From the NCBI RefSeq assembly GCF_030063135.1, contig NZ_JASISO010000017.1, forward strand, positions 1 to 64,000: DNA of 64,000 nucleotides, given 5' to 3'. This DNA comes from Streptomyces sp. G-G2 (GTDB lineage Bacteria; Actinomycetota; Actinomycetes; Streptomycetales; Streptomycetaceae). Numbering within the stretch: the stretch's first letter is position 1; each line of letters starts with the position of its first letter. The position numbers and the translations under genes were made by a program. Below, one piece after another: positions 1 to 64,000 of the stretch. Under the pieces are notes generated by a model. That model was not told where the DNA came from. It made no database searches and saw only the letters and a list, made by a program, of their open reading frames with translations.

Positions 1-89
1 CCACCTCCGACCTGGACGATCTGCTGGCCAGACTCGACCGACACTCTCTCGACCGACAGGAAGAATCCTCCACCGCACCGACTGCTTGA
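1..89 (+). CDS. C-terminal end of an unidentified protein (partial)
   Basis: An open frame enters from the left edge and stops at TGA 87-89, giving about 28 residues that end in EESSTAPTA. The visible part starts with a charged, probably helical stretch (DLDDLLARLDRH) and then a disordered Ser/Thr/Ala tail. Codon use has the G/C third-position bias of the real genes here, which supports coding. The family cannot be named from so short a piece. It lies on the same strand as the glutamate dehydrogenase gene 310 bp downstream, and nothing shows the two are co-transcribed. Confidence 0.45.
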   Translation, partial: TSDLDDLLARLDRHSLDRQEESSTAPTA

Positions 90-1758
<1,669 letters not shown>

Positions 1759-1845
1759 AGCCTGTTGGAGACGTGGCGTCGGGCGCCCGAGAGGCCAGGC
1801 GGGACTTCTCCCACACGACCTGGCGGATCCGGTGGGACGGCGGCG

Positions 1846-1878
1846 GGCGGACGGGTGTTCCCGGTCCGCCCGTCCGCC
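1846..1878 (+). terminator. Hairpin terminator after gdhA
   Basis: A 10-bp stem (GGCGGACGGG at 1846-1855 pairing with CCCGTCCGCC at 1869-1878) with a 13-nt loop lies about 90 bp after the gdhA stop and before the next gene. There is no U tract, as is usual for actinomycete terminators. The function is inferred from structure and position only. Confidence 0.5.
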
Positions 1879-1936
1879 GTCTGACACCCTGGTGCGGACG
1901 ATCACGTGACCGCCGCCGCTGGACAGGGGACCCGCG

Positions 1937-3289
1937 TTGCTGCTCAAGGCCTTGCAAGGAATCCACGGTGACCGCGCCGACGCGGTCACCGTCGCCGGGC
2001 GTTCCGCCTCGTACGAGGAACTGCTCGGCGCGGCCCGCGCCGTGGCCGCCGACGTGGCCGGGGCCCCCGCCTTCGCGGTGACCGCGACCGCCTCCCTGGA
2101 GACCGTCGCCGCCGTGGTGGGCGGGCTGCTCGCCGGAGTGCCGGTGGTCCCGGTCCCGCCGGACGCCGGTCCCGCCGAGCGCGAGCACATCCTGCGCGAC
2201 TCCGGCGCCGTCCTCGTCGACGCCGACTTCGCCCGCCGGGCGCCCGCGAGCGCCCTCACCGGGACGAAGGCCCCCGGCCCGGACGACCCGGCCCTGATCC
2301 TCTACACCTCGGGCACCACCGGCGCGCCCAAGGGCGTCGTCCACACCGCGGCCGCCCTCGCCGCCGGGCTCGACGCCCTCGCCGAGGCCTGGGAGTGGAC
2401 CGCCGAGGACACCCTCGTCCACGGGCTGCCGCTGTTCCATGTGCACGGCCTGGTCCTCGGCGTGCTCGGCGCCCTGCGCACCGGCAGCCGCCTGGTCCAC
2501 ACCGGCCGCCCCACCCCGGACGCGTACGCGGCGGCGGGCGGCAGCCTGTACTTCGGCGTGCCCACCGTCTGGTCCCGGATCGCGGCCGACCCGGCCGCCG
2601 CCGGGGCCCTCGCCACGGCCCGGCTCCTGGTCTCGGGCAGCGCGCCGCTGCCCACCCCCGTCTTCCGTGAGCTGACGCGGCTCACCGGCCTCGCGCCGCT
2701 GGAGCGCTACGGGATGACGGAAACCCTGATCACCCTGAGCGGCCGGGCGGACCGCGCGCCCCGTCCCGGTACGGTCGGCACCCCGGTCGCGGGGGTCCGT
2801 ACCCGGATCGTGGCCGAGCCCGGCGCCGACATCGGTGAACTCCAGCTGACCGGGCCGACGCTGTTCACCGGCTACCTGGGCCGGCCGGAGGCCACGGCCG
2901 CCTCGTACACCGGGGACGGGTGGTTCCGTACGGGCGACATCGCGGCCGTCGACGAGGACGGCGTGCACCGGATCGTGGGCCGGGCCTCCATCGACATGAT
3001 CAAGTCGGGCGGCTACCGGATCGGCGCGGGCGAGGTCGAGAACGCCCTCCTCGACCACCCGGCCGTCAGCGAGGCGGCCGTGGTCGGGGTCCCCGACGCC
3101 GACCTCGGGCAGCGCGTCGTGGCCTTCGTGGTGGCCGACGGGGTCACCGGACCCGAACTCACCGATTTCGTCGCCGCCCACCTCTCGGTGCACAAACGCC
3201 CCCGCGAGGTGCGGTTCGTGGCGTCCCTGCCGCGCAACGCCATGGGAAAACCGCAGAAGCGGCTGCTGCTCTCGCCCGAGGAGCGCTGA
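1937..3289 (+). CDS. Acyl-CoA synthetase, malonyl-CoA synthetase (MatB)-like
   Basis: A 450-residue AMP-forming acid:CoA ligase of the ANL superfamily, predicted to activate a small carboxylic acid with ATP and CoA. Core motifs are complete: ILYTSGTTGAPKGVV (P-loop, about residue 118), ERYGMTETLI (A5), GDGWFRTGDIA (A7), GRASIDMIKSGGYRIGAGEVE (A8, hinge) and a C-terminal MGKPQKR with the catalytic lysine. The short length, LPLFHVHGLVLG and IKSGGYRIGAGE are the pattern I remember for streptomycete MatB, which makes malonyl- or methylmalonyl-CoA, so that substrate is inferred. Start: TTG 1937, six bases after AGGGGA; a CTG follows. It is convergent with the truncated adenylation gene. Confidence 0.85.
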   Translation: MLLKALQGIHGDRADAVTVAGRSASYEELLGAARAVAADVAGAPAFAVTATASLETVAAVVGGLLAGVPVVPVPPDAGPAEREHILRDSGAVLVDADFARRAPASALTGTKAPGPDDPALILYTSGTTGAPKGVVHTAAALAAGLDALAEAWEWTAEDTLVHGLPLFHVHGLVLGVLGALRTGSRLVHTGRPTPDAYAAAGGSLYFGVPTVWSRIAADPAAAGALATARLLVSGSAPLPTPVFRELTRLTGLAPLERYGMTETLITLSGRADRAPRPGTVGTPVAGVRTRIVAEPGADIGELQLTGPTLFTGYLGRPEATAASYTGDGWFRTGDIAAVDEDGVHRIVGRASIDMIKSGGYRIGAGEVENALLDHPAVSEAAVVGVPDADLGQRVVAFVVADGVTGPELTDFVAAHLSVHKRPREVRFVASLPRNAMGKPQKRLLLSPEER

Positions 3290-3310
3290 ACCTCCGCCGG
3301 GCCCGCGGGC

Positions 3311-3368
3311 GTTAACGCCGTTAACGCCGTTAACGCCGACAATGCGGTGACGCGTTAACGCCGTTAAG
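3311..3368. repeat. Short tandem repeat of GTTAACGCC
   Basis: Three perfect head-to-tail copies of GTTAACGCC at 3311-3337, then a fourth at 3354-3362 followed by a partial GTTAAG. Each unit contains the GTTAAC palindrome, so the array can form many alternative hairpins. It lies in the 259-bp gap between two convergent genes. It may be slippage-generated spacer DNA or a protein-binding array; the sequence does not decide. Confidence 0.7.
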
Positions 3369-3548
3369 ACCCCGCGGGCGCGAACAGCGGGTCGTGGACC
3401 GGGCAGGCAGGCGGGCCGCGCGGCCGGTACCCGGTAGGCCACCCGCTCGCGCAGCCGCCCCGTCCACGGCTCCGCGGGCGAGCGCCCCTTGACGAGGAAG
3501 TGCCTGCTGCGGTCCGCCTCCGCCTCCGTCCGCCGCCTCCGCCCCGCC

Positions 3549-4544
3549 TCACAGCACGGTCGGCGATCCCGACACCTCCCACAGCACGGCGCACGGCGCG
3601 ATCCCCGAGGCCTTCCACGCGGCGGGCACCCGCTCCTCCACCGGCTCGTCCGCCAGGAGTACGTGGCGCAGCGCGGGCAGCGTCGTACCGCGCGCGGCGG
3701 CACCGGTGAGCCGCGCCAGCCCCGAGGGGAGCTGCGTCAGCACCGTCACCTCCTGGTCCTCCAGCAGTTCGGCGAACTGGCGCGGATCCGCCCCGGTGTC
3801 CCGGTCGACGACCACGGCCCGCCCGCCCGAGAGCAGCGGCCCCCACATCTCGCGCATGCCCAGGTCCAGGCCCGGCGAGTGGAAGGAGGTCCACACCCCT
3901 TCGGGTCCCGTGTCCAGCAGCGGGACGATGCTGTCCACCCAGGCCAGCACCTCCCCGTGGCTCACCGGCCGCACGGACAGCGCCCGGCCCGGGTCGCCGC
4001 CCGAGGGCAGTGCCAGGAAGGCCGCGTCCGGGGGGAGTCCACGGCGTACGCCGGTCACCGCGCGGGTGGCGATGACGAACGGGCCCGCCTTGGCGACGGG
4101 TATCTCGTCGCGCAGCAGCCCGGTGTCGGAGATGACCACCCCGGCGCCCGCGTCCCGGGTCAGGAACTCCTGGAGCCCCGCGTGGTGCCCGGGCTCCAGC
4201 GGCAGTGCGGCGGCCCCCGAGCGCAGTACGCCGACGAGGGCGCCCGCGGCCGTGCAGGAGCGCCGCGCGCGTACCGCGACGGCCGAGCCGGGGCCCGTAC
4301 GGCCCGCGAGCTTGCGCGCGATCTCGCCGGCGAGCCAGTTTAGTTCCAGGTACGTCGCCTGTTCCTCCGGGTCGCTGGCGGCGATCCGGACCGGGTGGCG
4401 GGCTGCCGCGGCCGCGAAACGGATGTCGATGCGGTCCCGGCGCTCCGGCCGCTCCGCGGCCGGGGCGAGCCCTATCCGGCCGAGCAGACCGCCCAGGTCG
4501 GCGGACAACCGGTCGAGCTCCGGATGCTCCGGAGTGGGGTTCAT
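3549..4544 (-). CDS. Truncated, degenerate adenylation-domain protein
   Basis: A 331-residue protein covering only the N-terminal subdomain of an ANL adenylating enzyme. Alignable parts are YLELNWLAGEIARKL (A1 region), AGALVGVLRSGAAALPLEPG (A2), a core-3 position reading LALPSGGDPGRALS instead of the usual TSGSTGxPKG, and SPGLDLGMREMWGPLLSGGRAVV (A4 region). It stops about where A5 (YGPTE/S) should be, so the A7, A8 and A10 motifs, including the catalytic lysine, are absent. Substrate activation therefore looks impossible without a partner subunit. Start ATG 4544. It could be a decaying NRPS or ligase gene, or a non-catalytic paralogue. It converges with the MatB-like gene. Confidence 0.7.
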   Translation of the reverse strand: MNPTPEHPELDRLSADLGGLLGRIGLAPAAERPERRDRIDIRFAAAAARHPVRIAASDPEEQATYLELNWLAGEIARKLAGRTGPGSAVAVRARRSCTAAGALVGVLRSGAAALPLEPGHHAGLQEFLTRDAGAGVVISDTGLLRDEIPVAKAGPFVIATRAVTGVRRGLPPDAAFLALPSGGDPGRALSVRPVSHGEVLAWVDSIVPLLDTGPEGVWTSFHSPGLDLGMREMWGPLLSGGRAVVVDRDTGADPRQFAELLEDQEVTVLTQLPSGLARLTGAAARGTTLPALRHVLLADEPVEERVPAAWKASGIAPCAVLWEVSGSPTVL

Positions 4545-4880
4545 GCGGCCTCCCGGACCTCGCTGCGGTCTTCCACGGCCCGATGGTGTCGGCGGACGCC
4601 GGAGAATCGCTCAAGTCCCGGCGTACAGAACGGGTCGGGAGTGGCTGGGGAGCCGCTGGGGACCGGCTGGGAGCGGGGCCGGGACCGGATCAAAGGCCGC
4701 TCGGGACTGCCTCGAGAACCCCTCGGGGACGGCTCCAGGAGGGGTCGAGGGGGGCTTGGGAGGCTGTGGCCGGGCCGGGTGTGGCATGCCTACGATTCCA
4801 GGGTTCGTGCCGCTGCCACACGCTTCGCCCCGTGCCGCGAGGCCCGTTCCCGTAGACGCACGCGTATGGAGGAGAGCTTT
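4545..4880. promoter_or_regulatory. Divergent intergenic region between adenylation fragment and NmrA-like gene
   Basis: About 336 bp without a gene. The left half is low-complexity with repeated CTGGGGA-type words. Near the NmrA-like gene there is a perfect 8-bp inverted repeat, GTGTGGCA (4779-4786) and TGCCACAC (4814-4821), enclosing TACGAT at 4791-4796, which could be a -10 hexamer. An operator flanking the promoter is plausible, but the -35 is not clear. Confidence 0.35.
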
Positions 4881-5750
4881 GTGGCTATGGCTCGTCTCGC
4901 GAGACGGCACTTGACTGGATTCATGACTCAGAACGCGCAGAACGCGCAGATCGCCCTCGTCATCGGTGGGACCGGCAAGAGCGGCCGACGCGTCGCCGAG
5001 AAGCTCTCCGCACGAGGCCTTCCGGTCCGGGTCGGATCGCGGCATGGTGAACCGGCCTTTGACTGGAGCCAGCCCGACACCTGGGCGGCGGCGCTGGAGG
5101 GCGTCGACCGTGTGTACGTGACCTACTACCCGGACTTGGCCTTTCCGGGCGCCGCCGAGCAGGTCGGCGAGTTCTCCGAGGTGGCCGTGGCGAGCGGCGC
5201 GCGCCGCCTGGTGCTGCTCTCGGGCCGCGGCGAGGAGGCCGCGGAGGTCAGCGAGGACAACCTCAAGGCCTCCGGAGCCGACTGGACGGTGGTGCGCGCC
5301 AGCTGGTTCAACCAGAACTTCAACGAGAGCTTCTTCCTGGAGCCCGTCCTGGCCGGGGAGATCGCCCTGCCGACCGCGGACGCGGTGGAGGCCTTCGTCG
5401 ACGTCGACGACATCGCCGACGTCGTGGTCGCCGCCCTGACCGACGACAAGCACATCGGCAAGACCTACGAACTGTCCGGCCCGCGCCTGCTCAGCTTCAG
5501 CGACGTCGCCGACGAGCTGTCCAAGGCCACCGGACGGGAGATCGCCTACATCTCGGTCAGCAACGAGGACTACCGCGCGGTGCTCCGGGAGAATGACCTT
5601 CCGGAGGAGTTCGCCGACCTGTTCACCATGATCCTGGACGGCCGCAACGCGCACCTGGCGCACGGGGTCGAGGAGGCCCTGGGCCGCAAGCCCAAGGACT
5701 TCGCCGACTTCGCCCGCGAGGCGGCGGCGACCGGGGTCTGGAACGTCTGA
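4881..5750 (+). CDS. NmrA-like NAD(P)-binding protein (atypical SDR)
   Basis: A 289-residue Rossmann-fold protein of the NmrA/atypical short-chain dehydrogenase group. The dinucleotide motif IGGTGKSGRRVAEKL sits near the N terminus; RRLVLLSGRGEEAAE and WTVVRASWFNQNFNESFF follow, as in quinone-oxidoreductase or redox-sensor relatives. The classical Tyr-x-x-x-Lys pair is not evident, as is common in this group. GTG 4881 is chosen because GGAGGAG lies six bases upstream; an internal ATG at 4923 lacks such a signal. It is followed by the 16-bp tandem repeat and then the hemerythrin operon. Substrate unknown. Confidence 0.8.
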   Translation: MAMARLARRHLTGFMTQNAQNAQIALVIGGTGKSGRRVAEKLSARGLPVRVGSRHGEPAFDWSQPDTWAAALEGVDRVYVTYYPDLAFPGAAEQVGEFSEVAVASGARRLVLLSGRGEEAAEVSEDNLKASGADWTVVRASWFNQNFNESFFLEPVLAGEIALPTADAVEAFVDVDDIADVVVAALTDDKHIGKTYELSGPRLLSFSDVADELSKATGREIAYISVSNEDYRAVLRENDLPEEFADLFTMILDGRNAHLAHGVEEALGRKPKDFADFAREAAATGVWNV

Positions 5751-5800
5751 TCCCTGACCGGCCGGACGGCGTGCGGCGGTGTGCGGTGCGGCCGCGGTCC

Positions 5801-5880
5801 GACCGGCCGACCGCCCGACCGGCCGACCGCCCGACCGGCCGACCGCCCGACCGGCCGACCGCCCGACCGGCCGACCGCCC
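5801..5880. repeat. Five perfect copies of a 16-bp tandem repeat
   Basis: The 16-mer GACCGGCCGACCGCCC occurs five times without a mismatch at 5801-5816, 5817-5832, 5833-5848, 5849-5864 and 5865-5880. Each unit contains the palindrome CCGGCC. The array sits in the gap between the NmrA-like gene and the hemerythrin gene, about 90 bp before the latter's start. Perfect identity suggests recent expansion and likely copy-number variation between strains. Open frames through it on the minus strand are an artefact of the GC-rich repeat. Confidence 0.9.
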
Positions 5881-5971
5881 GGCCATCCGGCAGGACGGCC
5901 CGGCGGGACGTACGTACGACCTCGGGCACACCCGTACGACCGCACTTCGTCCCCGCCGGCAGGAGGCCCCG

Positions 5972-6610
5972 ATGACCACACCCCCGCCGTCCTTCTCCAG
6001 CGAGAACGGACTGGCCGCGCTCCCCCCGCACTTCCACGGCTTCGCCCTGATGCACATGGCGATGCGGCGCGACGCCGCCCGGCTGCGCGCGGCCGCCCCC
6101 GCCTGGCGGGACACGGGCGCCGAGTGGTGGCAGCGGCTGCGCGAGGTCATCGAGTGGCACCACACCAGCGAGGACGACGTGCTGTGGCCCGGACTGCGCC
6201 GCCGCGACGCCGACTTCGAGGCGCGGGCCCGCGAACTCCACCACGACCACGAGGAGCTGGACGCGGCGATGGCCGCGGTGTCCACCGCCGTCGGGCGCGG
6301 CGGCGACGGCCTGGTGCCCGCCGCGAAGACCTTCGAGGAGATCCTGCGCGGCCACCTGCGCGACGAGGAACGCGTGGTCTTCCCGGTCTTCGACCGGATG
6401 GGGGAGCGGGCCTACCTCGCGGAGGAGCGCAAGGTGGTCTCCAGCGCGCCGGTGCGGGTGATGACGTACCTCCAGCCGTGGATGTTCGACGGCTCGAGCC
6501 GGGAGTCCGTCGCGCACGTGTCCTCCACCATTGCACCGCCGGTCCGGCTGATCGGTGCGACGCTGTTGCGCAGGCGGTACGAGCGGACGCTGAAGGGACT
6601 CCTGACGTGA
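5972..6610 (+). CDS. Hemerythrin HHE domain protein
   Basis: A 212-residue cytosolic protein with a four-helix hemerythrin-like fold expected to bind a di-iron centre, with possible roles in oxygen, nitric oxide or redox sensing. Candidate ligands are visible: H in FALMHMAMRRD, EWHHTSEDDVLWPGL, LHHDHEELDAAM and RGHLRDEERVVFPVF, the usual H-x(n)-HHxxED-H-HxxxE spacing. The ATG start follows a perfect AGGAGG by five bases. The stop overlaps the GTG of the next gene (GTGA), and the AraC gene follows, so the three are one operon. The 16-bp repeat array lies directly upstream. Confidence 0.85.
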   Translation: MTTPPPSFSSENGLAALPPHFHGFALMHMAMRRDAARLRAAAPAWRDTGAEWWQRLREVIEWHHTSEDDVLWPGLRRRDADFEARARELHHDHEELDAAMAAVSTAVGRGGDGLVPAAKTFEEILRGHLRDEERVVFPVFDRMGERAYLAEERKVVSSAPVRVMTYLQPWMFDGSSRESVAHVSSTIAPPVRLIGATLLRRRYERTLKGLLT

Positions 6611-7134
6611 CGAGCACGACCACGCAATCGGCCACACTCGTCGCGGCGACCGTGGGCACCGGCCTGATGGCCGGGCTCTACTTCGCCTTCGACATCTCGG
6701 TGATGCCGGGCCTGGGGCGCGGTGACGACCAGACCTACGTGACCGCGATGCGCATCATCAACGACGCCATCGACAACGGGCTGTTCGGGCTGCTCTTCCT
6801 CGGGGCGTTCCTCGCCACGGGCGTCGCTGCCGTGCAGCAGCAGCGCGGCGGCCGCCCCGACGCGGCGCGCTGGGGCTGGACGGCCTTCGCGCTGTACGCC
6901 CTGTCGCTTGTCGTGACGGCGGCGGTCAACATCCCGCTGAACACCCAACTCGCCCGCGCGGGAGCCGACTTCGGGGCCGCCAGGTCCCGCTTCGGGTCCC
7001 GCTGGACCGGCGGCAACCTCGTGCGCACCGTGGCCTGTACGGCCGCCCTCGCGGCCCTGGGCCGGGCGCTGCCGCGGGAGAGCGGGCGCTTCGCCGTCCC
7101 CCCAGTGCGGAAGGAAGCCCCATGGACACGCTGA
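6607..7134 (+). CDS. DUF1772 (anthrone-oxygenase-like) integral membrane protein
   Basis: A 175-residue membrane protein with about four hydrophobic segments: TLVAATVGTGLMAGLYFAF, GLFGLLFLGAFLATGVAAV, GWTAFALYALSLVVTAAV and a C-terminal helix near VRTVACTAALAALG. The pattern with INIPLNxQL-like VNIPLNTQLA and a W before the last helix is that of DUF1772, a family that includes fungal anthrone oxygenases. Biochemical function in bacteria is unknown to me. The GTG start overlaps the hemerythrin stop, and its own end overlaps the AraC start by 13 bp, so it is translationally coupled on both sides. Confidence 0.82.
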   Translation: MTSTTTQSATLVAATVGTGLMAGLYFAFDISVMPGLGRGDDQTYVTAMRIINDAIDNGLFGLLFLGAFLATGVAAVQQQRGGRPDAARWGWTAFALYALSLVVTAAVNIPLNTQLARAGADFGAARSRFGSRWTGGNLVRTVACTAALAALGRALPRESGRFAVPPVRKEAPWTR

Positions 7135-8120
7135 CCGGTCTGCTCGAAGGCCCCAAGGCCCGGGGCGCCTTCCTGCTCACGTCCGTCTTCAACCCGCCCT
7201 GGTCGCTGCGCGTCGAGGACCGGGCCCCGCTGTCCGTGGTCACCATGGTGCGCGGCGAGGCCTGGCTGGTCCCGGAGCGCGGCGCGCCCGTACTGATCCG
7301 GCCCGGTGACCTGACGGTCGTCCGCGGCCCCGAGCCGTACACGGTCGCGGACCGGGCGGACACCCCGGTCCGGATCACGGTCGGCCCCGAGCAGCGGTGC
7401 AGCACCGAGGAGGGGGAGGACGTCACCGACACCATGGCGCTGGGCGTGCGGACCTGGGGTGAGGCCTTCCAGGACGACGGGTCGGCGATCATGCTCAGCG
7501 GCACCTACCAGGCGCCCAGCGAGATCGGCCGGCGGCTGCTGAACGCGCTGCCCACGATCCTGGTGCGCCCGGCCGGGTCCGGGGGCGACACTCTGGTGCG
7601 GCTGCTCGTGATGGAGATCGGCAAGGACGAACCGGGCCAGGAGATCGTGCTCGACCGGCTGCTCGACCTGCTCCTGATCGGCGTACTGCGCACCTGGCTC
7701 GCGGACCCCGGCAGTGGCGCGCCCGCCTGGTACCGGGCACAGAGCGACCCGGTGGTCGGCCCTTCGCTGAGGCTGCTGCACGAGAACCCGGCGTACGGCT
7801 GGACGGTGGAGGAACTCGCCCGCAAGGTCGGTGTCTCGCGGGCCTCGCTGGCCCGCCGCTTCGCGGAGGTCGTGGGCGAGCCCCCGGTCGCCTACCTCAC
7901 CGGCTGGCGGCTGGCCCTGGCCGCCGACCTGCTGCGCGAACCGGAGGCCACGGTGGCGAGCGTGGCCCGCCGCGTCGGCTACAGCAGCGCCTTCGCCCTC
8001 TCCACGGCCTTCAAGCGGGTCCGCGGGGTCAGCCCCCAGGAGTTCCGCGCGGGCACCACCCGGGACACGCCCCGGGAGTCCCCCCAGCCCCCGAGAACGG
8101 TGGTCCTGCGCTCCTCCTAG
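7122..8120 (+). CDS. AraC-family transcriptional regulator with N-terminal cupin
   Basis: A 332-residue regulator. The N-terminal half is a beta-rich cupin ligand domain (VVTMVRGEAWLVPERG, LIRPGDLTVVRGPEPYTVAD). The C-terminal 100 residues form the double helix-turn-helix of AraC proteins: WTVEELARKVGVSRASLARRF and EATVASVARRVGYSSAFALSTAFKRVRGVSPQEFR. Relatives often control neighbouring oxidoreductase genes. The start ATG 7122 lies inside the end of the DUF1772 gene, so it is the last gene of the hemerythrin operon and may be autoregulatory. It converges with the DHFR-like gene, with only 13 bp between them. Confidence 0.9.
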   Translation: MDTLTGLLEGPKARGAFLLTSVFNPPWSLRVEDRAPLSVVTMVRGEAWLVPERGAPVLIRPGDLTVVRGPEPYTVADRADTPVRITVGPEQRCSTEEGEDVTDTMALGVRTWGEAFQDDGSAIMLSGTYQAPSEIGRRLLNALPTILVRPAGSGGDTLVRLLVMEIGKDEPGQEIVLDRLLDLLLIGVLRTWLADPGSGAPAWYRAQSDPVVGPSLRLLHENPAYGWTVEELARKVGVSRASLARRFAEVVGEPPVAYLTGWRLALAADLLREPEATVASVARRVGYSSAFALSTAFKRVRGVSPQEFRAGTTRDTPRESPQPPRTVVLRSS

Positions 8121-8133
8121 GCCGCTTGTGCGC

Positions 8134-8778
8134 TCACTTGCGCCAGAACAGGTGGTGGGTCACGCCGCTCGGGCTGGGTACGGCCTCCAGGTGGAACCGG
8201 TCGAGCAGCTCGTCGGGCGATTCCCAGAGCCGTACCCCGGAGCCGAGCCGCACCGGGGCGACCACCACGTGCAGGGTGTCGACGAGGTCGGCGTCGAGGA
8301 ACTCCCGGATGGTGGTGGCCCCGCCGCCGAGCCGGACGTCCTTGCCCCCGGCCGCCTCCTTGGCCTGTTCCAGGACCTTCGCCGGGTCGTCGTCGACGAA
8401 GTGGAAGGTCGTGTCGGAGAGCGTGAACGAGGGGCGCTCGTGGTGGGTCAGCACGAACACCGGCGTGCGGAACGGGGGCCGCTCGCCCCACCAGCCCAGC
8501 CAGTCGTGGTCCGTCCAGGGCCCGCGCTGGGGACCGAACTTGTTGCGGCCCATGATCTCGGCCCCGATGTCGCGCGCGTAGTCCCGCACGAAGTAGTCGT
8601 CGAGACCGCGGCTGCCCCCGGCCTCGGTGCGCATGGGCCAGCTCGCCGTGGCCCCCGCCCAGGCGAACAGCTCCCCGGGATCGGCGTCGCCGAACGGCCG
8701 CTCCAGGCTCTGGTGCTCACCGGCGCCGAACCCGTCGGACGAGACGATGAAGTTCTGGACCCTCAGCAGCTGACCCAT
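8134..8778 (-). CDS. Dihydrofolate reductase-fold (RibD C-terminal) protein
   Basis: A 214-residue protein of the RibD_C/DHFR-like family of NADPH-binding reductases. Visible features are the N-terminal strand LRVQNFIVSSDGF, IGAEIMGRNKFGP, FVLTHHERPSF, VRLGGGATTIREFLDADLVD (nucleotide-binding GGG with following helix) and VVVAPVRLGSGVRLW. These match the common actinobacterial dihydrofolate reductase family annotation, which usually does not mean the folate enzyme. Start ATG 8778 follows AGGAGG by six bases. It lies downstream of the EntD-like PPTase on the same strand with an 80-bp gap. Substrate unknown. Confidence 0.85.
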   Translation of the reverse strand: MGQLLRVQNFIVSSDGFGAGEHQSLERPFGDADPGELFAWAGATASWPMRTEAGGSRGLDDYFVRDYARDIGAEIMGRNKFGPQRGPWTDHDWLGWWGERPPFRTPVFVLTHHERPSFTLSDTTFHFVDDDPAKVLEQAKEAAGGKDVRLGGGATTIREFLDADLVDTLHVVVAPVRLGSGVRLWESPDELLDRFHLEAVPSPSGVTHHLFWRK

Positions 8779-8858
8779 GTGATTCCTCCTGTGGCGGCGA
8801 CAACAGTGGGACCGCCCGGGCCGGGCGGACTCATCGCCGCGGCGCCGGACAGTCAGCA

Positions 8859-9641
8859 CTATGACCGGCTCCCGGCCGTCCCGCTGGGCGTCCCCCTTCC
8901 GGGCGATGGCGTGTCATGGACCTTCGAGCTGCTTTCCTCCTCCCCGAGGGAGACGTACACGCCTTCGCCGTGGAGCTGGCCGACACCCGCGGGCCGGTCC
9001 GCGCGGTGGACCGCCGTCAGGATCAGGGCCGGGGTGGTGAGCCAGCGGCCGTCGTAGCGGGGGTCCACGGGGGCCGCGGTGGGCGGCGGCTGCAGGACGC
9101 AGGTGAAGGTGCCCTCGGGGGACAGGGCGAGGGCGGCCTGGCGGAAGCCCAGCCAGCTGCCCGTGGCCGGGTACCAGGCCTTGTACACCGCCTCCTTCGC
9201 CGAGAAGAAGACCCGCTCCCACGGGGTCGCCGGATCCGCCGCCGTCAGCTCCGCCAGGTGCGCGCGCTCCGCCGCCGAGGTGATCATGCCGAGCACACCC
9301 TCGGGGAGCGGGCCCGCCGGTTCGGCGTCGATGCCCAGGGCCGACGTACGGCCGGACAGGTCCGCCACCGCCGCGCGGTAGCCCTCGCAGTGGGTGATGC
9401 TGCCCACCACCCCGGACGGCCAGCCCGGGGCGCCGCCCGGCCCCGGGAGCAGCGGGACGGGGGAGCGGCCCAGATCGGCCAGGCAGCGCCGGGCGCAGGC
9501 CCGCGCCGTCGCGAACTGGCGTTGCCTGCGCGCCCGGCGCCCCGCCATCAGCGCCGCCTCCGCCGGGAACAGCGGGGCGGGCGCCGCGTCGTCGAAGGCT
9601 TCCGAGCACGCGACGCCCGGCGGCAGCAGGGTCTCTATCAT
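8859..9641 (-). CDS. 4'-phosphopantetheinyl transferase, EntD-like
   Basis: A 260-residue Sfp/EntD-type enzyme that moves phosphopantetheine from CoA to carrier-protein serines of NRPS, PKS or FAS. Signatures are PGWPSGVVGSITHCEGY (EntD-type early motif), LGIDAEPAGPLPEGV (Mg-binding Asp/Glu) and WERVFFSAKEAVYKAWYP (the catalytic FSxKExxxK). The C-terminal tail after about residue 235 (EEESSSKVHDTPSP...) is low-complexity and longer than I expect. It lies just downstream of a truncated alpha/beta hydrolase gene. It could serve the NRPS in this window, which has no PPTase of its own nearby; that link is inference. Confidence 0.9.
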   Translation of the reverse strand: MIETLLPPGVACSEAFDDAAPAPLFPAEAALMAGRRARRQRQFATARACARRCLADLGRSPVPLLPGPGGAPGWPSGVVGSITHCEGYRAAVADLSGRTSALGIDAEPAGPLPEGVLGMITSAAERAHLAELTAADPATPWERVFFSAKEAVYKAWYPATGSWLGFRQAALALSPEGTFTCVLQPPPTAAPVDPRYDGRWLTTPALILTAVHRADRPAGVGQLHGEGVYVSLGEEESSSKVHDTPSPGRGTPSGTAGSRS

Positions 9642-9666
9642 CGTCCGCCCGGCTCCCGAGGCGCGC

Positions 9667-9960
9667 TCACCGCGAGGAGAGTTCCGCGACGGCCGCGACC
9701 GCCAGCAGCGGCCGTTCCAGCGGCAGCATGTGTCCCGCCCCCGGCACCGGTTCGAAGCGGGCCCCGGGCAGGGTGTCCGCCAGGGTCCGCGACAGCGCGC
9801 TCGCGATCACCTTGTCGCCCTCCCCGTGCGGTGCCACCGCGGGCACCGTGACGGAGGTCAGCGCCGCCCGCGGGTCCCAGCCCCGGGTGCAGCGGAGGAA
9901 CTCCGCCCGCACGTGCGGCGCGGTCGCCGCGAACAGCTGTCGGTTCACGTCCATCGCCAC
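9667..9960 (-). pseudogene. Alpha/beta hydrolase remnant (C-terminal part only)
   Basis: About 97 residues match the end of an alpha/beta hydrolase: VTVPAVAPHGEGDKVI (strand 7 with the acid residue) and FEPVPGAGHMLPLERP (catalytic His). The N-terminal two thirds, including the nucleophile elbow GxSxG, are missing. The frame begins at a GTG only a few bases after the stop codon of the phospholipase gene upstream, with no ribosome binding site or room for a promoter. An insertion or deletion probably removed the 5' part. The PPTase gene follows 25 bp later. Confidence 0.7.
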
Positions 9961-9964
9961 CGGG

Positions 9965-10441
9965 TCAGGCCGCGGCGCCGCTGTCGACCGCCGGGGAACT
10001 GCCGAGGGCCTTGACGGCCTGGTAGTAGGTCCAGGCGGTGGAGTCGCAGGAACCCTTCTTCACGCCCGAGTAGGCGGAGCAGACCCGCTTGAGGTCGGCG
10101 TACAGGGCGTCGTCGAGCCGCGACTTGTTCGCGGGGAAGATGCCCGCCGCCTTGTGGTTGCGGTAGCCGAAGTCGTGGCGCGCACAGGCCGTCTTGAAGG
10201 GGAAACCGAAAGGATTGTCGGGGGAGGAGGAGCAGTAGTCGGTCGACCAGTCGAAGCCGTACGCCGCCCAGGCGCCCTGGTTCCCGCGCGCCGAGAGCCA
10301 GGCGTGGTAGCTGGCCGCGCTGGTCTGCGTCCAACTGCTCAGGACCTGCGGCTTGTCGGCGGGCGCCGCCGCCGCGGGCCCCGCGAAGGCGATGAGCGCG
10401 GCAAGGGCGGGCAGGATCGCCAGACTGGTTCTACGGCGCAT
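9965..10441 (-). CDS. Secreted phospholipase A2
   Basis: A 158-residue exported protein like the small prokaryotic phospholipases A2 of streptomycetes, which cleave sn-2 acyl esters of phospholipids outside the cell and need calcium. The signal peptide is MRRRTSLAILPALAALIAFA with cleavage near AAAA-PAD. The mature part has the catalytic His-Asp pair in TACARHDFGYRNHK, the calcium region around FDWSTDYCSSSPDNP, and four cysteines that can form two disulfides. Start ATG 10441 follows GGAGG by six bases. It is downstream of the lamin-tail gene on the same strand but separated by a strong terminator. Confidence 0.92.
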   Translation of the reverse strand: MRRRTSLAILPALAALIAFAGPAAAAPADKPQVLSSWTQTSAASYHAWLSARGNQGAWAAYGFDWSTDYCSSSPDNPFGFPFKTACARHDFGYRNHKAAGIFPANKSRLDDALYADLKRVCSAYSGVKKGSCDSTAWTYYQAVKALGSSPAVDSGAAA

Positions 10442-10553
10442 CAGAGTCCTCCGGGGGACGGCGCGTCGGGTGTTTCCCGGCGCGGCGTTCCTCAGGGTGT
10501 ACGGAAGAGATAAAGGGAAGCCATCGCGCGGCTGGACAGGCGACGGCGGACAC

Positions 10554-10594
10554 GCGCCGGGCCCCCGTCCCAACGAGGGACGGGGGCCCGGCGC
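10554..10594 (-). terminator. Strong hairpin terminator after the LTD gene
   Basis: A perfect 18-bp stem, GCGCCGGGCCCCCGTCCC at 10554-10571 pairing with 10577-10594, and a 5-nt loop (AACGA). It lies 28 bp after the lamin-tail-domain stop codon and before the phospholipase promoter region. No U run follows, as is typical in Streptomyces. Confidence 0.85.
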
Positions 10595-10621
10595 GAACTG
10601 CCCTGCGAACCGGCCTGACGG

Positions 10622-11119
10622 TCAGCGGCCGCCGTGGCGCGTGCCGCCCTTGCCCAGGTTCCAGGAGCGGCTGTCGAGGATCCGGCCGTGGTCGTTGCGC
10701 AGCGTGGCGGAGTCGCGGTGGTCCCAGACGTAGCTGGTCCGGTCCTGGTACACGTCGTGGAGGGTGTTCTTGCCCTTGCCCGTGTGCACCTTGACGCTGG
10801 CGTGCCCGCCGAGGAGCAGACCGCGGAAGTGGTAGCGGTTGCCCTGCTTGTCGGTGAGGGTGTAACCCCGCAGGTCGACAGCCTTCTTGCCGGTGTTCTT
10901 CACCTCGACCCACTCGCCGTTCAGGCTGTGGTTGGAGCGGTCGTCGCGGCCGGGGCTGTCGTACTGCACCTTGCCGATCATGATCGTGGAGTGCTTGGCC
11001 ATCGTGCCGTGCCCGTGGCCACCGGTGGCGGCGGCCGCCGGAAGGGCGGCGGAGCCGAGGACGGCGACGGAGGCCACGACGGTGGCGAGGACGCGGCGGG
11101 TGCTGAGAGAAGCGGACAT
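10622..11119 (-). CDS. Secreted lamin tail domain (LTD) protein
   Basis: A 165-residue exported protein. A signal peptide (RRVLATVVASVAVLGSAALPAAAA) precedes a His-rich linker (TGGHGHGTMAKHS) and one lamin-tail immunoglobulin-like domain: IGKVQYDSPGRDD, LNGEWVEVKNTGKKAVDLRGYTLTD, NRYHFRG, SYVWDHRDSATLRNDHGRILDS. Such domains in bacteria usually occur in secreted or surface proteins; a stand-alone copy has no known enzymatic role. The gene is monocistronic: an AT-richer promoter region lies upstream and a perfect hairpin downstream. Confidence 0.88.
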   Translation of the reverse strand: MSASLSTRRVLATVVASVAVLGSAALPAAAATGGHGHGTMAKHSTIMIGKVQYDSPGRDDRSNHSLNGEWVEVKNTGKKAVDLRGYTLTDKQGNRYHFRGLLLGGHASVKVHTGKGKNTLHDVYQDRTSYVWDHRDSATLRNDHGRILDSRSWNLGKGGTRHGGR

Positions 11120-11364
11120 GGAGATGTCACCTCAAGAACGTGCGGGTCCCCGGCTTGTTGCCGGGAACCCACACTCTGGCCCGCACGCGGAGCATTTTCT
11201 AGTAAAACGCCCAAGATTACTGAATCATGACAAATCATCAATATCCTACGATGGTCCGTTGATCAGGATGGTGTGCGGCGCCGCCCGGCGGGACCGAAGC
11301 TGACCGCTCCGAACCGCCCCGCCCCGCCCGGAACCGGCCCCCGGACCCCGGCCTGCGGCCCCCC
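11120..11364 (-). promoter_or_regulatory. AT-richer promoter region of the LTD gene
   Basis: A 245-bp gap. Within 11195-11275 the base composition drops well below the surroundings, with several A/T runs (for example TTTTCTAGTAAAA read on the plus strand). Several hexamers could act as -10 elements on the minus strand, such as TAGGAT, so the exact promoter is not resolved. A TGATCA palindrome lies near the far end. Confidence 0.4.
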
Positions 11365-13314
11365 TCAGCACTCCGGTCGTCGTCCCGCGTCCCGCGCGGC
11401 CTCCTCCTCCGCCGCGACCGGCGCGGGCCGCGTCAGCGGGCCGTCGAGCGGCATCAGCAGGCCCGCCCGCCCCGGCGCCAGCGCCGCCCCGCCCTTCGCC
11501 GTCACCCGGCCCGTCGGCGCCGCCTCCAGGGTGCCGAGGGCGGCGACGTACGCCGTGAAGCTCTCCACGTCCCGCCGGTGCCGCACCGGTTCCCGGTAGC
11601 CCCCCAGCGCCGGATAGCCGTCCTGTCCGGTCAGCGTGTACGACGTGGTCACCACCCGGTACGTCCCCTCCGGCCGCAGCGCCTCGCCCCCGATCAGCAC
11701 GTCCGCGGGCGCGACCCGGTCCCCGGCGGGCCGCGCCGGGTCGAAGGAGTAGCGGACGTTGCCCGAGACGGCGAGCGGCGCGTACGTCAGGGCGCCCCGC
11801 GTGTCCACCGCCCACTGCTGCTCCAGCGCGTCGTGCACCAGGGCCCCGCTCAGCGAGGCGGTGACCAGCGGGCACCCGTACCCCACCGCCCGCCACGCCC
11901 GTTCGAAGGTCACCGTCTCCTCGCCCGGCGCCGCCACCAGGTCCGTGTTGATGACGCTCCGCCCGGCCCGCGGGGCGAGCGCGATCAGGGCCAGGTCCGC
12001 CACCCCGACCGGGGCGTCCGCCGAACTCCCGGGCCGCGTACTGGTGTCGGAGGAGTCCGGCGCCCGCGCCGCCGCCCACAGCGCCCAGTCGGCCACCAGG
12101 TTCCCCATGGTGCTCTCCCCGGCCGCCGAGAGCTGGCGCCGGAAGGGGGCCCGCTGGCGCCCGATGGGCCGGGCGGCCCGCTCCCGCGCGTACCCGTTCC
12201 AGTACTCCACCACCTCCCGCAGGCCCGGATCGGCGGGCACGTCACGGGTGTTGGGGTGGTTCGTCGAGGTGGTCAGCTCGCGGACCACCGCGCCCGTCAC
12301 CGGATCCAGCCGCAACGTGATCTCGTTGACGATCTGCCCGTGACAGCCCGCCTCCACGAACGGCCGCGGCCGCCCGGCCGGATCCGGCAGCATCATCGTG
12401 AAGGCGCGGTGCCAGTGCCCGGTGACGATCGCGTCGATGTCCGCCGACACCCGCAGCGCCAGCTCGTAGGCCGGTCCGCTCGGCGCGCTCCCCGAGTCGA
12501 ACGCCTCCCCGGCCACCGCCCCGTCGTGCATGCTCAGCACGATCGCGTTGACCCCCCGCGCCTTCAGCAGCGCGGCGCACCGGTCGGCGGCGGTGAGTTC
12601 GTCCGTGGTGGTCAGACCGGACTGGAAGGAGTTCGGGTACCGCTCCGTGCCCACCGTGGTCAGATGGATGAACCCGACGGGCAGCAGCCGTCCGCCCGGC
12701 GCGCTCACCCACTCGATGTTGTACGGGGGGAGCACCTCGGCCCCGTCCGCCGAGCGGACCGCGTTCGCGCTGTAGTAGCGGAAGTCCGCCCCGTGGAAGC
12801 GCGCCCCCGTCGCGTCGGGGAACCCGCTGGTCTCCCCGTCGCCCTCGGCGGGCAGGCCCCGCTCCATGTGCCCGCTCAGGAAGCCGGGCGTACGGTCGAA
12901 CTCGTGGTTCCCGGCGGTCGCGAAGTCCAGCCCCAGCCGGTTCAGCGCCTCGATCGTGGGCTCGTCGGCCAGGGTGAAGGCCGGAAACTCCCACCCCGAG
13001 AACAGGTCGCCCGGGGCGAAGAAGAAGGAATGGGCCCACCCGGCCCGCAGCCGCTCCAGATGAGTGGCCATGTGGGCGACCCCGCCCACGGTGTACGCCG
13101 CCCCGTCCGCCCCCGTGATCACCGCGTCCCGGGCCGGGGGCCCGTTCAGATATCCGTGCAGGTCGGTGATGTTCAGCAGCTGTACGTCGACGTACCCGGC
13201 CGCGCTGGCCGCGTCGAGCCCCGCCGCGCTGCCCGCGACCGGGGTCCCGGTCAGGGCCTTGACCCCCGCCATCCCGGCGGCCGCCAGGAACCGCCGCCTC
13301 CCCACCCCTGCCAT
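11365..13314 (-). CDS. Tat-exported 5'-nucleotidase / metallophosphoesterase
   Basis: A 649-residue two-domain enzyme of the 5'-nucleotidase / 2',3'-cyclic-nucleotide phosphodiesterase family, acting outside the membrane on nucleotides. The N terminus carries a twin-arginine signal (MAGVGRRRFLAAAGMAGV). The metallophosphatase domain shows ITDLHG, PGDLFSG, AGNHEFD and TGHWH, the metal ligands of the family. The C-terminal substrate domain includes ESTMGNLVADWALWAA and TSYTLTGQDGYPAL. Start ATG 13314 is preceded by GGGAGGAG. Length is normal. It follows the small membrane-protein gene on the same strand after 74 bp, so read-through is possible. Confidence 0.92.
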   Translation of the reverse strand: MAGVGRRRFLAAAGMAGVKALTGTPVAGSAAGLDAASAAGYVDVQLLNITDLHGYLNGPPARDAVITGADGAAYTVGGVAHMATHLERLRAGWAHSFFFAPGDLFSGWEFPAFTLADEPTIEALNRLGLDFATAGNHEFDRTPGFLSGHMERGLPAEGDGETSGFPDATGARFHGADFRYYSANAVRSADGAEVLPPYNIEWVSAPGGRLLPVGFIHLTTVGTERYPNSFQSGLTTTDELTAADRCAALLKARGVNAIVLSMHDGAVAGEAFDSGSAPSGPAYELALRVSADIDAIVTGHWHRAFTMMLPDPAGRPRPFVEAGCHGQIVNEITLRLDPVTGAVVRELTTSTNHPNTRDVPADPGLREVVEYWNGYARERAARPIGRQRAPFRRQLSAAGESTMGNLVADWALWAAARAPDSSDTSTRPGSSADAPVGVADLALIALAPRAGRSVINTDLVAAPGEETVTFERAWRAVGYGCPLVTASLSGALVHDALEQQWAVDTRGALTYAPLAVSGNVRYSFDPARPAGDRVAPADVLIGGEALRPEGTYRVVTTSYTLTGQDGYPALGGYREPVRHRRDVESFTAYVAALGTLEAAPTGRVTAKGGAALAPGRAGLLMPLDGPLTRPAPVAAEEEAARDAGRRPEC

Positions 13315-13388
13315 CCCGACTCCTCCCGCCCGCGTGCCGTTCCCCCACACCAACGCCCGAGGGGGCCCGCCGTCACGCGGTCAGGGCG

Positions 13389-13976
13389 TCACACGGCCTG
13401 CTTGACGAGGACCGGCTGCCGCGGGGTGTGCTCGGCGCGGTAGCGCTTCATGAACTTGAACATCAGGACGACGGAGGCGATCGGCACGCCCCAGTTGCAG
13501 ATCCAGTTCAGGTCCCCGTTGGCGGGAGCGGCCAGGGCGATCAGGTGCGCCAGGGTCATCAGGGCGAACACGCCGCCCCAGGCCGCCGAGAACAGCCGGT
13601 TCGTCTTCTTGAAGACGGGGGAGCTCCAGGCCGCCTCGGGGACCTCCTGGCGGGCGTACTGCTCGGTGAAGGGCATGAACGGCAGGGTCAGGAAGATCAG
13701 TACCGCCAGCGCGGCGGTCGCGACCGTCCGGCCGTAGTCGGTGACGAACACCTGCGCCCCGTGGCCGCCGATCCAGGCGGTCGCCGAGAGCGCGGCGAAG
13801 GTGAGCACGCCCATCGCGTCCAGCAGCATCACCTTGCCGCGCACCAGCGCCGGGCTCGCGATCGCCAGGGAGACGAGGGCGGCGAGGGCCGCCGACCACT
13901 GGGGGGCGAGGCCGGTGCCCGCCGCCTCGGAGAAGGCGATCCAGGGGGCGAAGCTGAGGAGCGGGTTCGACTTCAT
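13389..13976 (-). CDS. Small multi-pass membrane protein of unknown function
   Basis: A 195-residue integral membrane protein with about five hydrophobic segments, among them ALAALVSLAIASPALV, AMGVLTFAALSATAWIGG, TVATAALAVLIFLTLPFM, AAWGGVFALMTLAHLIALAA and NWGVPIASVVLMFKFM. The C terminus is basic. I do not recognise a characterised family. I chose ATG 13976 because the predicted promoter with its palindromic operator overlaps the upstream in-frame ATGs, which would lie at or before the transcript start. The tight promoter/operator arrangement suggests regulation by a nearby or distant repressor. Confidence 0.75.
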   Translation of the reverse strand: MKSNPLLSFAPWIAFSEAAGTGLAPQWSAALAALVSLAIASPALVRGKVMLLDAMGVLTFAALSATAWIGGHGAQVFVTDYGRTVATAALAVLIFLTLPFMPFTEQYARQEVPEAAWSSPVFKKTNRLFSAAWGGVFALMTLAHLIALAAPANGDLNWICNWGVPIASVVLMFKFMKRYRAEHTPRQPVLVKQAV

Positions 13977-14014
13977 GGCCTGGTCTCTTCTCGATCGGGG
14001 CTGTTGTTCCTGTC

Positions 14015-14055
14015 TTGACATGTCAAACATAGAAGGTCCATGTGTGACCTGTCAA
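14015..14055 (-). promoter_or_regulatory. Promoter with palindromic operator for the membrane-protein gene
   Basis: On the minus strand a perfect -35 TTGACA (14050-14055) is followed after 18 bp by TATGTT (14026-14031), a fair -10. The predicted transcript start falls inside a perfect 12-bp palindrome, TTGACATGTCAA (14015-14026), so a bound repressor would block initiation. The start codon of the membrane-protein gene lies about 40 bp downstream. Regulator unknown. Confidence 0.6.
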
Positions 14056-14203
14056 GAATGGAATGTGGGATCGTCGTCAACAGCCTCCGACACGCGCTGC
14101 TCGGTCTGCCGGCCGACCGACCGGCCCTCCAGCGGCCATGACCCGATGACACCTCGCCGGATCCCGGGACCGGCCCCCCGGCAGACTCCCGCGCCGTCCC
14201 CGG

Positions 14204-14632
14204 TCAGTTCTCGATCAGGCGCTTGAAGGCCGCCGTGTCGAAGACGTCCTCCATCCGGGCGGCGCGGCCGTCGCGCAGGGTCCAGGAGTGGATGAAGCTC
14301 AGCTGCTCGGTCCGGCCGCTCACCGATGTGACGTGCCGGACGCCGAACACCACGACCCGGTCGCCCGATTCCACGAACTCCAGCGGTTCCAGCCGCATCC
14401 CGCCCACGACGGTCGGCGCGTGCGCCAGGAACGCCTTGACGCCCGCGTGACCGTGCTTGGTACCGCCCAGGTCGTAGTCGGACATGCTGTCGGGGTGCAC
14501 CCACTCCACGTCCGGCGCCAAGGTCTCCAGGAGCGCCCCCACGTCGCGGGTGCGAAAGGCCTCGTAGGCGCAGCGGATGAGCGCGAGGTTGTCCGAATGC
14601 GTGGGGCGGGGGCCGCAGGTGGTGATGCTCAT
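14204..14632 (-). CDS. NTF2/SnoaL-like protein, TerC/EchC-like
   Basis: A 142-residue NTF2-like alpha+beta barrel protein: [30 protein letters not shown] at the N terminus, then [25 protein letters not shown] and [27 protein letters not shown]. From established work on terfestatin/echoside p-terphenyls, as I recall it, an NTF2-like protein acts with an NAD-dependent reductase to reduce and dehydrate a quinone ring of polyporic acid. Here the gene overlaps that reductase by ATGA and is last in the operon, exactly that context. The specific function is inferred. The alternative is a generic SnoaL-like protein. Confidence 0.75.
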
Positions 14633-15582
14633 GCCGCTCGTCCTAGTCCGTGGTCGGTGTTCCGGCGGACGAGCCGCGGGTACAGGGCTTCGAGGGTGTG
14701 GCGGATGCCGTCGCGCCAGGGGACGGCGCAGGGGCCGGTCAGCGCTCGGCGCAGCGTGGGATCGAACTGGTAGGTCTCGCGGGTGACCGCACTGGGCACG
14801 AGGCGCGCCTCGATGCCGGTGAGCTCTTCCATGTGGCGGATGCAGTCGGTGATCCCGACCGGCTCGTCGCCGCCCCAGTTGACGAGGGTCGCCGGGGTGG
14901 CGGCGGCCCGCCACAGGTGGGGCACCTGCCGTACGAGGTCGTCGGTGTGCAGCAGCGAGCACCAGTTCTGGCCCTCGACGGGTACGGGGATGGGCTCACC
15001 GGCGAGCATGCGCTTGAAGTACAGCATGGGGACCCCGCCGTAACCGCCGGGCCCGTACGCGATGTTGAGGCGCGCGATGGTGGTGGGCAGCCCCAGCACC
15101 TGGGCGAAGGCCCGTACGGCCCCCTCCGTCGCGATCTTGCCCACGGGGTAGGCGGGCAGCCAGTCGGCGACCCCGTCGACCGGGTCGCTCTCGGTGTAGC
15201 GGTGGTCCAGGGTCTGGCGGGCGTAGAGGGCGCCCGTGGAGACGTACAGGAAGGCCTCCGCGTCGCGGCAGTGGCTCATCAGCCGGCCCGCGGCCACCGA
15301 GTTGACCCCGGACGCGGCGTTGAAGTCGCCGTCCTCGCCGCGGCGGACCGCGGAGTGGATCACGTGGGTGAAGTCCCGCGGGAGGTTCTTGAGGGAATCG
15401 CCGGAGGGGTCGTCCATGTCCCAGCGCCATGTGGTGACGGACTTCTCGTTCAGGGCCCGCTCGATGCCCGGGGCGCCGAACCGGCCGAGGCACCAGACCT
15501 CGTTGTGCTCGGCCAGGGCCTCGGCCACCGGCCGGGCGACCTGGCCGGTACCGCCGGTGACCAGGATCTTCTTGCCCTTCAT
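14629..15582 (-). CDS. NAD-dependent epimerase/dehydratase-family reductase, TerB/EchB-like
   Basis: A 317-residue extended short-chain dehydrogenase. The Rossmann motif [18 protein letters not shown] is at the N terminus; the catalytic triad region shows [10 protein letters not shown] and [10 protein letters not shown] (YxxxK). The substrate domain ends with [15 protein letters not shown]. The start overlaps the end of the A-T-TE synthetase gene by ATGA, and its own stop overlaps the NTF2-like gene in the same way, so the three proteins are probably made in step. The context suggests it reduces the polyporic-acid-type quinone made by the synthetase; this is inferred by analogy with TerB/EchB. 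Confidence 0.85.
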
Positions 15583-18392
15583 CTGTTCTCTCCCTGCGGG
15601 GTCGCGGTGTACGGGGCGGCGGCGCGGGCGGCGCTGATCCGGTCGGCGTCGCCGAGGGCCAGGTCGAGCTCGCGGCGCAGGACGCTCTGGAAGGTGGCCA
15701 CGTGCCGGTTGCTCATCAGCGTGTAGTGCTCACCGGGGACCTCGACGTAGCGGTTCGGCCCGGTGGTGTGCTCGTCCCAGCGCCGCAGCTCGTTGTCGAG
15801 CCAGTCCTGCTTGGTGCCGCGCAGCGGGGTCGCGTAGAAGACGTGCATCGAGGGGACCGTGCCGCTGGGTTCGTAGCCGCGGCCGAGTTCGGTGAGCCGC
15901 GCGGCCACCTCCGCCCAGGCGTCGAACTTCTCCCTGTCCAGGTCGAGTTCCGACAGCCGCTCGGGGGAGGCGAGCCGCAGCAGCCGGGCCACCTGCTCCT
16001 CGCGCGGAAGGCCGCGGAGGCTGCCCGGCAGCTCCCCCGCCTGCTTCTTGTCGATCAGGGCCAGGAAGAAGGCCAGATTGACGGCGGTCTCCACGAAGTC
16101 CAGCTCGTCCATGCGGTACTTGATGTGCGGCGGCAGGTTGAAACTGCCGACGAAGTCGACGCGCTCGCCTTCGGCGCGGAGCACCTTCGCGATCTCGAAG
16201 GCGACGGCGCCGCCGTACGAGTAGCCCGCGACGGCGTAGGGGCCGTGCGGCTGGCGGGCCCTGATCGCCGCGACGTAGGAGTCCACCATCTGCTCGAAGG
16301 TGGCGAACGGCTTCTCCCCCTCGTTGAAGCCGCGGGCGCGCAGGGCGTAGAAGGGCCGGTCACCCGCGAAGTACGTGGCGAGGTTGACGAAGACCAGGAC
16401 CTCCCCGACTCCCGGGTGGACACAGAAGAGCGGGGTCCGGGACCCGCCGGTCTGCATCGGCACGACCGGGTCGTACTCCCGCGGCGCCGATCCGGCCGCC
16501 GTGGTGAGCCGCGCGGCGAGCGCCCGGACGGTGGGAGAGGTCAGGACGGTGATGACCGGCAGGGCGTCGACGCCGAGACGCCGGGCCACCTTGCTGCGCA
16601 GGCGCAGGATGTCCAAGGACGTCCCGCCCAGGTCGAAGAAATTGGCGGTGGCGCTGATGGACGCGGGGTCGGCGTCGAACATCTCCGCGAAGATCCCCGC
16701 GATGGTCCACTCGGTCTCGCCCTCGGGAGCGGTGTATCCGCCGAGCATGCGCAGCGTGAGGTCGCAGAGCCGGTCCCGGGCCGCGTCGTAGGCACCGGCC
16801 TCCAGGCGGCGGCGCATCAGCGTGCGCTGGATCTTGCCCAGACTGGTCTTGGGGAACGCCTCCCGCGGCAGCGCCAGGATCAGGGACGGGCGCAGGCCCC
16901 ACCGCATCACCATGCTGCTCCGGACCGTGGTGATCACGCGGTACAGCTCCGTCTCGTCGTGCTCGGGTGCCTCGCAGTGGAACGCGACCACCAGTTCCTC
17001 GGTGTCGCTCCCGGCGGAGCGGGTGGGAAAGGCCGCGACGTAGGACCCGGCGACTCCGTCCAACTGCTCCAGGGCGGTCTCCAGCTCGTGGCTGAAGTAG
17101 TTGACCCCGTTGACGATGACGCTGTCCTTGCTGCGGCCGACGAGAGACAGCCGGCCCCCGTCCACGCGGCCCAGGTCGCCGCTGCGGAACCAGCCGTCGG
17201 CGGTGAAGGCCTCCCGGGTGGCCTCCTCGTTGTTGTGGTAGCCGCGGGTGACCATCGGGCCGGTGAACTGGAGCTCGCCCACCTCACCCGCCGGCAGCGG
17301 CCGGTCGTCGGGGTCGGTGATCCGCATCCGCAGGCCCTCCACGGGGGTCCCCAGGCCCGCGAACTCCGCGCCGCGGTCCGCCTGCGGGAACTCCCGGGAG
17401 TAGACGGACCCGGCGCAGGTCTCGGTCATGCCGAAGGCCGGCCACAGGGCGTCGGGGGCCAGTCCGTACGGCGCGAACCGTTCCAGGAACGTTTCGCCGG
17501 TGGCGCGGACCACGGCCTCGCCGCCGCTGATGATCTGCCGCAGGCCGGAGAGGTCCAGGCGCTCTCCAGTGGCCCTCAAGCGGTCCGTGCTTGTATTGAG
17601 GTGACCCAGAAGGAAGTTGGGCGTGAACGTCATCGTCACGCCGTGCCGGGAGACGAGCCGCAGGAATTCCAGGGGCTCGCCGAGGATGACCGGGGCCTCG
17701 ACGTGGAGCTGGCGGCAGCCCACGGAGAGCGGCAGGAGATGGCACTCCAGCAGCGCGGCCACGTGGTCGAAGGAGACCCAGTTCATCGTGGTGTCGGCCG
17801 CGGTCAGCCGGTGGTGGCCGTTCTTGGCGGCCATCGAGGCCAGCAGGTTGGAGTGACTGAGCATCACCGCCTTGGAGTTGCCCGTCGAACCCGAGGTGAG
17901 GACGAGGACGGCGGTGTCGTCGGCGCCGGCGCCGGTGTACGGCGCGGCCGGACCGGGACCGTACAGCCCGTCCAGTACGGCGACCTCCAGGCCGTCGACC
18001 GGCGGCAGCTCAGCGGCCAGTGACGCGTTCGTGACGACCACGGGTCCGTCCAGCAGCGCGTTCACATGGGAGAGCTGGGCGGCCCAGCGGTCCTGGTCGC
18101 CGCGCAGGGGCGCCATGGGGCACGGGACGAAGCCGCCCAGGACGGCGGCCCAGAACGCGGTGATGAACTCCTGCGGGCGCTCCAGGACCAGCACGACCTT
18201 GTCCCGCGGCCGGAGCCCGCGGGCGCGCAGCCCGGTCAGGACGCGCAGGGCCTCGTGCAGCAGTTCCGCGTGGCTCTGGTCCCGGAAGCCGCCGTCGGCC
18301 GGACCCGGGCAGTAGCGGAACCCGCTGTCGGGGTGACGCCGTGCGGCGTCGAGGAGCAGGTCGGCGGTGCTCTGGGAAGGTGCGGTGTTCAC
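15579..18392 (-). CDS. A-T-TE nonribosomal peptide synthetase-like enzyme (polyporic acid synthetase type)
   Basis: A 937-residue tridomain enzyme without a condensation domain. The adenylation domain shows [56 protein letters not shown] and [12 protein letters not shown]. The carrier domain has [14 protein letters not shown] with Ser about 592. The thioesterase has [11 protein letters not shown] (Ser about 725) and a late GEHYTLMS His, plus a [18 protein letters not shown] stretch I associate with quinone/furanone synthetases. Such A-T-TE enzymes activate aryl-pyruvates and dimerise them (EchA, RalA, fungal atromentin synthetases). Start GTG 18392 follows ACGGAG. A dedicated PPTase gene lies directly upstream, and reductase and NTF2-like genes overlap downstream. 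Confidence 0.88.
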
Positions 18393-18475
18393 AAGTACTC
18401 CGTTGCCTGATGGCGCGGCGGGGCGACAGGGCCCGCGCGGCGCCGGAGGTAGGGAAGACGTGGACTCGGACGGTG

Positions 18476-19234
18476 TCAGAAGGGCCGCACGACGACGTTG
18501 CGGCCGACGCCCGACGGCAGCGCGACCGCGGCCGTCCAGCCCGGAGGGGCCTCGGCGTCGGCCACCCACCACGTGGACGGCGTACCGAGGGCGAGCGTGG
18601 TCACTTCGACCGGTCCCGGCGTCCCGGCGTGGGTCTCCAGCCGGGTGAGTTCGTCGGTGATGCCGACCCCGGCCGCCTTCAGCACCGCTTCCTTGCGGGT
18701 CCAGCAGCGCAGGAACGCGAGGCTGCGCCCGGGCCCGGCGGGCTCGGCCAGTACGGTGTCGCGCTCCAGGGGGGTCAGCGCGACACCGGCGATCTCCGCG
18801 ACCGGGACCTCGCGGACGGGCTCGGCGTCGATTCCGACGTGGTGCGGGGAGACGGCCAGCATGCCCAGCCCCTTCGTGTGGGAAAGGCTGATGCGCAGAG
18901 ATATATCGGGCCGGACTATGGCGGGCGGGCCGTGCTCGGTGTCACCGCACCCTCCGCAGGGAGCGCGGCCTATTGAGATGTCCCGGGCGGGAACCCGAAG
19001 AACTCCGGACATGATGCGGCGAATGGCGGCGCGGGAGCTGACAAACTCAGCGGCCCGTGAGGCTGATTTGAATGCGTGCGCACGCGCCACTTCGAAGGTG
19101 TCCAGAAGAGCCAGATCGGCGGCGCTGTAACAGCCGTCCTGTATAAGCCACCACCACACGAGGGCATCGGCGGTCTCGTAGCTGGAAGATGCGGTGCCGG
19201 ATGTCCGAAACGTGTGTGCATGGCGTGTGGTCAC
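18476..19234 (-). CDS. 4'-phosphopantetheinyl transferase, Sfp type
   Basis: A roughly 252-residue Sfp-type PPTase. Motifs are LRISLSHTKGLGMLAVSPHHVGIDAEPVRE (split here as LSHTKG and HHVGIDAEPV, the Mg site) and FLRCWTRKEAVLKAAGVG (catalytic WxxKExxxK). It also has VSSRAAIRRIMSGVL near the N terminus, as expected. It is the first gene of the minus-strand operon leading to the A-T-TE synthetase, 83 bp upstream, so it probably primes that carrier domain. The start is uncertain: GTG 19234 has no clear Shine-Dalgarno, and the conserved region begins near VWWWLIQ about 34 codons later. The first third is less GC-rich than its neighbours. Confidence 0.88.
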   Translation of the reverse strand: MTTRHAHTFRTSGTASSSYETADALVWWWLIQDGCYSAADLALLDTFEVARAHAFKSASRAAEFVSSRAAIRRIMSGVLRVPARDISIGRAPCGGCGDTEHGPPAIVRPDISLRISLSHTKGLGMLAVSPHHVGIDAEPVREVPVAEIAGVALTPLERDTVLAEPAGPGRSLAFLRCWTRKEAVLKAAGVGITDELTRLETHAGTPGPVEVTTLALGTPSTWWVADAEAPPGWTAAVALPSGVGRNVVVRPF

Positions 19235-19669
19235 GGGGGAACCGTAGGCAGCAACATGTCTGACCTGGGGACTCGTTGACAAAATGCGGTCAGCTGTGAA
19301 ACGTAGCGTGAGGGTTACGCTGCCGACCGTGGCTGAAACAGTAAGGGGAGGTACCGTTTCCGGGGCCTGGGTGCAGCTTCCTGTCACGGCTCGCGGGGAT
19401 CCTCGACGGCCCGGGGGCGACCGGATATCCGGCCCGGCGGGGCCGCCCCGTCTCATTAGGGCGACGCCTTGTCGGCCATGTCTCGGGATCCGAACTGCGG
19501 ACGGGCCGAATCCCGACGCTCTTGACAGCACTTCAAATAGTGCACGCCTCAACTAGGCGTCCATGGATGGCCGAATTTTTTGGCCGGACACGCAGGGTTC
19601 AGTGGTTAGGATGTGTGGGACCAGCGGATGCCCTGTGGTAAGGGGCAACGCTAAACATACGGGGGCGAA
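19235..19669. promoter_or_regulatory. Divergent regulatory region between PPTase operon and first LuxR-type gene
   Basis: About 435 bp without a gene. The clearest elements are a TTGACA at 19522-19527 immediately followed by two abutting dyads: GCACTTCAAATAGTGC (19528-19543) and ACGCCTCAACTAGGCGT (19544-19560). A second TTGACA is at 19275-19280. TAGGAT near 19607 could be a -10 for the LuxR-type gene. The packed dyads after a consensus -35 suggest repressor control. Which direction each element serves cannot be settled by eye. Confidence 0.5.
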
Positions 19670-20452
19670 ATGACGGGAATTAGATTTGATACACCAAGCG
19701 CGGCGGAGGCCGGAGGGACGGACGGGACCCGCACGGATCACGCCGCGTATTTGGAGAAGGCACTGCTCCAGGCGCACGCGCTGATCGAGTCGACCGTCTC
19801 CCTGCACCGGACGAGACCGATGACACCGTCGGCGGTGGCACGCACCCGCGCCACGCTGACCGGAGACACCCTGGAACAGCTGGTCAAGCGCGCGCGGCAC
19901 TCGGTCTGCGTCGCCCTGACCGACACCGGTGAGTTCTCGGACGCCGTACTGGCGCTCCTGGCGACGATCCCCGCCCGCGCGGTCGTCCGCGTGCTCTGCA
20001 CCGCGGAGGCCGTCGGACCGGTCGTCACGCTGACGGAGATCCCGGACCGCCGGGTGGAAGTCAGGGTGTCCGATAGCGATCTTCGAGAGATCCTCGTGGT
20101 CGACGGGTCGGTGGCCCTGGTGCGGGCGGCCGGGAGCGCGGGCGACGAGGCGGCCGTCGTGAACGACGTGGCCGCGGTACGCGCCCTGGAACTGCTCTTC
20201 GCCGGAGCCTGGTCGCGCGGCTGCAGACTCGCCGACCACCTCCAGCTGAGCCCGCGCCTGCGCACGCAACTCGCCCGGAACATCCTGGAACGGCTGCGGG
20301 CGGGGAACACGGACGAGATCGCCGCGCGGGAACTGAACGTGTCCCTGCGGACCTATCGGCGGCACGTCGCGGACATCATGCGTGAGCTCGATGCCAATTC
20401 CCGCTTCCAAGCCGGCGTGAAGGCCGTTGAGTTCGGCCTCTTGGCCGAGTAG
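19670..20452 (+). CDS. LuxR-type HTH regulator without receiver domain (copy 1)
   Basis: A 260-residue regulator. The N terminus contains YLEKALLQAHALIESTVSLHRTR, the middle is an alpha/beta domain (VVRVLCTAEAV, VEVRVSDSDLREILVVDGSVALVRA) similar to phospholipase-D-like sensor domains of TrmB/LuxR hybrid regulators, and the C terminus is a LuxR/GerE-like HTH (NILERLRAGNTDEIAARELNVSLRTYRRHV...). The HTH lacks an upstream phospho-acceptor receiver. A paralogue lies 101 bp downstream on the same strand. A conserved ending, NSRFQAGVKAVEFGLL, is shared by both. Likely a pathway-specific regulator of either the terphenyl operon or the NRPS region; target unknown. Confidence 0.8.
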   Translation: MTGIRFDTPSAAEAGGTDGTRTDHAAYLEKALLQAHALIESTVSLHRTRPMTPSAVARTRATLTGDTLEQLVKRARHSVCVALTDTGEFSDAVLALLATIPARAVVRVLCTAEAVGPVVTLTEIPDRRVEVRVSDSDLREILVVDGSVALVRAAGSAGDEAAVVNDVAAVRALELLFAGAWSRGCRLADHLQLSPRLRTQLARNILERLRAGNTDEIAARELNVSLRTYRRHVADIMRELDANSRFQAGVKAVEFGLLAE

Positions 20453-20553
20453 CGGACCACGCCCGGGCGTCCGTACGAAGGACGCCGGGCTCTTCACGGC
20501 TGCCCACGAGCAGCCTTCACGTCGATCGGATCGTCAGGAAAAGGTGGTTACGC

Positions 20554-21300
20554 GTGTCTCAGAGGGCAGAGGACGTGATGGAGCGTGCCCTGCTCCAGGT
20601 GCGGGAACTGCTGGAGTCGACCGTCGCCATGCACCGCGGCCGCAGCCTCCAGGAGCAGGTCATCAGCGTGCTCGAGAACGACTACGAAGTCGTTCTCGAC
20701 GCGGCTCAGCGACTGATCGAGAGCGCGACGGAGAGCATCGACATCGTCCACGCCCGCCTGCTGGGTTCGGACGAGAATCCCTTGCGGACGGAACGGGGGC
20801 TGATCTACAGCGCCGCCGAAGGGGTGGCCGTACGCCTGCTGGCCTCGCCCGCCCTGCTCGACGAGGAGTTCGTGCGCGAGCAGCTCGGCAGGGAACGGCC
20901 GGTGGCGGTGCGGGTGGCGAAGGTGCCCCCGTTGCAGGCGCTGATCGTCGACGGCCGGGCCGCCCTGGTGGTGGCCGAATCGGCCGTCGGACGACGGGCC
21001 TCGGTGATCCGGGTGCCCGAGGTCCTGCACACCCTGCACACCCTGTTCGAGAGTGTGTGGAGCAACGCCGTGCCCGCCGGTGAACGCATCGTCTTCGGCG
21101 ACCGGGACCGTGCCGCGCTCGCGCGGCAGATACTGGGCGCGCTGCAGGACGGCGCCACGGACGACGTCGCCGCCCGGGAGCTGGCGGTGTCGGTGCGCAC
21201 CTACCGCCGGTACGTGGCGGAGATCATGGCCCTGCTGGGCGCCAATTCCCGCTTCCAGGCGGGCGTACGGGCCGCGGAGCTGGGGCTCCTGCCCCGGTGA
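20554..21300 (+). CDS. LuxR-type HTH regulator without receiver domain (copy 2)
   Basis: A 248-residue paralogue of the preceding regulator, with the same plan: MERALLQVRELLESTVAMHRGR at the start, a central domain (ESIDIVHARLLG, VAVRLLASPALL, LIVDGRAALVVAES) and a C-terminal HTH (QILGALQDGATDDVAARELAVSVRTYRRYV... NSRFQAGVRAAELGLL). The GTG start follows AAGGTGG by six bases. The tandem arrangement points to duplication followed by divergence of the sensor part. A perfect 16-bp hairpin terminator follows the stop, separating it from the iclR gene. Confidence 0.8.
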   Translation: MSQRAEDVMERALLQVRELLESTVAMHRGRSLQEQVISVLENDYEVVLDAAQRLIESATESIDIVHARLLGSDENPLRTERGLIYSAAEGVAVRLLASPALLDEEFVREQLGRERPVAVRVAKVPPLQALIVDGRAALVVAESAVGRRASVIRVPEVLHTLHTLFESVWSNAVPAGERIVFGDRDRAALARQILGALQDGATDDVAARELAVSVRTYRRYVAEIMALLGANSRFQAGVRAAELGLLPR

Positions 21301-21385
21301 CCGGGGGCGGCGGGCGCGGCGTCCTGGCAACTTCCTGAAAGGGGCGTTGTCCCGCCCCCGCCCCGCCCAGTTGTATGAGCCGTCA

Positions 21386-21421
21386 GGAACGGGGTTCCGC
21401 CGCATGGCGGAACCCCGTTCC
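21386..21421 (+). terminator. Hairpin terminator after the tandem LuxR-type genes
   Basis: A perfect 16-bp stem, GGAACGGGGTTCCGCC at 21386-21401 pairing with 21406-21421, closed by a 4-nt GCAT loop. It lies 85 bp after the second LuxR-type gene and before the iclR leader ORF, so the iclR gene needs its own promoter. Confidence 0.85.
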
Positions 21422-21536
21422 CCTGGCGGCCGGTTCCCCCCCCATCCGAGCGCCGTCGCCGCACGGGGGGCCGCGGCTCGGATCGTCGAGCCGGCCTCCC
21501 GTGCCCTCAGGTGAACGCCCAACGGAAGGCAGGACC

Positions 21537-21635
21537 ATGAATCAGTCGGCGGTCGCTCCCGACGTCCCGGCCCGGGGAACACGCCAGCGCGGTACCCCTG
21601 GGACCCGGCCCGCCCGCGCGGGGGGCGGGCGATGA
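21537..21635 (+). CDS. 32-codon ORF overlapping the iclR start (possible leader peptide)
   Basis: ATG 21537 has a purine-rich site just upstream (GGAAGGCAGG), and the frame stops in an ATGA overlap with the IclR regulator start. The peptide begins MNQSAVAPDVPARGTRQRG and is rich in Arg, Gly, Pro and Thr. No family is recognisable. The overlap implies that translation of the regulator depends on this short frame, as in coupled leader ORFs. It could also be chance. Confidence 0.4.
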   Translation: MNQSAVAPDVPARGTRQRGTPGTRPARAGGGR

Positions 21636-22390
21636 AGGTCGTGACCCAGCAGCCGCGGATCAGCGGCGTCGGCGTGCTGGACAAGGCTTCCGTACTGCTG
21701 GCCATCGTGGAGGACGGGCCCGCCACGCTCGCGGAACTGGTCACCATCAGTGGTCTGACCCGGCCGACGGCGCACCGGATCGCCCAGGCCCTGGAGCGCC
21801 TCGACCTGCTCACCCGGGACCACTGCGGCCGGTACGTGCTCGGGACCCGGCTGGGCAACATAGCGGTGGAGGCACAGCGGGACCGGCTCGTGCGGGCCGC
21901 CCTGCCGGTCCTCGCGGACCTGGCCGCCCTGACCGGGCTCGACGCGAGGATCTTCCGGCGCCGCGGCGAGAAGCAGTTCTGCGTGGCCACCTCCGTGGAT
22001 CCGCTCAGCCTCACCGACTGCATCCCCGTCGGCACGGCCCGCCCGGCCAAGGCGGGGGCGGCCTCCCAGGTCCTGCTCGCCTGGGAGGAACCGGAGGAGC
22101 TGTACGAAGGGCTGCGCGGCGCCCGGTTCACCGCGGCCCAGCTCGCCCTGGTACGCCGCAGGGGGTGGGCGCACGGGCCCGATACGGCGGTGCCGGAGGC
22201 GGTCTCGATCGCGGTGCCGGTACGTGCCAAGGAGAACCGGGTCGTGTGCGCGCTGGTGCTGACGGGCAAGCGCCCCCGGATGCCCGCGGAACCCAACCGG
22301 GCCCTGCTGGGCGCGGTGATCGACGCGGCCTCCCGGCTCTGCGACGTGGCGGGGAACTCCCGGGCGCCGGGCACGCGGGCCGCCGTGTAG
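21632..22390 (+). CDS. IclR-family transcriptional regulator, NdgR-like
   Basis: A 252-residue IclR-type regulator: winged helix (SGVGVLDKASVLLAIVEDGPATLAELVTISGLTRPTAHRIAQALE, read in pieces) followed by the ligand-binding GAF-like domain (VRAALPVLADLAALTGLDARIFRR, CIPVGTARPAKAGAASQVLLAW). The GVGVLDKA N terminus resembles the streptomycete NdgR group as I remember it. The start overlaps a 32-codon leader ORF. A perfect palindrome, TGGCAGC-TA-GCTGCCA, begins 15 bp after its stop and precedes the ketosynthase gene, so it may be the site this protein binds; IclR proteins typically use TGG...CCA palindromes of about 15 bp. Confidence 0.9.
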   Translation: MKVVTQQPRISGVGVLDKASVLLAIVEDGPATLAELVTISGLTRPTAHRIAQALERLDLLTRDHCGRYVLGTRLGNIAVEAQRDRLVRAALPVLADLAALTGLDARIFRRRGEKQFCVATSVDPLSLTDCIPVGTARPAKAGAASQVLLAWEEPEELYEGLRGARFTAAQLALVRRRGWAHGPDTAVPEAVSIAVPVRAKENRVVCALVLTGKRPRMPAEPNRALLGAVIDAASRLCDVAGNSRAPGTRAAV

Positions 22391-22404
22391 GACAGCGTGG
22401 GCCG

Positions 22405-22420
22405 TGGCAGCTAGCTGCCA
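22405..22420. promoter_or_regulatory. Palindromic operator TGGCAGC-TA-GCTGCCA
   Basis: A perfect 7+2+7 inverted repeat in the 123-bp gap between the iclR gene and the ketosynthase gene. The same half-sites with a TT spacer recur at 27912-27927 upstream of the first SARP gene. The TGG...CCA form and the position beside an iclR gene make the IclR regulator the best candidate to bind it. Confidence 0.7.
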
Positions 22421-22513
22421 TCGCCGTAGCGGCTCGTCGCGCCGCGCTTCCCCGCTCACGGGCGGGTCGTCCGCCCCTTTCCCGCAGCCAACTCTCCGAG
22501 GGAGTACCAAGGC

Positions 22514-23659
22514 GTGTCCACCGCACTGCGCACCGAGCCGGTCAGTCGCCCCATCGTGGGCATGGGCGCCGTGGCATCGGCCGGCTCCGGCGTCGACGAG
22601 CTGTTCGAGACGGTGTGCGCGGGCCGCCGCGGCCGGGCGCGGCCGCGCGGCTTGGACCGGAGCGGGTTCACGGCCCGGCACTCCTGGGAGAGCGGCGACC
22701 GGACGGCGGGCGCGGGGGACGTCCCCGGGCGGGCCACCCGGCTGTTGCTGGACGCGGTCGCCGAGGCCGCCGAGGACGCGGGCCTCGGCGAGGACCTGCG
22801 GGGCATCCCGGTACTCGTGGGGACCGGGATCCGGGAGGTGCGCTCGCCGGAAACGTGGTGGCGGGACGGCTCCCCCTTCGCGGACTCGGGTATGAACTTC
22901 GGCGCGGCGCTGCGCGAGCGGTTCAACGCGGACGTCACCCACACCTTCTCCAACGGATGCTCCGCCTCGCTGTACGCACTGGCCCTCGCTTCCGATCTGC
23001 TGGGGCAGGAGGGCGACGACGCCCCGGACAGCGTGATCGTCGCCGGGGTCGACGTGCCGACCGGGTCCCCGTACGGGCCGCGGCGGGGAGGTCCGGCCGA
23101 GGTGAGCGGCGGGAGCGCCGCCCGGGGCGACGGAGCCGCCGCGATCGTGCTGCGCAGGACGAGCGGGGACGCCGCCCGGGTGCACGGCCGGCTGCGCGGG
23201 GTGTCCCTCAGCTGCGACGCGCGGCACGTCACCGCGTCGTCCCGGGACGGCATCGCCGAGGCCATGCGCTCCGCGTACCGGCTGGCAGGGGTCCGGCCCG
23301 GCGACGTCGACCTGGTGATGCTCCACGGCGGCGGAACTCCGGGCGAGGACGAGGCGGAAGCCGCCGCGCTCGCCGAGGTGTTCGGCACCGACGCCGCCGT
23401 CCCGCTGAGGACGGCGCTGAAGACCATGACCGGCCAGACCTCGGGTGCGGCGGGCCTGATCGACTTGATCGTGGGCATCCGTGCCCTCGGCGAAGGGCGG
23501 GTGCCACCGGTCACCGGTCCGCGCGGAACGGCTGCCGCCGCGCCGCTGCGCTTCGTGACCGGCGCCGCGGCCGAGGGCCGGCGGCTGAACGTGGCGCAGC
23601 TCAACGCCTTCGGACTCGGCGGCATCAACGTCGTCGCCATTGTGGAAGGAGGTCCATGA
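22514..23659 (+). CDS. Beta-ketoacyl synthase-like (thiolase-fold) enzyme with altered active site
   Basis: A 381-residue ketosynthase-fold protein. IVGMGAVASAGSGVDELF opens the fold; THTFSNGCSASLYALAL carries the nucleophile Cys149; VMLHGGGTPGEDEAE carries His271 at the HGTGT position; RTALKTMTGQTSGAAG carries Lys303, but the second active-site His of decarboxylating enzymes (GHxxxAAG) is Gln308. Loss of that His suggests acyl transfer or non-decarboxylating chemistry, or no catalysis. GTG 22514 is the chosen start. The stop overlaps the next gene by ATGA with GGAAGGAGG just ahead. No carrier protein or acyltransferase gene is adjacent. It could be a starter-unit enzyme for the NRPS acyl group; this is inference. 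Confidence 0.82.
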   Translation: MSTALRTEPVSRPIVGMGAVASAGSGVDELFETVCAGRRGRARPRGLDRSGFTARHSWESGDRTAGAGDVPGRATRLLLDAVAEAAEDAGLGEDLRGIPVLVGTGIREVRSPETWWRDGSPFADSGMNFGAALRERFNADVTHTFSNGCSASLYALALASDLLGQEGDDAPDSVIVAGVDVPTGSPYGPRRGGPAEVSGGSAARGDGAAAIVLRRTSGDAARVHGRLRGVSLSCDARHVTASSRDGIAEAMRSAYRLAGVRPGDVDLVMLHGGGTPGEDEAEAAALAEVFGTDAAVPLRTALKTMTGQTSGAAGLIDLIVGIRALGEGRVPPVTGPRGTAAAAPLRFVTGAAAEGRRLNVAQLNAFGLGGINVVAIVEGGP

Positions 23660-24102
23660 GAGTGAACACCGCCACCGGACCGCGTACCGGAGCGGCCGCT
23701 CGCGAGGCCGTGTCCCCCGCCGGAGGCAGGGACGCGGCCTCCGAGGAACGGGACGACTGGGCGGACCGCGCCGCGGGCGCGCCGCGGTTGCTGTTCGTGG
23801 AGAACCGGGCGGAGGAGGGGGGCGAGGCGGACGGCTTCCGGAGCGAGGCGGTCACGCAGGTGCTCATGGGCAACTCCGTCATGCTCTTCCTGGTCCAGGG
23901 GGGAGTGGTGCTCGCGGTGCCCGGCCGTGACACCGATCTCGACCGGTTCCAGCGAGAAGGCGGACTGCTGGCCGCCGACCGGTTCTCCCTGGAGGAGCAC
24001 GGCCTCGCCGAGGACATGCTCCTCCAGGGGACGCGGATCACCGGCATGGACGAGGTGGCCGGCTGGATCCTCGATCCCTCCGTGCGCGTGATGTGGCACT
24101 GA
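23656..24102 (+). CDS. DsrE-fold small protein lacking cysteine
   Basis: A 148-residue protein. After a disordered, charged N terminus of about 45 residues the rest resembles the DsrE/DsrH (TusB-like) fold: VTQVLMGNSVMLFLVQGGVVLAVPG, GLLAADRFSLEEHGLAED, ILDPSVRVMWH. Sulfur-relay members of this family carry a reactive cysteine, but no cysteine occurs anywhere here, so persulfide transfer is excluded. The start overlaps the ketosynthase-like gene (ATGA) behind a perfect GGAAGGAGG, which suggests a complex of the two products. A hairpin terminator follows directly. Function unknown; the fold call is from pattern only. Confidence 0.6.
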   Translation: MRVNTATGPRTGAAAREAVSPAGGRDAASEERDDWADRAAGAPRLLFVENRAEEGGEADGFRSEAVTQVLMGNSVMLFLVQGGVVLAVPGRDTDLDRFQREGGLLAADRFSLEEHGLAEDMLLQGTRITGMDEVAGWILDPSVRVMWH

Positions 24103-24104
24103 CG

Positions 24105-24151
24105 CGCCCGGGGTGGCGGGGGGCCGGAACCGGCCGCCGCCACCCGGGGCG
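24105..24151. terminator. Bidirectional hairpin terminator
   Basis: A 15-bp stem with a single mismatch, CGCCCGGGGTGGCGG at 24105-24119 against 24137-24151, and a 17-nt loop. It lies between the convergent DsrE-fold gene and the secreted-protein gene, two bases after the first stop codon, and can serve both directions. Confidence 0.8.
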
Positions 24152-24159
24152 CGGACGGC

Positions 24160-24825
24160 TCACGCGCAGCCGTGCTGCCAGTTCCAGCCGATGAAGGTGT
24201 TCTTCAGTTCCACGTCGAAGGTGCAGGTCGAGGTCCCGTCACCGTTCAGCTTCACGTAGGAGTGGTGGGAGTTCGCGTAGGTGTTGCCGGAGAGGTCGAA
24301 GATGCCCTTGTACGTGAAGTCCGCGTGGGCCTCGTAGGCCGCGGCGCCCTGGGCGCTCGACGACTTCAGCGACCAGCCCGCGTTCCACGGCTCGCGGTTC
24401 CACTCCTGGCGGGCCGTGCTGGCGGCGTTGGTGACCTGGCCGGCCGCCGTGTCCCAGGTGGAGTCCGTGTACAGGCCGGTCATCCGGATGTTGCAGCAGT
24501 CGAACATCTCGTTCCAGCTGCGGACCGTGCGGCTCGTGGAGGCCCCGGCGGCCGCGGCGTTCAGCGCCGCCCCCTTCGCCGCCTGGCCGGAGGCGGGTAC
24601 GTAGCGGACCTCGCCCAGCACCGGCTTGCAGTCCGCGCCGATCGTGACCTGCTGCTGTACGGCCAGGCCGGCGGGCGGCACGGGCAGTGACCCGGACAGC
24701 TTGACGCCCTCGCATTTCCGGTCGGCCGGGGCCGGGGCCGAGGTGTCGGCAGGAGCCGCGACGGCGGTACCGCCCATGAGGGCCAGCAGACCGGCCGAGG
24801 CCGTGACGACGGTTGCGATGCGCAT
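24160..24825 (-). CDS. Secreted protein of unknown function
   Basis: A 221-residue exported protein. The signal peptide is MRIATVVTASAGLLALMGG with cleavage near AVA-APADTS. The mature region has cysteines in DRKCEGV, GADCKPV, EMFDCCNIRM, TSTCTFDV and a terminal HGCA, so several disulfides are possible. Aromatic patches include EWNREPWNAGWSLKSS and NTFIGWNWQHGC. I do not recognise a family. Start ATG 24825 follows AAGGGG by eight bases. It is transcribed away from the polyprenyl synthase gene and towards the DsrE-fold gene, with a shared terminator. It interrupts the ketosynthase-to-carboxylase block, so it may be a bystander. Confidence 0.8.
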   Translation of the reverse strand: MRIATVVTASAGLLALMGGTAVAAPADTSAPAPADRKCEGVKLSGSLPVPPAGLAVQQQVTIGADCKPVLGEVRYVPASGQAAKGAALNAAAAGASTSRTVRSWNEMFDCCNIRMTGLYTDSTWDTAAGQVTNAASTARQEWNREPWNAGWSLKSSSAQGAAAYEAHADFTYKGIFDLSGNTYANSHHSYVKLNGDGTSTCTFDVELKNTFIGWNWQHGCA

Positions 24826-25071
24826 TCTTAATTCCCCTTGTTCTTCATTGAGTTCCTCGATCCGTGAGCTTAACCACGGTTATTCGACGCGGCGTCGGCC
24901 GAGCTGATGTTGGCAGGAAGATGGCATTGAGCTGGCACGTCGTCAGATGCGAAGTCGATGGCACCTTCATGCCAATTCCCTTGGGCCCCGCTCCGGTGCG
25001 GTGCCAGAGTTTCGCGGAGAGCCGCCGTTCGGATGGCGAATGGCGATCCGTCGTGAGGTGGGGGATTCCTC

Positions 25072-26124
25072 GTGGGCCGTATTCAGGCGCAATCGGCCGC
25101 TATAGCCGACCGGGCGGATGCGGGCTGCGGTCTGCTCGCCCGGCTGCGCCTGGACGACCCGGAGTTCGAGGCCCGGATGGGTGAGGTGCTGGCCGGTGCG
25201 GAAAAGCGGCTCCAGGACAGTGCCCGTGATGCCGGGGACCCGAGGATCGCCGACCTCACCGGACACCTCGCCGCCGCCGGAGGCAAGCGGCTGCGCCCGG
25301 TGCTGGTGCTGCTCGGCGCCGAGTTCGGCGACCCGTGGCGGCACGGCGTGACCGACGCGGCCGTCATCGCCGAACTGGTCCACATCTCCTCGCTCTACCA
25401 CGACGACGTCATGGACGAGGCCGAGACCCGGCACGGCGTCCCCAGCGCCAACGTGCGCTGGGGCAGGCGGACGGCGGTGTTCGGCGGGGACTGGCTGCTC
25501 GCCAGGTCCGCGCAGCTCGCCGCCGGGCTCGGGCCGCAGGCCCTGCGGCTGAACGCGGAGACCGCCGGGCGGCTCGTGGCGGGCCAGCTGCGAGAGCTCA
25601 CGGGACCCGCGCCGGGCGAGGACCCGGTCAGCCACTACTTCCAGGTGATCGCGGGCAAGACGGCCGCCCTGCTGTCCATGTCACTGGGCATCGGGGCGCT
25701 CCAGGCCGGGGCGCCCGAACCGTACGTCCGGGCCCTGACCGCCTACGGGGAACACCTCGGCGCCGCCTTCCAGATCGCCGACGACCTGCTCGACCTGGCC
25801 GCCCCGGCCGAGGACACCGGCAAGGAGAGGGGCAAGGACCTGCTGGCGGGGGTCGCGAGCCTGCCGGTCCTGCTCGCCCTCGCGGACCTGGATCCGGACA
25901 ACGAGGAGCTGCGGGCCCTGCTGGCCGACGGCCCGGTGACCCAGCCCGCCGCGCACCGGCGGGCCCTGGAACTGTTCGACACCGCGTCCGCCACGGCCCA
26001 GGCCGCGGCGATCATGCACCAGCGGCTGGCAGCTGCCCGGGACGCGCTCGGTGTCCTGCCGCAGCGCACGGCACGCCGCGCGCTGGACGCTCTCTGCGAC
26101 TTCGTCGCCTTTCGCACCACATGA
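25072..26124 (+). CDS. Long-chain polyprenyl diphosphate synthase
   Basis: A 350-residue trans-isoprenyl diphosphate synthase that adds isopentenyl units to an allylic diphosphate. GGKRLRPVLVLLG is present; the first aspartate-rich motif is HDDVMDE (Asp111, Asp112, Asp115), the second is QIADDLLDLA. The two residues at positions -4 and -5 before the first motif are Ser, small residues that in this family permit long chains, so C35 to C50 is more likely than FPP or GGPP. The GTG start follows a purine-rich AGGTGGGGG. The acyl-CoA carboxylase beta gene follows after 18 bp, suggesting one operon. It may serve menaquinone or a prenylated product. Confidence 0.9.
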   Translation: MGRIQAQSAAIADRADAGCGLLARLRLDDPEFEARMGEVLAGAEKRLQDSARDAGDPRIADLTGHLAAAGGKRLRPVLVLLGAEFGDPWRHGVTDAAVIAELVHISSLYHDDVMDEAETRHGVPSANVRWGRRTAVFGGDWLLARSAQLAAGLGPQALRLNAETAGRLVAGQLRELTGPAPGEDPVSHYFQVIAGKTAALLSMSLGIGALQAGAPEPYVRALTAYGEHLGAAFQIADDLLDLAAPAEDTGKERGKDLLAGVASLPVLLALADLDPDNEELRALLADGPVTQPAAHRRALELFDTASATAQAAAIMHQRLAAARDALGVLPQRTARRALDALCDFVAFRTT

Positions 26125-26142
26125 CAAGGACAGGGGTTGGCC

Positions 26143-27690
26143 ATGACGATGCAGGAGAGGGTCGGCGAGCTCACGCTGATCCGTGACGAGGTCCTGAGGG
26201 GAGGGGCGCAGGGCACCGGGGCGCAGCACAGCAGAGGGAAGCTGACCGCGCGCGAACGCCTCGCCCTCCTCTTCGACGAGGGCTCCTTCACCGAGATCGA
26301 GCAGTTGCGGCGCCACCGCGCCACCGGTTTCGGCCTGGAGGCCAAGAGGCCCCACACGGACGGCGTGGTCACCGGCTGGGGCACGGTCGAGGGCCGTACG
26401 GTCTTCGCCTTCGCCCACGACTTCCGGATCTTCGGCGGAGCGCTGGGCGAGGCCCATGCCGCCAAGATCCACAAGATCATGGACCTCGCGCTCGCCGCCG
26501 GAGCTCCCCTGGTGTCGCTGAACGACGGCGCGGGCGCCCGTATCCAGGAAGGTGTCAGCGCCCTGGCGGGCTACGGCGGCATCTTCCAGCGCAACACCCG
26601 GGCCTCGGGAGTCATCCCGCAGATCAGCGTGATGCTCGGCCCGTGCGCGGGCGGCGCCGCCTACAGTCCCGCCCTGACCGACTTCGTGTTCATGGTGCGC
26701 GACACCTCGCAGATGTTCATCACCGGACCCGACGTGGTGAAGGCGGTCACCGGCGAGGAGATCACCCAGAACGGTCTCGGCGGCGCCGACGTCCACGCGG
26801 AGGTCTCCGGCGTCGCGCACTTCGCGTACGACGACGAGGAGAGCTGCATCGCGGAGGTGCGCTACCTGCTCTCGATGCTGCCCGCGAACAACAAGGAGAT
26901 GCCGCCGGGCGCGCCCGTCGACGACCCCGTCGACCGCCGCTGCGACCGGCTGCTCGACCTGGTCCCCGTCGACGGCAGCCGCCCGTACGACATGCGGGCA
27001 GTGATCGGGGAACTCGTCGACCACGGCGAGTACATGGAGATCCACGAGCGCTGGGCCACCAGTGTCATCACGGTGCTGGCACGGCTGGGCGGCCAGGTCG
27101 TCGGCGTCGTCGCCAACCAGCCGCAGTCCTTCGCCGGGGTGCTCGACATCCGGGCGTCGGAAAAGGCCGCGCGGTTCGTGCAGATGTGCGACTCCTTCAA
27201 CATCCCGCTGGTCACCCTCGTCGACGTACCGGGGTTCCTTCCCGGCGTCGACCAGGAACACGGCGGGATCATCCGGCACGGCGCCAAACTGCTGTACGCC
27301 TACTGCAACGCCACGGTGCCGCGGGTCCAGGTGATCCTGCGCAAGGCGTACGGCGGCGCCTACATCGTCATGGACTCCCGCTCGATCGGCGCGGACCTGT
27401 CCCTCGCCTGGCCCTCCAACGAGATCGCCGTCATGGGAGCCGAAGGCGCGGCCAACGTCGTCTTCCGGCGGCAGATCCAGGCGGCCGACGACCCCGAGGC
27501 GATGCGCGCCCAGTTGGTCAAGGAGTACCAGGCCGAGCTGATGCACCCGTACTACGCGGCCGAACGCGGCCTCGTCGACGACGTCATCGACCCGGCCGAC
27601 ACCCGCTCCGCACTGATCGGGGCGCTGTCCATGCTCCGGTCCAAGCACGCCCCGCTGCCCTCCCGCAAGCACGGCAACCCCCCGATGTGA
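26143..27690 (+). CDS. Acyl-CoA carboxylase beta subunit (carboxyltransferase)
   Basis: A 515-residue biotin-dependent carboxyltransferase of the acetyl/propionyl-CoA carboxylase beta type, which moves carboxyl from biotinyl-carrier to acyl-CoA to make malonyl- or methylmalonyl-CoA. Family marks are RGKLTARERLALLFDEGSF, LNDGAGARIQEGVSAL and GPCAGGAAYSPALTDF (N-terminal crotonase fold, acyl-CoA oxyanion site), and LVDVPGFLPGVDQEHGGIIRHGAKLLYAY (read in pieces) with RKAYGGAYIVM in the C-terminal half. Length is typical. ATG 26143 is chosen after AGGGG. The epsilon subunit follows after 9 bp, as usual in Streptomyces; no biotin-bearing alpha subunit is in the window. Confidence 0.95.
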   Translation: MTMQERVGELTLIRDEVLRGGAQGTGAQHSRGKLTARERLALLFDEGSFTEIEQLRRHRATGFGLEAKRPHTDGVVTGWGTVEGRTVFAFAHDFRIFGGALGEAHAAKIHKIMDLALAAGAPLVSLNDGAGARIQEGVSALAGYGGIFQRNTRASGVIPQISVMLGPCAGGAAYSPALTDFVFMVRDTSQMFITGPDVVKAVTGEEITQNGLGGADVHAEVSGVAHFAYDDEESCIAEVRYLLSMLPANNKEMPPGAPVDDPVDRRCDRLLDLVPVDGSRPYDMRAVIGELVDHGEYMEIHERWATSVITVLARLGGQVVGVVANQPQSFAGVLDIRASEKAARFVQMCDSFNIPLVTLVDVPGFLPGVDQEHGGIIRHGAKLLYAYCNATVPRVQVILRKAYGGAYIVMDSRSIGADLSLAWPSNEIAVMGAEGAANVVFRRQIQAADDPEAMRAQLVKEYQAELMHPYYAAERGLVDDVIDPADTRSALIGALSMLRSKHAPLPSRKHGNPPM

Positions 27691-27699
27691 GGAGACGCC

Positions 27700-27909
27700 A
27701 TGTCGACGCCCGCGTTCGACGGGCCACTCGGCCCGACCCTGATCGAGATCATCCGCGGCACCCCCACGGCCGAGGAGATCGCCGCGCTCACGGCGCTGCT
27801 CACCACGCTGGCGGCGGCCTCCGCCCCGGAGCCCGGGCCCGTGCCCGCCGCCGCGGGCTGGGACCGGCCCGAGCGGTTCCCGCCCGCCTCCTGGCGGGCG
27901 CGGCCCTGA
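27700..27909 (+). CDS. Acyl-CoA carboxylase epsilon subunit
   Basis: A 69-residue small protein: LIEIIRGTPTAEEIAALTALL, an Ala/Pro-rich linker, and WDRPERFPPASWRARP. This is the pattern of the actinomycete-specific epsilon subunit (AccE/PccE), which binds the beta subunit and raises carboxylase activity. It starts 9 bp after the beta gene with its own GAGGAG site, so the pair is co-translated. The palindrome upstream of the first SARP gene begins two bases after its stop codon. Confidence 0.85.
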   Translation: MSTPAFDGPLGPTLIEIIRGTPTAEEIAALTALLTTLAAASAPEPGPVPAAAGWDRPERFPPASWRARP

Positions 27910-27911
27910 GG

Positions 27912-27927
27912 TGGCAGCTTGCTGCCA
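27912..27927. promoter_or_regulatory. Palindromic operator TGGCAGC-TT-GCTGCCA
   Basis: A perfect 7+2+7 inverted repeat directly after the carboxylase epsilon gene and about 100 bp before the first SARP gene. Its arms are identical to those of the palindrome at 22405-22420. A weaker copy, TGGCAACTTCCTGAAA, lies at 21325-21340, and a degenerate GGCAGCTTCCTGCA at 42607-42620. Confidence 0.7.
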
Positions 27928-28027
27928 GCCGCGTTGCCGCCTCTCCCACACCCTGCTAATCACTACAAAAGCGGCATGAACCGAGCCGTGCGACGTCGGC
28001 CGCGGCCGCATGACGGGAAGGCAGCTC

Positions 28028-31012
28028 GTGCGTCAGGTGGTGTTCCGGGTCCTGGGTCCTCTGGACATCAGCGCCGACGGGATACCGGTGACCCTCACGG
28101 GCGCCCGTCAGCGCACCATCATGTCGATGCTGCTCCTCGCCCCCAACCGGATCGTGTCGGTCGACACCCTCGCGGACGCCGTCTGGTGCGGGAACCCGCC
28201 CGCCACCGCGCGCAACCAGATCGCCATCTGCGTCTCCGCCCTGCGCAAGACCCTCAAGGCGGCCGTCGGCGTCGAGGACCTCCTGGTCACCAGCCACCCC
28301 GGCTACATGCTGTTCGCCGGGGAACACCGCATCGACGCGGTCGAGTTCGAGGAGCTGGCCGAGCTGGGGCGGGAGGCGGCCCGCGGCGGCCGGGCCGAGG
28401 AGTCCTGCGGCCACTTCGGTGACGCCCTCGCCATGTGGCGCGGCCCCGCGCTGGAGGGCGTCGCCGCGCAGCGCGTCGAGGACGAGGCCGCCCGGCTGAC
28501 GGAGCTGCGCCTCGACGTGTACGAGGAACTCATGGGGCTGCGCCTGGAACTGGGCCACCACCGCGAGGTGACCGGCGAGCTGACCGCCTTCGTGCGCGAG
28601 CACCCGCTCCGGGAGCAGGCCAAGGGGCACCTCATGCTGGCCCACTACCGTTCCGGCCGACGGGCCGAGGCCCTGGAGACGTACCGCGAGGGCCGACGGC
28701 TGCTCAACGACGAACTCGGCATCGATCCCGGACCCGCCCTCCAGAGGCTCCACGGGGAGATCCTCGCGGACTCGCCGAAGCTGGACCTGCCCACCGAGGC
28801 GGTCGTGGCCGTCCCCTCGCGGAGCGTTCCGGCGCAACTGCCGTCGAGCGTCGCCTCGTACACCGGACGCGGCCAGGAACTCGCCGCCCTCGACCGCCTC
28901 CTCGACCACCTCGACGGCGCTGCCCTGCCCGTCGGCTCCATCACCGGCATCGGCGGCGTCGGCAAGACGGCCCTCGCGGTGCACTGGGCCCACCAGGTCG
29001 CCGGCCGCTTCCCCGACGGCCGGCTCTTCGCCGACCTGCGCGGCTACGACGAGGAGGCGCCGCTGCGGCCGAGCGCCGTACTCGACCGGTTCCTGCGCGC
29101 GCTCGGCGTGCCGGGCCCGGAGGTCCCCGCCGACCAGAACGAGCGCGCCGCGCTCTTCCGCAGCGTCCTGGACGGCCGCCGGGTGCTGATCCTCCTCGAC
29201 AACGCCCGCTCCTTCCAGCAGATCCGCCCCCTGCTCCCCGGTACGGGCCGCTGCTGCGTCCTGGTCACCAGCCGGGACCCCATGGGCGGCGCGCTCGCCG
29301 GTGACTACGCCTTCGTACCGATGCACCTCGGCGCCCTGGAACAGGACGAGGCGATCGCGCTGCTCGCCCGGGTGGCGGGCGACGACCGGCTGTCCGCCGA
29401 CCCGGTCGGAGCGGCCCGGCTCAGCGCGCTCTGCGACCGGCTGCCGCTGGCCCTGCGGATCGCGGCGGCCCGGCTCGCGGCCAAGCCCCACTGGCCGGTG
29501 CGCACCCTGGTCTCCCGGCTGGAGGACCAGCACCGCAGGCTCGACGAGCTCAGCCCCGACGAGCGCGGGGTCCGCGCCGGTCTGCGGCTCAGCTACCGCG
29601 ACCTGCCGGCCGCCACCGCCCGGATGTTCCGGCTGCTCGGCGCGGCCAACGTGCCCGACTTCTCCGCCTGGGCCGGAGCCGCGCTCCTCGACATCGACCT
29701 GCTGGACGCCGAGGACCTCATCGAAGAGCTGGTCGACGCGCAGCTGCTGATGCCGCAGGCCGCGACCACCGGCCATGTGCGCTACCGCTTCCAGGCCCTG
29801 CCCCGGCTCTTCGCCCGGGAAGTGGCCCTGGCCGAGGAGAGGGCGGAGGAACTGCGCGCCGCGACCAGGCGCGTGGCCGGTGCCTGGCTGGCGCTCGCCG
29901 GGGAGGCCCACCGCCGGATCTACGGCGGCGACTACACCGTCATCCACAGCGGCGCGCCGCTCCACGCCCTCCCGGCCACGCTCGTGGACAGCCTGCTGGA
30001 GGACCCCATGGAATGGTTCGAGACCGAGCGCGTCGCGATCACGGGCCTGGTGGACCAGACCTCCCGCGACGGCGAGGCCGCGTACGCCTGGGACCTGACG
30101 ATGACCAGCGTCACCCTCTTCCAGAACCGCAACTATCTCGACGACTGGCGCTCCTGCGCCGAGCGGGCCCTGGAGGCCGCCCGCCGCACCGGTGACCGGC
30201 TGGGCGAGGCAGCGATGCTGCACTCGCTCGGCACGCTGGGGATCCTCTCGTGGGAGCACGACGCGGCCGTCGAGCACCTGAACCTGGCGCTGCGCCTGTT
30301 CGAGGAGGAGGGCCAGGACCAGGGGCGGGCCCTGGTCCTGCGCAACCTGGCGCTGTGCGGGCGCTACCGCGGGGATCTGCACCGGGCCCGGCGGATGGGC
30401 CACGAGTCGCTGGAGCTGTTCCGGGCCGGGGGCGACCAGTACGCGGAGGCCCATGTACTGGGCCTGCTCGCGCAGATCGAGCTGGAACTCGGGAACGCGC
30501 AGGCGAGCCTGGTGCTGTCCTCGGAGGCGGTGGTCAGGAGCCGAGGGCTGGGGACCGTGCGCGGCGAGGCGCAGAGCGTCGTCCGGCTAGCCGAAGCCCT
30601 GATCCACCAACGGGACGGGGAGCGCGCGGAGGAGGCGTGCCGACGGGCGCTGGGGCTGGTCCGCACCAGCGGGGACCGGCGGGGCGAGGCGCACACGCTG
30701 CGCGTGCTGGGCGAGGCCCTGTGGTGCCGGGAACGGATGGAGGAGGCCGAATCGGTCCTCGACGACGCGCTGGCGACGGCGGCCAAGGTCCCGGACCGCT
30801 ATCTGGAGGGGCGGGCGGGCATCGCGCTCGGCTGCGTCCGCGCGGTGCGCGGGGACCGGTCCGGCGCGGCGGGCTGCTTCAAGGCCGCGGCCGATCTGTT
30901 CGCCGAGGTCGGCGCCCCGTCCTGGCAGAGCCGGGCCGGGAGGTTGCTGCGACTGCTCGGGGACGGCGACCTGCTGGACCCGTCGGACCTGTTCACGCTC
31001 GTCCAGCCCTGA
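28028..31012 (+). CDS. SARP-family regulator with NB-ARC and TPR domains (AfsR-like)
   Basis: A roughly 994-residue AfsR/SARP regulator, probably the main activator of the NRPS cluster. Order of domains: OmpR-like winged helix (VFRVLGPLDISADGIPVTL... YMLFAGEHRIDAVEFEEL), bacterial transcriptional activation domain (LGIDPGPALQRLHGEIL), an NB-ARC ATPase with an intact P-loop GIGGVGKTALAV (Lys313), LILLDNARS and LPLALRIAAARLA, then a C-terminal TPR-like region. I prefer GTG 28028 because GGGAAGG lies six bases ahead; an ATG at 28010 has no such signal. The TGGCAGC palindrome at 27912-27927 sits upstream. A small minus-strand gene converges with it. Confidence 0.9.
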   Translation: MRQVVFRVLGPLDISADGIPVTLTGARQRTIMSMLLLAPNRIVSVDTLADAVWCGNPPATARNQIAICVSALRKTLKAAVGVEDLLVTSHPGYMLFAGEHRIDAVEFEELAELGREAARGGRAEESCGHFGDALAMWRGPALEGVAAQRVEDEAARLTELRLDVYEELMGLRLELGHHREVTGELTAFVREHPLREQAKGHLMLAHYRSGRRAEALETYREGRRLLNDELGIDPGPALQRLHGEILADSPKLDLPTEAVVAVPSRSVPAQLPSSVASYTGRGQELAALDRLLDHLDGAALPVGSITGIGGVGKTALAVHWAHQVAGRFPDGRLFADLRGYDEEAPLRPSAVLDRFLRALGVPGPEVPADQNERAALFRSVLDGRRVLILLDNARSFQQIRPLLPGTGRCCVLVTSRDPMGGALAGDYAFVPMHLGALEQDEAIALLARVAGDDRLSADPVGAARLSALCDRLPLALRIAAARLAAKPHWPVRTLVSRLEDQHRRLDELSPDERGVRAGLRLSYRDLPAATARMFRLLGAANVPDFSAWAGAALLDIDLLDAEDLIEELVDAQLLMPQAATTGHVRYRFQALPRLFAREVALAEERAEELRAATRRVAGAWLALAGEAHRRIYGGDYTVIHSGAPLHALPATLVDSLLEDPMEWFETERVAITGLVDQTSRDGEAAYAWDLTMTSVTLFQNRNYLDDWRSCAERALEAARRTGDRLGEAAMLHSLGTLGILSWEHDAAVEHLNLALRLFEEEGQDQGRALVLRNLALCGRYRGDLHRARRMGHESLELFRAGGDQYAEAHVLGLLAQIELELGNAQASLVLSSEAVVRSRGLGTVRGEAQSVVRLAEALIHQRDGERAEEACRRALGLVRTSGDRRGEAHTLRVLGEALWCRERMEEAESVLDDALATAAKVPDRYLEGRAGIALGCVRAVRGDRSGAAGCFKAAADLFAEVGAPSWQSRAGRLLRLLGDGDLLDPSDLFTLVQP

Positions 31013-31040
31013 GGGCGGGCGGGCGGGCCGTGGCGCGGGC

Positions 31041-31313
31041 TCAGCTCCAGGGGTCGTCCTTCATCACGACCCGGGTGCGCGAGCCCGGGTCGTCGCTCTT
31101 CGTCAGGGGGGCGCTCGACCACGGGTCGTCCGCCAGCGTCCGCGCACTGGCCACGATCGCGCCGTCCTGGACGACGACCGGTGCGACGGAGAGGGCGAAA
31201 CCGGCGGCCGAGACGAGGCCGAGGGCGAGCACCGCCTGCGCGGCGAGCCGGCCCAGGGGAGCGGTGACGAGGGCGGCGGCGCTCGACTTCGTGGAACGGA
31301 CGAGGTGCGTCAC
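31041..31313 (-). CDS. Small membrane-anchored protein with repeated DDPWS motif
   Basis: A 90-residue protein. One long hydrophobic segment (AQAVLALGLVSAAGFALSVA) follows a short basic N terminus, then a polar tail carries DDPWS twice, once at LADDPWSSAP and once as the last five residues (VMKDDPWS), with SDDPGS between. GTG 31313 is chosen since AGGAG lies six bases upstream. It sits on the opposite strand between two SARP genes. The topology suggests a surface or secreted peptide. No family recognised; it may be a signal or regulator of the SARPs, which is speculation. Confidence 0.6.
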   Translation of the reverse strand: MTHLVRSTKSSAAALVTAPLGRLAAQAVLALGLVSAAGFALSVAPVVVQDGAIVASARTLADDPWSSAPLTKSDDPGSRTRVVMKDDPWS

Positions 31314-31527
31314 GGCATGCTCCTGAAGGTTCGTGGACGGTCCGGGGCCGCTGTGGGCGCCGCCCCGGGGTATGCCGTGAACGGTAGGGAGCCGTCTTGT
31401 CGGAGCGCTTTCGGATCGATTTCGTGGCCCGCGAAATCGCCGCGATGCCCGGGGGCAATCGCCCGTCAGTAGCTTTCGCGGCACGAGGCCAGCCGACCGG
31501 GGCGGGCCCGCGCAAGGCGGAGGCGTC

Positions 31528-33414
31528 ATGGACTTCACGATCCTCGGACCCGTGTCGGCCCGGGCCGCGGGCCGCGCGGTAGCGCTGGACGGCAGCAAGC
31601 AGCGCACCGTGCTCGCCGCCCTGCTGCTGGCCCGCGGCAAGGTCATGACGGACGAGCGGCTCACCACGCTGCTGTGGGGCTGGGAGCCCCCGGCCAGCAG
31701 CACCAACCAGCTCTACACGTACGTCTCACGGCTGCGGACCCGCCTGGGCGCCCGGCACGGTCTGGAGCGCATCGGTTCCGGCTACCGGATGGACATCGGG
31801 GACGCCGGGTTCGACTGGGACGACTTCCGCCGCCTCGTTGACGCGGGCGGCGCCGACCTGACGGCGGGACGGTACGAGGACGCCGAACGCCGCCTCGCCG
31901 CCGCCCTCGCGCTGTGGCGCGGACCGGCCCTGACCGACGTCACCGCGCGGCTCGCCGAGGCGGAGGGCCCCCGGATGGAAGAGGTCCGGCTGTCCGCGCT
32001 GGAACAGCACACCGAGGCCGCCCTCGCGCTGGGCCGGCACGCGGACACCGTTCCCGGCCTGACCCGGCAGGTCGCCCTGCACCCCGTACGGGAGCGGCTG
32101 CGCGGCCACCTGATGACCGCGCTGTTCCGCTGCGGCCGCCAGGCCGACGCGCTCGCCGTGTACGAGGAGGGGCGGCGGGTCCTCGCCGAGGACCTCGGCA
32201 TCGATCCCGGGCCCGAACTGCGCGCCCTGCACCAGAGGGTCCTGACGGGCACGCTCCCCGCGCCGCAGGCCCCGGAGCGCCCGTGCGCGGACCCGGCCCG
32301 CTCGGGGGCGGCTCCCGCACGCGGACCCGGGGAGGCGGACTCCGGCGCGGCCGCTGCCGTGGCGCTGCCGCGCCCCGCCCGCCCGGCGCCCGGCCGCGAC
32401 GGCTGGCCGGGGCTGGTTCCCGCGCTGCTGCCCGCCGCCCCCGGCGACTTCACCGGCCGTGAGGAGGAGAGCGCCGAGATCCTCGCCGCCCTGCGCGCGC
32501 ACCAGGACGTCGTGATCACGGGGGCCCCCGGCACGGGCACGTCGGCGCTGGCGCTGCGGGCGGCGGAACTCAGCCGCGCCGCCTTCCCGGACGGACAGCT
32601 CTACGCCGATCTGCGCACCCCGGAGGGCGGCGCCCGCACCACGGGCGAGGTGCTCGGCTGGTTCCTGCGCGCCCTCGGCGCCGACCCCGCCCGGCTCCCC
32701 GAGGGCCTCGACGAGCGCGTCCAGCTCTACCGGACGCTGCTGGCCGGGCGCCGCGTGTTCGTCGTGCTCGACAACGCGGACGACGACGCCCAGGTACGTC
32801 CGCTGCTGCCGGGCGGTGACAGCCGCACGATCGTCACGGGTCCCCGCTCCCCGCTGGCCTCGCTCGAAGGCACCCGGCTGGTGCGGACCGGCCCCATGAC
32901 GCCCCGGGAGTCGCTCCAGCTGATGATGACGGTCGCGGGACCCGGACGGATCTCCGACGACCTCGAATCGGCCGCGCGCATCGCCGAGTTCTGCGACCGG
33001 CTGCCGCTGGCCCTGCGGATCGCGGGCGCCCGGCTCGCCGCCCGCCCCCAGTGGTCGGCCGCCCGGCTCGCCGCCCGCCTGGCACCCGAGGAGCGCAGGC
33101 TGGCCGAGCTGCGGCTGGGCGGCCTCGACGTACGGGCGACGCTGTCCCGGGCGGTGGACCGGCTGCCCTTCGAGGTGCGCGGCGCCTTCGGTGTCCTCGC
33201 GGCGGCGGGCTGGAGGGACCTGGGCGCGGCCGACGCGGCAGCGCTCCTCGGCACGGGGGTCGACGACGCCGAGGAGATGCTGGAGCAGCTGACCGACGCG
33301 CAGCTGGCGGACGCGTGGGGCGTCGACGGCGACGCCCGGCCGCGCTACCGCTTCACGCGGCTGGTCCGGCTGTTCGCCCAGGAGCGGAGCTCCGCCGTCC
33401 TCCTCGCCGCCTGA
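31528..33414 (+). CDS. SARP-family regulator with defective NB-ARC domain
   Basis: A 628-residue SARP. The N-terminal winged helix (MDFTILGPVSARAAGRAVAL, TNQLYTYVSRLRTRLG) and the activation domain (GIDPGPELRALHQRVL) are normal. After an Ala/Pro-rich linker the NB-ARC part shows VITGAPGTGTSALAL, where the Walker A lysine is Thr338, while FVVLDNADDDAQV and LPLALRIAGARLAA are kept. The protein ends after the helical NB-ARC extension, with no TPR region. ATP binding is therefore doubtful, and it may work as a simple constitutive SARP or modify the larger one upstream. The ATG start follows GGAGG. A strong terminator follows. Confidence 0.9.
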   Translation: MDFTILGPVSARAAGRAVALDGSKQRTVLAALLLARGKVMTDERLTTLLWGWEPPASSTNQLYTYVSRLRTRLGARHGLERIGSGYRMDIGDAGFDWDDFRRLVDAGGADLTAGRYEDAERRLAAALALWRGPALTDVTARLAEAEGPRMEEVRLSALEQHTEAALALGRHADTVPGLTRQVALHPVRERLRGHLMTALFRCGRQADALAVYEEGRRVLAEDLGIDPGPELRALHQRVLTGTLPAPQAPERPCADPARSGAAPARGPGEADSGAAAAVALPRPARPAPGRDGWPGLVPALLPAAPGDFTGREEESAEILAALRAHQDVVITGAPGTGTSALALRAAELSRAAFPDGQLYADLRTPEGGARTTGEVLGWFLRALGADPARLPEGLDERVQLYRTLLAGRRVFVVLDNADDDAQVRPLLPGGDSRTIVTGPRSPLASLEGTRLVRTGPMTPRESLQLMMTVAGPGRISDDLESAARIAEFCDRLPLALRIAGARLAARPQWSAARLAARLAPEERRLAELRLGGLDVRATLSRAVDRLPFEVRGAFGVLAAAGWRDLGAADAAALLGTGVDDAEEMLEQLTDAQLADAWGVDGDARPRYRFTRLVRLFAQERSSAVLLAA

Positions 33415-33516
33415 CGGGCGCCGCCCGCTCCCGTCGCGGCACCGCGCCCTCCCCGTCCGCGCCGCTCTCCCGTCCTGCCCGCTCTCCCCGTCCCTCCCGC
33501 TGTCCCCGTCCCTCCC

Positions 33517-33560
33517 GGCCTTCGCGGACCGGCCGCCTCGGCGCCCGGTCCGCGAAGGCC
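33517..33560. terminator. Strong bidirectional hairpin terminator
   Basis: A perfect 16-bp stem, GGCCTTCGCGGACCGG at 33517-33532 with its complement at 33545-33560, and a 12-nt loop. It lies between the convergent second SARP gene and the 79-residue ORF, 15 bp before the stop codon of the latter. Confidence 0.88.
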
Positions 33561-33575
33561 TTTCGCCGTCGCGGG

Positions 33576-33815
33576 TCAGCCGCAGCCGCCCGCGTGGCCC
33601 TCGTCGAAGCTGTAGGTCTCGGTGGGAGCCCGGAATTCGTGGCTCTGTGCCACCAGGGAGGTGAGTGCGTCCACGTATTCCGCCAGAAGCGCGGCCCAGG
33701 GAGTCGCCTCGCCACGCAGCTGCAATTCCTGTACCCGTGTTCCCCGCTGCTCGATATCCGTCAGGACGTCCAGTACGTTCTGAGCCTCGCTCAGGGAGTT
33801 CTCGTTCCGGTCCAT
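33576..33815 (-). CDS. Small protein of unknown function (79 residues)
   Basis: ATG 33815 has AGGAG five bases upstream, so translation is likely. The first 60 residues look helical and acidic (LSEAQNVLDVLTDIEQRG, WAALLAEYVDALTSLVAQ); the tail is ETYSFDEGHAGGCG, ending with Gly-Gly-Cys-Gly. It is transcribed divergently from the halogenase-like gene 160 bp away and shares a terminator with the SARP gene. There are no obvious peptide-modifying enzymes beside it. It could be a small regulator, a carrier-like protein, or a peptide precursor; none is supported over the others. Confidence 0.5.
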   Translation of the reverse strand: MDRNENSLSEAQNVLDVLTDIEQRGTRVQELQLRGEATPWAALLAEYVDALTSLVAQSHEFRAPTETYSFDEGHAGGCG

Positions 33816-33974
33816 CGCTGCTCCTGTGTGTGAAATGGACCCTGTTCAGGTCCCGCACTCACAGATTCGGACGGGGTGGTATACGGATTCTCGCGCCGGT
33901 CTGCACCGGCCCGTAGAGCTTTCCGCACGGTCGCGTACAGATCCCGTACAGACGACGGGGGCAGCTTTTCGGGC

Positions 33975-35534
33975 ATGGACCGCAGAATGAGGAAAGTCGT
34001 CGTCGTGGGAGGCTCCGTCGCCGGCTGGACGGTCGCGGCCAGGCTCGCGGGGACGTGGCGCGGGACGGTCGCCGTCACCGTGCTCCAGACGCCGTGCGCT
34101 GTCCCGGATCTGGCGGAGACAGGGCAGGTCACAGCCGTCCCACCAGAATTCCAGTCGGCGCTCTTCGATCCGCTGGGCGTGGCCGAGGACGACTGGACGC
34201 GGGCGTGCGGGGCGTCGTTCCGAACGGCTGTCAGGTATGTGAACTGGCGTACGGAGGGGCCGCTCACCACCGCCGCCAGGACGCTCGCGAACGGCGCCGC
34301 GGACCATTTCTACCGCCCGCGCGCGCACCTGCCCGAATGCGGGAACAATTCGCTCTCCCCTTACTGGCAGTACCTCAGGAGCGAAGGCCTGACCGCGGAA
34401 CCGTTCGACTACGCGTGCTTTCGCGAGCCACCGTTGATGGACGCCATGAAATCACCGCGATGGCTCGACGGCCGGGCGGCCTTTCCCTACGGATGGCACG
34501 TCGACACCCTGGTGTTCCGTGCGTTCCTGCGCGATCTCGCGGTACGGCGGCTCGATGTGCGCGCCGTCCACGATTCCGTGCGGTCCGCCGAGCGCGACGA
34601 GAACGGAATGCTGACCGCGCTGCGCACGGAAAAGGGGCGCAGGATCGAGGGCGACCTCTTCGTCGACTGCACCGGCCAGCAGGGCCTGCTGCTGGGGAAG
34701 GTCCTGGGGGAGCCGTTCGTCGGGGCGCAGGAGCGGCTGCTCTGCGACAGCGCCGCGACCGTCACCGTCGCGCACGACGACACCGCCCACGGAATCGAGC
34801 CCTTCGCCACCGCGACCGCCCTGCCCACGGGCTGGTCCTGGAAGCTCCCGCTGCCCGGCCGGTTCGGCGCGGGCCTCGTGTACCCCCGCGCGAGGACCGC
34901 CCCGGACGAGGCGGCGGGCCGGCTGTGCGAGCTGTACGGGCTGGACCCGGGGCGCGCCGAGGTGCGCCACGCCCGCTACCGCTTCGGACGCAGCCGCCGC
35001 GCCTGGGTGAAGAACTGCGTGGCGCTGGGTACGGCCGCCTGGCAGGTGGAACCCCTGGCGGGCGACGCGCTGGACGAAGTCCTGGGCGCGGTCGGCCTCT
35101 TGATCCGGGACGCCCCCTCCCTGGACGCGCGCGAGGCCCCGGCCGCCCGCTTCAACCGGGCCGCCCGGGACCGGTACGAGCGGGCCGCCGACGCCGTACA
35201 GCTGCACTACGCCGCGGCGCCGCGCGCCGACTCGGGATTCTGGCGGGCCCAGCGCGCACTGCCGCTGTCCGGCGCGCTCCGGGAATGCGTCGAGGCCCAC
35301 CGCGGGGGGCTCTCCCCCGAGCCGGGACAGGAGGCGCGGTACGGGCTGCTGTCGGCCCTCGTACCCGTTCCCGGTGGCTTGGCGCAGGGCACATCGATCG
35401 GATACCGCCCGGACGCACGGCGGTCGGCCGAGGAGCAGCTGGCCCGCGTCAAGCGCCGGCAGCGCATCCTGCTGGAGACGCTGCCGACGGCGCACGCGTA
35501 CCTGGAACGGCTCCACCGCCGCGCGGCTGCATGA
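33975..35534 (+). CDS. Tryptophan-halogenase-fold flavoprotein lacking catalytic Lys and Glu
   Basis: A 519-residue FAD-dependent protein clearly of the tryptophan halogenase family: VVVVGGSVAGWTVAARLA (FAD site), DLFVDCTGQQGLLLGKVL, LLCDSAATVTVAHDD, GWSWKLPLPGRFGAGLVYP (the WxWxIP motif as WSWKLP). The catalytic lysine region, normally FKxAIKF in PrnA and RebH, reads SFRTAVRYVNW, so both lysines are Arg (83 and 87). The PLEST motif with the catalytic Glu reads VEPLAGDALD, giving Ala at about 362. Halogenation by the known mechanism is unlikely. It may be a monooxygenase or use a new mode. ATG 33975 has a weak GGGGG site; ATG 33987 is an alternative. Confidence 0.85.
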   Translation: MDRRMRKVVVVGGSVAGWTVAARLAGTWRGTVAVTVLQTPCAVPDLAETGQVTAVPPEFQSALFDPLGVAEDDWTRACGASFRTAVRYVNWRTEGPLTTAARTLANGAADHFYRPRAHLPECGNNSLSPYWQYLRSEGLTAEPFDYACFREPPLMDAMKSPRWLDGRAAFPYGWHVDTLVFRAFLRDLAVRRLDVRAVHDSVRSAERDENGMLTALRTEKGRRIEGDLFVDCTGQQGLLLGKVLGEPFVGAQERLLCDSAATVTVAHDDTAHGIEPFATATALPTGWSWKLPLPGRFGAGLVYPRARTAPDEAAGRLCELYGLDPGRAEVRHARYRFGRSRRAWVKNCVALGTAAWQVEPLAGDALDEVLGAVGLLIRDAPSLDAREAPAARFNRAARDRYERAADAVQLHYAAAPRADSGFWRAQRALPLSGALRECVEAHRGGLSPEPGQEARYGLLSALVPVPGGLAQGTSIGYRPDARRSAEEQLARVKRRQRILLETLPTAHAYLERLHRRAAA

Positions 35535-35606
35535 AGCTGCCAGATTTCTCCGGCTCCCGGACGGTTCGGCCTAGGGTGGCCCGCGACCTACCGAGGGAGC
35601 ATCTTC

Positions 35607-37697
35607 ATGACCGCACTGTCCGCCGGCGCATTCGACGACATATCCCTCACGCTCGTCATTGTCGTGATGGCCGCGGGGGCCCTCGGGATCATCGTCGTCG
35701 GGGTCTCGGCGGCCTCCCGCAGACTGCTCGGCATCAGAGTCGGTCCCCTGCGCGCGCTCTGCGCGGGCCTGATGGGGCTGGGTGTCTTCCTCGCCTTCAA
35801 CGAAGTGGTGCGCGACGAGCAGGACCGGGGGGCGCTGTCGACGATCCAGATCCCGCTGGCCCTGTTCGCGGCGATGACCACCCTGGTGATCACCGAGGTG
35901 TTCCTGCCCCACGGCAGCTGGACATGGCCGCTCCAGGCCCTGCGGGGACTGGGCGACCGGATGCGACGGGCCCGCCGCTACTCCCAGATCAGCCGGATCT
36001 TCATGCGGCACGGTCTGAGCCGGATGCTGCGCGGCCGCTCGGGTTGGGAAAAGGCCCTGAAGCCCGGCGAGTTCGGCGAGCGGTCGGCCCGGTCGGCACG
36101 GCTGGCCCTGGAGGAGTGCGGTGGAGCGCTGATCAAGTTCGGCCAGGTGATGTCGACGCGGCGCGACCTGCTTCCGCCCCACTTCATCGACGAACTGAGC
36201 CGCTTGCAGAGCGACGTGCCCCCGGCTCCGTGGCCGGAGGTCGAGGCCGTCCTCCACAAGGAACTGGGCAAGCCGGTGTCCGAGGTCTTCGAGTGGATCG
36301 AGCACGTGCCCCTGGCGGCGGCCTCCATCGCTCAGGTGCACCGGGCCCGGCTGTGCGGCGGCCCGACGGTCGCGGTCAAGGTCCAGCGCCCCGGCATCCG
36401 CGAAGCGGTCGAACGCGACCTCGACATCGTGCTCACCATCAGCCGCAGCCTGCAGGCCCGGGTCCGCTCCGCCCAGGCCCTCGGCCTGCGCGAGCTGGGC
36501 GACGGGTTCTCCGAATCCGTACGCGAGGAACTGGACTTCCGTATCGAGGGCCGCAACGCGGTCGCCGTCGCCCAGGCCACCGGGGCATGGGACGCGGACG
36601 CGCCCGTACGCATCCCCCGGGTGTACTTCGAGTACACCTCGGCGCGGGTCCTGGTGCAGGAGTGGATGGAGGGCGTCACGCTCGACCGGGCCGGACCGGC
36701 CGCCGACGCGGCGGGCCTGGACCGGGGGGCGCTGGCCAGTACGGCCTTCTCCGCGATCCTCCACCAGATCCTGCGGGTCGGGGTCTTCCACGCCGATCCC
36801 CACCCGGGCAACATGCTGCTGCTCGACGACGGCCGGATCGGCCTCCTCGACTTCGGCTCGGTGGGGCGGACCGACCCTTCGGTCCGCCTCGCCATCCAGG
36901 AACTGCTGGTGGCCGTGGACCGGGGCGATCCGGCGGGGCTGCACGACGCCCTGCTCGCCCTGCTCGGCACCCGCGCCACCACCAACGAGGAACTGATGCC
37001 CGACGCGGCACTGCTGGAGCGGGAACTGGGCCGGTTCATGGCCCGGCACCTGGGAGCGGGAGCCCAGCCGGATTCCGAGATGTTCACGTCCCTGTTCCGG
37101 ATGCTGTCCCGGTTCGGGCTGGCCGTCCCCCCGGAGGTGGCGGCGGTCTTCCGGGCCCTGGCCACCATCGAGGGGACCCTCACGCACCTCGCCCCCGGCT
37201 TCAACCTGCTCGACGAGGCACGGGCGTTCGCCATCGGGCTGCTCACCGAGCGCTTCACCCTCGGCTCGGCGAAACCGCGGACCGGCGGGGCGGAGGGCGG
37301 CGGAACCGGGGGCTTCAGCCCGCCCGGGCTCTCCTCACTGGTACAGGGCGCGACCCAGGAACTGCTCGCCGTCCTGCCCATGCTGCGCCGACTGCCCCGC
37401 AGGGCCGAGCGCATCAGCGCCTCGCTGGAGGAGGGACGGCTCGGCGTACGGGTCCGGGTGCTCGCGGACGAGCGGGAGCGGCGCTTCGTATCCGGACTGA
37501 TCCACCAGGTCACGGTGACCCTGCTGGCCGCCTGCACGGGCTTGATGGGGGTCATGCTGGTGGTCTTCGGCACCGGCAAGGGGCCCCGGGTGACCGATCA
37601 GCTGGAGCTGTATCCGCTGATCGGCTACCACGTGCTCGCCGTCAGCGCGATCCTCATGCTCAGGGCCCTGTACACGGCGATGCGCCTGCCCGCCTGA
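35607..37697 (+). CDS. AarF/UbiB (ABC1) atypical kinase family protein
   Basis: A 696-residue membrane-associated ABC1 protein. The N terminus adds three to four hydrophobic segments (LVIVVMAAGALGIIVVGVSA, LMGLGVFLAFNEV, LALFAAMTTLVITEVFL). The kinase-like domain has IKFGQVMSTRRDLLP (KxGQ signature, Lys177), VAVKVQRPGI (Lys258), FHADPHPGNMLLL and LLDFGSVGR. Two more membrane helices close the protein. The family supports isoprenoid-quinone metabolism in other organisms. Here it lies 73 bp after the halogenase-like gene, probably in one transcript, and converges with a P450. A link to the polyprenyl synthase 9 kb upstream is possible but unproven. Confidence 0.9.
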   Translation: MTALSAGAFDDISLTLVIVVMAAGALGIIVVGVSAASRRLLGIRVGPLRALCAGLMGLGVFLAFNEVVRDEQDRGALSTIQIPLALFAAMTTLVITEVFLPHGSWTWPLQALRGLGDRMRRARRYSQISRIFMRHGLSRMLRGRSGWEKALKPGEFGERSARSARLALEECGGALIKFGQVMSTRRDLLPPHFIDELSRLQSDVPPAPWPEVEAVLHKELGKPVSEVFEWIEHVPLAAASIAQVHRARLCGGPTVAVKVQRPGIREAVERDLDIVLTISRSLQARVRSAQALGLRELGDGFSESVREELDFRIEGRNAVAVAQATGAWDADAPVRIPRVYFEYTSARVLVQEWMEGVTLDRAGPAADAAGLDRGALASTAFSAILHQILRVGVFHADPHPGNMLLLDDGRIGLLDFGSVGRTDPSVRLAIQELLVAVDRGDPAGLHDALLALLGTRATTNEELMPDAALLERELGRFMARHLGAGAQPDSEMFTSLFRMLSRFGLAVPPEVAAVFRALATIEGTLTHLAPGFNLLDEARAFAIGLLTERFTLGSAKPRTGGAEGGGTGGFSPPGLSSLVQGATQELLAVLPMLRRLPRRAERISASLEEGRLGVRVRVLADERERRFVSGLIHQVTVTLLAACTGLMGVMLVVFGTGKGPRVTDQLELYPLIGYHVLAVSAILMLRALYTAMRLPA

Positions 37698-37713
37698 GCG
37701 GGCCTACACCGGT

Positions 37714-38931
37714 TCACAGCAGGACGGGCAGCGCCTCCAGCGGGCGGACGACCATGTTCTGCTGGTACCGCAGCTCGGCCGGGTCCACGGCGAGGCGAAT
37801 CTCCGGGAACCGCTCGAAGAGCCGCCGGGCGGCGATCTCCGTGATCACCTTCGCGAGGTGGGCGCCCGAGCAGTAGTGGATGCCGAAACCGAAGCTGAGG
37901 TGCGCGGGCTTGGGGCGGTTCAGGTCCAGCTCGTCCGGGCGGTCGGGGAACTGGTGCGGGTCGCGGTTCGTCGACAGCGCGCTGATGACGACGACCTCCC
38001 CGGCCGGGATGCTCACGCCGCCGATCTCGACCGGTTCGGTGGTCACGCGCTGGAGAGTGTTGCCGATCGGGCTGACGAAGCGGATCAGTTCGTCCATCGA
38101 CTTGCCCCAGCGGCCCGGTTCGGCCAGCAGCTCGGTCCGCTCCGCCGGATGGGTCAGGAGCGCGGCGATGACACCGCCCACCAGGCTGGCGGTCGTGTCG
38201 TTGCCGCCGGTCATCAGCGCGAAGCCGGTGGAGAGGATCTCCGTACTGGTCAGCCGCCGTTCCGGGTCCGCGTGGATGAGCGCGGACAGCAGGTCCTCGC
38301 CCGGCTCGCGTTCCTTCTCCGCGATGAGCGCGGACATGTAGCGGGACAGCTCCCGGATGTTGAGGTCCAGCACCCCGGAGCCCTCGGTGGGGGAGTGGCT
38401 GCGCAGCGCGGTGGACCAGCGCAGGAAGTCCGGCCAGGCGTCGGCCGGTACGCCCATCAGCTCGGCGATGACGATGACGGGCAGCGGGTCGGCGTACCCG
38501 GAGATCAGATCGGGGCGGTCCAGCCCGGCCAGCCGGTCCAGCAGCTCGTCGGCGATCTGCTCCACCTTCGGCCGCAGGGCCTCGGCGCGGCGCGGGGTGA
38601 ACGCGAAACTGATGGCCCGGCGCAGCGGGGTGTGGCGCGGCGGCTCCAGATTGGCGAGGTGGTTGGCCTCCTCGGGGGGCGGCGTCATCGTGCGCCCGGT
38701 CCGCTCCGACATGAGGCGGTAGTGCACGTGGACGTCCCGGCTCAGCCGGGGATCGGCGAGCGCGGCCTTGGCGTCCTCGTACCGGGTCACCACCCAGGCG
38801 CGCCCGCCGTCGGGGAAGGACAGTTCGCGCACGGGGCTCTCGCGCCGTACGTACTCGAGGACCGGATACGGGTTCTGGGTGAAGTCGTTGGTGAGCATCC
38901 AGTACTTGGAGAGTGCCCGCGTGCCTGTCAT
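37714..38931 (-). CDS. Cytochrome P450 (CYP107-like)
   Basis: A 405-residue soluble bacterial P450. The I-helix oxygen-activation motif is ALMTGGNDTTASLVGGV, the ExxR helix is MDELIRF (E) followed by TLQRVTT, and the heme loop is FGFGIHYCSGAHLAKV with Cys354 as thiolate ligand. Length and motifs resemble macrolide and peptide tailoring CYP107 enzymes. I chose ATG 38931, six bases after GGAGG, over an ATG seven codons upstream. It is transcribed towards the AarF gene and away from the ABC exporter. It needs ferredoxin and reductase encoded elsewhere. The substrate is probably the peptide or a precursor. Confidence 0.92.
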   Translation of the reverse strand: MTGTRALSKYWMLTNDFTQNPYPVLEYVRRESPVRELSFPDGGRAWVVTRYEDAKAALADPRLSRDVHVHYRLMSERTGRTMTPPPEEANHLANLEPPRHTPLRRAISFAFTPRRAEALRPKVEQIADELLDRLAGLDRPDLISGYADPLPVIVIAELMGVPADAWPDFLRWSTALRSHSPTEGSGVLDLNIRELSRYMSALIAEKEREPGEDLLSALIHADPERRLTSTEILSTGFALMTGGNDTTASLVGGVIAALLTHPAERTELLAEPGRWGKSMDELIRFVSPIGNTLQRVTTEPVEIGGVSIPAGEVVVISALSTNRDPHQFPDRPDELDLNRPKPAHLSFGFGIHYCSGAHLAKVITEIAARRLFERFPEIRLAVDPAELRYQQNMVVRPLEALPVLL

Positions 38932-39193
38932 GTCCGTCCTCCGTGCCGTCACCGGGAGCTGCCCCCTTTTCCGTCGGCACGTTAGGCGCGCGCGGTGCGT
39001 GGACGCAGGTCTGGTCTCAAGAGTTCTATCTGCGCTCGGAATCGGGGCCTCCGGCCAGGAGGATCTATGCCGATTGGCAGATGTGGCGGGTCACGGCCCG
39101 CTCCTAGGCTCCTTTTCGACCGCCGGACGCCCCGCGGAGTGCTCCGGTCATGGACCGTCCGATGAATCAACCCGTATGGGGAGTGTGAGTCGT
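38932..39193. promoter_or_regulatory. Divergent promoter region, P450 and ABC exporter
   Basis: A 262-bp gap between divergent genes. TAGGCT at about 39105-39110 could be a -10 for the ABC genes, and a TTGGCAG word near 39074 resembles half of the TGGCAGC operator, but the second half is missing. Nothing here is strong enough to name a promoter with confidence. Confidence 0.35.
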
Positions 39194-39964
39194 GTGACCG
39201 CGACCATTTCGACTGCGACCAAGCGGCAGACCGCCGCGCGAGCTGTTGGCGTGACGAAACTGTACGGCGAGGGCGAGGCCCAGGTCGCGGCCCTGCGCGG
39301 CGTGAACGTCGAATTCACGGCCGGGGAATTCACCGCGATCATGGGCCCGTCCGGCTCCGGAAAGTCCACCCTCATGCACGCCCTGGCCGGCCTGGACAGT
39401 ATCACCTCCGGCGAGGTGTACATCGGCGACGCCGAGGTGAGCGGGATGTCCGACAAGTCGCTCACCGAGCTGCGCCGCAACCGGATCGGGTTCATCTTCC
39501 AGCAGTTCAACCTGCTGCCGACGCTGACGGCGCAGGAGAACATCCTGCTGCCGCTCGCGATCGCCGGACGCAAGCCGTCGAAGGACTGGTTCGACCGTGT
39601 CGTGGACACGGTCGGCCTGGGCGAGCGGCTCGGCCACCGGCCGACGGAGCTGTCCGGCGGACAACAGCAGCGCGTGGCCTGCGCCCGCGCCCTGGTGTCC
39701 CAGCCGGAGGTCATCTTCGCCGACGAGCCGACCGGAAACCTGGACTCGACCTCGGGCACCGAGGTGCTCAGGTTCCTCCAGCACTCGGTCCGTACCCTCG
39801 GCCAGACGATCGTCATGGTCACGCACGACCCGCACGCCGCTTCCTACGCGGACCGGGTCATCTTCCTGGCCGACGGCCGGATCGTGGACGAGCTCCGCGA
39901 GCCGACCGCGGACGCCGTGCTCGACACCATGCGCTCGCTCGACGGCAAGGCACGGGTGGCGTAA
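39194..39964 (+). CDS. ABC transporter ATP-binding protein (MacB/LolD type)
   Basis: A 256-residue ATPase of the MacB/LolD/FtsE type. Walker A IMGPSGSGKSTLMHAL (Lys57), IGFIFQQFNLLPTLTAQENILLPL (Q-loop, quoted in part as FIFQQFNLLPTLTAQENI), signature LSGGQQQRVACARAL, Walker B VIFADEPTGNLD and the switch His in MVTHDPHA are all intact. GTG 39194 is chosen since GGGGAG lies ten bases ahead; ATG 39176 is in frame but has no such site. The stop overlaps the permease start by one base (TAATG), so the two form one exporter. Role: probable export of the peptide or self-resistance. Confidence 0.93.
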   Translation: MTATISTATKRQTAARAVGVTKLYGEGEAQVAALRGVNVEFTAGEFTAIMGPSGSGKSTLMHALAGLDSITSGEVYIGDAEVSGMSDKSLTELRRNRIGFIFQQFNLLPTLTAQENILLPLAIAGRKPSKDWFDRVVDTVGLGERLGHRPTELSGGQQQRVACARALVSQPEVIFADEPTGNLDSTSGTEVLRFLQHSVRTLGQTIVMVTHDPHAASYADRVIFLADGRIVDELREPTADAVLDTMRSLDGKARVA

Positions 39965-42504
39965 TGCTGAATGCCACGCTCAAGAGTCTGCTCTCCCGCA
40001 AGCTCCGGCTGGTCCTCTCCGGCCTGGCGATCGTCCTCGCGGTGATGTTCGTATCGGGCTCCATGGTCATCAAGGACACGCTGAACCGTTCCATTGACGC
40101 CCAGTTCAATGGTGCTTACGACGACATGGACCTGCACGTGGCGCTCAAGCCCAAGGTGGCGGCCGACACGGGCGACACTGCGGCCGTGGCCCCGCTCGAC
40201 GCGGCGGCCGTCGCCCGCGCGGCCAAGGTCCCCGGCGTCGCCGGGGCGAAGGGCCTCGTCATGGCCGAGGGCGCACGCGTCCTGGGCCGGGACGGCAAGC
40301 TGGTGAAGAGCACCGGAGGCCCCCGCTACGGCGAGAGCTGGCGCGGCGAGAGCAAGCTGATAGAGCTGCGCTCCGGCCACGAGCCGCGCACGGACACCGA
40401 GGTCGCCATCAACGCCGGCCTGGCCGAGGAGGCGGGCTTCAAGGCCGGTGACCAGATCAGCGTGCTCACCTCGGAGCCGAAGCGGACCTTCACCGTGGCC
40501 GGCGTCTTCGGCTACTCCGGTGACCGCGGTTCCATCGGCGGCGAGCAGACGGTGGCCTTCAGCGCCCCGGTCGCCCAGCAGCTGATGCTCGGCCGGCCCG
40601 ACGCCTTCTCCGGCATCAAGGTGGACGTCGCCCCCGGCGCTTCGGTCCCCGCCGTACGAGCGGCGCTGACCGCCGGCCTCGGCGGCGAGTTCGAGGTCCT
40701 GACGGGCGAGGGGCTCGCCAAGAAGGCCTCCGACCAGTCCCGCGGCGTCCTCGACATGATGAACCAGCTGCTGCTCGGGTTCGCGGCGGTGGCGGTGCTC
40801 GTCGGCGTCTTCCTGATCGTCAACACCTTCTCGATCATCATCGCCCAGCGGATGCGGGAGCTCGCCCTGCTGCGCGCCCTCGGTGCGGGCCGCGGCCAGG
40901 TGATCGCCTCCGTGCTGATCGAGTCCTTCGTGGTCGGCCTGGTCTCCTCCGCCATCGGTCTCGCCGCGGGCATCGGCATCGGCGCCCTCGGCTCCGACCT
41001 GCTCGCCGGAGCGACGGACGGCCTTGAGGTCGCCTCCCTCGGCGTGCCCGCGAGCGCGGTGGCCACCTCCTTCGCCGTGGGCATCCTGGTGACGATGGCG
41101 GCCGCGCTCTTCCCCGCCGTACGGGCTTCCAAGGTGGCGCCCATCGCGGTGATCCGCGCCTCGGCCACGCCGGACGGCACGCACCGCAAGCAGACCTGGA
41201 CGGGCTCGGTCCTGCTCGGCCTCGGCGTCCTCCTGCTGGCACTGGGCCTCTTCGGGTCCAGCGGGGTGTCCGTGGTCCTCGGCGGAGTCCTGCTGGCCTT
41301 CGTCGGTGTCGCGCTCCTGACGCCGCTGTTCAGCAAGCCGTCGGTGCAGGTGATCGGCGCGGTGTTCTCCCGTTCGCTGCCCGGACAGCTGGGCCGGCGC
41401 AACTCCGCCCGCAATCCGCGCCGTACCGCCATCACCGCCTCGGCGATGATGATCGGCGTCGCCCTCGTCACCGCGATCAGCACGGTGGCGTCCTCCTCGG
41501 AGGACAGCGTCACCAAGGACATCCGGCGGGACCTGAAGGCCGACTACGTGGCCATGGGCGAGGCGGGTTCGGCGGGCTCGGCGACCATCGACCCGGCGGC
41601 GCTGACCCGGATCTCCGAGGTCCCCGGCGTGAAGGCGGTCGCGGCCGCGGCGCTGGACACGGCCACGGTCGGCAAGGAGGCCCAGCCGGTCACCGCCTGG
41701 CAGGACTGGAACACGGCCCGCGAGGTCCTCGGACTCCAGGACGCGCAGGGTTCCCTCGCGGCCCCCGCGGCGGGAACCGTGGTCATGAACGAGAGCACCG
41801 CGAAGACCCGCGGGGTGAAGGTCGGCGACAGCCTCACCCTCCAGCTCCAGCGGGGCGACGCCCGCACCTACGAGGTCGCCGGCCTCTTCAAGGACTCGTC
41901 CCTGACGAACAGCGTGGTCGTGCCCTGGGCCGACGCCGCGTCCGGATTCCGCGGCACCCAGCCCTCGCAGGCCTACTTCCAGCTGGACGGCGGGGCCGAG
42001 GGCGCCTCCGTGCGGCCGGAGATCGAGAAGCTGCTCGCGGACAGCCCCGAGGTCACGGTGAAGACCAAGGAGGAGGTCATCGAGATGTTCAGCGGCGGCA
42101 TGGCCATGATCCTCACCGTGGTCCAGGGACTGCTCGGCGTCGCGATGCTCATCGCGGTCCTCGGCATCATCAATACCCTCGCCCTGTCGATCCTCGAACG
42201 CACCAAGGAGATGGGCACGCTGCGGGCGATCGGCCTCAGCCGCGGTCAGACGATCCGCATGGTCATGACCGAGTCGGTGGTGATCTCCCTCTTCGGCGCG
42301 GTGCTCGGCATCGTGGTCGGCGGAGTCCTCGGACTCGCGGTGGCCCACGCGATGAAGGACCAGGGCGTCAGTGAACTGTCCCTGCCCTGGGGCCAGATGC
42401 TCGCCTACCTCATCGGTGCGGGAGTCGTCGGCGTCATCGCCTCGATCGCCCCGGCCCGCCGGGGTGCCCGGCTGAACGTGCTCACCGCCATCAGCCACGG
42501 CTGA
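39964..42504 (+). CDS. ABC transporter permease, FtsX/MacB-like
   Basis: An 846-residue permease with a duplicated FtsX layout: an N-terminal helix (LVLSGLAIVLAVMFVSGSMVI), an extracytoplasmic domain of about 200 residues, three helices (VAVLVGVFLIVNTFSIII, then ALLRALGAGRGQVIASVLI coupling region), a second unit beginning LLGLGVLLLALGLFGSSG, another extracellular domain, and three final helices (ILTVVQGLLGVAMLIAVLGI, SVVISLFGAVLGIVVGGV, LAYLIGAGVVGVIASIAPA). The mechanotransmission-type fold fits an exporter of peptides or lipids, or a resistance pump. It is translated from the overlapping TAATG with its ATPase. Confidence 0.93.
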   Translation: MLNATLKSLLSRKLRLVLSGLAIVLAVMFVSGSMVIKDTLNRSIDAQFNGAYDDMDLHVALKPKVAADTGDTAAVAPLDAAAVARAAKVPGVAGAKGLVMAEGARVLGRDGKLVKSTGGPRYGESWRGESKLIELRSGHEPRTDTEVAINAGLAEEAGFKAGDQISVLTSEPKRTFTVAGVFGYSGDRGSIGGEQTVAFSAPVAQQLMLGRPDAFSGIKVDVAPGASVPAVRAALTAGLGGEFEVLTGEGLAKKASDQSRGVLDMMNQLLLGFAAVAVLVGVFLIVNTFSIIIAQRMRELALLRALGAGRGQVIASVLIESFVVGLVSSAIGLAAGIGIGALGSDLLAGATDGLEVASLGVPASAVATSFAVGILVTMAAALFPAVRASKVAPIAVIRASATPDGTHRKQTWTGSVLLGLGVLLLALGLFGSSGVSVVLGGVLLAFVGVALLTPLFSKPSVQVIGAVFSRSLPGQLGRRNSARNPRRTAITASAMMIGVALVTAISTVASSSEDSVTKDIRRDLKADYVAMGEAGSAGSATIDPAALTRISEVPGVKAVAAAALDTATVGKEAQPVTAWQDWNTAREVLGLQDAQGSLAAPAAGTVVMNESTAKTRGVKVGDSLTLQLQRGDARTYEVAGLFKDSSLTNSVVVPWADAASGFRGTQPSQAYFQLDGGAEGASVRPEIEKLLADSPEVTVKTKEEVIEMFSGGMAMILTVVQGLLGVAMLIAVLGIINTLALSILERTKEMGTLRAIGLSRGQTIRMVMTESVVISLFGAVLGIVVGGVLGLAVAHAMKDQGVSELSLPWGQMLAYLIGAGVVGVIASIAPARRGARLNVLTAISHG

Positions 42505-42739
42505 CCGGAACGGTCCGCGCGGACGTCCGCCGACCGGCGCCGGAGGAGCCTTCGCGCCCCGCGCCCCCTGCCCCGCCTCCGCCGCCCCCCGCCCGACGTG
42601 CGGATCGGCAGCTTCCTGCACCTTCCATTGCCGCTCCAGCGCCAGTGGGCTGACATGTTCTAGGACTCACCGCGATCCCTCCGTTCCGGCGTGGGACGGC
42701 AGCGGGTCCGGTCGTGTCCGCAGAGAAACAGGGGGCAAG

Positions 42740-42994
42740 ATGCACGAGCGTGAGTTCCGCGCTTTTGTGTCCGTAGCGGAAATCGGACGCATGGATCAGG
42801 CCGCGAAGACACTGGGATATTCGCAGCCGGCCATCAGCTATCAGATCAAGTGCCTGGAGCAAATGCTGGGTACGAAGCTCTTCACGAGGGATTCGACGGG
42901 CGCGAGGCTGACCAGGGAGGGGCGGATGATACTTCCGTCCGCCCGGGCCGTGCTGGCCCTGATAGACAGCATGAAAGGCGTCTGCGCGGTGTGA
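42740..42994 (+). CDS. LysR-type DNA-binding domain alone (84 residues)
   Basis: The protein is just the winged HTH of a LysR regulator: FRAFVSVAEIGRMDQAAKTLGYSQPAISYQIKCLEQMLGTKLFTR (read in pieces) and LTREGRMILPSARAVLALID, then stops. The ligand-binding domain of about 200 residues is absent, and no frame continues it downstream. ATG 42740 has AGGGGG four bases ahead, and a convergent-gene hairpin terminator follows the stop, so it looks like a deliberate short gene, not a fresh truncation. It may act as an unliganded DNA binder or antagonist. A degenerate copy of the TGGCAGC operator lies upstream at about 42607. Confidence 0.75.
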   Translation: MHEREFRAFVSVAEIGRMDQAAKTLGYSQPAISYQIKCLEQMLGTKLFTRDSTGARLTREGRMILPSARAVLALIDSMKGVCAV

Positions 42995-43001
42995 CGGGGC
43001 G

Positions 43002-43033
43002 GGTTCCGGGACCGGCGGCGCCGGCCCGGAACC
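43002..43033. terminator. Hairpin terminator between convergent genes
   Basis: A 14-bp stem with one bulged A: GGTTCCGGG (43002-43010) and CCGGC (43012-43016) pair with GCCGG (43020-43024) and CCCGGAACC (43025-43033), closed by a GGC loop. It lies eight bases after the LysR-stub stop and before the stop of the response regulator on the other strand. Confidence 0.82.
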
Positions 43034-43080
43034 GGGTCACCGGGGGCCCGGCCGCCGGCTCGGACCGACAGGCCGCCGCC

Positions 43081-43731
43081 CTACGCCGACAGGCCGCTGT
43101 CCCACACCCAGGCCGCGATCCCGACCCGGTTGCGCACGTCGAGCTTGCGCTGGACGTTGGCGATGTGGGTCTTGGCGGTGCCGGCCGAGATGAAGAGCTC
43201 GCTACCGATCTCCGCGTTCGTCAGACCCTTCGCCACCAGGCGCGCGATCTCCGTCTCGCGGTCCGTCAACGCCTCTATCAGGGCCGCCGACTTGGACTTC
43301 ACCGGGCTCTGCAGGTGCTTCAGCAGCCGCACGGTGACCGAGGGACTGATCATGGTGTCGCCTGCCACGGCGGCGCGTACCGCCTCCACCAGCAGCGTGG
43401 GACCCGACCGTTTCAGCAGGAAGCCGCACGCGCCGTTGTGGAGCGCGGTGTGGACGTATTCGTCGAGGTCGAAGGTGGTCACCACGACCACCCGCATCGG
43501 GTCGGCGACCTGGGGGCCGGCGAGTCTGCGGGTGACCTCCAGCCCGTCCAGGCGCGGCATGCGGATGTCGGCGAGCACCACGTCCGGGCGCAGCCGTTCG
43601 GCGAGTTCGACGGCCCGGAGGCCGTCCGCGGCTTCGCCGACGACTTCCATGTCCGGCTGGGAATCCAGGATCAGGCGAAATCCCACGCGGACGGATTCCT
43701 GGTCGTCGGCGAGCAATATGCGGATGGTCAC
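43081..43731 (-). CDS. NarL/LuxR-type response regulator, orphan
   Basis: A 216-residue two-component response regulator. The receiver has the acidic pair LLADDQE, phospho-acceptor Asp in PDVVLADIRMP, VVVTTFDLDEYV and the conserved Lys in GFLLKRSGP. The C-terminal LuxR HTH reads ALTDRETEIARLVAKGLTNAEIGSELFISAGTAKTHIANVQRKL (in pieces). No histidine kinase gene adjoins it, so the partner kinase is elsewhere or absent. It is divergent from the Rhs-type gene, with a CATCTG-GG-CAGATG dyad between them. A role in controlling the tailoring operon is plausible. Confidence 0.93.
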   Translation of the reverse strand: MTIRILLADDQESVRVGFRLILDSQPDMEVVGEAADGLRAVELAERLRPDVVLADIRMPRLDGLEVTRRLAGPQVADPMRVVVVTTFDLDEYVHTALHNGACGFLLKRSGPTLLVEAVRAAVAGDTMISPSVTVRLLKHLQSPVKSKSAALIEALTDRETEIARLVAKGLTNAEIGSELFISAGTAKTHIANVQRKLDVRNRVGIAAWVWDSGLSA

Positions 43732-43822
43732 GATCAGTACCGTATCCGGTGATCACTTCGGGCAGCCACCGCCGTATTGAAAGATTCTCTGCGGCCTTCG
43801 GACGGGAACCGGGCCCTGCCAG

Positions 43823-43836
43823 CATCTGGGCAGATG
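43823..43836. promoter_or_regulatory. Dyad CATCTG-GG-CAGATG between response regulator and Rhs operon
   Basis: A perfect 6+2+6 inverted repeat in the 158-bp divergent gap, about 50 bp before the Rhs-type start. Size and symmetry suit a dimeric LuxR-type response regulator such as the adjacent one. Binding is inferred from position. Confidence 0.45.
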
Positions 43837-43889
43837 GACGTCGAGCGCCGAACGCGGTGCGTTTCCCCGTTTTGGAGTGGTGACTGGGC

Positions 43890-46800
43890 ATGGCTCACGC
43901 CAGAAAAGTCAGAGTGCTGGCCGCGACCGTGGTCTCGGCGGCGCTGTCGTTGACCCTGCTCGGTGGCGAGGCCCCGGCAGTGGCCGGTGACGGCCCCAGG
44001 GCCGACCCCTCGCGGGTGGCCCTGCCGGCTTCCGAGGCCGGCGAACCCGGCCGGCCGTCCTGGCCGGACGGTGCGTTCGGCGAGGCACCCGCGCAGGACG
44101 CGGGCGCCGGGCCCGCCGCGCGGACCGCGGGTCCCGAGGACGGAGCGGCCCTGACGGACGTCCGCCCCGAACTGTCGGCCACCGGCGGGCCGGACACGGT
44201 CGCCTACGAGTTCCTGATCGGCACGGGCGCCGACCCGCGCACGGGCCAGGTGACCTCGTCCGGCTGGCTGCGTTCCCCGCGCTGGCAGGTGCCCGCGGGC
44301 CTGCTCAAGGACGGTGGCCGGTACACCTGGACGGTACGCGCGAAGAGCCGGACCGGCCGTGTCGCCGCGGACGCCCCCGCCCGTTCCTTCGCGGTGAACC
44401 AGCGGCTGGGCGCACCGGCTCCCGGCGCTCCGGCCCCGGCCGACTCGCTCGGCCCGGTCACCGTCAACCTGGCCACCGGCAACGTCACGGCCTCGGTCGC
44501 CACACCGCAGGTCAGCACGGGCTTCGGCGCCGTGGGCGCCACCTTCACCTACAACTCGCAGGCCGTGCAGAGCGCCGCGGGACTCACCGGGTCGTACTTC
44601 ACCGGGGACTCCGGCTCCGGCATCGCCGCCGCCGAGAAGCCCGCGGCCGTACGCACCGACTCCCGGGTCGACTTCGCCTGGGGCGCGCAGGCCCCGTACC
44701 CGGACGCCGACCCCGCGGCGCCGTTCCGCGCACGGTGGTCCGGCACGCTCAGCGTCCCCGAGGACGGGCGCTACCGGCTCGGCGGCACCTACGACGGCGG
44801 CATGCGCGTCCTGCTCGACGGCGTCCCCGTCCTCGACGACTGGCAGCGCACCGCCGCCACCGGCAGCCGTGCGGTCTACGGACACGACGTCGCCCTCAAG
44901 GCCGGACAGGCCCACCGGATCACCGTCGAGTACCGCCGCCGGGCGCCGGGCGGCGAGGCGGCGCTGTGGATCAGCGGCGCCGGACGCACCGCCCCGGTGC
45001 CCGCCTCCTGGCTCCGCCCCGCGGACGCCGTCCTGCCGCCCGGCTGGACCGTGAGCCCGGCCGCCGTACCCGCCACCGCGGCCGGGGCGAACGGCCCCTC
45101 CCCGCAGGCGGATTCCCCCGCGCCCACCCCGCAGTCCCCCGCTGCCCGCGCGGCGGCCGCCCCCGCGGCCCCCGCCGCTCCCCGCAACCCCGAGGGCGCC
45201 GCGAAGCGGCCCGGCTCCGCCCAGGGCAAGGCCGTCGCACGCGCGGCGACCGGCACCGGGGGGGCGGCCGCCGCCATCGCGGCCGCCGAGGAGGACGGCC
45301 TCGCCTTCTTCTACGCGGGCAGTCAGGAGTGCGCGGACAGCGCGGCCCCCGCGGGGTACGTGTGCGCCGTCCGCGTCCCCGGCGCCGGTACGACCCGACT
45401 CGTCTACCGCGCCGGAAAGCTGACCCGCTTCGTCAACCCCGGCGGCGAGACCACCGACCTGGGCTTCACCGCGGGCCACCTGCTCACGACGGTACGGCCC
45501 CCGCTCGTCACCGACTGGGTCGCCGTCGATCCCGCCCGCAGGGACGACGAGGCCTCCCGCTACCGGATCGACTACCGGCCCGGGACCGCCGAAGCCCTGC
45601 GCCTGACCGGCCCGCACCCCGCGGGCACGCCCGGACGCCCCGACGAGCGACCGCAGCGGACCTACGCGCTCACGCCCGGAACCACCCGCGTCGAGGTCGC
45701 CGGATCGAGCACCCCGCAGGGCTGGACGCGCGAGGTCACCTACGACCCGGCGGGCCGGCTCCTCTCCGACACCGACGGAACCCGGCGCACCCAGCGCTTC
45801 ACCTGGACTCCGGCCGACCAGCAGGCCTCGGCGACCGACGCCGCCGGACGGATGACCACCACCGTCCTCGACGCGTCCGGGATGCCGGGCGGCACCTACG
45901 GTCCGGGCCCGCAGAAGTGCTTCGGCCCCGACCTGCGTCCCCTGCGCCCCGCTCCCACCGGTTGCGCGGCCGTACCGGCCCAGACCACCTCGTACGGCCC
46001 GCAGGGCATCACGACCGAACGCGAGGACTCGAACGGGGTGCCGCGCCAGACCGCCACGACCCAGCTGAACGAGTTCGGGCTGCCGGTCGCCACCATCGCC
46101 GACCCGGCGGGCCTCGCCCTGCGGACCGGCTTCGAGTTCGACGAGTTCTTCCGCCCCACGGCCAAGATCCAGCCGAACGGCGTCAAGCAGGCGTTCACCT
46201 ACTACGGAGCCGCGGAGAACGCGGACAACCCCTGCACCAAGGAGAACGACCCCGCGCCCCAGCACGGCCTGCCGAAGACCGTCGAACTGCCGAAGTCGGC
46301 CACCGGGACGGCGCGGATCGAGAGGTACGTCTTCAACTCCCGCGGCCTGCCCGCCGCCGTGACCTTCGGCGGCCCCGACTGGACCTGCGTCCAGTACGAC
46401 GACCGCGGCCGGATCGCCCGGATGTCCATGCCGGGGAACTCCAGCCTGGACGCCTGGACGGTCGACTACCACAGCGCGTACAACGGTGACCCGCTCACCC
46501 TCAAGGCCGTTCAGCACGACCACTTCCTGCTCAACACGGTCGACCTGCTCGGCCGCGCGGTGCGCTTCACCGACGGCCAGGGCGTACGCACCGACACGGT
46601 CTACGACCGCGCGGGCCGCCCCGTGCAGGAGCGGGTCACTCCGCCCTCCACGGCGGACGCCGTCCAGGTCAGGCGTACCGCGTACGACGCCGCCGGCCGC
46701 ACGCTCTCGGTGGCCCTGGACGGCAGGCAGCTGGCCGGAGCCGAGTACGACGCCGCGGGCACGGTGGCGCGGGTCCGGTACGCCAACGGCGTCCGGCTGT

Positions 46801-47909
46801 CCGTGGACCGCGACGAGGCGGGCCGGATCACGGCCAAGAACTGGACCCTCGCGGACGGCACCTCCGTCCCCGCCGCGGTGACCCGCTCGCAGTCCGGCAC
46901 GGTCGTCGACGAGTCGGTCGACGGCCGGGACGGCCTGCCCGGCGAGCCCGACTTCCGCTACGACGCCACGGGCCGGCTGGTCAAGGCCTGGATCGGCGGC
47001 CACGAGTACGGCCGTGACTTCACCGCTAAGGCACCGGCGGGCTGCCCGGCCGGTACCAGCGCGCGAGCCGGTGCCAACGGGAACGTGGTCGAGGCCACGG
47101 ACCGCACGGCAGCGGGCACGAAGGCCACCGGCTACTGCTACGACGACGCCGACCGGCTGCTCGCGACCACCGGCCAGGACACCTTCCACGACGGGACCTA
47201 CGCCCTGAACGGCCACCTCACCGGATACAACGGGGATGGCAGGAAGATGACACAGCGCCAGGACGCGGTGGAGCGTTACCTCGGCGCCTCCGTGACCGGT
47301 TCCGGAGCGGCGGACGTCACCTACACCAAGGACATCGCCGACCACCTCATGGCCCGCAAGGGAACGTCCGGCGACGGCACCCAGCAGTACTTCTACGGGC
47401 ACACCGACATGGCGAACTCCGACCCCGACCTGGTGCTGGGCACCGACAAGCGGGTGCGGGCACGGGTGATCGGACTTCCCGGCGGGGTGGTCCTCTCCGT
47501 CAAGGGCGCGGCCGACCGCGCGGGCCGCACCAGCTGGAGCCTGCCGACCGTGCGCGGCGACATCTTCCTCGTCGCCTCCGACGAGGGCCGCCAGGTGGGC
47601 GACCGCTACCAGTACGGCCTGAACGGCGAGCCGCTGGCTCCCGACGGCGCCGTCGACCCGCGGCGGGTGCCCGACAACCTGCCCGGCGACTACGACTACG
47701 GCTGGCTGGGCCGGTACCAGGTCGGCACCGAGCACCAGGGCGCGCTCTACAACGTCGTGCTGGACACCCGGGTGTTCAACCCCGCCTTCGGCCGCTTCTC
47801 CGCCCCCTCGGCGGCCGGCCCCTTCCTCAACCCCTACGAGTACGCGGCCGGAGACCCGGTCAGCCACACGAGCATCAACGGCTACAGCCTGGACGTGGAG
47901 AAGGAATGA
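43890..47909 (+). CDS. Secreted PA14 and RHS/YD-repeat protein without a toxin tip
   Basis: A 1339-residue exported protein. Signal peptide MAHARKVRVLAATVVSAALS...; a fibronectin-like segment; a PA14 domain around residues 225-380 (GLTGSYFTGDSG, GTYDGGMRVLLDGVPVLDDW, ITVEYRRRAPGGEAALWI); a Pro/Ala linker; then many YD repeats (EVTYDPAGRLLSDTDG, YDATGRLVKAWIGG) and an RHS core ending near FNPAFGRFSAPSAAGPFLNPYEYAAGDPVSHTS (in pieces). The core is followed by only about a dozen residues, so the variable C-terminal toxin of polymorphic Rhs systems is missing, and no immunity gene follows. The stop overlaps the SyrP-like hydroxylase start, making it part of an NRPS tailoring operon. Role unknown. 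Confidence 0.88.
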   Translation: MAHARKVRVLAATVVSAALSLTLLGGEAPAVAGDGPRADPSRVALPASEAGEPGRPSWPDGAFGEAPAQDAGAGPAARTAGPEDGAALTDVRPELSATGGPDTVAYEFLIGTGADPRTGQVTSSGWLRSPRWQVPAGLLKDGGRYTWTVRAKSRTGRVAADAPARSFAVNQRLGAPAPGAPAPADSLGPVTVNLATGNVTASVATPQVSTGFGAVGATFTYNSQAVQSAAGLTGSYFTGDSGSGIAAAEKPAAVRTDSRVDFAWGAQAPYPDADPAAPFRARWSGTLSVPEDGRYRLGGTYDGGMRVLLDGVPVLDDWQRTAATGSRAVYGHDVALKAGQAHRITVEYRRRAPGGEAALWISGAGRTAPVPASWLRPADAVLPPGWTVSPAAVPATAAGANGPSPQADSPAPTPQSPAARAAAAPAAPAAPRNPEGAAKRPGSAQGKAVARAATGTGGAAAAIAAAEEDGLAFFYAGSQECADSAAPAGYVCAVRVPGAGTTRLVYRAGKLTRFVNPGGETTDLGFTAGHLLTTVRPPLVTDWVAVDPARRDDEASRYRIDYRPGTAEALRLTGPHPAGTPGRPDERPQRTYALTPGTTRVEVAGSSTPQGWTREVTYDPAGRLLSDTDGTRRTQRFTWTPADQQASATDAAGRMTTTVLDASGMPGGTYGPGPQKCFGPDLRPLRPAPTGCAAVPAQTTSYGPQGITTEREDSNGVPRQTATTQLNEFGLPVATIADPAGLALRTGFEFDEFFRPTAKIQPNGVKQAFTYYGAAENADNPCTKENDPAPQHGLPKTVELPKSATGTARIERYVFNSRGLPAAVTFGGPDWTCVQYDDRGRIARMSMPGNSSLDAWTVDYHSAYNGDPLTLKAVQHDHFLLNTVDLLGRAVRFTDGQGVRTDTVYDRAGRPVQERVTPPSTADAVQVRRTAYDAAGRTLSVALDGRQLAGAEYDAAGTVARVRYANGVRLSVDRDEAGRITAKNWTLADGTSVPAAVTRSQSGTVVDESVDGRDGLPGEPDFRYDATGRLVKAWIGGHEYGRDFTAKAPAGCPAGTSARAGANGNVVEATDRTAAGTKATGYCYDDADRLLATTGQDTFHDGTYALNGHLTGYNGDGRKMTQRQDAVERYLGASVTGSGAADVTYTKDIADHLMARKGTSGDGTQQYFYGHTDMANSDPDLVLGTDKRVRARVIGLPGGVVLSVKGAADRAGRTSWSLPTVRGDIFLVASDEGRQVGDRYQYGLNGEPLAPDGAVDPRRVPDNLPGDYDYGWLGRYQVGTEHQGALYNVVLDTRVFNPAFGRFSAPSAAGPFLNPYEYAAGDPVSHTSINGYSLDVEKE

Positions 47910-48877
47910 TGAAGACGCCCTTTACCGACGCCGACGCCGAGATCCTGGAGACCAACGGCTCGCGCCTGGTCCGGGTGCGCCCCCGGCAGGGAAGCGACCA
48001 CCGGGCCTGGTTCACGGCCAACGCGGAGGCCCTGCGCTCCGCGATGTACGAGCACGCCGCCGTCATGGTGAAGGACAGCGGCCTCGTCCAGCAGGCGGAA
48101 CTGGCGGAGATCGCCGAGGAGATCGGCGGCAGGACGCTCGACTACAACGAGCGCTCGACGCCGCGCAGCCGGGTCACCGGCAAGGTGTACACCTCCACGG
48201 AGTACCCGGCCGACCAGAGCATTCCGCAGCACAACGAGAGCGCCTACTCGGAGAACTGGCCGCACAACCTCTTCTTCTTCTGCGCGCTCGCCGCGCGGAG
48301 CGGGGGCGAGACGCCCGTCGCCGACAGTGCGGCGGTCCTCGGCAAGCTCCCGGCGGACCTGGTGCGCCGCTTCGAGGAGAAGGGTGTCCTCTACACCCGC
48401 ACCTACCGCACGGGCATGGGCCTGTCCTGGCAGGAGGGCTTCCAGAGCGACGACAAGGGATACGTCGAGAGCTACTGCGCCGACCACGACATCCAGACGG
48501 ACTGGGACGGTGACGTGCTGCGCACCCGCCAGCGCCGCGAGGCGGTCCTGGTGCACCCCGTCACCGGGCAGAAGGTCTGGTTCAACCAGGCCCACCTGTT
48601 CCACGTGAACGCCCTGCCGGAGGCCGTCCGCGAGGGCCTGCTGGAGATCTGCGGCGAGGACGGCCTGCCGCGCAACGCCTACTACGGCGACGGCACCCGG
48701 ATCACCGCGGACGAGATCGACACCGTCCTCGGGGTCTACGACGAGACGGTGCTGGCCGAGACCTGGGGCACCGGGGACCTCCTGATGATCGACAACATCC
48801 TCACCTCGCACGGCCGACGGCCCTTCACCGGGGACCGCAAGGTGCTGGTCGCCATGACCCAGCGCGAGGTGGCGTAG
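47906..48877 (+). CDS. TauD/SyrP-like Fe(II)/2-oxoglutarate hydroxylase
   Basis: A 323-residue non-heme iron dioxygenase of the TauD family, SyrP/KtzO-like branch, which beta-hydroxylates carrier-bound Asp, Asn or Glu. Iron ligands appear as the HxE motif in PQHNESAYS (His109, Glu111) and the distal His302 in DNILTSHGRRPFTG; the following Arg binds 2-oxoglutarate. An acidic residue in the triad means hydroxylase, not halogenase. Supporting motifs are SGGETPVAD, VWFNQAHLFHVN and LPRNAYYGDG. The start overlaps the Rhs gene (ATGA, with GGAGAAGGA ahead), and a P450 follows after 2 bp. The Asn- and Asp-type adenylation domains downstream supply likely substrates. Confidence 0.92.
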   Translation: MMKTPFTDADAEILETNGSRLVRVRPRQGSDHRAWFTANAEALRSAMYEHAAVMVKDSGLVQQAELAEIAEEIGGRTLDYNERSTPRSRVTGKVYTSTEYPADQSIPQHNESAYSENWPHNLFFFCALAARSGGETPVADSAAVLGKLPADLVRRFEEKGVLYTRTYRTGMGLSWQEGFQSDDKGYVESYCADHDIQTDWDGDVLRTRQRREAVLVHPVTGQKVWFNQAHLFHVNALPEAVREGLLEICGEDGLPRNAYYGDGTRITADEIDTVLGVYDETVLAETWGTGDLLMIDNILTSHGRRPFTGDRKVLVAMTQREVA

Positions 48878-48879
48878 GA

Positions 48880-50112
48880 ATGGCCACGGTCACCGCCGCG
48901 GAGCCGCTGACCGGCATCGACCTCACGGACCCGCAGACCTTCCTCGACCGGAAGGGCGCACTGGTCCCGATGTGGAGCCGGTTCCGCTCCGAGAGCCCCG
49001 TCCACTGGCATCCCGTGGAAGGCCGCCAGGTCCCCGGGTTCTGGGTGCTCTCCCGCTACCACGACGTCATGGACGTCTACCGCGACAACAAGCGGTTCAC
49101 CTCCGAGCGCGGCAACGTCCTGGCCACCCTCCTCGAAGGCGGCGACTCCGCGTCCGGCCGGATGCTGGCCGTCACCGACGGCCGCCGCCACCGCGAGCTG
49201 CGCAACCTGCTGCTCAAGGCGTTCGCGCCGCGCGTGCTGGAACCCGTGGTCGCCGGAGTGCGCCGCCGGGCCGACCGGCTGGTGCGGGAGGCGGTGGCCC
49301 GGGGCGACTGCGATTTCGCGCAGGACGTCGCCGAGCACATCCCGATGGCGACCATCGCGGATCTGCTCGGCGTCCCCGCCGAGGACCGGGACTACCTGCT
49401 GTCGCTGACCAAGCAGGCCCTGAGCGCCGAGGACGCGGGGCAGTCGGCCGAGGACGCGCTCGTCGCGCGCAACGAACTGCTCCTGTACTTCTCGGAGCTG
49501 GCCGAGGACCGGCGCGACGATCCCCGGGACGACGTGGTGAGCGTCCTGGCCACCGCCACCATCGACGGGGAGCCGCTGACCGAGCAAGAGATCGTCTTCA
49601 ACTGCTACAGCGTCATCATCGGCGGCGACGAGACCAGCCGCCTCTCGATGATCTGCGCGATGCGCGAGCTCATCGAGCACCCGGAGCAGTGGCGGCGGCT
49701 GAAGTCCGGCGAGGTCACCGTCGAGACCGCGGTCGAGGAGGTGCTGCGGTGGGTGACCCCCGCGATGCACTTCGGCCGCCGTGCCCTGACGGACGTGGAG
49801 ATCGGCGGCCGGCAGATCCGCGCCGGGGACGTCGTGACCCTCTGGAACAGCTCGGCCAATTACGACGAGGAGGTGTTCCGCGACCCGGAGGTGTTCGACC
49901 TGGGCCGGACCCAGAACAAGCACGTGTCCTTCGGCTACGGCCCGCACTTCTGCCTCGGCGCCTACCTGGGCCGGGCCGAGATCGCCGCGCTGCTGACCGC
50001 CCTGCGCACCCACGTCGCCGAAGCGGTGCCCGCCGGACCGGCCCGGCCGATCCACTCCAATTTCCTCCACGGGTACAGCAGTCTGCCCGTGTCCCTGCGT
50101 CCGGCCCGGTAA
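48880..50112 (+). CDS. Cytochrome P450, probable peptidyl-carrier-dependent hydroxylase
   Basis: A 410-residue bacterial P450. The I-helix reads YSVIIGGDETSRLSMI, with Glu-Thr in place of the usual Asp/Glu-Thr-Thr; AVEEVLRWVTPAMHFGRRAL holds the ExxR motif; the heme loop is FGYGPHFCLGAYLGRAEIAALL (in pieces) with Cys358. The ATG start comes two bases after the hydroxylase stop, so it is the third gene of the Rhs-hydroxylase-P450 operon; a perfect hairpin ends the transcript. P450s beside NRPS genes often beta-hydroxylate carrier-bound residues, and the short gap to the NRPS supports that. Substrate unknown. Confidence 0.92.
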   Translation: MATVTAAEPLTGIDLTDPQTFLDRKGALVPMWSRFRSESPVHWHPVEGRQVPGFWVLSRYHDVMDVYRDNKRFTSERGNVLATLLEGGDSASGRMLAVTDGRRHRELRNLLLKAFAPRVLEPVVAGVRRRADRLVREAVARGDCDFAQDVAEHIPMATIADLLGVPAEDRDYLLSLTKQALSAEDAGQSAEDALVARNELLLYFSELAEDRRDDPRDDVVSVLATATIDGEPLTEQEIVFNCYSVIIGGDETSRLSMICAMRELIEHPEQWRRLKSGEVTVETAVEEVLRWVTPAMHFGRRALTDVEIGGRQIRAGDVVTLWNSSANYDEEVFRDPEVFDLGRTQNKHVSFGYGPHFCLGAYLGRAEIAALLTALRTHVAEAVPAGPARPIHSNFLHGYSSLPVSLRPAR

Positions 50113-50133
50113 CGCCCCGCCAGGCCGTGTGAA

Positions 50134-50166
50134 ACGAGTGCCCCGCTCTGCGAGCGGGGCACTCGT
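50134..50166 (+). terminator. Strong hairpin terminator after the tailoring operon
   Basis: A perfect 15-bp stem, ACGAGTGCCCCGCTC at 50134-50148 with 50152-50166, and a 3-nt loop (TGC). It comes 21 bp after the P450 stop. The NRPS genes therefore need their own promoter in the remaining 200 bp. A second, weaker structure, CTTCGAT (50218-50224) with ATCGAAG (50241-50247) and a T5 run, lies there. Confidence 0.9.
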
Positions 50167-50365
50167 CCGCTCTCCGGCGGGCGTTCCCGGGCCGCGCTGT
50201 ACAGCGCGATGAGGATTCTTCGATATGAGGGTCGCGGCGGATCGAAGTTTTTCATGAGATCGAGGCGCGCCCGCGGTTGATTCGTAGTGTGAGCCGCATC
50301 GCCCTGCCGATACGGCCGGCGAGCGATTCTCTACGGGTATCGATGCGTCTACTCAATCGGAGTGA

Positions 50366-53300
50366 ATGGCAATGGCCGACCGGAATGGACTCCAATTGCC
50401 GCTGACGGCCGCCCAGTACGGAATGTGGCTGGCCCAGCAGGTGAATCCGGACAACCCGATGTACAGCATCGCCGAATGCGTTGAGATATCGGGCCAGGTC
50501 GATGCCGCGCTCTTCGAGGACGCGCTGCGCCGCACGGTGGCGGAGACCGAGGCGCTGCGCGTCCGCTTCCTGCCCGGCCCCGAGGGCCCGGTGCAGACCG
50601 TGGTGCCGGAGCTGGAGTGGGAGCTGCACACACCGGACGTCAGCGGCGAGCCGGACGCCGCGGTGGCCGCCGAGCGCTGGATGCTGGCCCGGGTCACGGC
50701 CCCGGTGGACGTCCACGCCGGGCCGCTGTTCACCTTCGGTCTCCTCAAGCTCGCCGAGGACCGGTACACCTGGTTCAGCCGCGTGCACCACACCATCGTC
50801 GACGGATACAGCTGGTCGCTGATCGTCTCCCGGGTCGCCGCGCTCTACTCGGCACTGGCCACCGGCGCCGAGCCGAAGGCCGCCACCTTCGGGACCCTGT
50901 CCGAGCTCGTCGAACTGGACGTCGCCTACCGGGAGTCGGAGCGGTTCACCGAGGACGCCGCCTTCTGGTCGCGCCGCCTCGCGGGCCTGACCGAGCCGGT
51001 CGCCCTCGCTCCCCGCCCCACCCGTGTCCCCACCGACCACGTCCGCGAGGCGGGCCGGGTGGCCGCCGCCGACGCCGACGCGCTGCGCGGTCTCGCCCGC
51101 GAGCTCCGGATCAGCTGGCCCGCCGCCGTCGTGGCGGGAATCGCCGGCTACCTGCACCGGCTCACCGGCGCCGAGGACATCGTCCTCGGCCTCGCCGTCG
51201 CGGCCCGCCCCGTCGCCGCCGCGAAGCGCACCCCGGGCATGGTCTCCAACGCCCTTCCCGTCCGGGTGAGCGCACGGCCCGCGACGACCGTGGCGGACTT
51301 CCTCCGCTCGGTGAGCGACGAGCTCCACGAGGCCCTGCGCCACCAGCGATACCGCTACGAGGACATCCACCGCGACCTCGGCCTGGTCGGTGACCGCAAG
51401 CGGCTGTGGGGCCCCGAGATCAACCTCATCATGTACGGCGAGCGCCTCGACTTCGCCGGTCACGAGGCGAGCGTGCGCGGCTTCTCGATCGGCCCCGAGG
51501 AAGACCTCTCGCTGATCGTCGACAACCGGACCCCGGACGACGGTTTCCTGATCGACTTCCACGCCAACGCCGACCTCTACACGCGGGAGGCGGTCTCGGG
51601 CCACCGCGAGGCGCTCACCGGCTTCCTCTCCGCCCTGGCCGCCGCGGACCCCGCCGACGAGCTGGGGACCGTGGCACTCCCGGAGCCCGCGGGCTGGACG
51701 CCGCCGGTGCGCGGCCAGGAGAGCGCGGCGGACGTCGAGCGGGCCGCGTACCGCGCTCCCGCCGGCCCGCGCGAGGAGACGCTCTGCGCGCTGGTGGCCG
51801 AGGTCCTGAAGACCGAACGGATCGGCGTCGACGACAACTTCTTCGAACGCGGCGGCCAGTCGCTCTCCGTGATCCGGCTGCTCGGCCGGATCCGCGAGTC
51901 CTTCGGGGCCGAACTCTCCATCCGCACCGTCTTCGAGACCCCGACGGTCGCCGGGCTCGCCGCGCTCCTCGACGGAGCCGACGGCGGACGCCGCCCGCTG
52001 GAGCCCGTCGCCCGCCCCGCCGAACTGCCGCTCTCCCTCAGCCAGCAGCGGCTCTGGCTGGTCAACCGGCTCCAGGGACCGAGCGGGGCCTACAACATGG
52101 GGCTCGCGCTCAAGCTCACCGGCCGACTGGACCGGGCCGCGCTCGCCGCGGCGTTCCTCGACGTCATGGGCCGCCACGAGAGCCTGCGCACGACCTTCCC
52201 CGAGACGGACGGCCGGCCGCGCCAGGAGGTCCTGTCCCCGGCCGCGGCCGCCGCGCGGGTGGTGCTCACCGAGCAGGCCGCCGACGCGGACACGCTGGAC
52301 GCCGCGGTCGCCGCGGTGGTCGCCGAGGGCTTCGACCTCACCGAGGGCCTCGCCGTACGGCCCCGGCTGCTGGTCCTCGGCCCCGAGGAGCACGTCCTGC
52401 TGGTCGTCCTCCACCACATCGTCGGCGACGGCCTGTCGCTGGAGCCGCTCGCCCGCGACCTCGGCTTCGCCTACGCCGCCCGCGCGGCCGGTGAGCCGCC
52501 CGCCTTCGCGCCGATGCCGGTCCAGTACGCCGACTACACCCTGTGGCAGCAGTCCGTCCTGGGCCGCGAGAACGATCCGGACAGCCCGTTGGCCGGTCAG
52601 CTGGACTACTGGAAGCAGGCCCTGGCCGATCTGCCCGAGGAACTCTCCCTCCCGACGGACCGGCCGCGGCCCGGCGAGCTGTCCCAGCGCGGGGACATCG
52701 TCCGCTTCGACATCGCCCCCGCCCTCCACCAGCGCCTGACCGAACTCGGCCACGCCCACCGCGCCAGTCTCTTCATGGTGCTCCAGAGCGCGGTCGCGGT
52801 CCTGCTGAGCAAGCTCGGCGCGGGCCAGGACATTCCGCTGGGCAGCGCGGTCGCCGGACGGGGCGACTCCCGGCTGGACGACCTCATCGGCTGCTTCGTG
52901 AACACCGTGGTGTTCCGCAACGACGTCTCCGGCAACCCGAGCGTCGGACAGCTCCTCGACCGGTCCCGCGAGATGTCGCTGTCCGCCCACGCCCACCAGG
53001 ACGTTCCCTTCGAGCGGCTGGTCGAGGCGCTCAACCCGGAGCGCTCGCTCGCCAGGAACCCGCTGTTCCAGGTGATGATGGACGTACAGACGCCGGCCGG
53101 GTCCACCCTGGAACTGCCGGGTCTGACCACCACCCCGCAGCAGGTGGACCCGGGTGTCACCAAGATCGACCTGCTGTTCGGTCTGGACGAGCGCTCGGCG
53201 GGCCACGAGGCCGCGGCCGGGGTGTCCGGACGGCTGGAGTACAGCACCGACCTGTTCGACCGCGCCACCATCGAGGCGATGAGCGGCCGCCTGGTCCGGG

Positions 53301-56300
53301 TACTGTCGGCCTTCGCCGCCGACCCCGGCCAGCGGATCGGGGAGATCGACGTCCTGACCGCGACGGAACGGCGCCAGGTGCTCGACGAGTTCGCCCGGGC
53401 CCCCGAGGTCGAGCCCGCTCTGCTCCTGCCCGCCCTCTTCGAGCGGCAGGCCGCCCGCACCCCGGCGGCCCCCGCGCTGACCGAGGGGGACCGGACCTGG
53501 TCGTACGCCGAACTCAACGCCCGCGCCAACCAGCTGGCCCACACCCTGATCGCGGCCGGCGCCGGTCCCGAGCAGCGGGTCGCCGTGCTGCTCCCGCGCT
53601 CGGCCGACCTGGTCACGGCCCTCCTCGCGACGCTCAAGTCCGGTGCGGCGTACGTCCCCGTCGACCCCGAGTACCCCGCCGAGCGGATCGCGTACATGCT
53701 GCGGGACGCGGCTCCGGCGCTGGTCGTGGCGGCTCCCGGCACCCTGCACGCGGTGCCCGCGGGCGTACCCGTCCTGGACGTCACCCAGGAGCGGCACGCC
53801 TCGTCCCTCGACCCGCGGGACGCGGAGCGGTCGGCGCCGCTGGACCCCGCCCACCCCGCCTACGTCATCTACACCTCCGGCTCCACCGGCCGCCCCAAGG
53901 GCGTCGTCGTGAGCCACCGGTCCGTCGCCGTCTACCTGGAGTACGCCCGCGAGCGCTACCCGGCGGTCTGCGAGAGCACCCTGCTGCACTCGCCGGTCTC
54001 CTTCGACCTGACCGTCACCTCGCTGTACGCCCCGCTGATCTCCGGCGGCAGCGTCCGCGTCACGGACCTGGAGGGTTCCGCCACGGGCGCCCCGCGCCCC
54101 GCCTTCCTCAAGGCGACCCCCGCGCACCTCGCCCTCCTGGGCGTCCTGCCCGAGGAGTTCTCCCCGACCCGGGAACTGGTCGTCGGCGGCGAGATGCTGA
54201 TCGGCGAGGTCGTCGACGAGCTGCGTCGCCAGCGGCCCGGCATCACGGTCATCAACGAGTACGGGCCCACCGAGGCGACCGTCGGCTGCGCCGAGTACCG
54301 GATCGGCCCCGACGAGGCCGCGCCCAGCGGCCCCGTGCCCATCGGCCGGCCGATGTGGAACTCCGTCATCCACGTGCTCGACGCGGAGCTGAAGGTGGTA
54401 CCGCCCGGCGTCGCCGGGGAGATCTACATCGGCGGCGGCCAGCTCGCCCGCGGCTACCTCGGCCGTCCGGCGCTGACCTCGGAACGCTTCGTCGCCGATC
54501 CGCACGGACCGGCGGGTGCCCGTGTCTACCGCACCGGAGACGTGGGCCGCTGGCGCGCCGACGGCGAGCTGGAGTACCTCGGCCGCGTCGACGACCAGGT
54601 GAAACTCAACGGCTTCCGCATCGAGCTCGGCGAGGTCGAGGCGGTACTGGCCCGGCACCCCGAGGTGTCCGGGGCCGCCGCCGCGGTCCGCGAGGACAGC
54701 CCGGGCCGCAAGCAGCTCGTCGGATACGTCGTCCCCCGCGCGGGACGGGACGCGCGGCCGCTCGATCCGGCCGAGGTCCTCTCGTACACGCGCGGCCCGC
54801 TGCCCGGCTACATGGTCCCGGCCGCCGTCGTCGTGCTGAGCGCGCTGCCGCTGACCCCAAACGGGAAGCTCGACCGCGCGGCCCTGCCCGCTCCCGAGTT
54901 CACCGGCGCGGCGGCCGCCGACGACGCGCCGCGCACCGGCCTGGAGGAGACCCTCGCCGGGCTCTTCGCCGAGGTGCTCGGCCGCGAGAGCGTCGGACTG
55001 CACGACAGCTTCTTCGAACTGGGCGGCGACAGCATCGTCTCCATCCAGCTGGTGGCCCGGGCCCGCAGGCTCGGCCTCGGGCTCTCCCCGAAGTCGGTGT
55101 TCGAACTCAAGACCGTGGCGGCGCTCGCCGCCCAGGTCACCGAGGAGAGCGCGGCGCCCGCCGCCGACGAGAACGCCGGGATCGGAGCGTTCCCCGCCAC
55201 CCCGGTCATGCGCTGGCTGGAGGAGCGCGGCGGCCCCGCCGACGCCTTCCACCAGAGCGTCCTGATCCAGGTCCCGGCCGGGCTCGGCGCACGCGAACTG
55301 ACCGAGGCGTTCCAGGCCGTGCTCGACCGGCACGACGCCCTGCGCGCCCGGCTCGACCGCGGCGGCCCCGCCGACCGGTGGACGTACGAGATCCTCGGGC
55401 GCGGCAGCGTGCGGGCGACCGCACTGGTCCGCCGCGTCGACACCGCCGCGCTGAGCGGTGCGGAGCTGCGCGAGGCCATCGCGCGCGAGTCCCGCGCGGC
55501 ATGGGACCGGCTGGCCCCGGAAGACGGGGTGACGGCCCAGCTCGTCTGGTTCGACTCCGGGCCCGGCGCCTCCGGCAGGCTGCTCTTCGCCGCGCACCAC
55601 CTGGTCGTGGACGGGGTCTCCTGGAGCATCCTGCTGCCCGACCTGCGGGCCGCCTGGGAGGCCGTCAGGGACGGGAAGCGGCCCGAACCGGCGCCCGTGG
55701 GCACGCCCCTGCGCCGGTGGGCCGAACTCCTCGGGGAGCACGCCCCGGACCGCGCCGGTGAGCTGGACCTGTGGACCGAGGCGCTGCGGCTCCCCGCCCC
55801 CGGCCTCACCGACCGGCCGCTGGACCCCGCCCAGGACACCGCCGCAGGCGCCCGGCGGTTCACCCACTCGCTGCCCGCCGAGGTCACCGGACCCCTGTTG
55901 AACCTGGTGCCGGGCGCGCTGAACGCGGGCGTGCACGAGGTACTGATCACCGCCCTGGCGCTGGCCGTCGACCGCTGGCGCGACCGGCGCGGACTCCCCG
56001 GCGGGACGGGCGTGCTCCTGGACGTGGAGGGCCACGGCCGGCAGGAGATCGCCGAGGGCCTCGACCTGTCCCGCACGGTCGGCTGGTTCACCACCATCCG
56101 CCCCGCCCGCCTCGACCCCGGCGTCGTGGACTGGCCCGGACTGTGGGCGGGCGGACCCGAGGCGGGCCGGGCGGTGCGCACGGTCAAGGAACAGCTCAGG
56201 TCCGTACCCGACGAAGGCATCGGATACGGGCTGCTGCGCCACCTCGACCCGGAGGCCGGCCCCCGGCTGGCCGCCCTCGCCACCGCACCCCTGCTCTTCA

Positions 56301-56665
56301 ACCACCTGGGGCGCGCCGCCGCCCCGGCGGACGGGCCCGGCGGCGACTGGAGCCCCGCGGCCGAGACCGACCTGGTCCTGGCCGAGGGCGCGGACCTGCC
56401 GCTCTCCCATCTGCTGGAGATCAACTCAGTGGCCAGGGAGCACCCGGACGGACCGCGCCTGGAAGCCAGCTGGACCTGGCCCGGGCGGCTCCTCTCCGAG
56501 GCCGACGTCCGCGAGCTCGCGGACACCTGGTTCCGCGCGCTGCGGGCCCTGACCGAACACGCCGAGCGGCCTGACGCCGGCGGCTACAGCCCATCGGACC
56601 TTGCGCTGGTGGAGCTTTCCCAAGACGAGATCGACGGGCTCGAAGCCGAGTGGAGGACGCTGTAA
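50366..56665 (+). CDS. Nonribosomal peptide synthetase, C-T-C-A-T-E
   Basis: A 2099-residue NRPS. Domains by residue: condensation (8-435, HHTIVDG), carrier (FFERGGQSLS, Ser499), condensation (550-985, HHIVGDG near 682), adenylation (1015-1500; [11 protein letters not shown] near 1169, NGKLDRAALP near 1498), carrier ([11 protein letters not shown], Ser1556), epimerisation (1615-2085, HHLVVDGVSW near 1744, FNHLGR). The first module has no adenylation domain, so Ser499 must be loaded in trans or receive a starter. Pocket residues of the A domain, read by eye, are D-L-T-K-V-G-E-V-G plus Lys, closest to published Asn codes. The first C domain resembles EntF-type acceptors (LPLTAAQYGMWLAQQ). The C terminus has a docking-like acidic tail. 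ATG 50366 or 50372. Confidence 0.95.
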   Translation: MAMADRNGLQLPLTAAQYGMWLAQQVNPDNPMYSIAECVEISGQVDAALFEDALRRTVAETEALRVRFLPGPEGPVQTVVPELEWELHTPDVSGEPDAAVAAERWMLARVTAPVDVHAGPLFTFGLLKLAEDRYTWFSRVHHTIVDGYSWSLIVSRVAALYSALATGAEPKAATFGTLSELVELDVAYRESERFTEDAAFWSRRLAGLTEPVALAPRPTRVPTDHVREAGRVAAADADALRGLARELRISWPAAVVAGIAGYLHRLTGAEDIVLGLAVAARPVAAAKRTPGMVSNALPVRVSARPATTVADFLRSVSDELHEALRHQRYRYEDIHRDLGLVGDRKRLWGPEINLIMYGERLDFAGHEASVRGFSIGPEEDLSLIVDNRTPDDGFLIDFHANADLYTREAVSGHREALTGFLSALAAADPADELGTVALPEPAGWTPPVRGQESAADVERAAYRAPAGPREETLCALVAEVLKTERIGVDDNFFERGGQSLSVIRLLGRIRESFGAELSIRTVFETPTVAGLAALLDGADGGRRPLEPVARPAELPLSLSQQRLWLVNRLQGPSGAYNMGLALKLTGRLDRAALAAAFLDVMGRHESLRTTFPETDGRPRQEVLSPAAAAARVVLTEQAADADTLDAAVAAVVAEGFDLTEGLAVRPRLLVLGPEEHVLLVVLHHIVGDGLSLEPLARDLGFAYAARAAGEPPAFAPMPVQYADYTLWQQSVLGRENDPDSPLAGQLDYWKQALADLPEELSLPTDRPRPGELSQRGDIVRFDIAPALHQRLTELGHAHRASLFMVLQSAVAVLLSKLGAGQDIPLGSAVAGRGDSRLDDLIGCFVNTVVFRNDVSGNPSVGQLLDRSREMSLSAHAHQDVPFERLVEALNPERSLARNPLFQVMMDVQTPAGSTLELPGLTTTPQQVDPGVTKIDLLFGLDERSAGHEAAAGVSGRLEYSTDLFDRATIEAMSGRLVRVLSAFAADPGQRIGEIDVLTATERRQVLDEFARAPEVEPALLLPALFERQAARTPAAPALTEGDRTWSYAELNARANQLAHTLIAAGAGPEQRVAVLLPRSADLVTALLATLKSGAAYVPVDPEYPAERIAYMLRDAAPALVVAAPGTLHAVPAGVPVLDVTQERHASSLDPRDAERSAPLDPAHPAYVIYTSGSTGRPKGVVVSHRSVAVYLEYARERYPAVCESTLLHSPVSFDLTVTSLYAPLISGGSVRVTDLEGSATGAPRPAFLKATPAHLALLGVLPEEFSPTRELVVGGEMLIGEVVDELRRQRPGITVINEYGPTEATVGCAEYRIGPDEAAPSGPVPIGRPMWNSVIHVLDAELKVVPPGVAGEIYIGGGQLARGYLGRPALTSERFVADPHGPAGARVYRTGDVGRWRADGELEYLGRVDDQVKLNGFRIELGEVEAVLARHPEVSGAAAAVREDSPGRKQLVGYVVPRAGRDARPLDPAEVLSYTRGPLPGYMVPAAVVVLSALPLTPNGKLDRAALPAPEFTGAAAADDAPRTGLEETLAGLFAEVLGRESVGLHDSFFELGGDSIVSIQLVARARRLGLGLSPKSVFELKTVAALAAQVTEESAAPAADENAGIGAFPATPVMRWLEERGGPADAFHQSVLIQVPAGLGARELTEAFQAVLDRHDALRARLDRGGPADRWTYEILGRGSVRATALVRRVDTAALSGAELREAIARESRAAWDRLAPEDGVTAQLVWFDSGPGASGRLLFAAHHLVVDGVSWSILLPDLRAAWEAVRDGKRPEPAPVGTPLRRWAELLGEHAPDRAGELDLWTEALRLPAPGLTDRPLDPAQDTAAGARRFTHSLPAEVTGPLLNLVPGALNAGVHEVLITALALAVDRWRDRRGLPGGTGVLLDVEGHGRQEIAEGLDLSRTVGWFTTIRPARLDPGVVDWPGLWAGGPEAGRAVRTVKEQLRSVPDEGIGYGLLRHLDPEAGPRLAALATAPLLFNHLGRAAAPADGPGGDWSPAAETDLVLAEGADLPLSHLLEINSVAREHPDGPRLEASWTWPGRLLSEADVRELADTWFRALRALTEHAERPDAGGYSPSDLALVELSQDEIDGLEAEWRTL

Positions 56666-59600
56666 ATGTCGAAGTCGGGTCCTGAGGACATCCTTCCGCT
56701 GTCGCCGCTCCAGGAGGGGCTGCTCTTCCACGCGCTGTACGACGAGAGCGGCAACGACGTCTACACCGTGCAGATCGTGCTCGACCTCGGTGGCGGCCTC
56801 GACGCCGCCACCCTGCGCACCACGGCCCAGGCGCTGCTGAACCGCCACGCCAACCTGCGGGTGGGCTTCTTGCACCCCAAGCAGAGCCGGCCCGTCCAGG
56901 TGGTCTCCAGGGACGTCGAGGTGCCCTGGCAGGAGAGCGACCTGCGGAGCCTGGACGGCGTCGCGCGGGAGGCCGAACTGCTGCGCCTCCAGGCCGAGGA
57001 GAAGGCCCACCCCTTCGATCCGGCCCGCCCGCCGCTGATGCGCTACCGGCTGGTGCGGCTCGCGGACGACGCGTACCGCCTGCTGTGCACCTTCCACCAC
57101 ATCCTGCTCGACGGCTGGTCGACCTCGGTCCTGCTCGGTGAGCTGTTCGAGGTGTACGCCAAGGGCGGCGACGCGTCGTCGCTGCCGCCGGTCACCCCGT
57201 TCCGCGAGCACCTGGCCCACCTCGCCCGGCAGGACCGCGCGGCGTCCCTGGACGCCTGGCGCCGGGCGCTCGCCGGTATCGACGCGCCCACCCGGCTGGT
57301 CCCCTCGGACCCGGCCCGCGAGGTCGTCCACCCCGAGCAGCTGGTGCTGGAGCTCTCCGCCGAGGACACCGCCGCGCTCTCCGCGCGGCTGCGCGCCAAC
57401 GACCTCACCTTCTCCAGCGCCGTGCACGGCGCCTGGGCGCTGCTGCTGTCGGTGCTGACCGGCCGCGACGACGTGGTCTTCGGCACCGTCGTCTCCGGCC
57501 GCCCGCCGGAGGTCCCCGGTATCGAGCGCATGGTCGGCATGCTCATCAACACCCTGCCCGTCCGGGTGCGGCTGAACGGCGCGGATCCGCTCGGGACCGT
57601 GCTGGCCGGGATCCAGAGCGAGCACCTGGAGATGATGGGCCACCACCACACGGGGATGCGCGACATCCTCCGGCTGTCGGGCCACTCCGAACTCTTCGAC
57701 ACCTACGTCGCGTTCGAGAACTTCCCCTTCGACCTCCAGGGCCTGCGCGACCTCGCGGGCGGCCTGACCATCGACGGCTTCGACGTCCTGGACGCCAACC
57801 ACTACCCGCTCTGCCTCGTCTCGCACGTCCACGAGGGCAAGCTGCGGCTGCTGCTCAACTACCGCCCGGACCTCTTCGAGCTGGAGCAGGTCGAGGTCGT
57901 CGGCGCCCGGCTGGTGCGCCTGCTGCGGACCCTGACCGAGGACCTCGGGCGCACCGTCGCCGGACTGGACCTGCTCACCGGCGCCGAGCGGAGCCTGCTG
58001 GCCGCGGGCCCGGACACGGCGGCGGACGCGGTGGAACGCTCCACCTTCCCCGAGCTGTTCGCCGCCCAGGCCGCACGCACCCCCGACGCCGTCGCCGTCG
58101 AGTCCGTCGGCCTCTGCCTGACCTACGCGGAGCTGGACGCGCGCACCGACGAGCTGGCGGCGCTGCTGACCGCCCAGGGCGTCGGCCCCGAGCAGGTCGT
58201 GGCACTCGTCCTCGGCCGCTCCGTGGAGTCCGTCGTCGGCTCGCTCGCCGTGATGAAGGCGGGCGCCGCCTACCTGCCGGTGGACCCCGACTACCCGGCC
58301 GAGCGCATCGCGTTCATGTTCGGCGACGCGCGTCCCGCGGCGGTGCTCACCACCACCGCGTACGAGCGTGTGCTGCCCCCGTCTCAGGGCACGCCCGTGC
58401 TGCTGCTCGACGGCGCTCCGCAGCGGGCGGGCGAGCGCGTCCGCCCCGCCGGCCCGGTGTCCGTCGCCTCCCCCGCCTACCTGATCTACACCTCCGGTTC
58501 GACGGGCGTCCCCAAGGGCGTCGTCGTCACCCACACCGGTCTGGCCGCCTTCGCGGCGACCGAGCGCGAGCGGTTCGCCGTCGACGGCGACAGCCGTGTC
58601 CTGCAGTTCTCCTCGCCGAGCTTCGACGCCTCCGTGCTGGAGCTGTGCATGACGCTGACCTCGGGCGCCACCCTGGTGGTGCCCGAGCCCGGCCCGCTGG
58701 CGGGCGAGCCCCTCGCCGAGGTCATCGCGGCGCGCGGGGTGACCCACGCCCTGATTCCCCCGGCCGCGCTGGCCAGCGTCCCCGCCGTGGACCTGCCCGG
58801 CTTCGCCTGCCTGATCGTGGGCGGTGACGCCACCTCGGCCGAGCTCGTCGCACGCTGGGCGCCGGGCCGGCGCATGGTCAACGCGTATGGCCCCACCGAG
58901 TCGACCGTCGCGGTGTCGATGAGTACCCCGCTGGAGGTCACCGGCACGGTGCCGCCGATCGGCGCGCCGGTGCTGGACACCCGCGCCTACGTCCTCGACG
59001 GCGCGCTGCGCCTGGTTCCGCGGGGCGCCTCGGGCGAGCTGTACGTGGCGGGCGCGGGCCTGGCCCGCGGCTACCTCCGGCGTGCCGCTCTGACCTCGGA
59101 GCGGTTCGTCGCCAACCCGTACGGAGCCCCCGGCGAGCGGATGTACCGCACCGGTGACGTCGTACGGCTCGGCGAGGACGGCCAGTTCCAGTTCGTCGGC
59201 CGCGCCGACGACCAGGTCAAGGTCCGCGGCTTCCGCATCGAACTGGGCGAGATCGAGAGCGTACTGGCCCGCCACGAGGGCGTGGACCAGGCGGCCGTGA
59301 CCGTGCACGAGACGCAGCCGGGCGTGAAGCAGCTCGTCGCCTACGTGGTCCCCACCGCCGCCGGCGGCTTCGACGCGGCGGGTCTGCGCACCCACGTCGC
59401 CGGGCAGCTGCCCGAGTACATGGTCCCGGCGGTCGTCATCGCGCTGGACGCGCTGCCGCTGATGGTCAACGGCAAGCTGGACCGCAAGGCGCTGCCCGCC
59501 CCCGAGCTCACCGTGTCCGACGGCCGCGCCCCGGCCACCGCCCGCGAGGAGCTGCTGTGCACGCTCTTCGCCGAGGTCCTGGGCGTGGAGAAGGTCGGCG

Positions 59601-62600
59601 CCGACCAGAGCTTCTTCGAGCTCGGCGGTGACAGCATCGCCTCCATCCAGCTGATCAGCCGCGCCCGCAAGGCCGGTCTGCGGTTCACCCCGCGCGACGT
59701 CTTCACCCACAAGACCGTCGAGGCCGTCGCCGCCGTCGCGACCGAGTCCACCGGTACCGAGCGCCGCCGCCGCGCCCCCTCCGACGGCGTCGGGGGAGTG
59801 CCGCTGACCCCGATCATCCACTGGTTCAGCGAACACAGCGGGCCCGTCGACCCGTTCAACCAGGCGATGCCGCTGCCCGTGCCCGCGGGCCTCGACACGG
59901 CCCGGATCACCACCGTGCTCCAGACCTTCCTCGACCACCACGACGCGCTGCGGCTCCGGCTCACCCGCATCGAGGACCTCGGCGAGTGGACGCTGGAGAT
60001 CACCCCGGCCGGGACCGTCGCCGCCGCCGAGTCCCTCCACCGGGTCGACGCCACCGGGCTCGACGCGGACGCCCTGCGGGCCGTCATCGAGCGCGAGTCC
60101 GCCGCCGCCCAGGGCCGGCTCGCCCCCGAGCAGGGCCGGATGGTGCAGGCCGTCTGGTTCGACGCCGGTGCGGACCTGCCCGGCCGGATGCTGCTCGTCA
60201 TCCACCACCTCTCGGTGGACGGGGTGTCCTGGCGCATCCTGCTGCCGGAGATCTCGGCCGCGCTGGAGGCCGCCGCCGAGGGCGCCGGGTACACCCCCGA
60301 GCCCGTCGGCACCTCCTTCCGCCGCTGGTCGCAGCACCTCGCCGCGGCCGCCTCGGAGCCGGACCGCATCCGCGAACTCCCGCTGTGGCGCTCCATCCTG
60401 TCCGGCCCCGACCCGCTGCTCACCGAGCGACCGCTGGACGAGGGCGACACCCTCGCCACCGCCGGACACCTCACCCTGCGGCTGCCCGCCGACGTGACCG
60501 AGCCCCTGCTGGGCCGGGTCCCGGCCGCTTTCAACGCGCAGATCAACGACGTCCTGCTCACCGCGCTCGCCGTCGCCGTCGCCGACTGGCGGCGCGGGCG
60601 CGGCCGCGGCGAGGACTCCTCGGTCCTGGTCGGCCTGGAGGGCCACGGCCGGGAGGACATCCTCGAAGGCGCCGACCTGTCCCGTACGGTCGGCTGGTTC
60701 ACCAGCCTGTACCCGGTGCGCCTGGACCCGGGCGAGGTGCCCGCCGCCGAACTCCCCGGGGGCGGCCCCGCCCTCGTCACCGCCCTCAAGGCGGTCAAGG
60801 AACAGCTGCGCGCCATCCCCGACAACGGCATCGGCTTCGGCCTGCTGCGCTACCTCAACCCGCGCACCGCCGTGGCCCTGGCGAAGTTCGCCGAGCCGCA
60901 GATCGGCTTCAACTACCTGGGCCGCATCGGCGGATCCGGCGACGACGCCCAGGACGGCGGGCTCGGCGGCGGCGCCGACGACGCCACCCCCCTGCCGTAC
61001 GCCCTCACCGCCAACGCCGTCACCGAGACCCACGCCGACGGCCCGCGCCTCACCGCCACCTGGACCTGGCCCGGCGCCCTGCTGACCGAGGACGAGGTAC
61101 GCCGCCTCGCCGCCGCCTGGTTCGACGCCCTGCGCGCCCTGGTGGCCTGCGCCGACCGGCCCGAGGGCGTCGGCGGCCTCGTCCCGTCCGACCTGCCGCT
61201 CGTCTCCCTCACCCAGGCGGAGATCGGCCGCCTGGAGGGGGCGAGGCCGCACCTGAGCGACATCCTGCCGCTGTCCCCGCTCCAGGAGGGCCTGCTCTTC
61301 CACACCGAGTACGACCAGCGGGCCGAGGACGTCTACATCACCCGGCTGGCCCTGGACGTCCGCGGCGCGCTGGACACCGGGGCGCTGCGCGCCGCCGTGG
61401 CCGGGCTGCTGTCCCGGCACGCCAGCCTGCGCGCCTGCTTCCACCGCACGGCCGAAGGCGTCCCCGTCCAGCTCGTACCCGACGCGGTGGAGCTGCCCTG
61501 GAACGAGAGCGACCTCAGCCACCTCGGGGAGCGGGAGCAGCGGGACGAGCTGGACCGGCTGCTGGTCCAGGAGCGCTCCCGCCGCTTCGACCCCGAGCAC
61601 CCGCCGCTGCTCCGCTTCACCCTGATCAAGCTGGGCACCGACCGCCACCGCCTGCTCTTCGCCGCCCACCACCTGCTGCTCGACGGCTGGTCCGCGCCGG
61701 TGCTCGCGGGTGAGCTCTTCGAGCTGTACGGGCGCCGCGGCGACGCGTCCGCCCTGCCCGAGGTCGTCCCGTACAAGGACTACCTGACCTGGCTGGCGGG
61801 CCAGGACCGCGCCGAAGCGGAGAGCGCCTGGCGCACCGCCCTGGCCGGGGTGACGGAGCCGACGCTGGTCGCCCCCGGAGCCGCGGGACACGCCGCGGCC
61901 CTGCCCGGCCGGATCGTCGACGAACTGCCGGGCGAGCTGACCGCCGCCCTCACCGCGACGGCCCGCGCGCACGGCCTCACCATGAACGCCGTGGTGCAGG
62001 GCGCCTGGGGCGTCGTCCTCGCCGCTCTCACCGGCCGCGACGACGTGCTGTTCGGCGAGACGGTCTCCGGCCGTCCGCCGGAACTGGCGGGCGTCGAGAC
62101 GATGGTCGGACTCTTCAGCAACACCGTGCCCGTACGGGTCCGCCTCGACCCCGCGGCGTCGCTGGCCGACACCCTCTCCCGGGTCCAGGCCCAGCGGGTC
62201 GAGCTGCTGGCGTACCACCACCTCGGCCTCGCCGACCTCCAGGAACTCGCCGGACTCGGCACCCTCTTCGACACCGCGGTGGTCTTCGAGAACTTCCCGT
62301 CGGAGCCCGGCGCGATGGAGACCGTGCACGGCCTGGCCCTGTCCGAGGTCGACACCAAGGGCGACAACCACTACCCCCTGGGCATGGTGGTGATGCAGGA
62401 CGAGCAGCGCCTGGTGCTCAACTGGTACTACCGCCCCGACCTGCTCGACGAGCGGCTGGTGACCTCCGCGACCCGGCAGCTGCGCCGGGTCCTGGAGGCC
62501 GTCGCCACCGCGCCGGAGACCCCCGTGGGCCGGCTGGCCCTGCTGGACGGGGCGCAGACCCGGGAGCTGACCTCCGGCTCCGCCGGGCCGGCCGTACCCG

Positions 62601-64000
62601 GCTCCGACGCCCTGGTCCACGAGCTGATCGAGGCCCAGGCGGTTCGTACCCCGCACGCCGTCGCGCTCGTCGACGGCGCCCTGGAGGTCGGCTACGCCGA
62701 ACTCGACGAGCGGGCGGACCGGCTCGCCCGCACCCTGACCGCCCGGGGCGCGGGCCCCGGGACCCTGGTCGCGGTCGCCATGGAGCGCTCCGCCGAACTG
62801 GTCGTGACCCTGCTCGCCGTCCTCAAGTCCGGCGCCGCGTACGTACCGGTCGACCCGGCGTACCCGGGCGAGCGCATCGCCTACCTGCTCCAGGACGCCG
62901 CACCGCGCCTGCTGGTGACCACCCGGGCGGCCGCCGCCGCGCTGCCGCCGTCGGACATCGAGCGGATCGTCGTCGACGACGCGAAGACCGCCGCGGACAT
63001 CGCGGCCGTCCCCGTCACCGGCGCCCGCCCGGCCTCCCCGTCCCCCCGGCACCCCGCCTACGTGATCTACACCTCCGGCTCCACCGGCCGCCCCAAGGGC
63101 GTCGTCGTCGAGCACCGCTCGGTGGTCGACTACCTCGGCTGGGCGGGCACCGCCTACTCCGGCGCGGCCGGTCTCGCGCTGCTGCACTCGCCGGTCTCCT
63201 TCGACCTCACCGTCACCGCCCTGTTCACTCCCCTCACGGTCGGCGGCAGCGTGCTCATCACGGCGCTGGAGGAGAGCGCCGCCGTCTCGGCGCGGCTCGC
63301 CACGACCCCGGTGACCTTCATGAAGGCCACCCCCAGCCACCTTCCGCTGCTCGGCGCGCTGCCCGCGGCCTACTCGCCCGCCACCGAACTGCTCCTCGGC
63401 GGGGAGGCCCTGCTCGGCGAGAACCTGGCCGGGTGGCGCGAGCGCCACCCGGACGCCACCGTCTGGAACGTGTACGGGCCCACCGAGGCCACCGTGAACG
63501 CCACCGAGTTCCGTGTCGCGCCCGGCACCGAACTGGCCCCGGGGCCGGTACCGATGGGCCGCCCGCAGGGCAACGTCCGGGCGTACGTCCTCGACGCGGC
63601 GCTGCGCCCGGTCCCCGCCGGGGTCGCGGGTGAGCTCTACCTCGCCGGGCCCTGCCTGGCCCGCGGCTACCTCGGCCGTCCCGCGCTGACCTCGGAGCGG
63701 TTCACGGCCGACCCGTACGGACCGGCGGGCGAGCGGATGTACCGCACCGGTGACGTGGCCCGCCGCCTCGCCGACGGCAACCTGGTGTTCGTCGGCCGCG
63801 CCGACGACCAGGTCAAGATCCGCGGTCACCGCATCGAACTCGGCGAGGTCTCCGCCGCGGTCGCCGCCCTCCCCGGCGTCACCGCCCAGGCGGTGATCGT
63901 CCGCGACGGCGGTGCGAGCGGCCCCCGCCTCGTCGCGTACGCCGTCCCCGCGGCCGGGACCGCCCCGGCCGGAGCGGAGCTGCGTGAGCGGCTCGCCGCC
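56666..64000 (+). CDS. Nonribosomal peptide synthetase, C-A-T-E-C-A- (partial)
   Basis: Starts one base after the previous stop (TAAATG) and stays open for 2445 codons to the right edge. Domains: condensation (1-445, HHILLDG near 144, DCL-like [13 protein letters not shown]), adenylation (455-945; [11 protein letters not shown] near 608, [10 protein letters not shown] near 935), carrier ([11 protein letters not shown], Ser990), epimerisation (1045-1515, [10 protein letters not shown] near 1179, FNYLGRIG), condensation (1530-1960, HHLLLDGW near 1668), adenylation from 1985 ([11 protein letters not shown] near 2135), cut by the window. Pocket residues read by eye: first A domain D-A-L-L-I-G-A-V-A (uncertain, somewhat like aromatic Tyr codes), second D-L-T-K-L-G-V-V-N (Asp-like). 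MSKSGPEDI at the start may dock with the preceding protein. Confidence 0.95.

Follow-up and report, generated by a model that had tools for sequence, protein, structure and literature searches.

Flavin-dependent tryptophan (Trp) halogenases of family PF04820, such as BorH, Thal and RebH, have been described in detail. Their conserved lysine is reported to be crucial, its replacement leaving the enzyme inactive for halogenation (PMC10696468), and to act together with a glutamate (PMC8269204). The cofactor site of Thal has been described as well: the FAD phosphates are faced by the NH of Gly14 (PMC6863734), and Glu49 flips upon FAD binding (PMC6863734, PMC7336383). A further motif, WxWxIP, has been proposed to prevent hydroxylation (PMC10696468).

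Here, we analyzed a window (the whole stretch of DNA under study, 64,000 nucleotides) that carries a relative of these enzymes, which we call the pseudo-halogenase (Table 1). It has the same full-length fold as BorH, Thal and RebH, the WxWxxP motif and many of their core residues. Unlike them, it lacks the catalytic Lys and Glu, the halide-site Ser and Thr, the FAD-loop Glu, the second glycine of the FAD motif and the Trp loop. We think it probable that this protein is a halogenase-derived pseudoenzyme, which most likely does not halogenate and would serve a module of SARP and DUF6269 genes as a partner for binding, scaffolding or regulation. In the open-access literature we found no tryptophan halogenase presented as a pseudoenzyme and, among the matches listed there, no description of this clade.

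Table 1 Coordinates of the features in and around the pseudo-halogenase locus.
Feature	Coordinates	Strand	Remark
Large pathway region	14204..64000		continues on the contig to ~113 kb
Protein whose C-terminus ends in a conserved NWQRGC and one further residue	24160..24825	-	no Pfam match
Polyprenyl synthetase family protein	25072..26124	+	left part of module
Acyl-CoA carboxylase beta subunit (PccB-like)	26143..27690	+
Acyl-CoA carboxylase epsilon subunit	27700..27909	+
SARP1, BTAD/NB-ARC/TPR regulator, 994 aa	28028..31012	+	'AfsR-like' is the name we assume for it
Small protein, hydrophobic N-part, DDPW repeats, ends DDPWS	31041..31313	-	no Pfam match
SARP2, BTAD regulator, 628 aa	31528..33414	+
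DUF6269 (PF19784) small protein ending GHAGGCG	33576..33815	-	head-to-head with the pseudo-halogenase
SARP-type promoter repeats	33912..33951	+	CGTAGAG 33912-33918, CGTACAG 33934-33940, CGTACAG 33945-33951
Pseudo-halogenase, Trp-halogenase fold, 519 aa	33975..35534	+	homology, model, clade alignment
ABC1-type kinase	35607..37697	+	the following gene in L033, L064 and L067, though not in all loci
1339-aa protein, YD/RHS-like repeats by eye	43890..47909	+
NRPS genes, 50366-56665 and 56666 onward	50366..64000	+	adenylation-domain motifs, by eye

The halogenase fold is predicted to be kept

We placed the start of the pseudo-halogenase gene at the ATG that fits the homologues; the gene caller had put it at 34239. 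Read in this way, the frame runs through all its codons with no internal stop, in agreement with the first-pass annotation, which had called the gene intact. Homology to Trp halogenases is far above chance: the protein matches PF04820 with 294.7 bits, its best match among the solved halogenases is BorH (1.5e-127), followed by RebH (2.2e-125), Thal and PrnA, and these enzymes align over most of its length. An AlphaFold model computed from a 31-row alignment reached a mean pLDDT of 88.3 and a pTM of 0.90, and compared with the Thal and RebH chains it gave TM scores of about 0.91-0.94. Residues 42-47, in the FAD loop, had pLDDT values below 50. The model thus predicts that the Trp-halogenase fold is kept.

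We also considered whether the protein might be the inactive half of a pair whose other half is a working halogenase encoded in the same genome. The sole other PF04820 match there covers 61/458 positions at 25 bits, just above the cut-off of 21; therefore, no active paralogue is evident here, and this candidate was rejected. Two of the carrier genomes, G006 and G326, do hold a second halogenase homologue.

A clade of eroded homologues

A genus search returned matches at E <= 1e-20 in 77/392 Streptomyces genomes (of the weaker places, nine were read), and a scan of the named genomes gave 49 loci, which we sorted into 9 pseudo, 7 intermediate and 33 ordinary loci. Together, these searches yielded 12 members (counting the query) that share the losses; the full-length ones are 47-76% identical to it. 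L068 was left out of the counts as a copy of L004. The residue counts also leave out L005 and L031 (copies of L066 and L108), L007, L009 and L011-L028 (20 loci that keep the catalytic Lys and Glu) and a split copy in G167, which was used for synteny. The three groups were drawn by eye from a residue table that included the active-site letters, so the presence of the Lys in all ordinary rows holds partly by definition; trees built on all kept columns recover the same groups.

In the tree, which was rooted on six more distant homologues and includes 18 ordinary rows out of 36 (near-copies are frequent among the ordinary rows), the 12 pseudo and 8 intermediate members form one branch (100/100) nested in the ordinary halogenases, and the 12 pseudo members form an inner branch (100/100). 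Long branches and unusual composition are flagged for several clade rows. Two plasmid loci, L124 and L125, were found later and played no part in defining the pattern, yet they agree with it: they carry Asp and Ser at position 83, Ala at position 362 and Thr at position 14, and the lid is absent from both. Residues were read from these two, leaving out plasmid hits H2, H4 and H5; with them the clade counts 14 members. The changes are therefore common to a clade, not peculiar to the ORF in our window.

The 8 intermediates have lost the catalytic Lys (0/8) and the halide-site Ser (0/8), and they retain the FAD-loop Glu in 3/8, the catalytic Glu in 6/8 and the second FAD glycine in 7/8. Three loci, L080, L010 (flank L041) and L095, have Gln at the catalytic Lys site and keep the Glu and the lid. 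They adjoin an AfsR-like SARP (55-57%) and lie near genes that resemble, by eye, those of 2,3-diaminopropionate synthesis; possibly they represent an earlier stage of the same erosion. The outgroup homologue L115 (G343) keeps the lysine, in YKLAVRF, and has neither a PLE motif nor GVGEAT, and is perhaps an independent erosion.

Active-site and cofactor residues

Residue pairing was counted along the RebH alignment after subtracting the RebH tag, which we take to be 20 residues long. On this count, R83 pairs with the catalytic Lys79 of RebH, and A362 pairs with the catalytic Glu357, where the first-pass annotation had placed an Ala. The same annotation had listed Arg83 and Arg87 as two arginines in place of family lysines. 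R87, however, pairs with Lys83, which is non-catalytic, so one catalytic lysine has been lost and not two; relatives with Lys79 and PLEST intact often carry Arg at this place (FKMAVRF together with PLESTG), and R87 consequently means little. The PLESTG segment reads PLAGDA in the pseudo-halogenase, with Gly and Asp in place of the Ser and Thr that follow the Glu. Near residue 451, the substrate-binding loop that forms the Trp lid (the Tyr454/Tyr455 region of Thal) is deleted, a change additional to those first described.

These losses recur in the clade. The catalytic Lys is found in 1/12 members (L066) and the catalytic Glu in 0/12, and both the halide-site Ser and Thr are missing (0/12 each). 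The lid is a gap in 12/12 pseudo rows; its residues are present in 36/36 ordinary and 8/8 intermediate rows, with single-column gaps in some. Loss of the lid alone proves little, because BrvH and Xcc4156 also have short loops. Among the 14 members, position 362 is Ala in 12, Gly in one and Thr in one, and position 83 is variable (R6, T2, S2, D2, K1, N1). The phylogeny suggested earlier as a search for an RxxxR clade did reveal a clade, but one in which position 83 is not conserved, and we rejected a catalytic RxxxR motif; a different halogenation mode built on it is not supported, position 83 being Arg in 6/14.

Could the protein still halogenate, the Lys being replaced in function by Arg or some other residue? 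Its homology to BorH, Thal and RebH would fit, as would the label 'tryptophan 7-halogenase' given to five plasmid-borne relatives. We consider this highly improbable. The Lys site is unconserved and the sequence alignment of the 14 members contains no invariant Lys anywhere, and a conserved Lys elsewhere in the tunnel, looked for in the sequences, was not found; the Glu is absent from 14/14 and the halide-site Ser and Thr from 12/12; and in characterised enzymes replacement of the Lys is reported to abolish halogenation (PMC10696468).

The FAD motif, previously described as kept, turned out to be altered. GxGxxG reads GGSVAG, its second Gly being replaced by Ser14, and this position is Ser or Thr in 14/14 members. 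The FAD-loop Glu (Glu49 in Thal) occurs in 0/12 pseudo members at the aligned column, where gaps lower the certainty of the alignment. WxWxIP is retained, as had been noted, in the form WSWKLP (Leu for Ile); both Trp are present in 14/14 members and the Pro in 13/14. G12, G13, W287, W289 and further core residues are invariant in the clade. Given these residues, the pseudo-halogenase may still bind FAD, and we infer from the changed motif and loop that binding would be weak or absent. More broadly, 75 of the 236 positions held by at least 35/36 ordinary rows are kept in at least 11/12 pseudo members, and 81 positions are invariant in the 14 members, some of them clade-specific.

One alternative is that a halogenase has given rise to a functional flavin monooxygenase, in which the hydroperoxide of bound FAD attacks a pathway intermediate directly and the Lys and Glu are unneeded. 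In favour of this, the protein retains its fold and a large part of the FAD-domain core, the absence of the lid would make room for a bulkier substrate, for instance a peptide, and QhpG, of halogenase-like structure, is described as dihydroxylating Trp in a peptide (PMC7876137); the query matches the QhpG model weakly, far under its cut-off. Against this stand the Ser or Thr at the second GxGxxG glycine, the missing FAD-loop Glu and the preservation throughout the 14 members of both Trp of WxWxIP, the proposed hydroxylation blocker (PMC10696468). We judge the monooxygenase option raised by the first-pass annotation rather unlikely. With both catalytic residues, both halide-site residues (Ser and Thr), the FAD-loop Glu, the FAD glycine and the lid all gone, the suggested loss of halogenase function is well supported by sequence, and of the functions then offered, 'structural partner' fits best.

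The gene is intact and under purifying selection

Reading frames across the clade are intact, and purifying selection acts on them. Internal stops are absent from 12/12 pseudo members, GC at the third codon position is 0.83-0.94, and the dN/dS values are below 1. Chance similarity and a decaying pseudogene (expected to show internal stops or a dN/dS close to 1) were both rejected on the PF04820 match, the intact frames and these ratios.

A different possibility is that the gene is a weakly constrained relic, which persists next to useful regulators and is on its way to being lost. By the NG86 method, dN/dS is 0.28-0.66 in 5 pseudo pairs versus 0.13-0.38 in 7 ordinary pairs; the pseudo-halogenase is 76% identical to its copy in L064, compared with 84-94% for PccB, SARP1, SARP2, the ABC1 kinase and a P450; and position 83 varies widely. 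All three observations would suit a relic. The YN00 method gave 0.06-0.12 in the 3 of 5 pseudo pairs for which it converged. Two other neighbours, DUF6269 and the DDPW protein, stand at 73% identity to L064. NG86 ratios against L064 are 0.34 for the pseudo-halogenase, 0.11-0.19 for PccB, SARP1, the kinase and the P450, 0.38 for SARP2 and 0.33 for DUF6269. Therefore, the pseudo-halogenase is constrained, less than some of its neighbours and about equally to others. A drifting gene would also sit poorly with 12/12 stop-free copies among full-length members that share just 47-76% identity with the query, with the 81 invariant positions, and with the recurrence of the promoter repeats described below. 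We hold a relic to be unlikely.

The SARP and DUF6269 module

The pseudo-halogenase lies directly downstream of two SARP genes and ~15 kb upstream of NRPS genes, which start at 50 kb and continue past the window end to ~87 kb on the contig. A recurring order was observed: carboxylase beta, epsilon, SARP1, an opposite-strand small protein, SARP2, opposite-strand DUF6269 and the pseudo-halogenase. Across the 49 loci, an ORF ending in GHAGGCG is present in 9/9 pseudo, 3/7 intermediate and 0/33 ordinary loci, and a relative of SARP1 with an identity of 55% or more in 6/9, 5/7 and 0/33, respectively; the stretches of the three pseudo loci without it end before its place. Three ordinary loci have a 46-48% SARP1 relative ~7-8 kb off, and many have a weak partial match of 23-30%.

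To the right of the pseudo-halogenase, gene content varies between loci; hence the upstream module is a more constant neighbour than the NRPS. Among the pseudo members, L008 (20-kb stretch L036) stands apart, with SARP1 at 70% and neither SARP2 nor DUF6269; for this reason, and because the right-hand genes vary, there is no universal partner. PF19784 occurs in 14/392 Streptomyces genomes (12 above the cut-off), including 6 of the 7 pseudo-halogenase genomes. Since DUF6269 also stands without an adjoining pseudo-halogenase, in L056, L057 and L058, the pairing of the two is loose.

The C-terminal heptapeptide GHAGGCG is a tail common to unrelated proteins, among them DUF6269, other small ORFs and, by eye, DsbA/isomerase-like proteins. 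Examples include the DUF6269 gene of the window, L097, L098, L099 and L126-L145. The corresponding DNA pattern followed by a stop occurs in 59/392 Streptomyces genomes, versus 4 for the reversed control, and 20 such loci comprised 13 DsbA-like proteins, 4 DUF6269, 1 other ORF and 2 probably spurious frames. The gene of the DDPW protein is convergent with SARP1; its product ends in DDPW plus one residue, and copies are found in L064, L107, L072, L067, L068 and L035. We found no open-access literature on DUF6269 or GHAGGCG, and the matches listed for DDPW were unrelated. It is conceivable, and in our view quite doubtful, that the pseudo-halogenase forms part of a peptide switch, as the dedicated binding or tailoring partner of the DUF6269/GHAGGCG protein or of the Trp-bearing DDPW peptide, for SARP-controlled antibiotic synthesis.

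The surrounding pathway region holds an A-PCP-TE protein, an epimerase, two LuxR-type helix-turn-helix regulators, NRPS genes and ketosynthase-type genes. We liken it to cinnamoyl-lipopeptide clusters, which as to the product class is a guess. At ~95-104 kb of the contig, there are genes resembling, by eye, the ketosynthase-type set that stands beside DUF6269 in L056 and L057. The 1339-aa repeat protein has counterparts in the corresponding position of L033, L064 and L067, and the protein ending in NWQRGC plus one residue has relatives in L056, L057 and L064.

Repeats at the pseudo-halogenase promoter

SARP sites are characterised by direct repeats 11 bp apart. Upstream of the pseudo-halogenase, we observed a pair of CGTACAG boxes with this spacing and a CGTAGAG variant 22 bp further up. 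These repeats are conserved at the pseudo-halogenase promoter: a two-box score of at least 11/14 was reached in 9/11 pseudo, 0/5 intermediate and 0/10 ordinary upstream regions, the last of which begin at the tblastn match, with the start codon unconfirmed. As the consensus was taken from the window, the window is not independent and L064 is its near copy; leaving both aside, the score was reached in 7/9 pseudo regions. We infer from this pattern that the promoter is probably under SARP control.

Within the window, the pseudo-halogenase promoter is the only perfect match to the pattern, and five other places carry 2 mismatches. The pattern is not enriched genome-wide: when up to 1 mismatch is allowed, the genome contains 17 matches and the reversed control gives 16; one of the 17 is another perfect match. 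Consequently, with such counts and nothing below 2 mismatches elsewhere in the window, a shared regulon is unsupported.

Discussion

We propose that in Streptomycetaceae a lineage of flavin-dependent Trp halogenases came to adjoin an AfsR-type SARP regulator. The catalytic Lys is missing from all but one of the 20 members of the lineage, and the halide-site Ser from all 20. The inner 12 additionally have no catalytic Glu, no second glycine in the FAD motif and no Trp lid, with the predicted fold kept. The gene lies back-to-back with a DUF6269 peptide gene and carries SARP-type repeats in its promoter. It would be under SARP control, and its product would most likely act as a binding, scaffold or regulatory partner of the SARP/DUF6269 module in the pathway. 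The active site has been lost and the gene stays intact beside the same regulators; therefore, it has probably acquired a new job. Because several of the defining features are missing, we class the protein as a derivative of the Trp-halogenase family with an eroded catalytic site rather than as a member of the functional class.

This reading has practical consequences. Labels such as 'tryptophan 7-halogenase' on these relatives would mislead genome mining for chlorinated products; L124 and L125, read among the plasmid relatives so labelled, lack the active site. The lineage also preserves dismantling stages of a well-studied enzyme while the gene stays under selection: Lys and halide-site Ser are gone in all 8 intermediates, and the lid is absent only in the inner 12. 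What a halogenase fold does without halogenation thus becomes testable in several Streptomyces pathways.

The chain-length factor of type II PKS is a pseudoenzyme subunit of comparable kind, whose catalytic residues are lost and whose fold stays in the pathway. It has an active paralogue as its partner. Unlike it, the pseudo-halogenase has no evident active paralogue in its genome. BrvH and Xcc4156, as described in PMC7336383, resemble the pseudo-halogenase in their open substrate site without a lid; they keep a solvent-accessible catalytic lysine, in contrast to the clade, where it is absent from 13/14 members. QhpG differs in its FAD site, which is reported to be well conserved with halogenases (PMC7876137), whereas that of the pseudo-halogenase is not, and the QhpG-type model scores 36.8 bits against the query, with a cut-off of 240. 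What the pseudo-halogenase would have in common with QhpG, as described in PMC7876137, is a halogenase-like architecture that works without halogenation.
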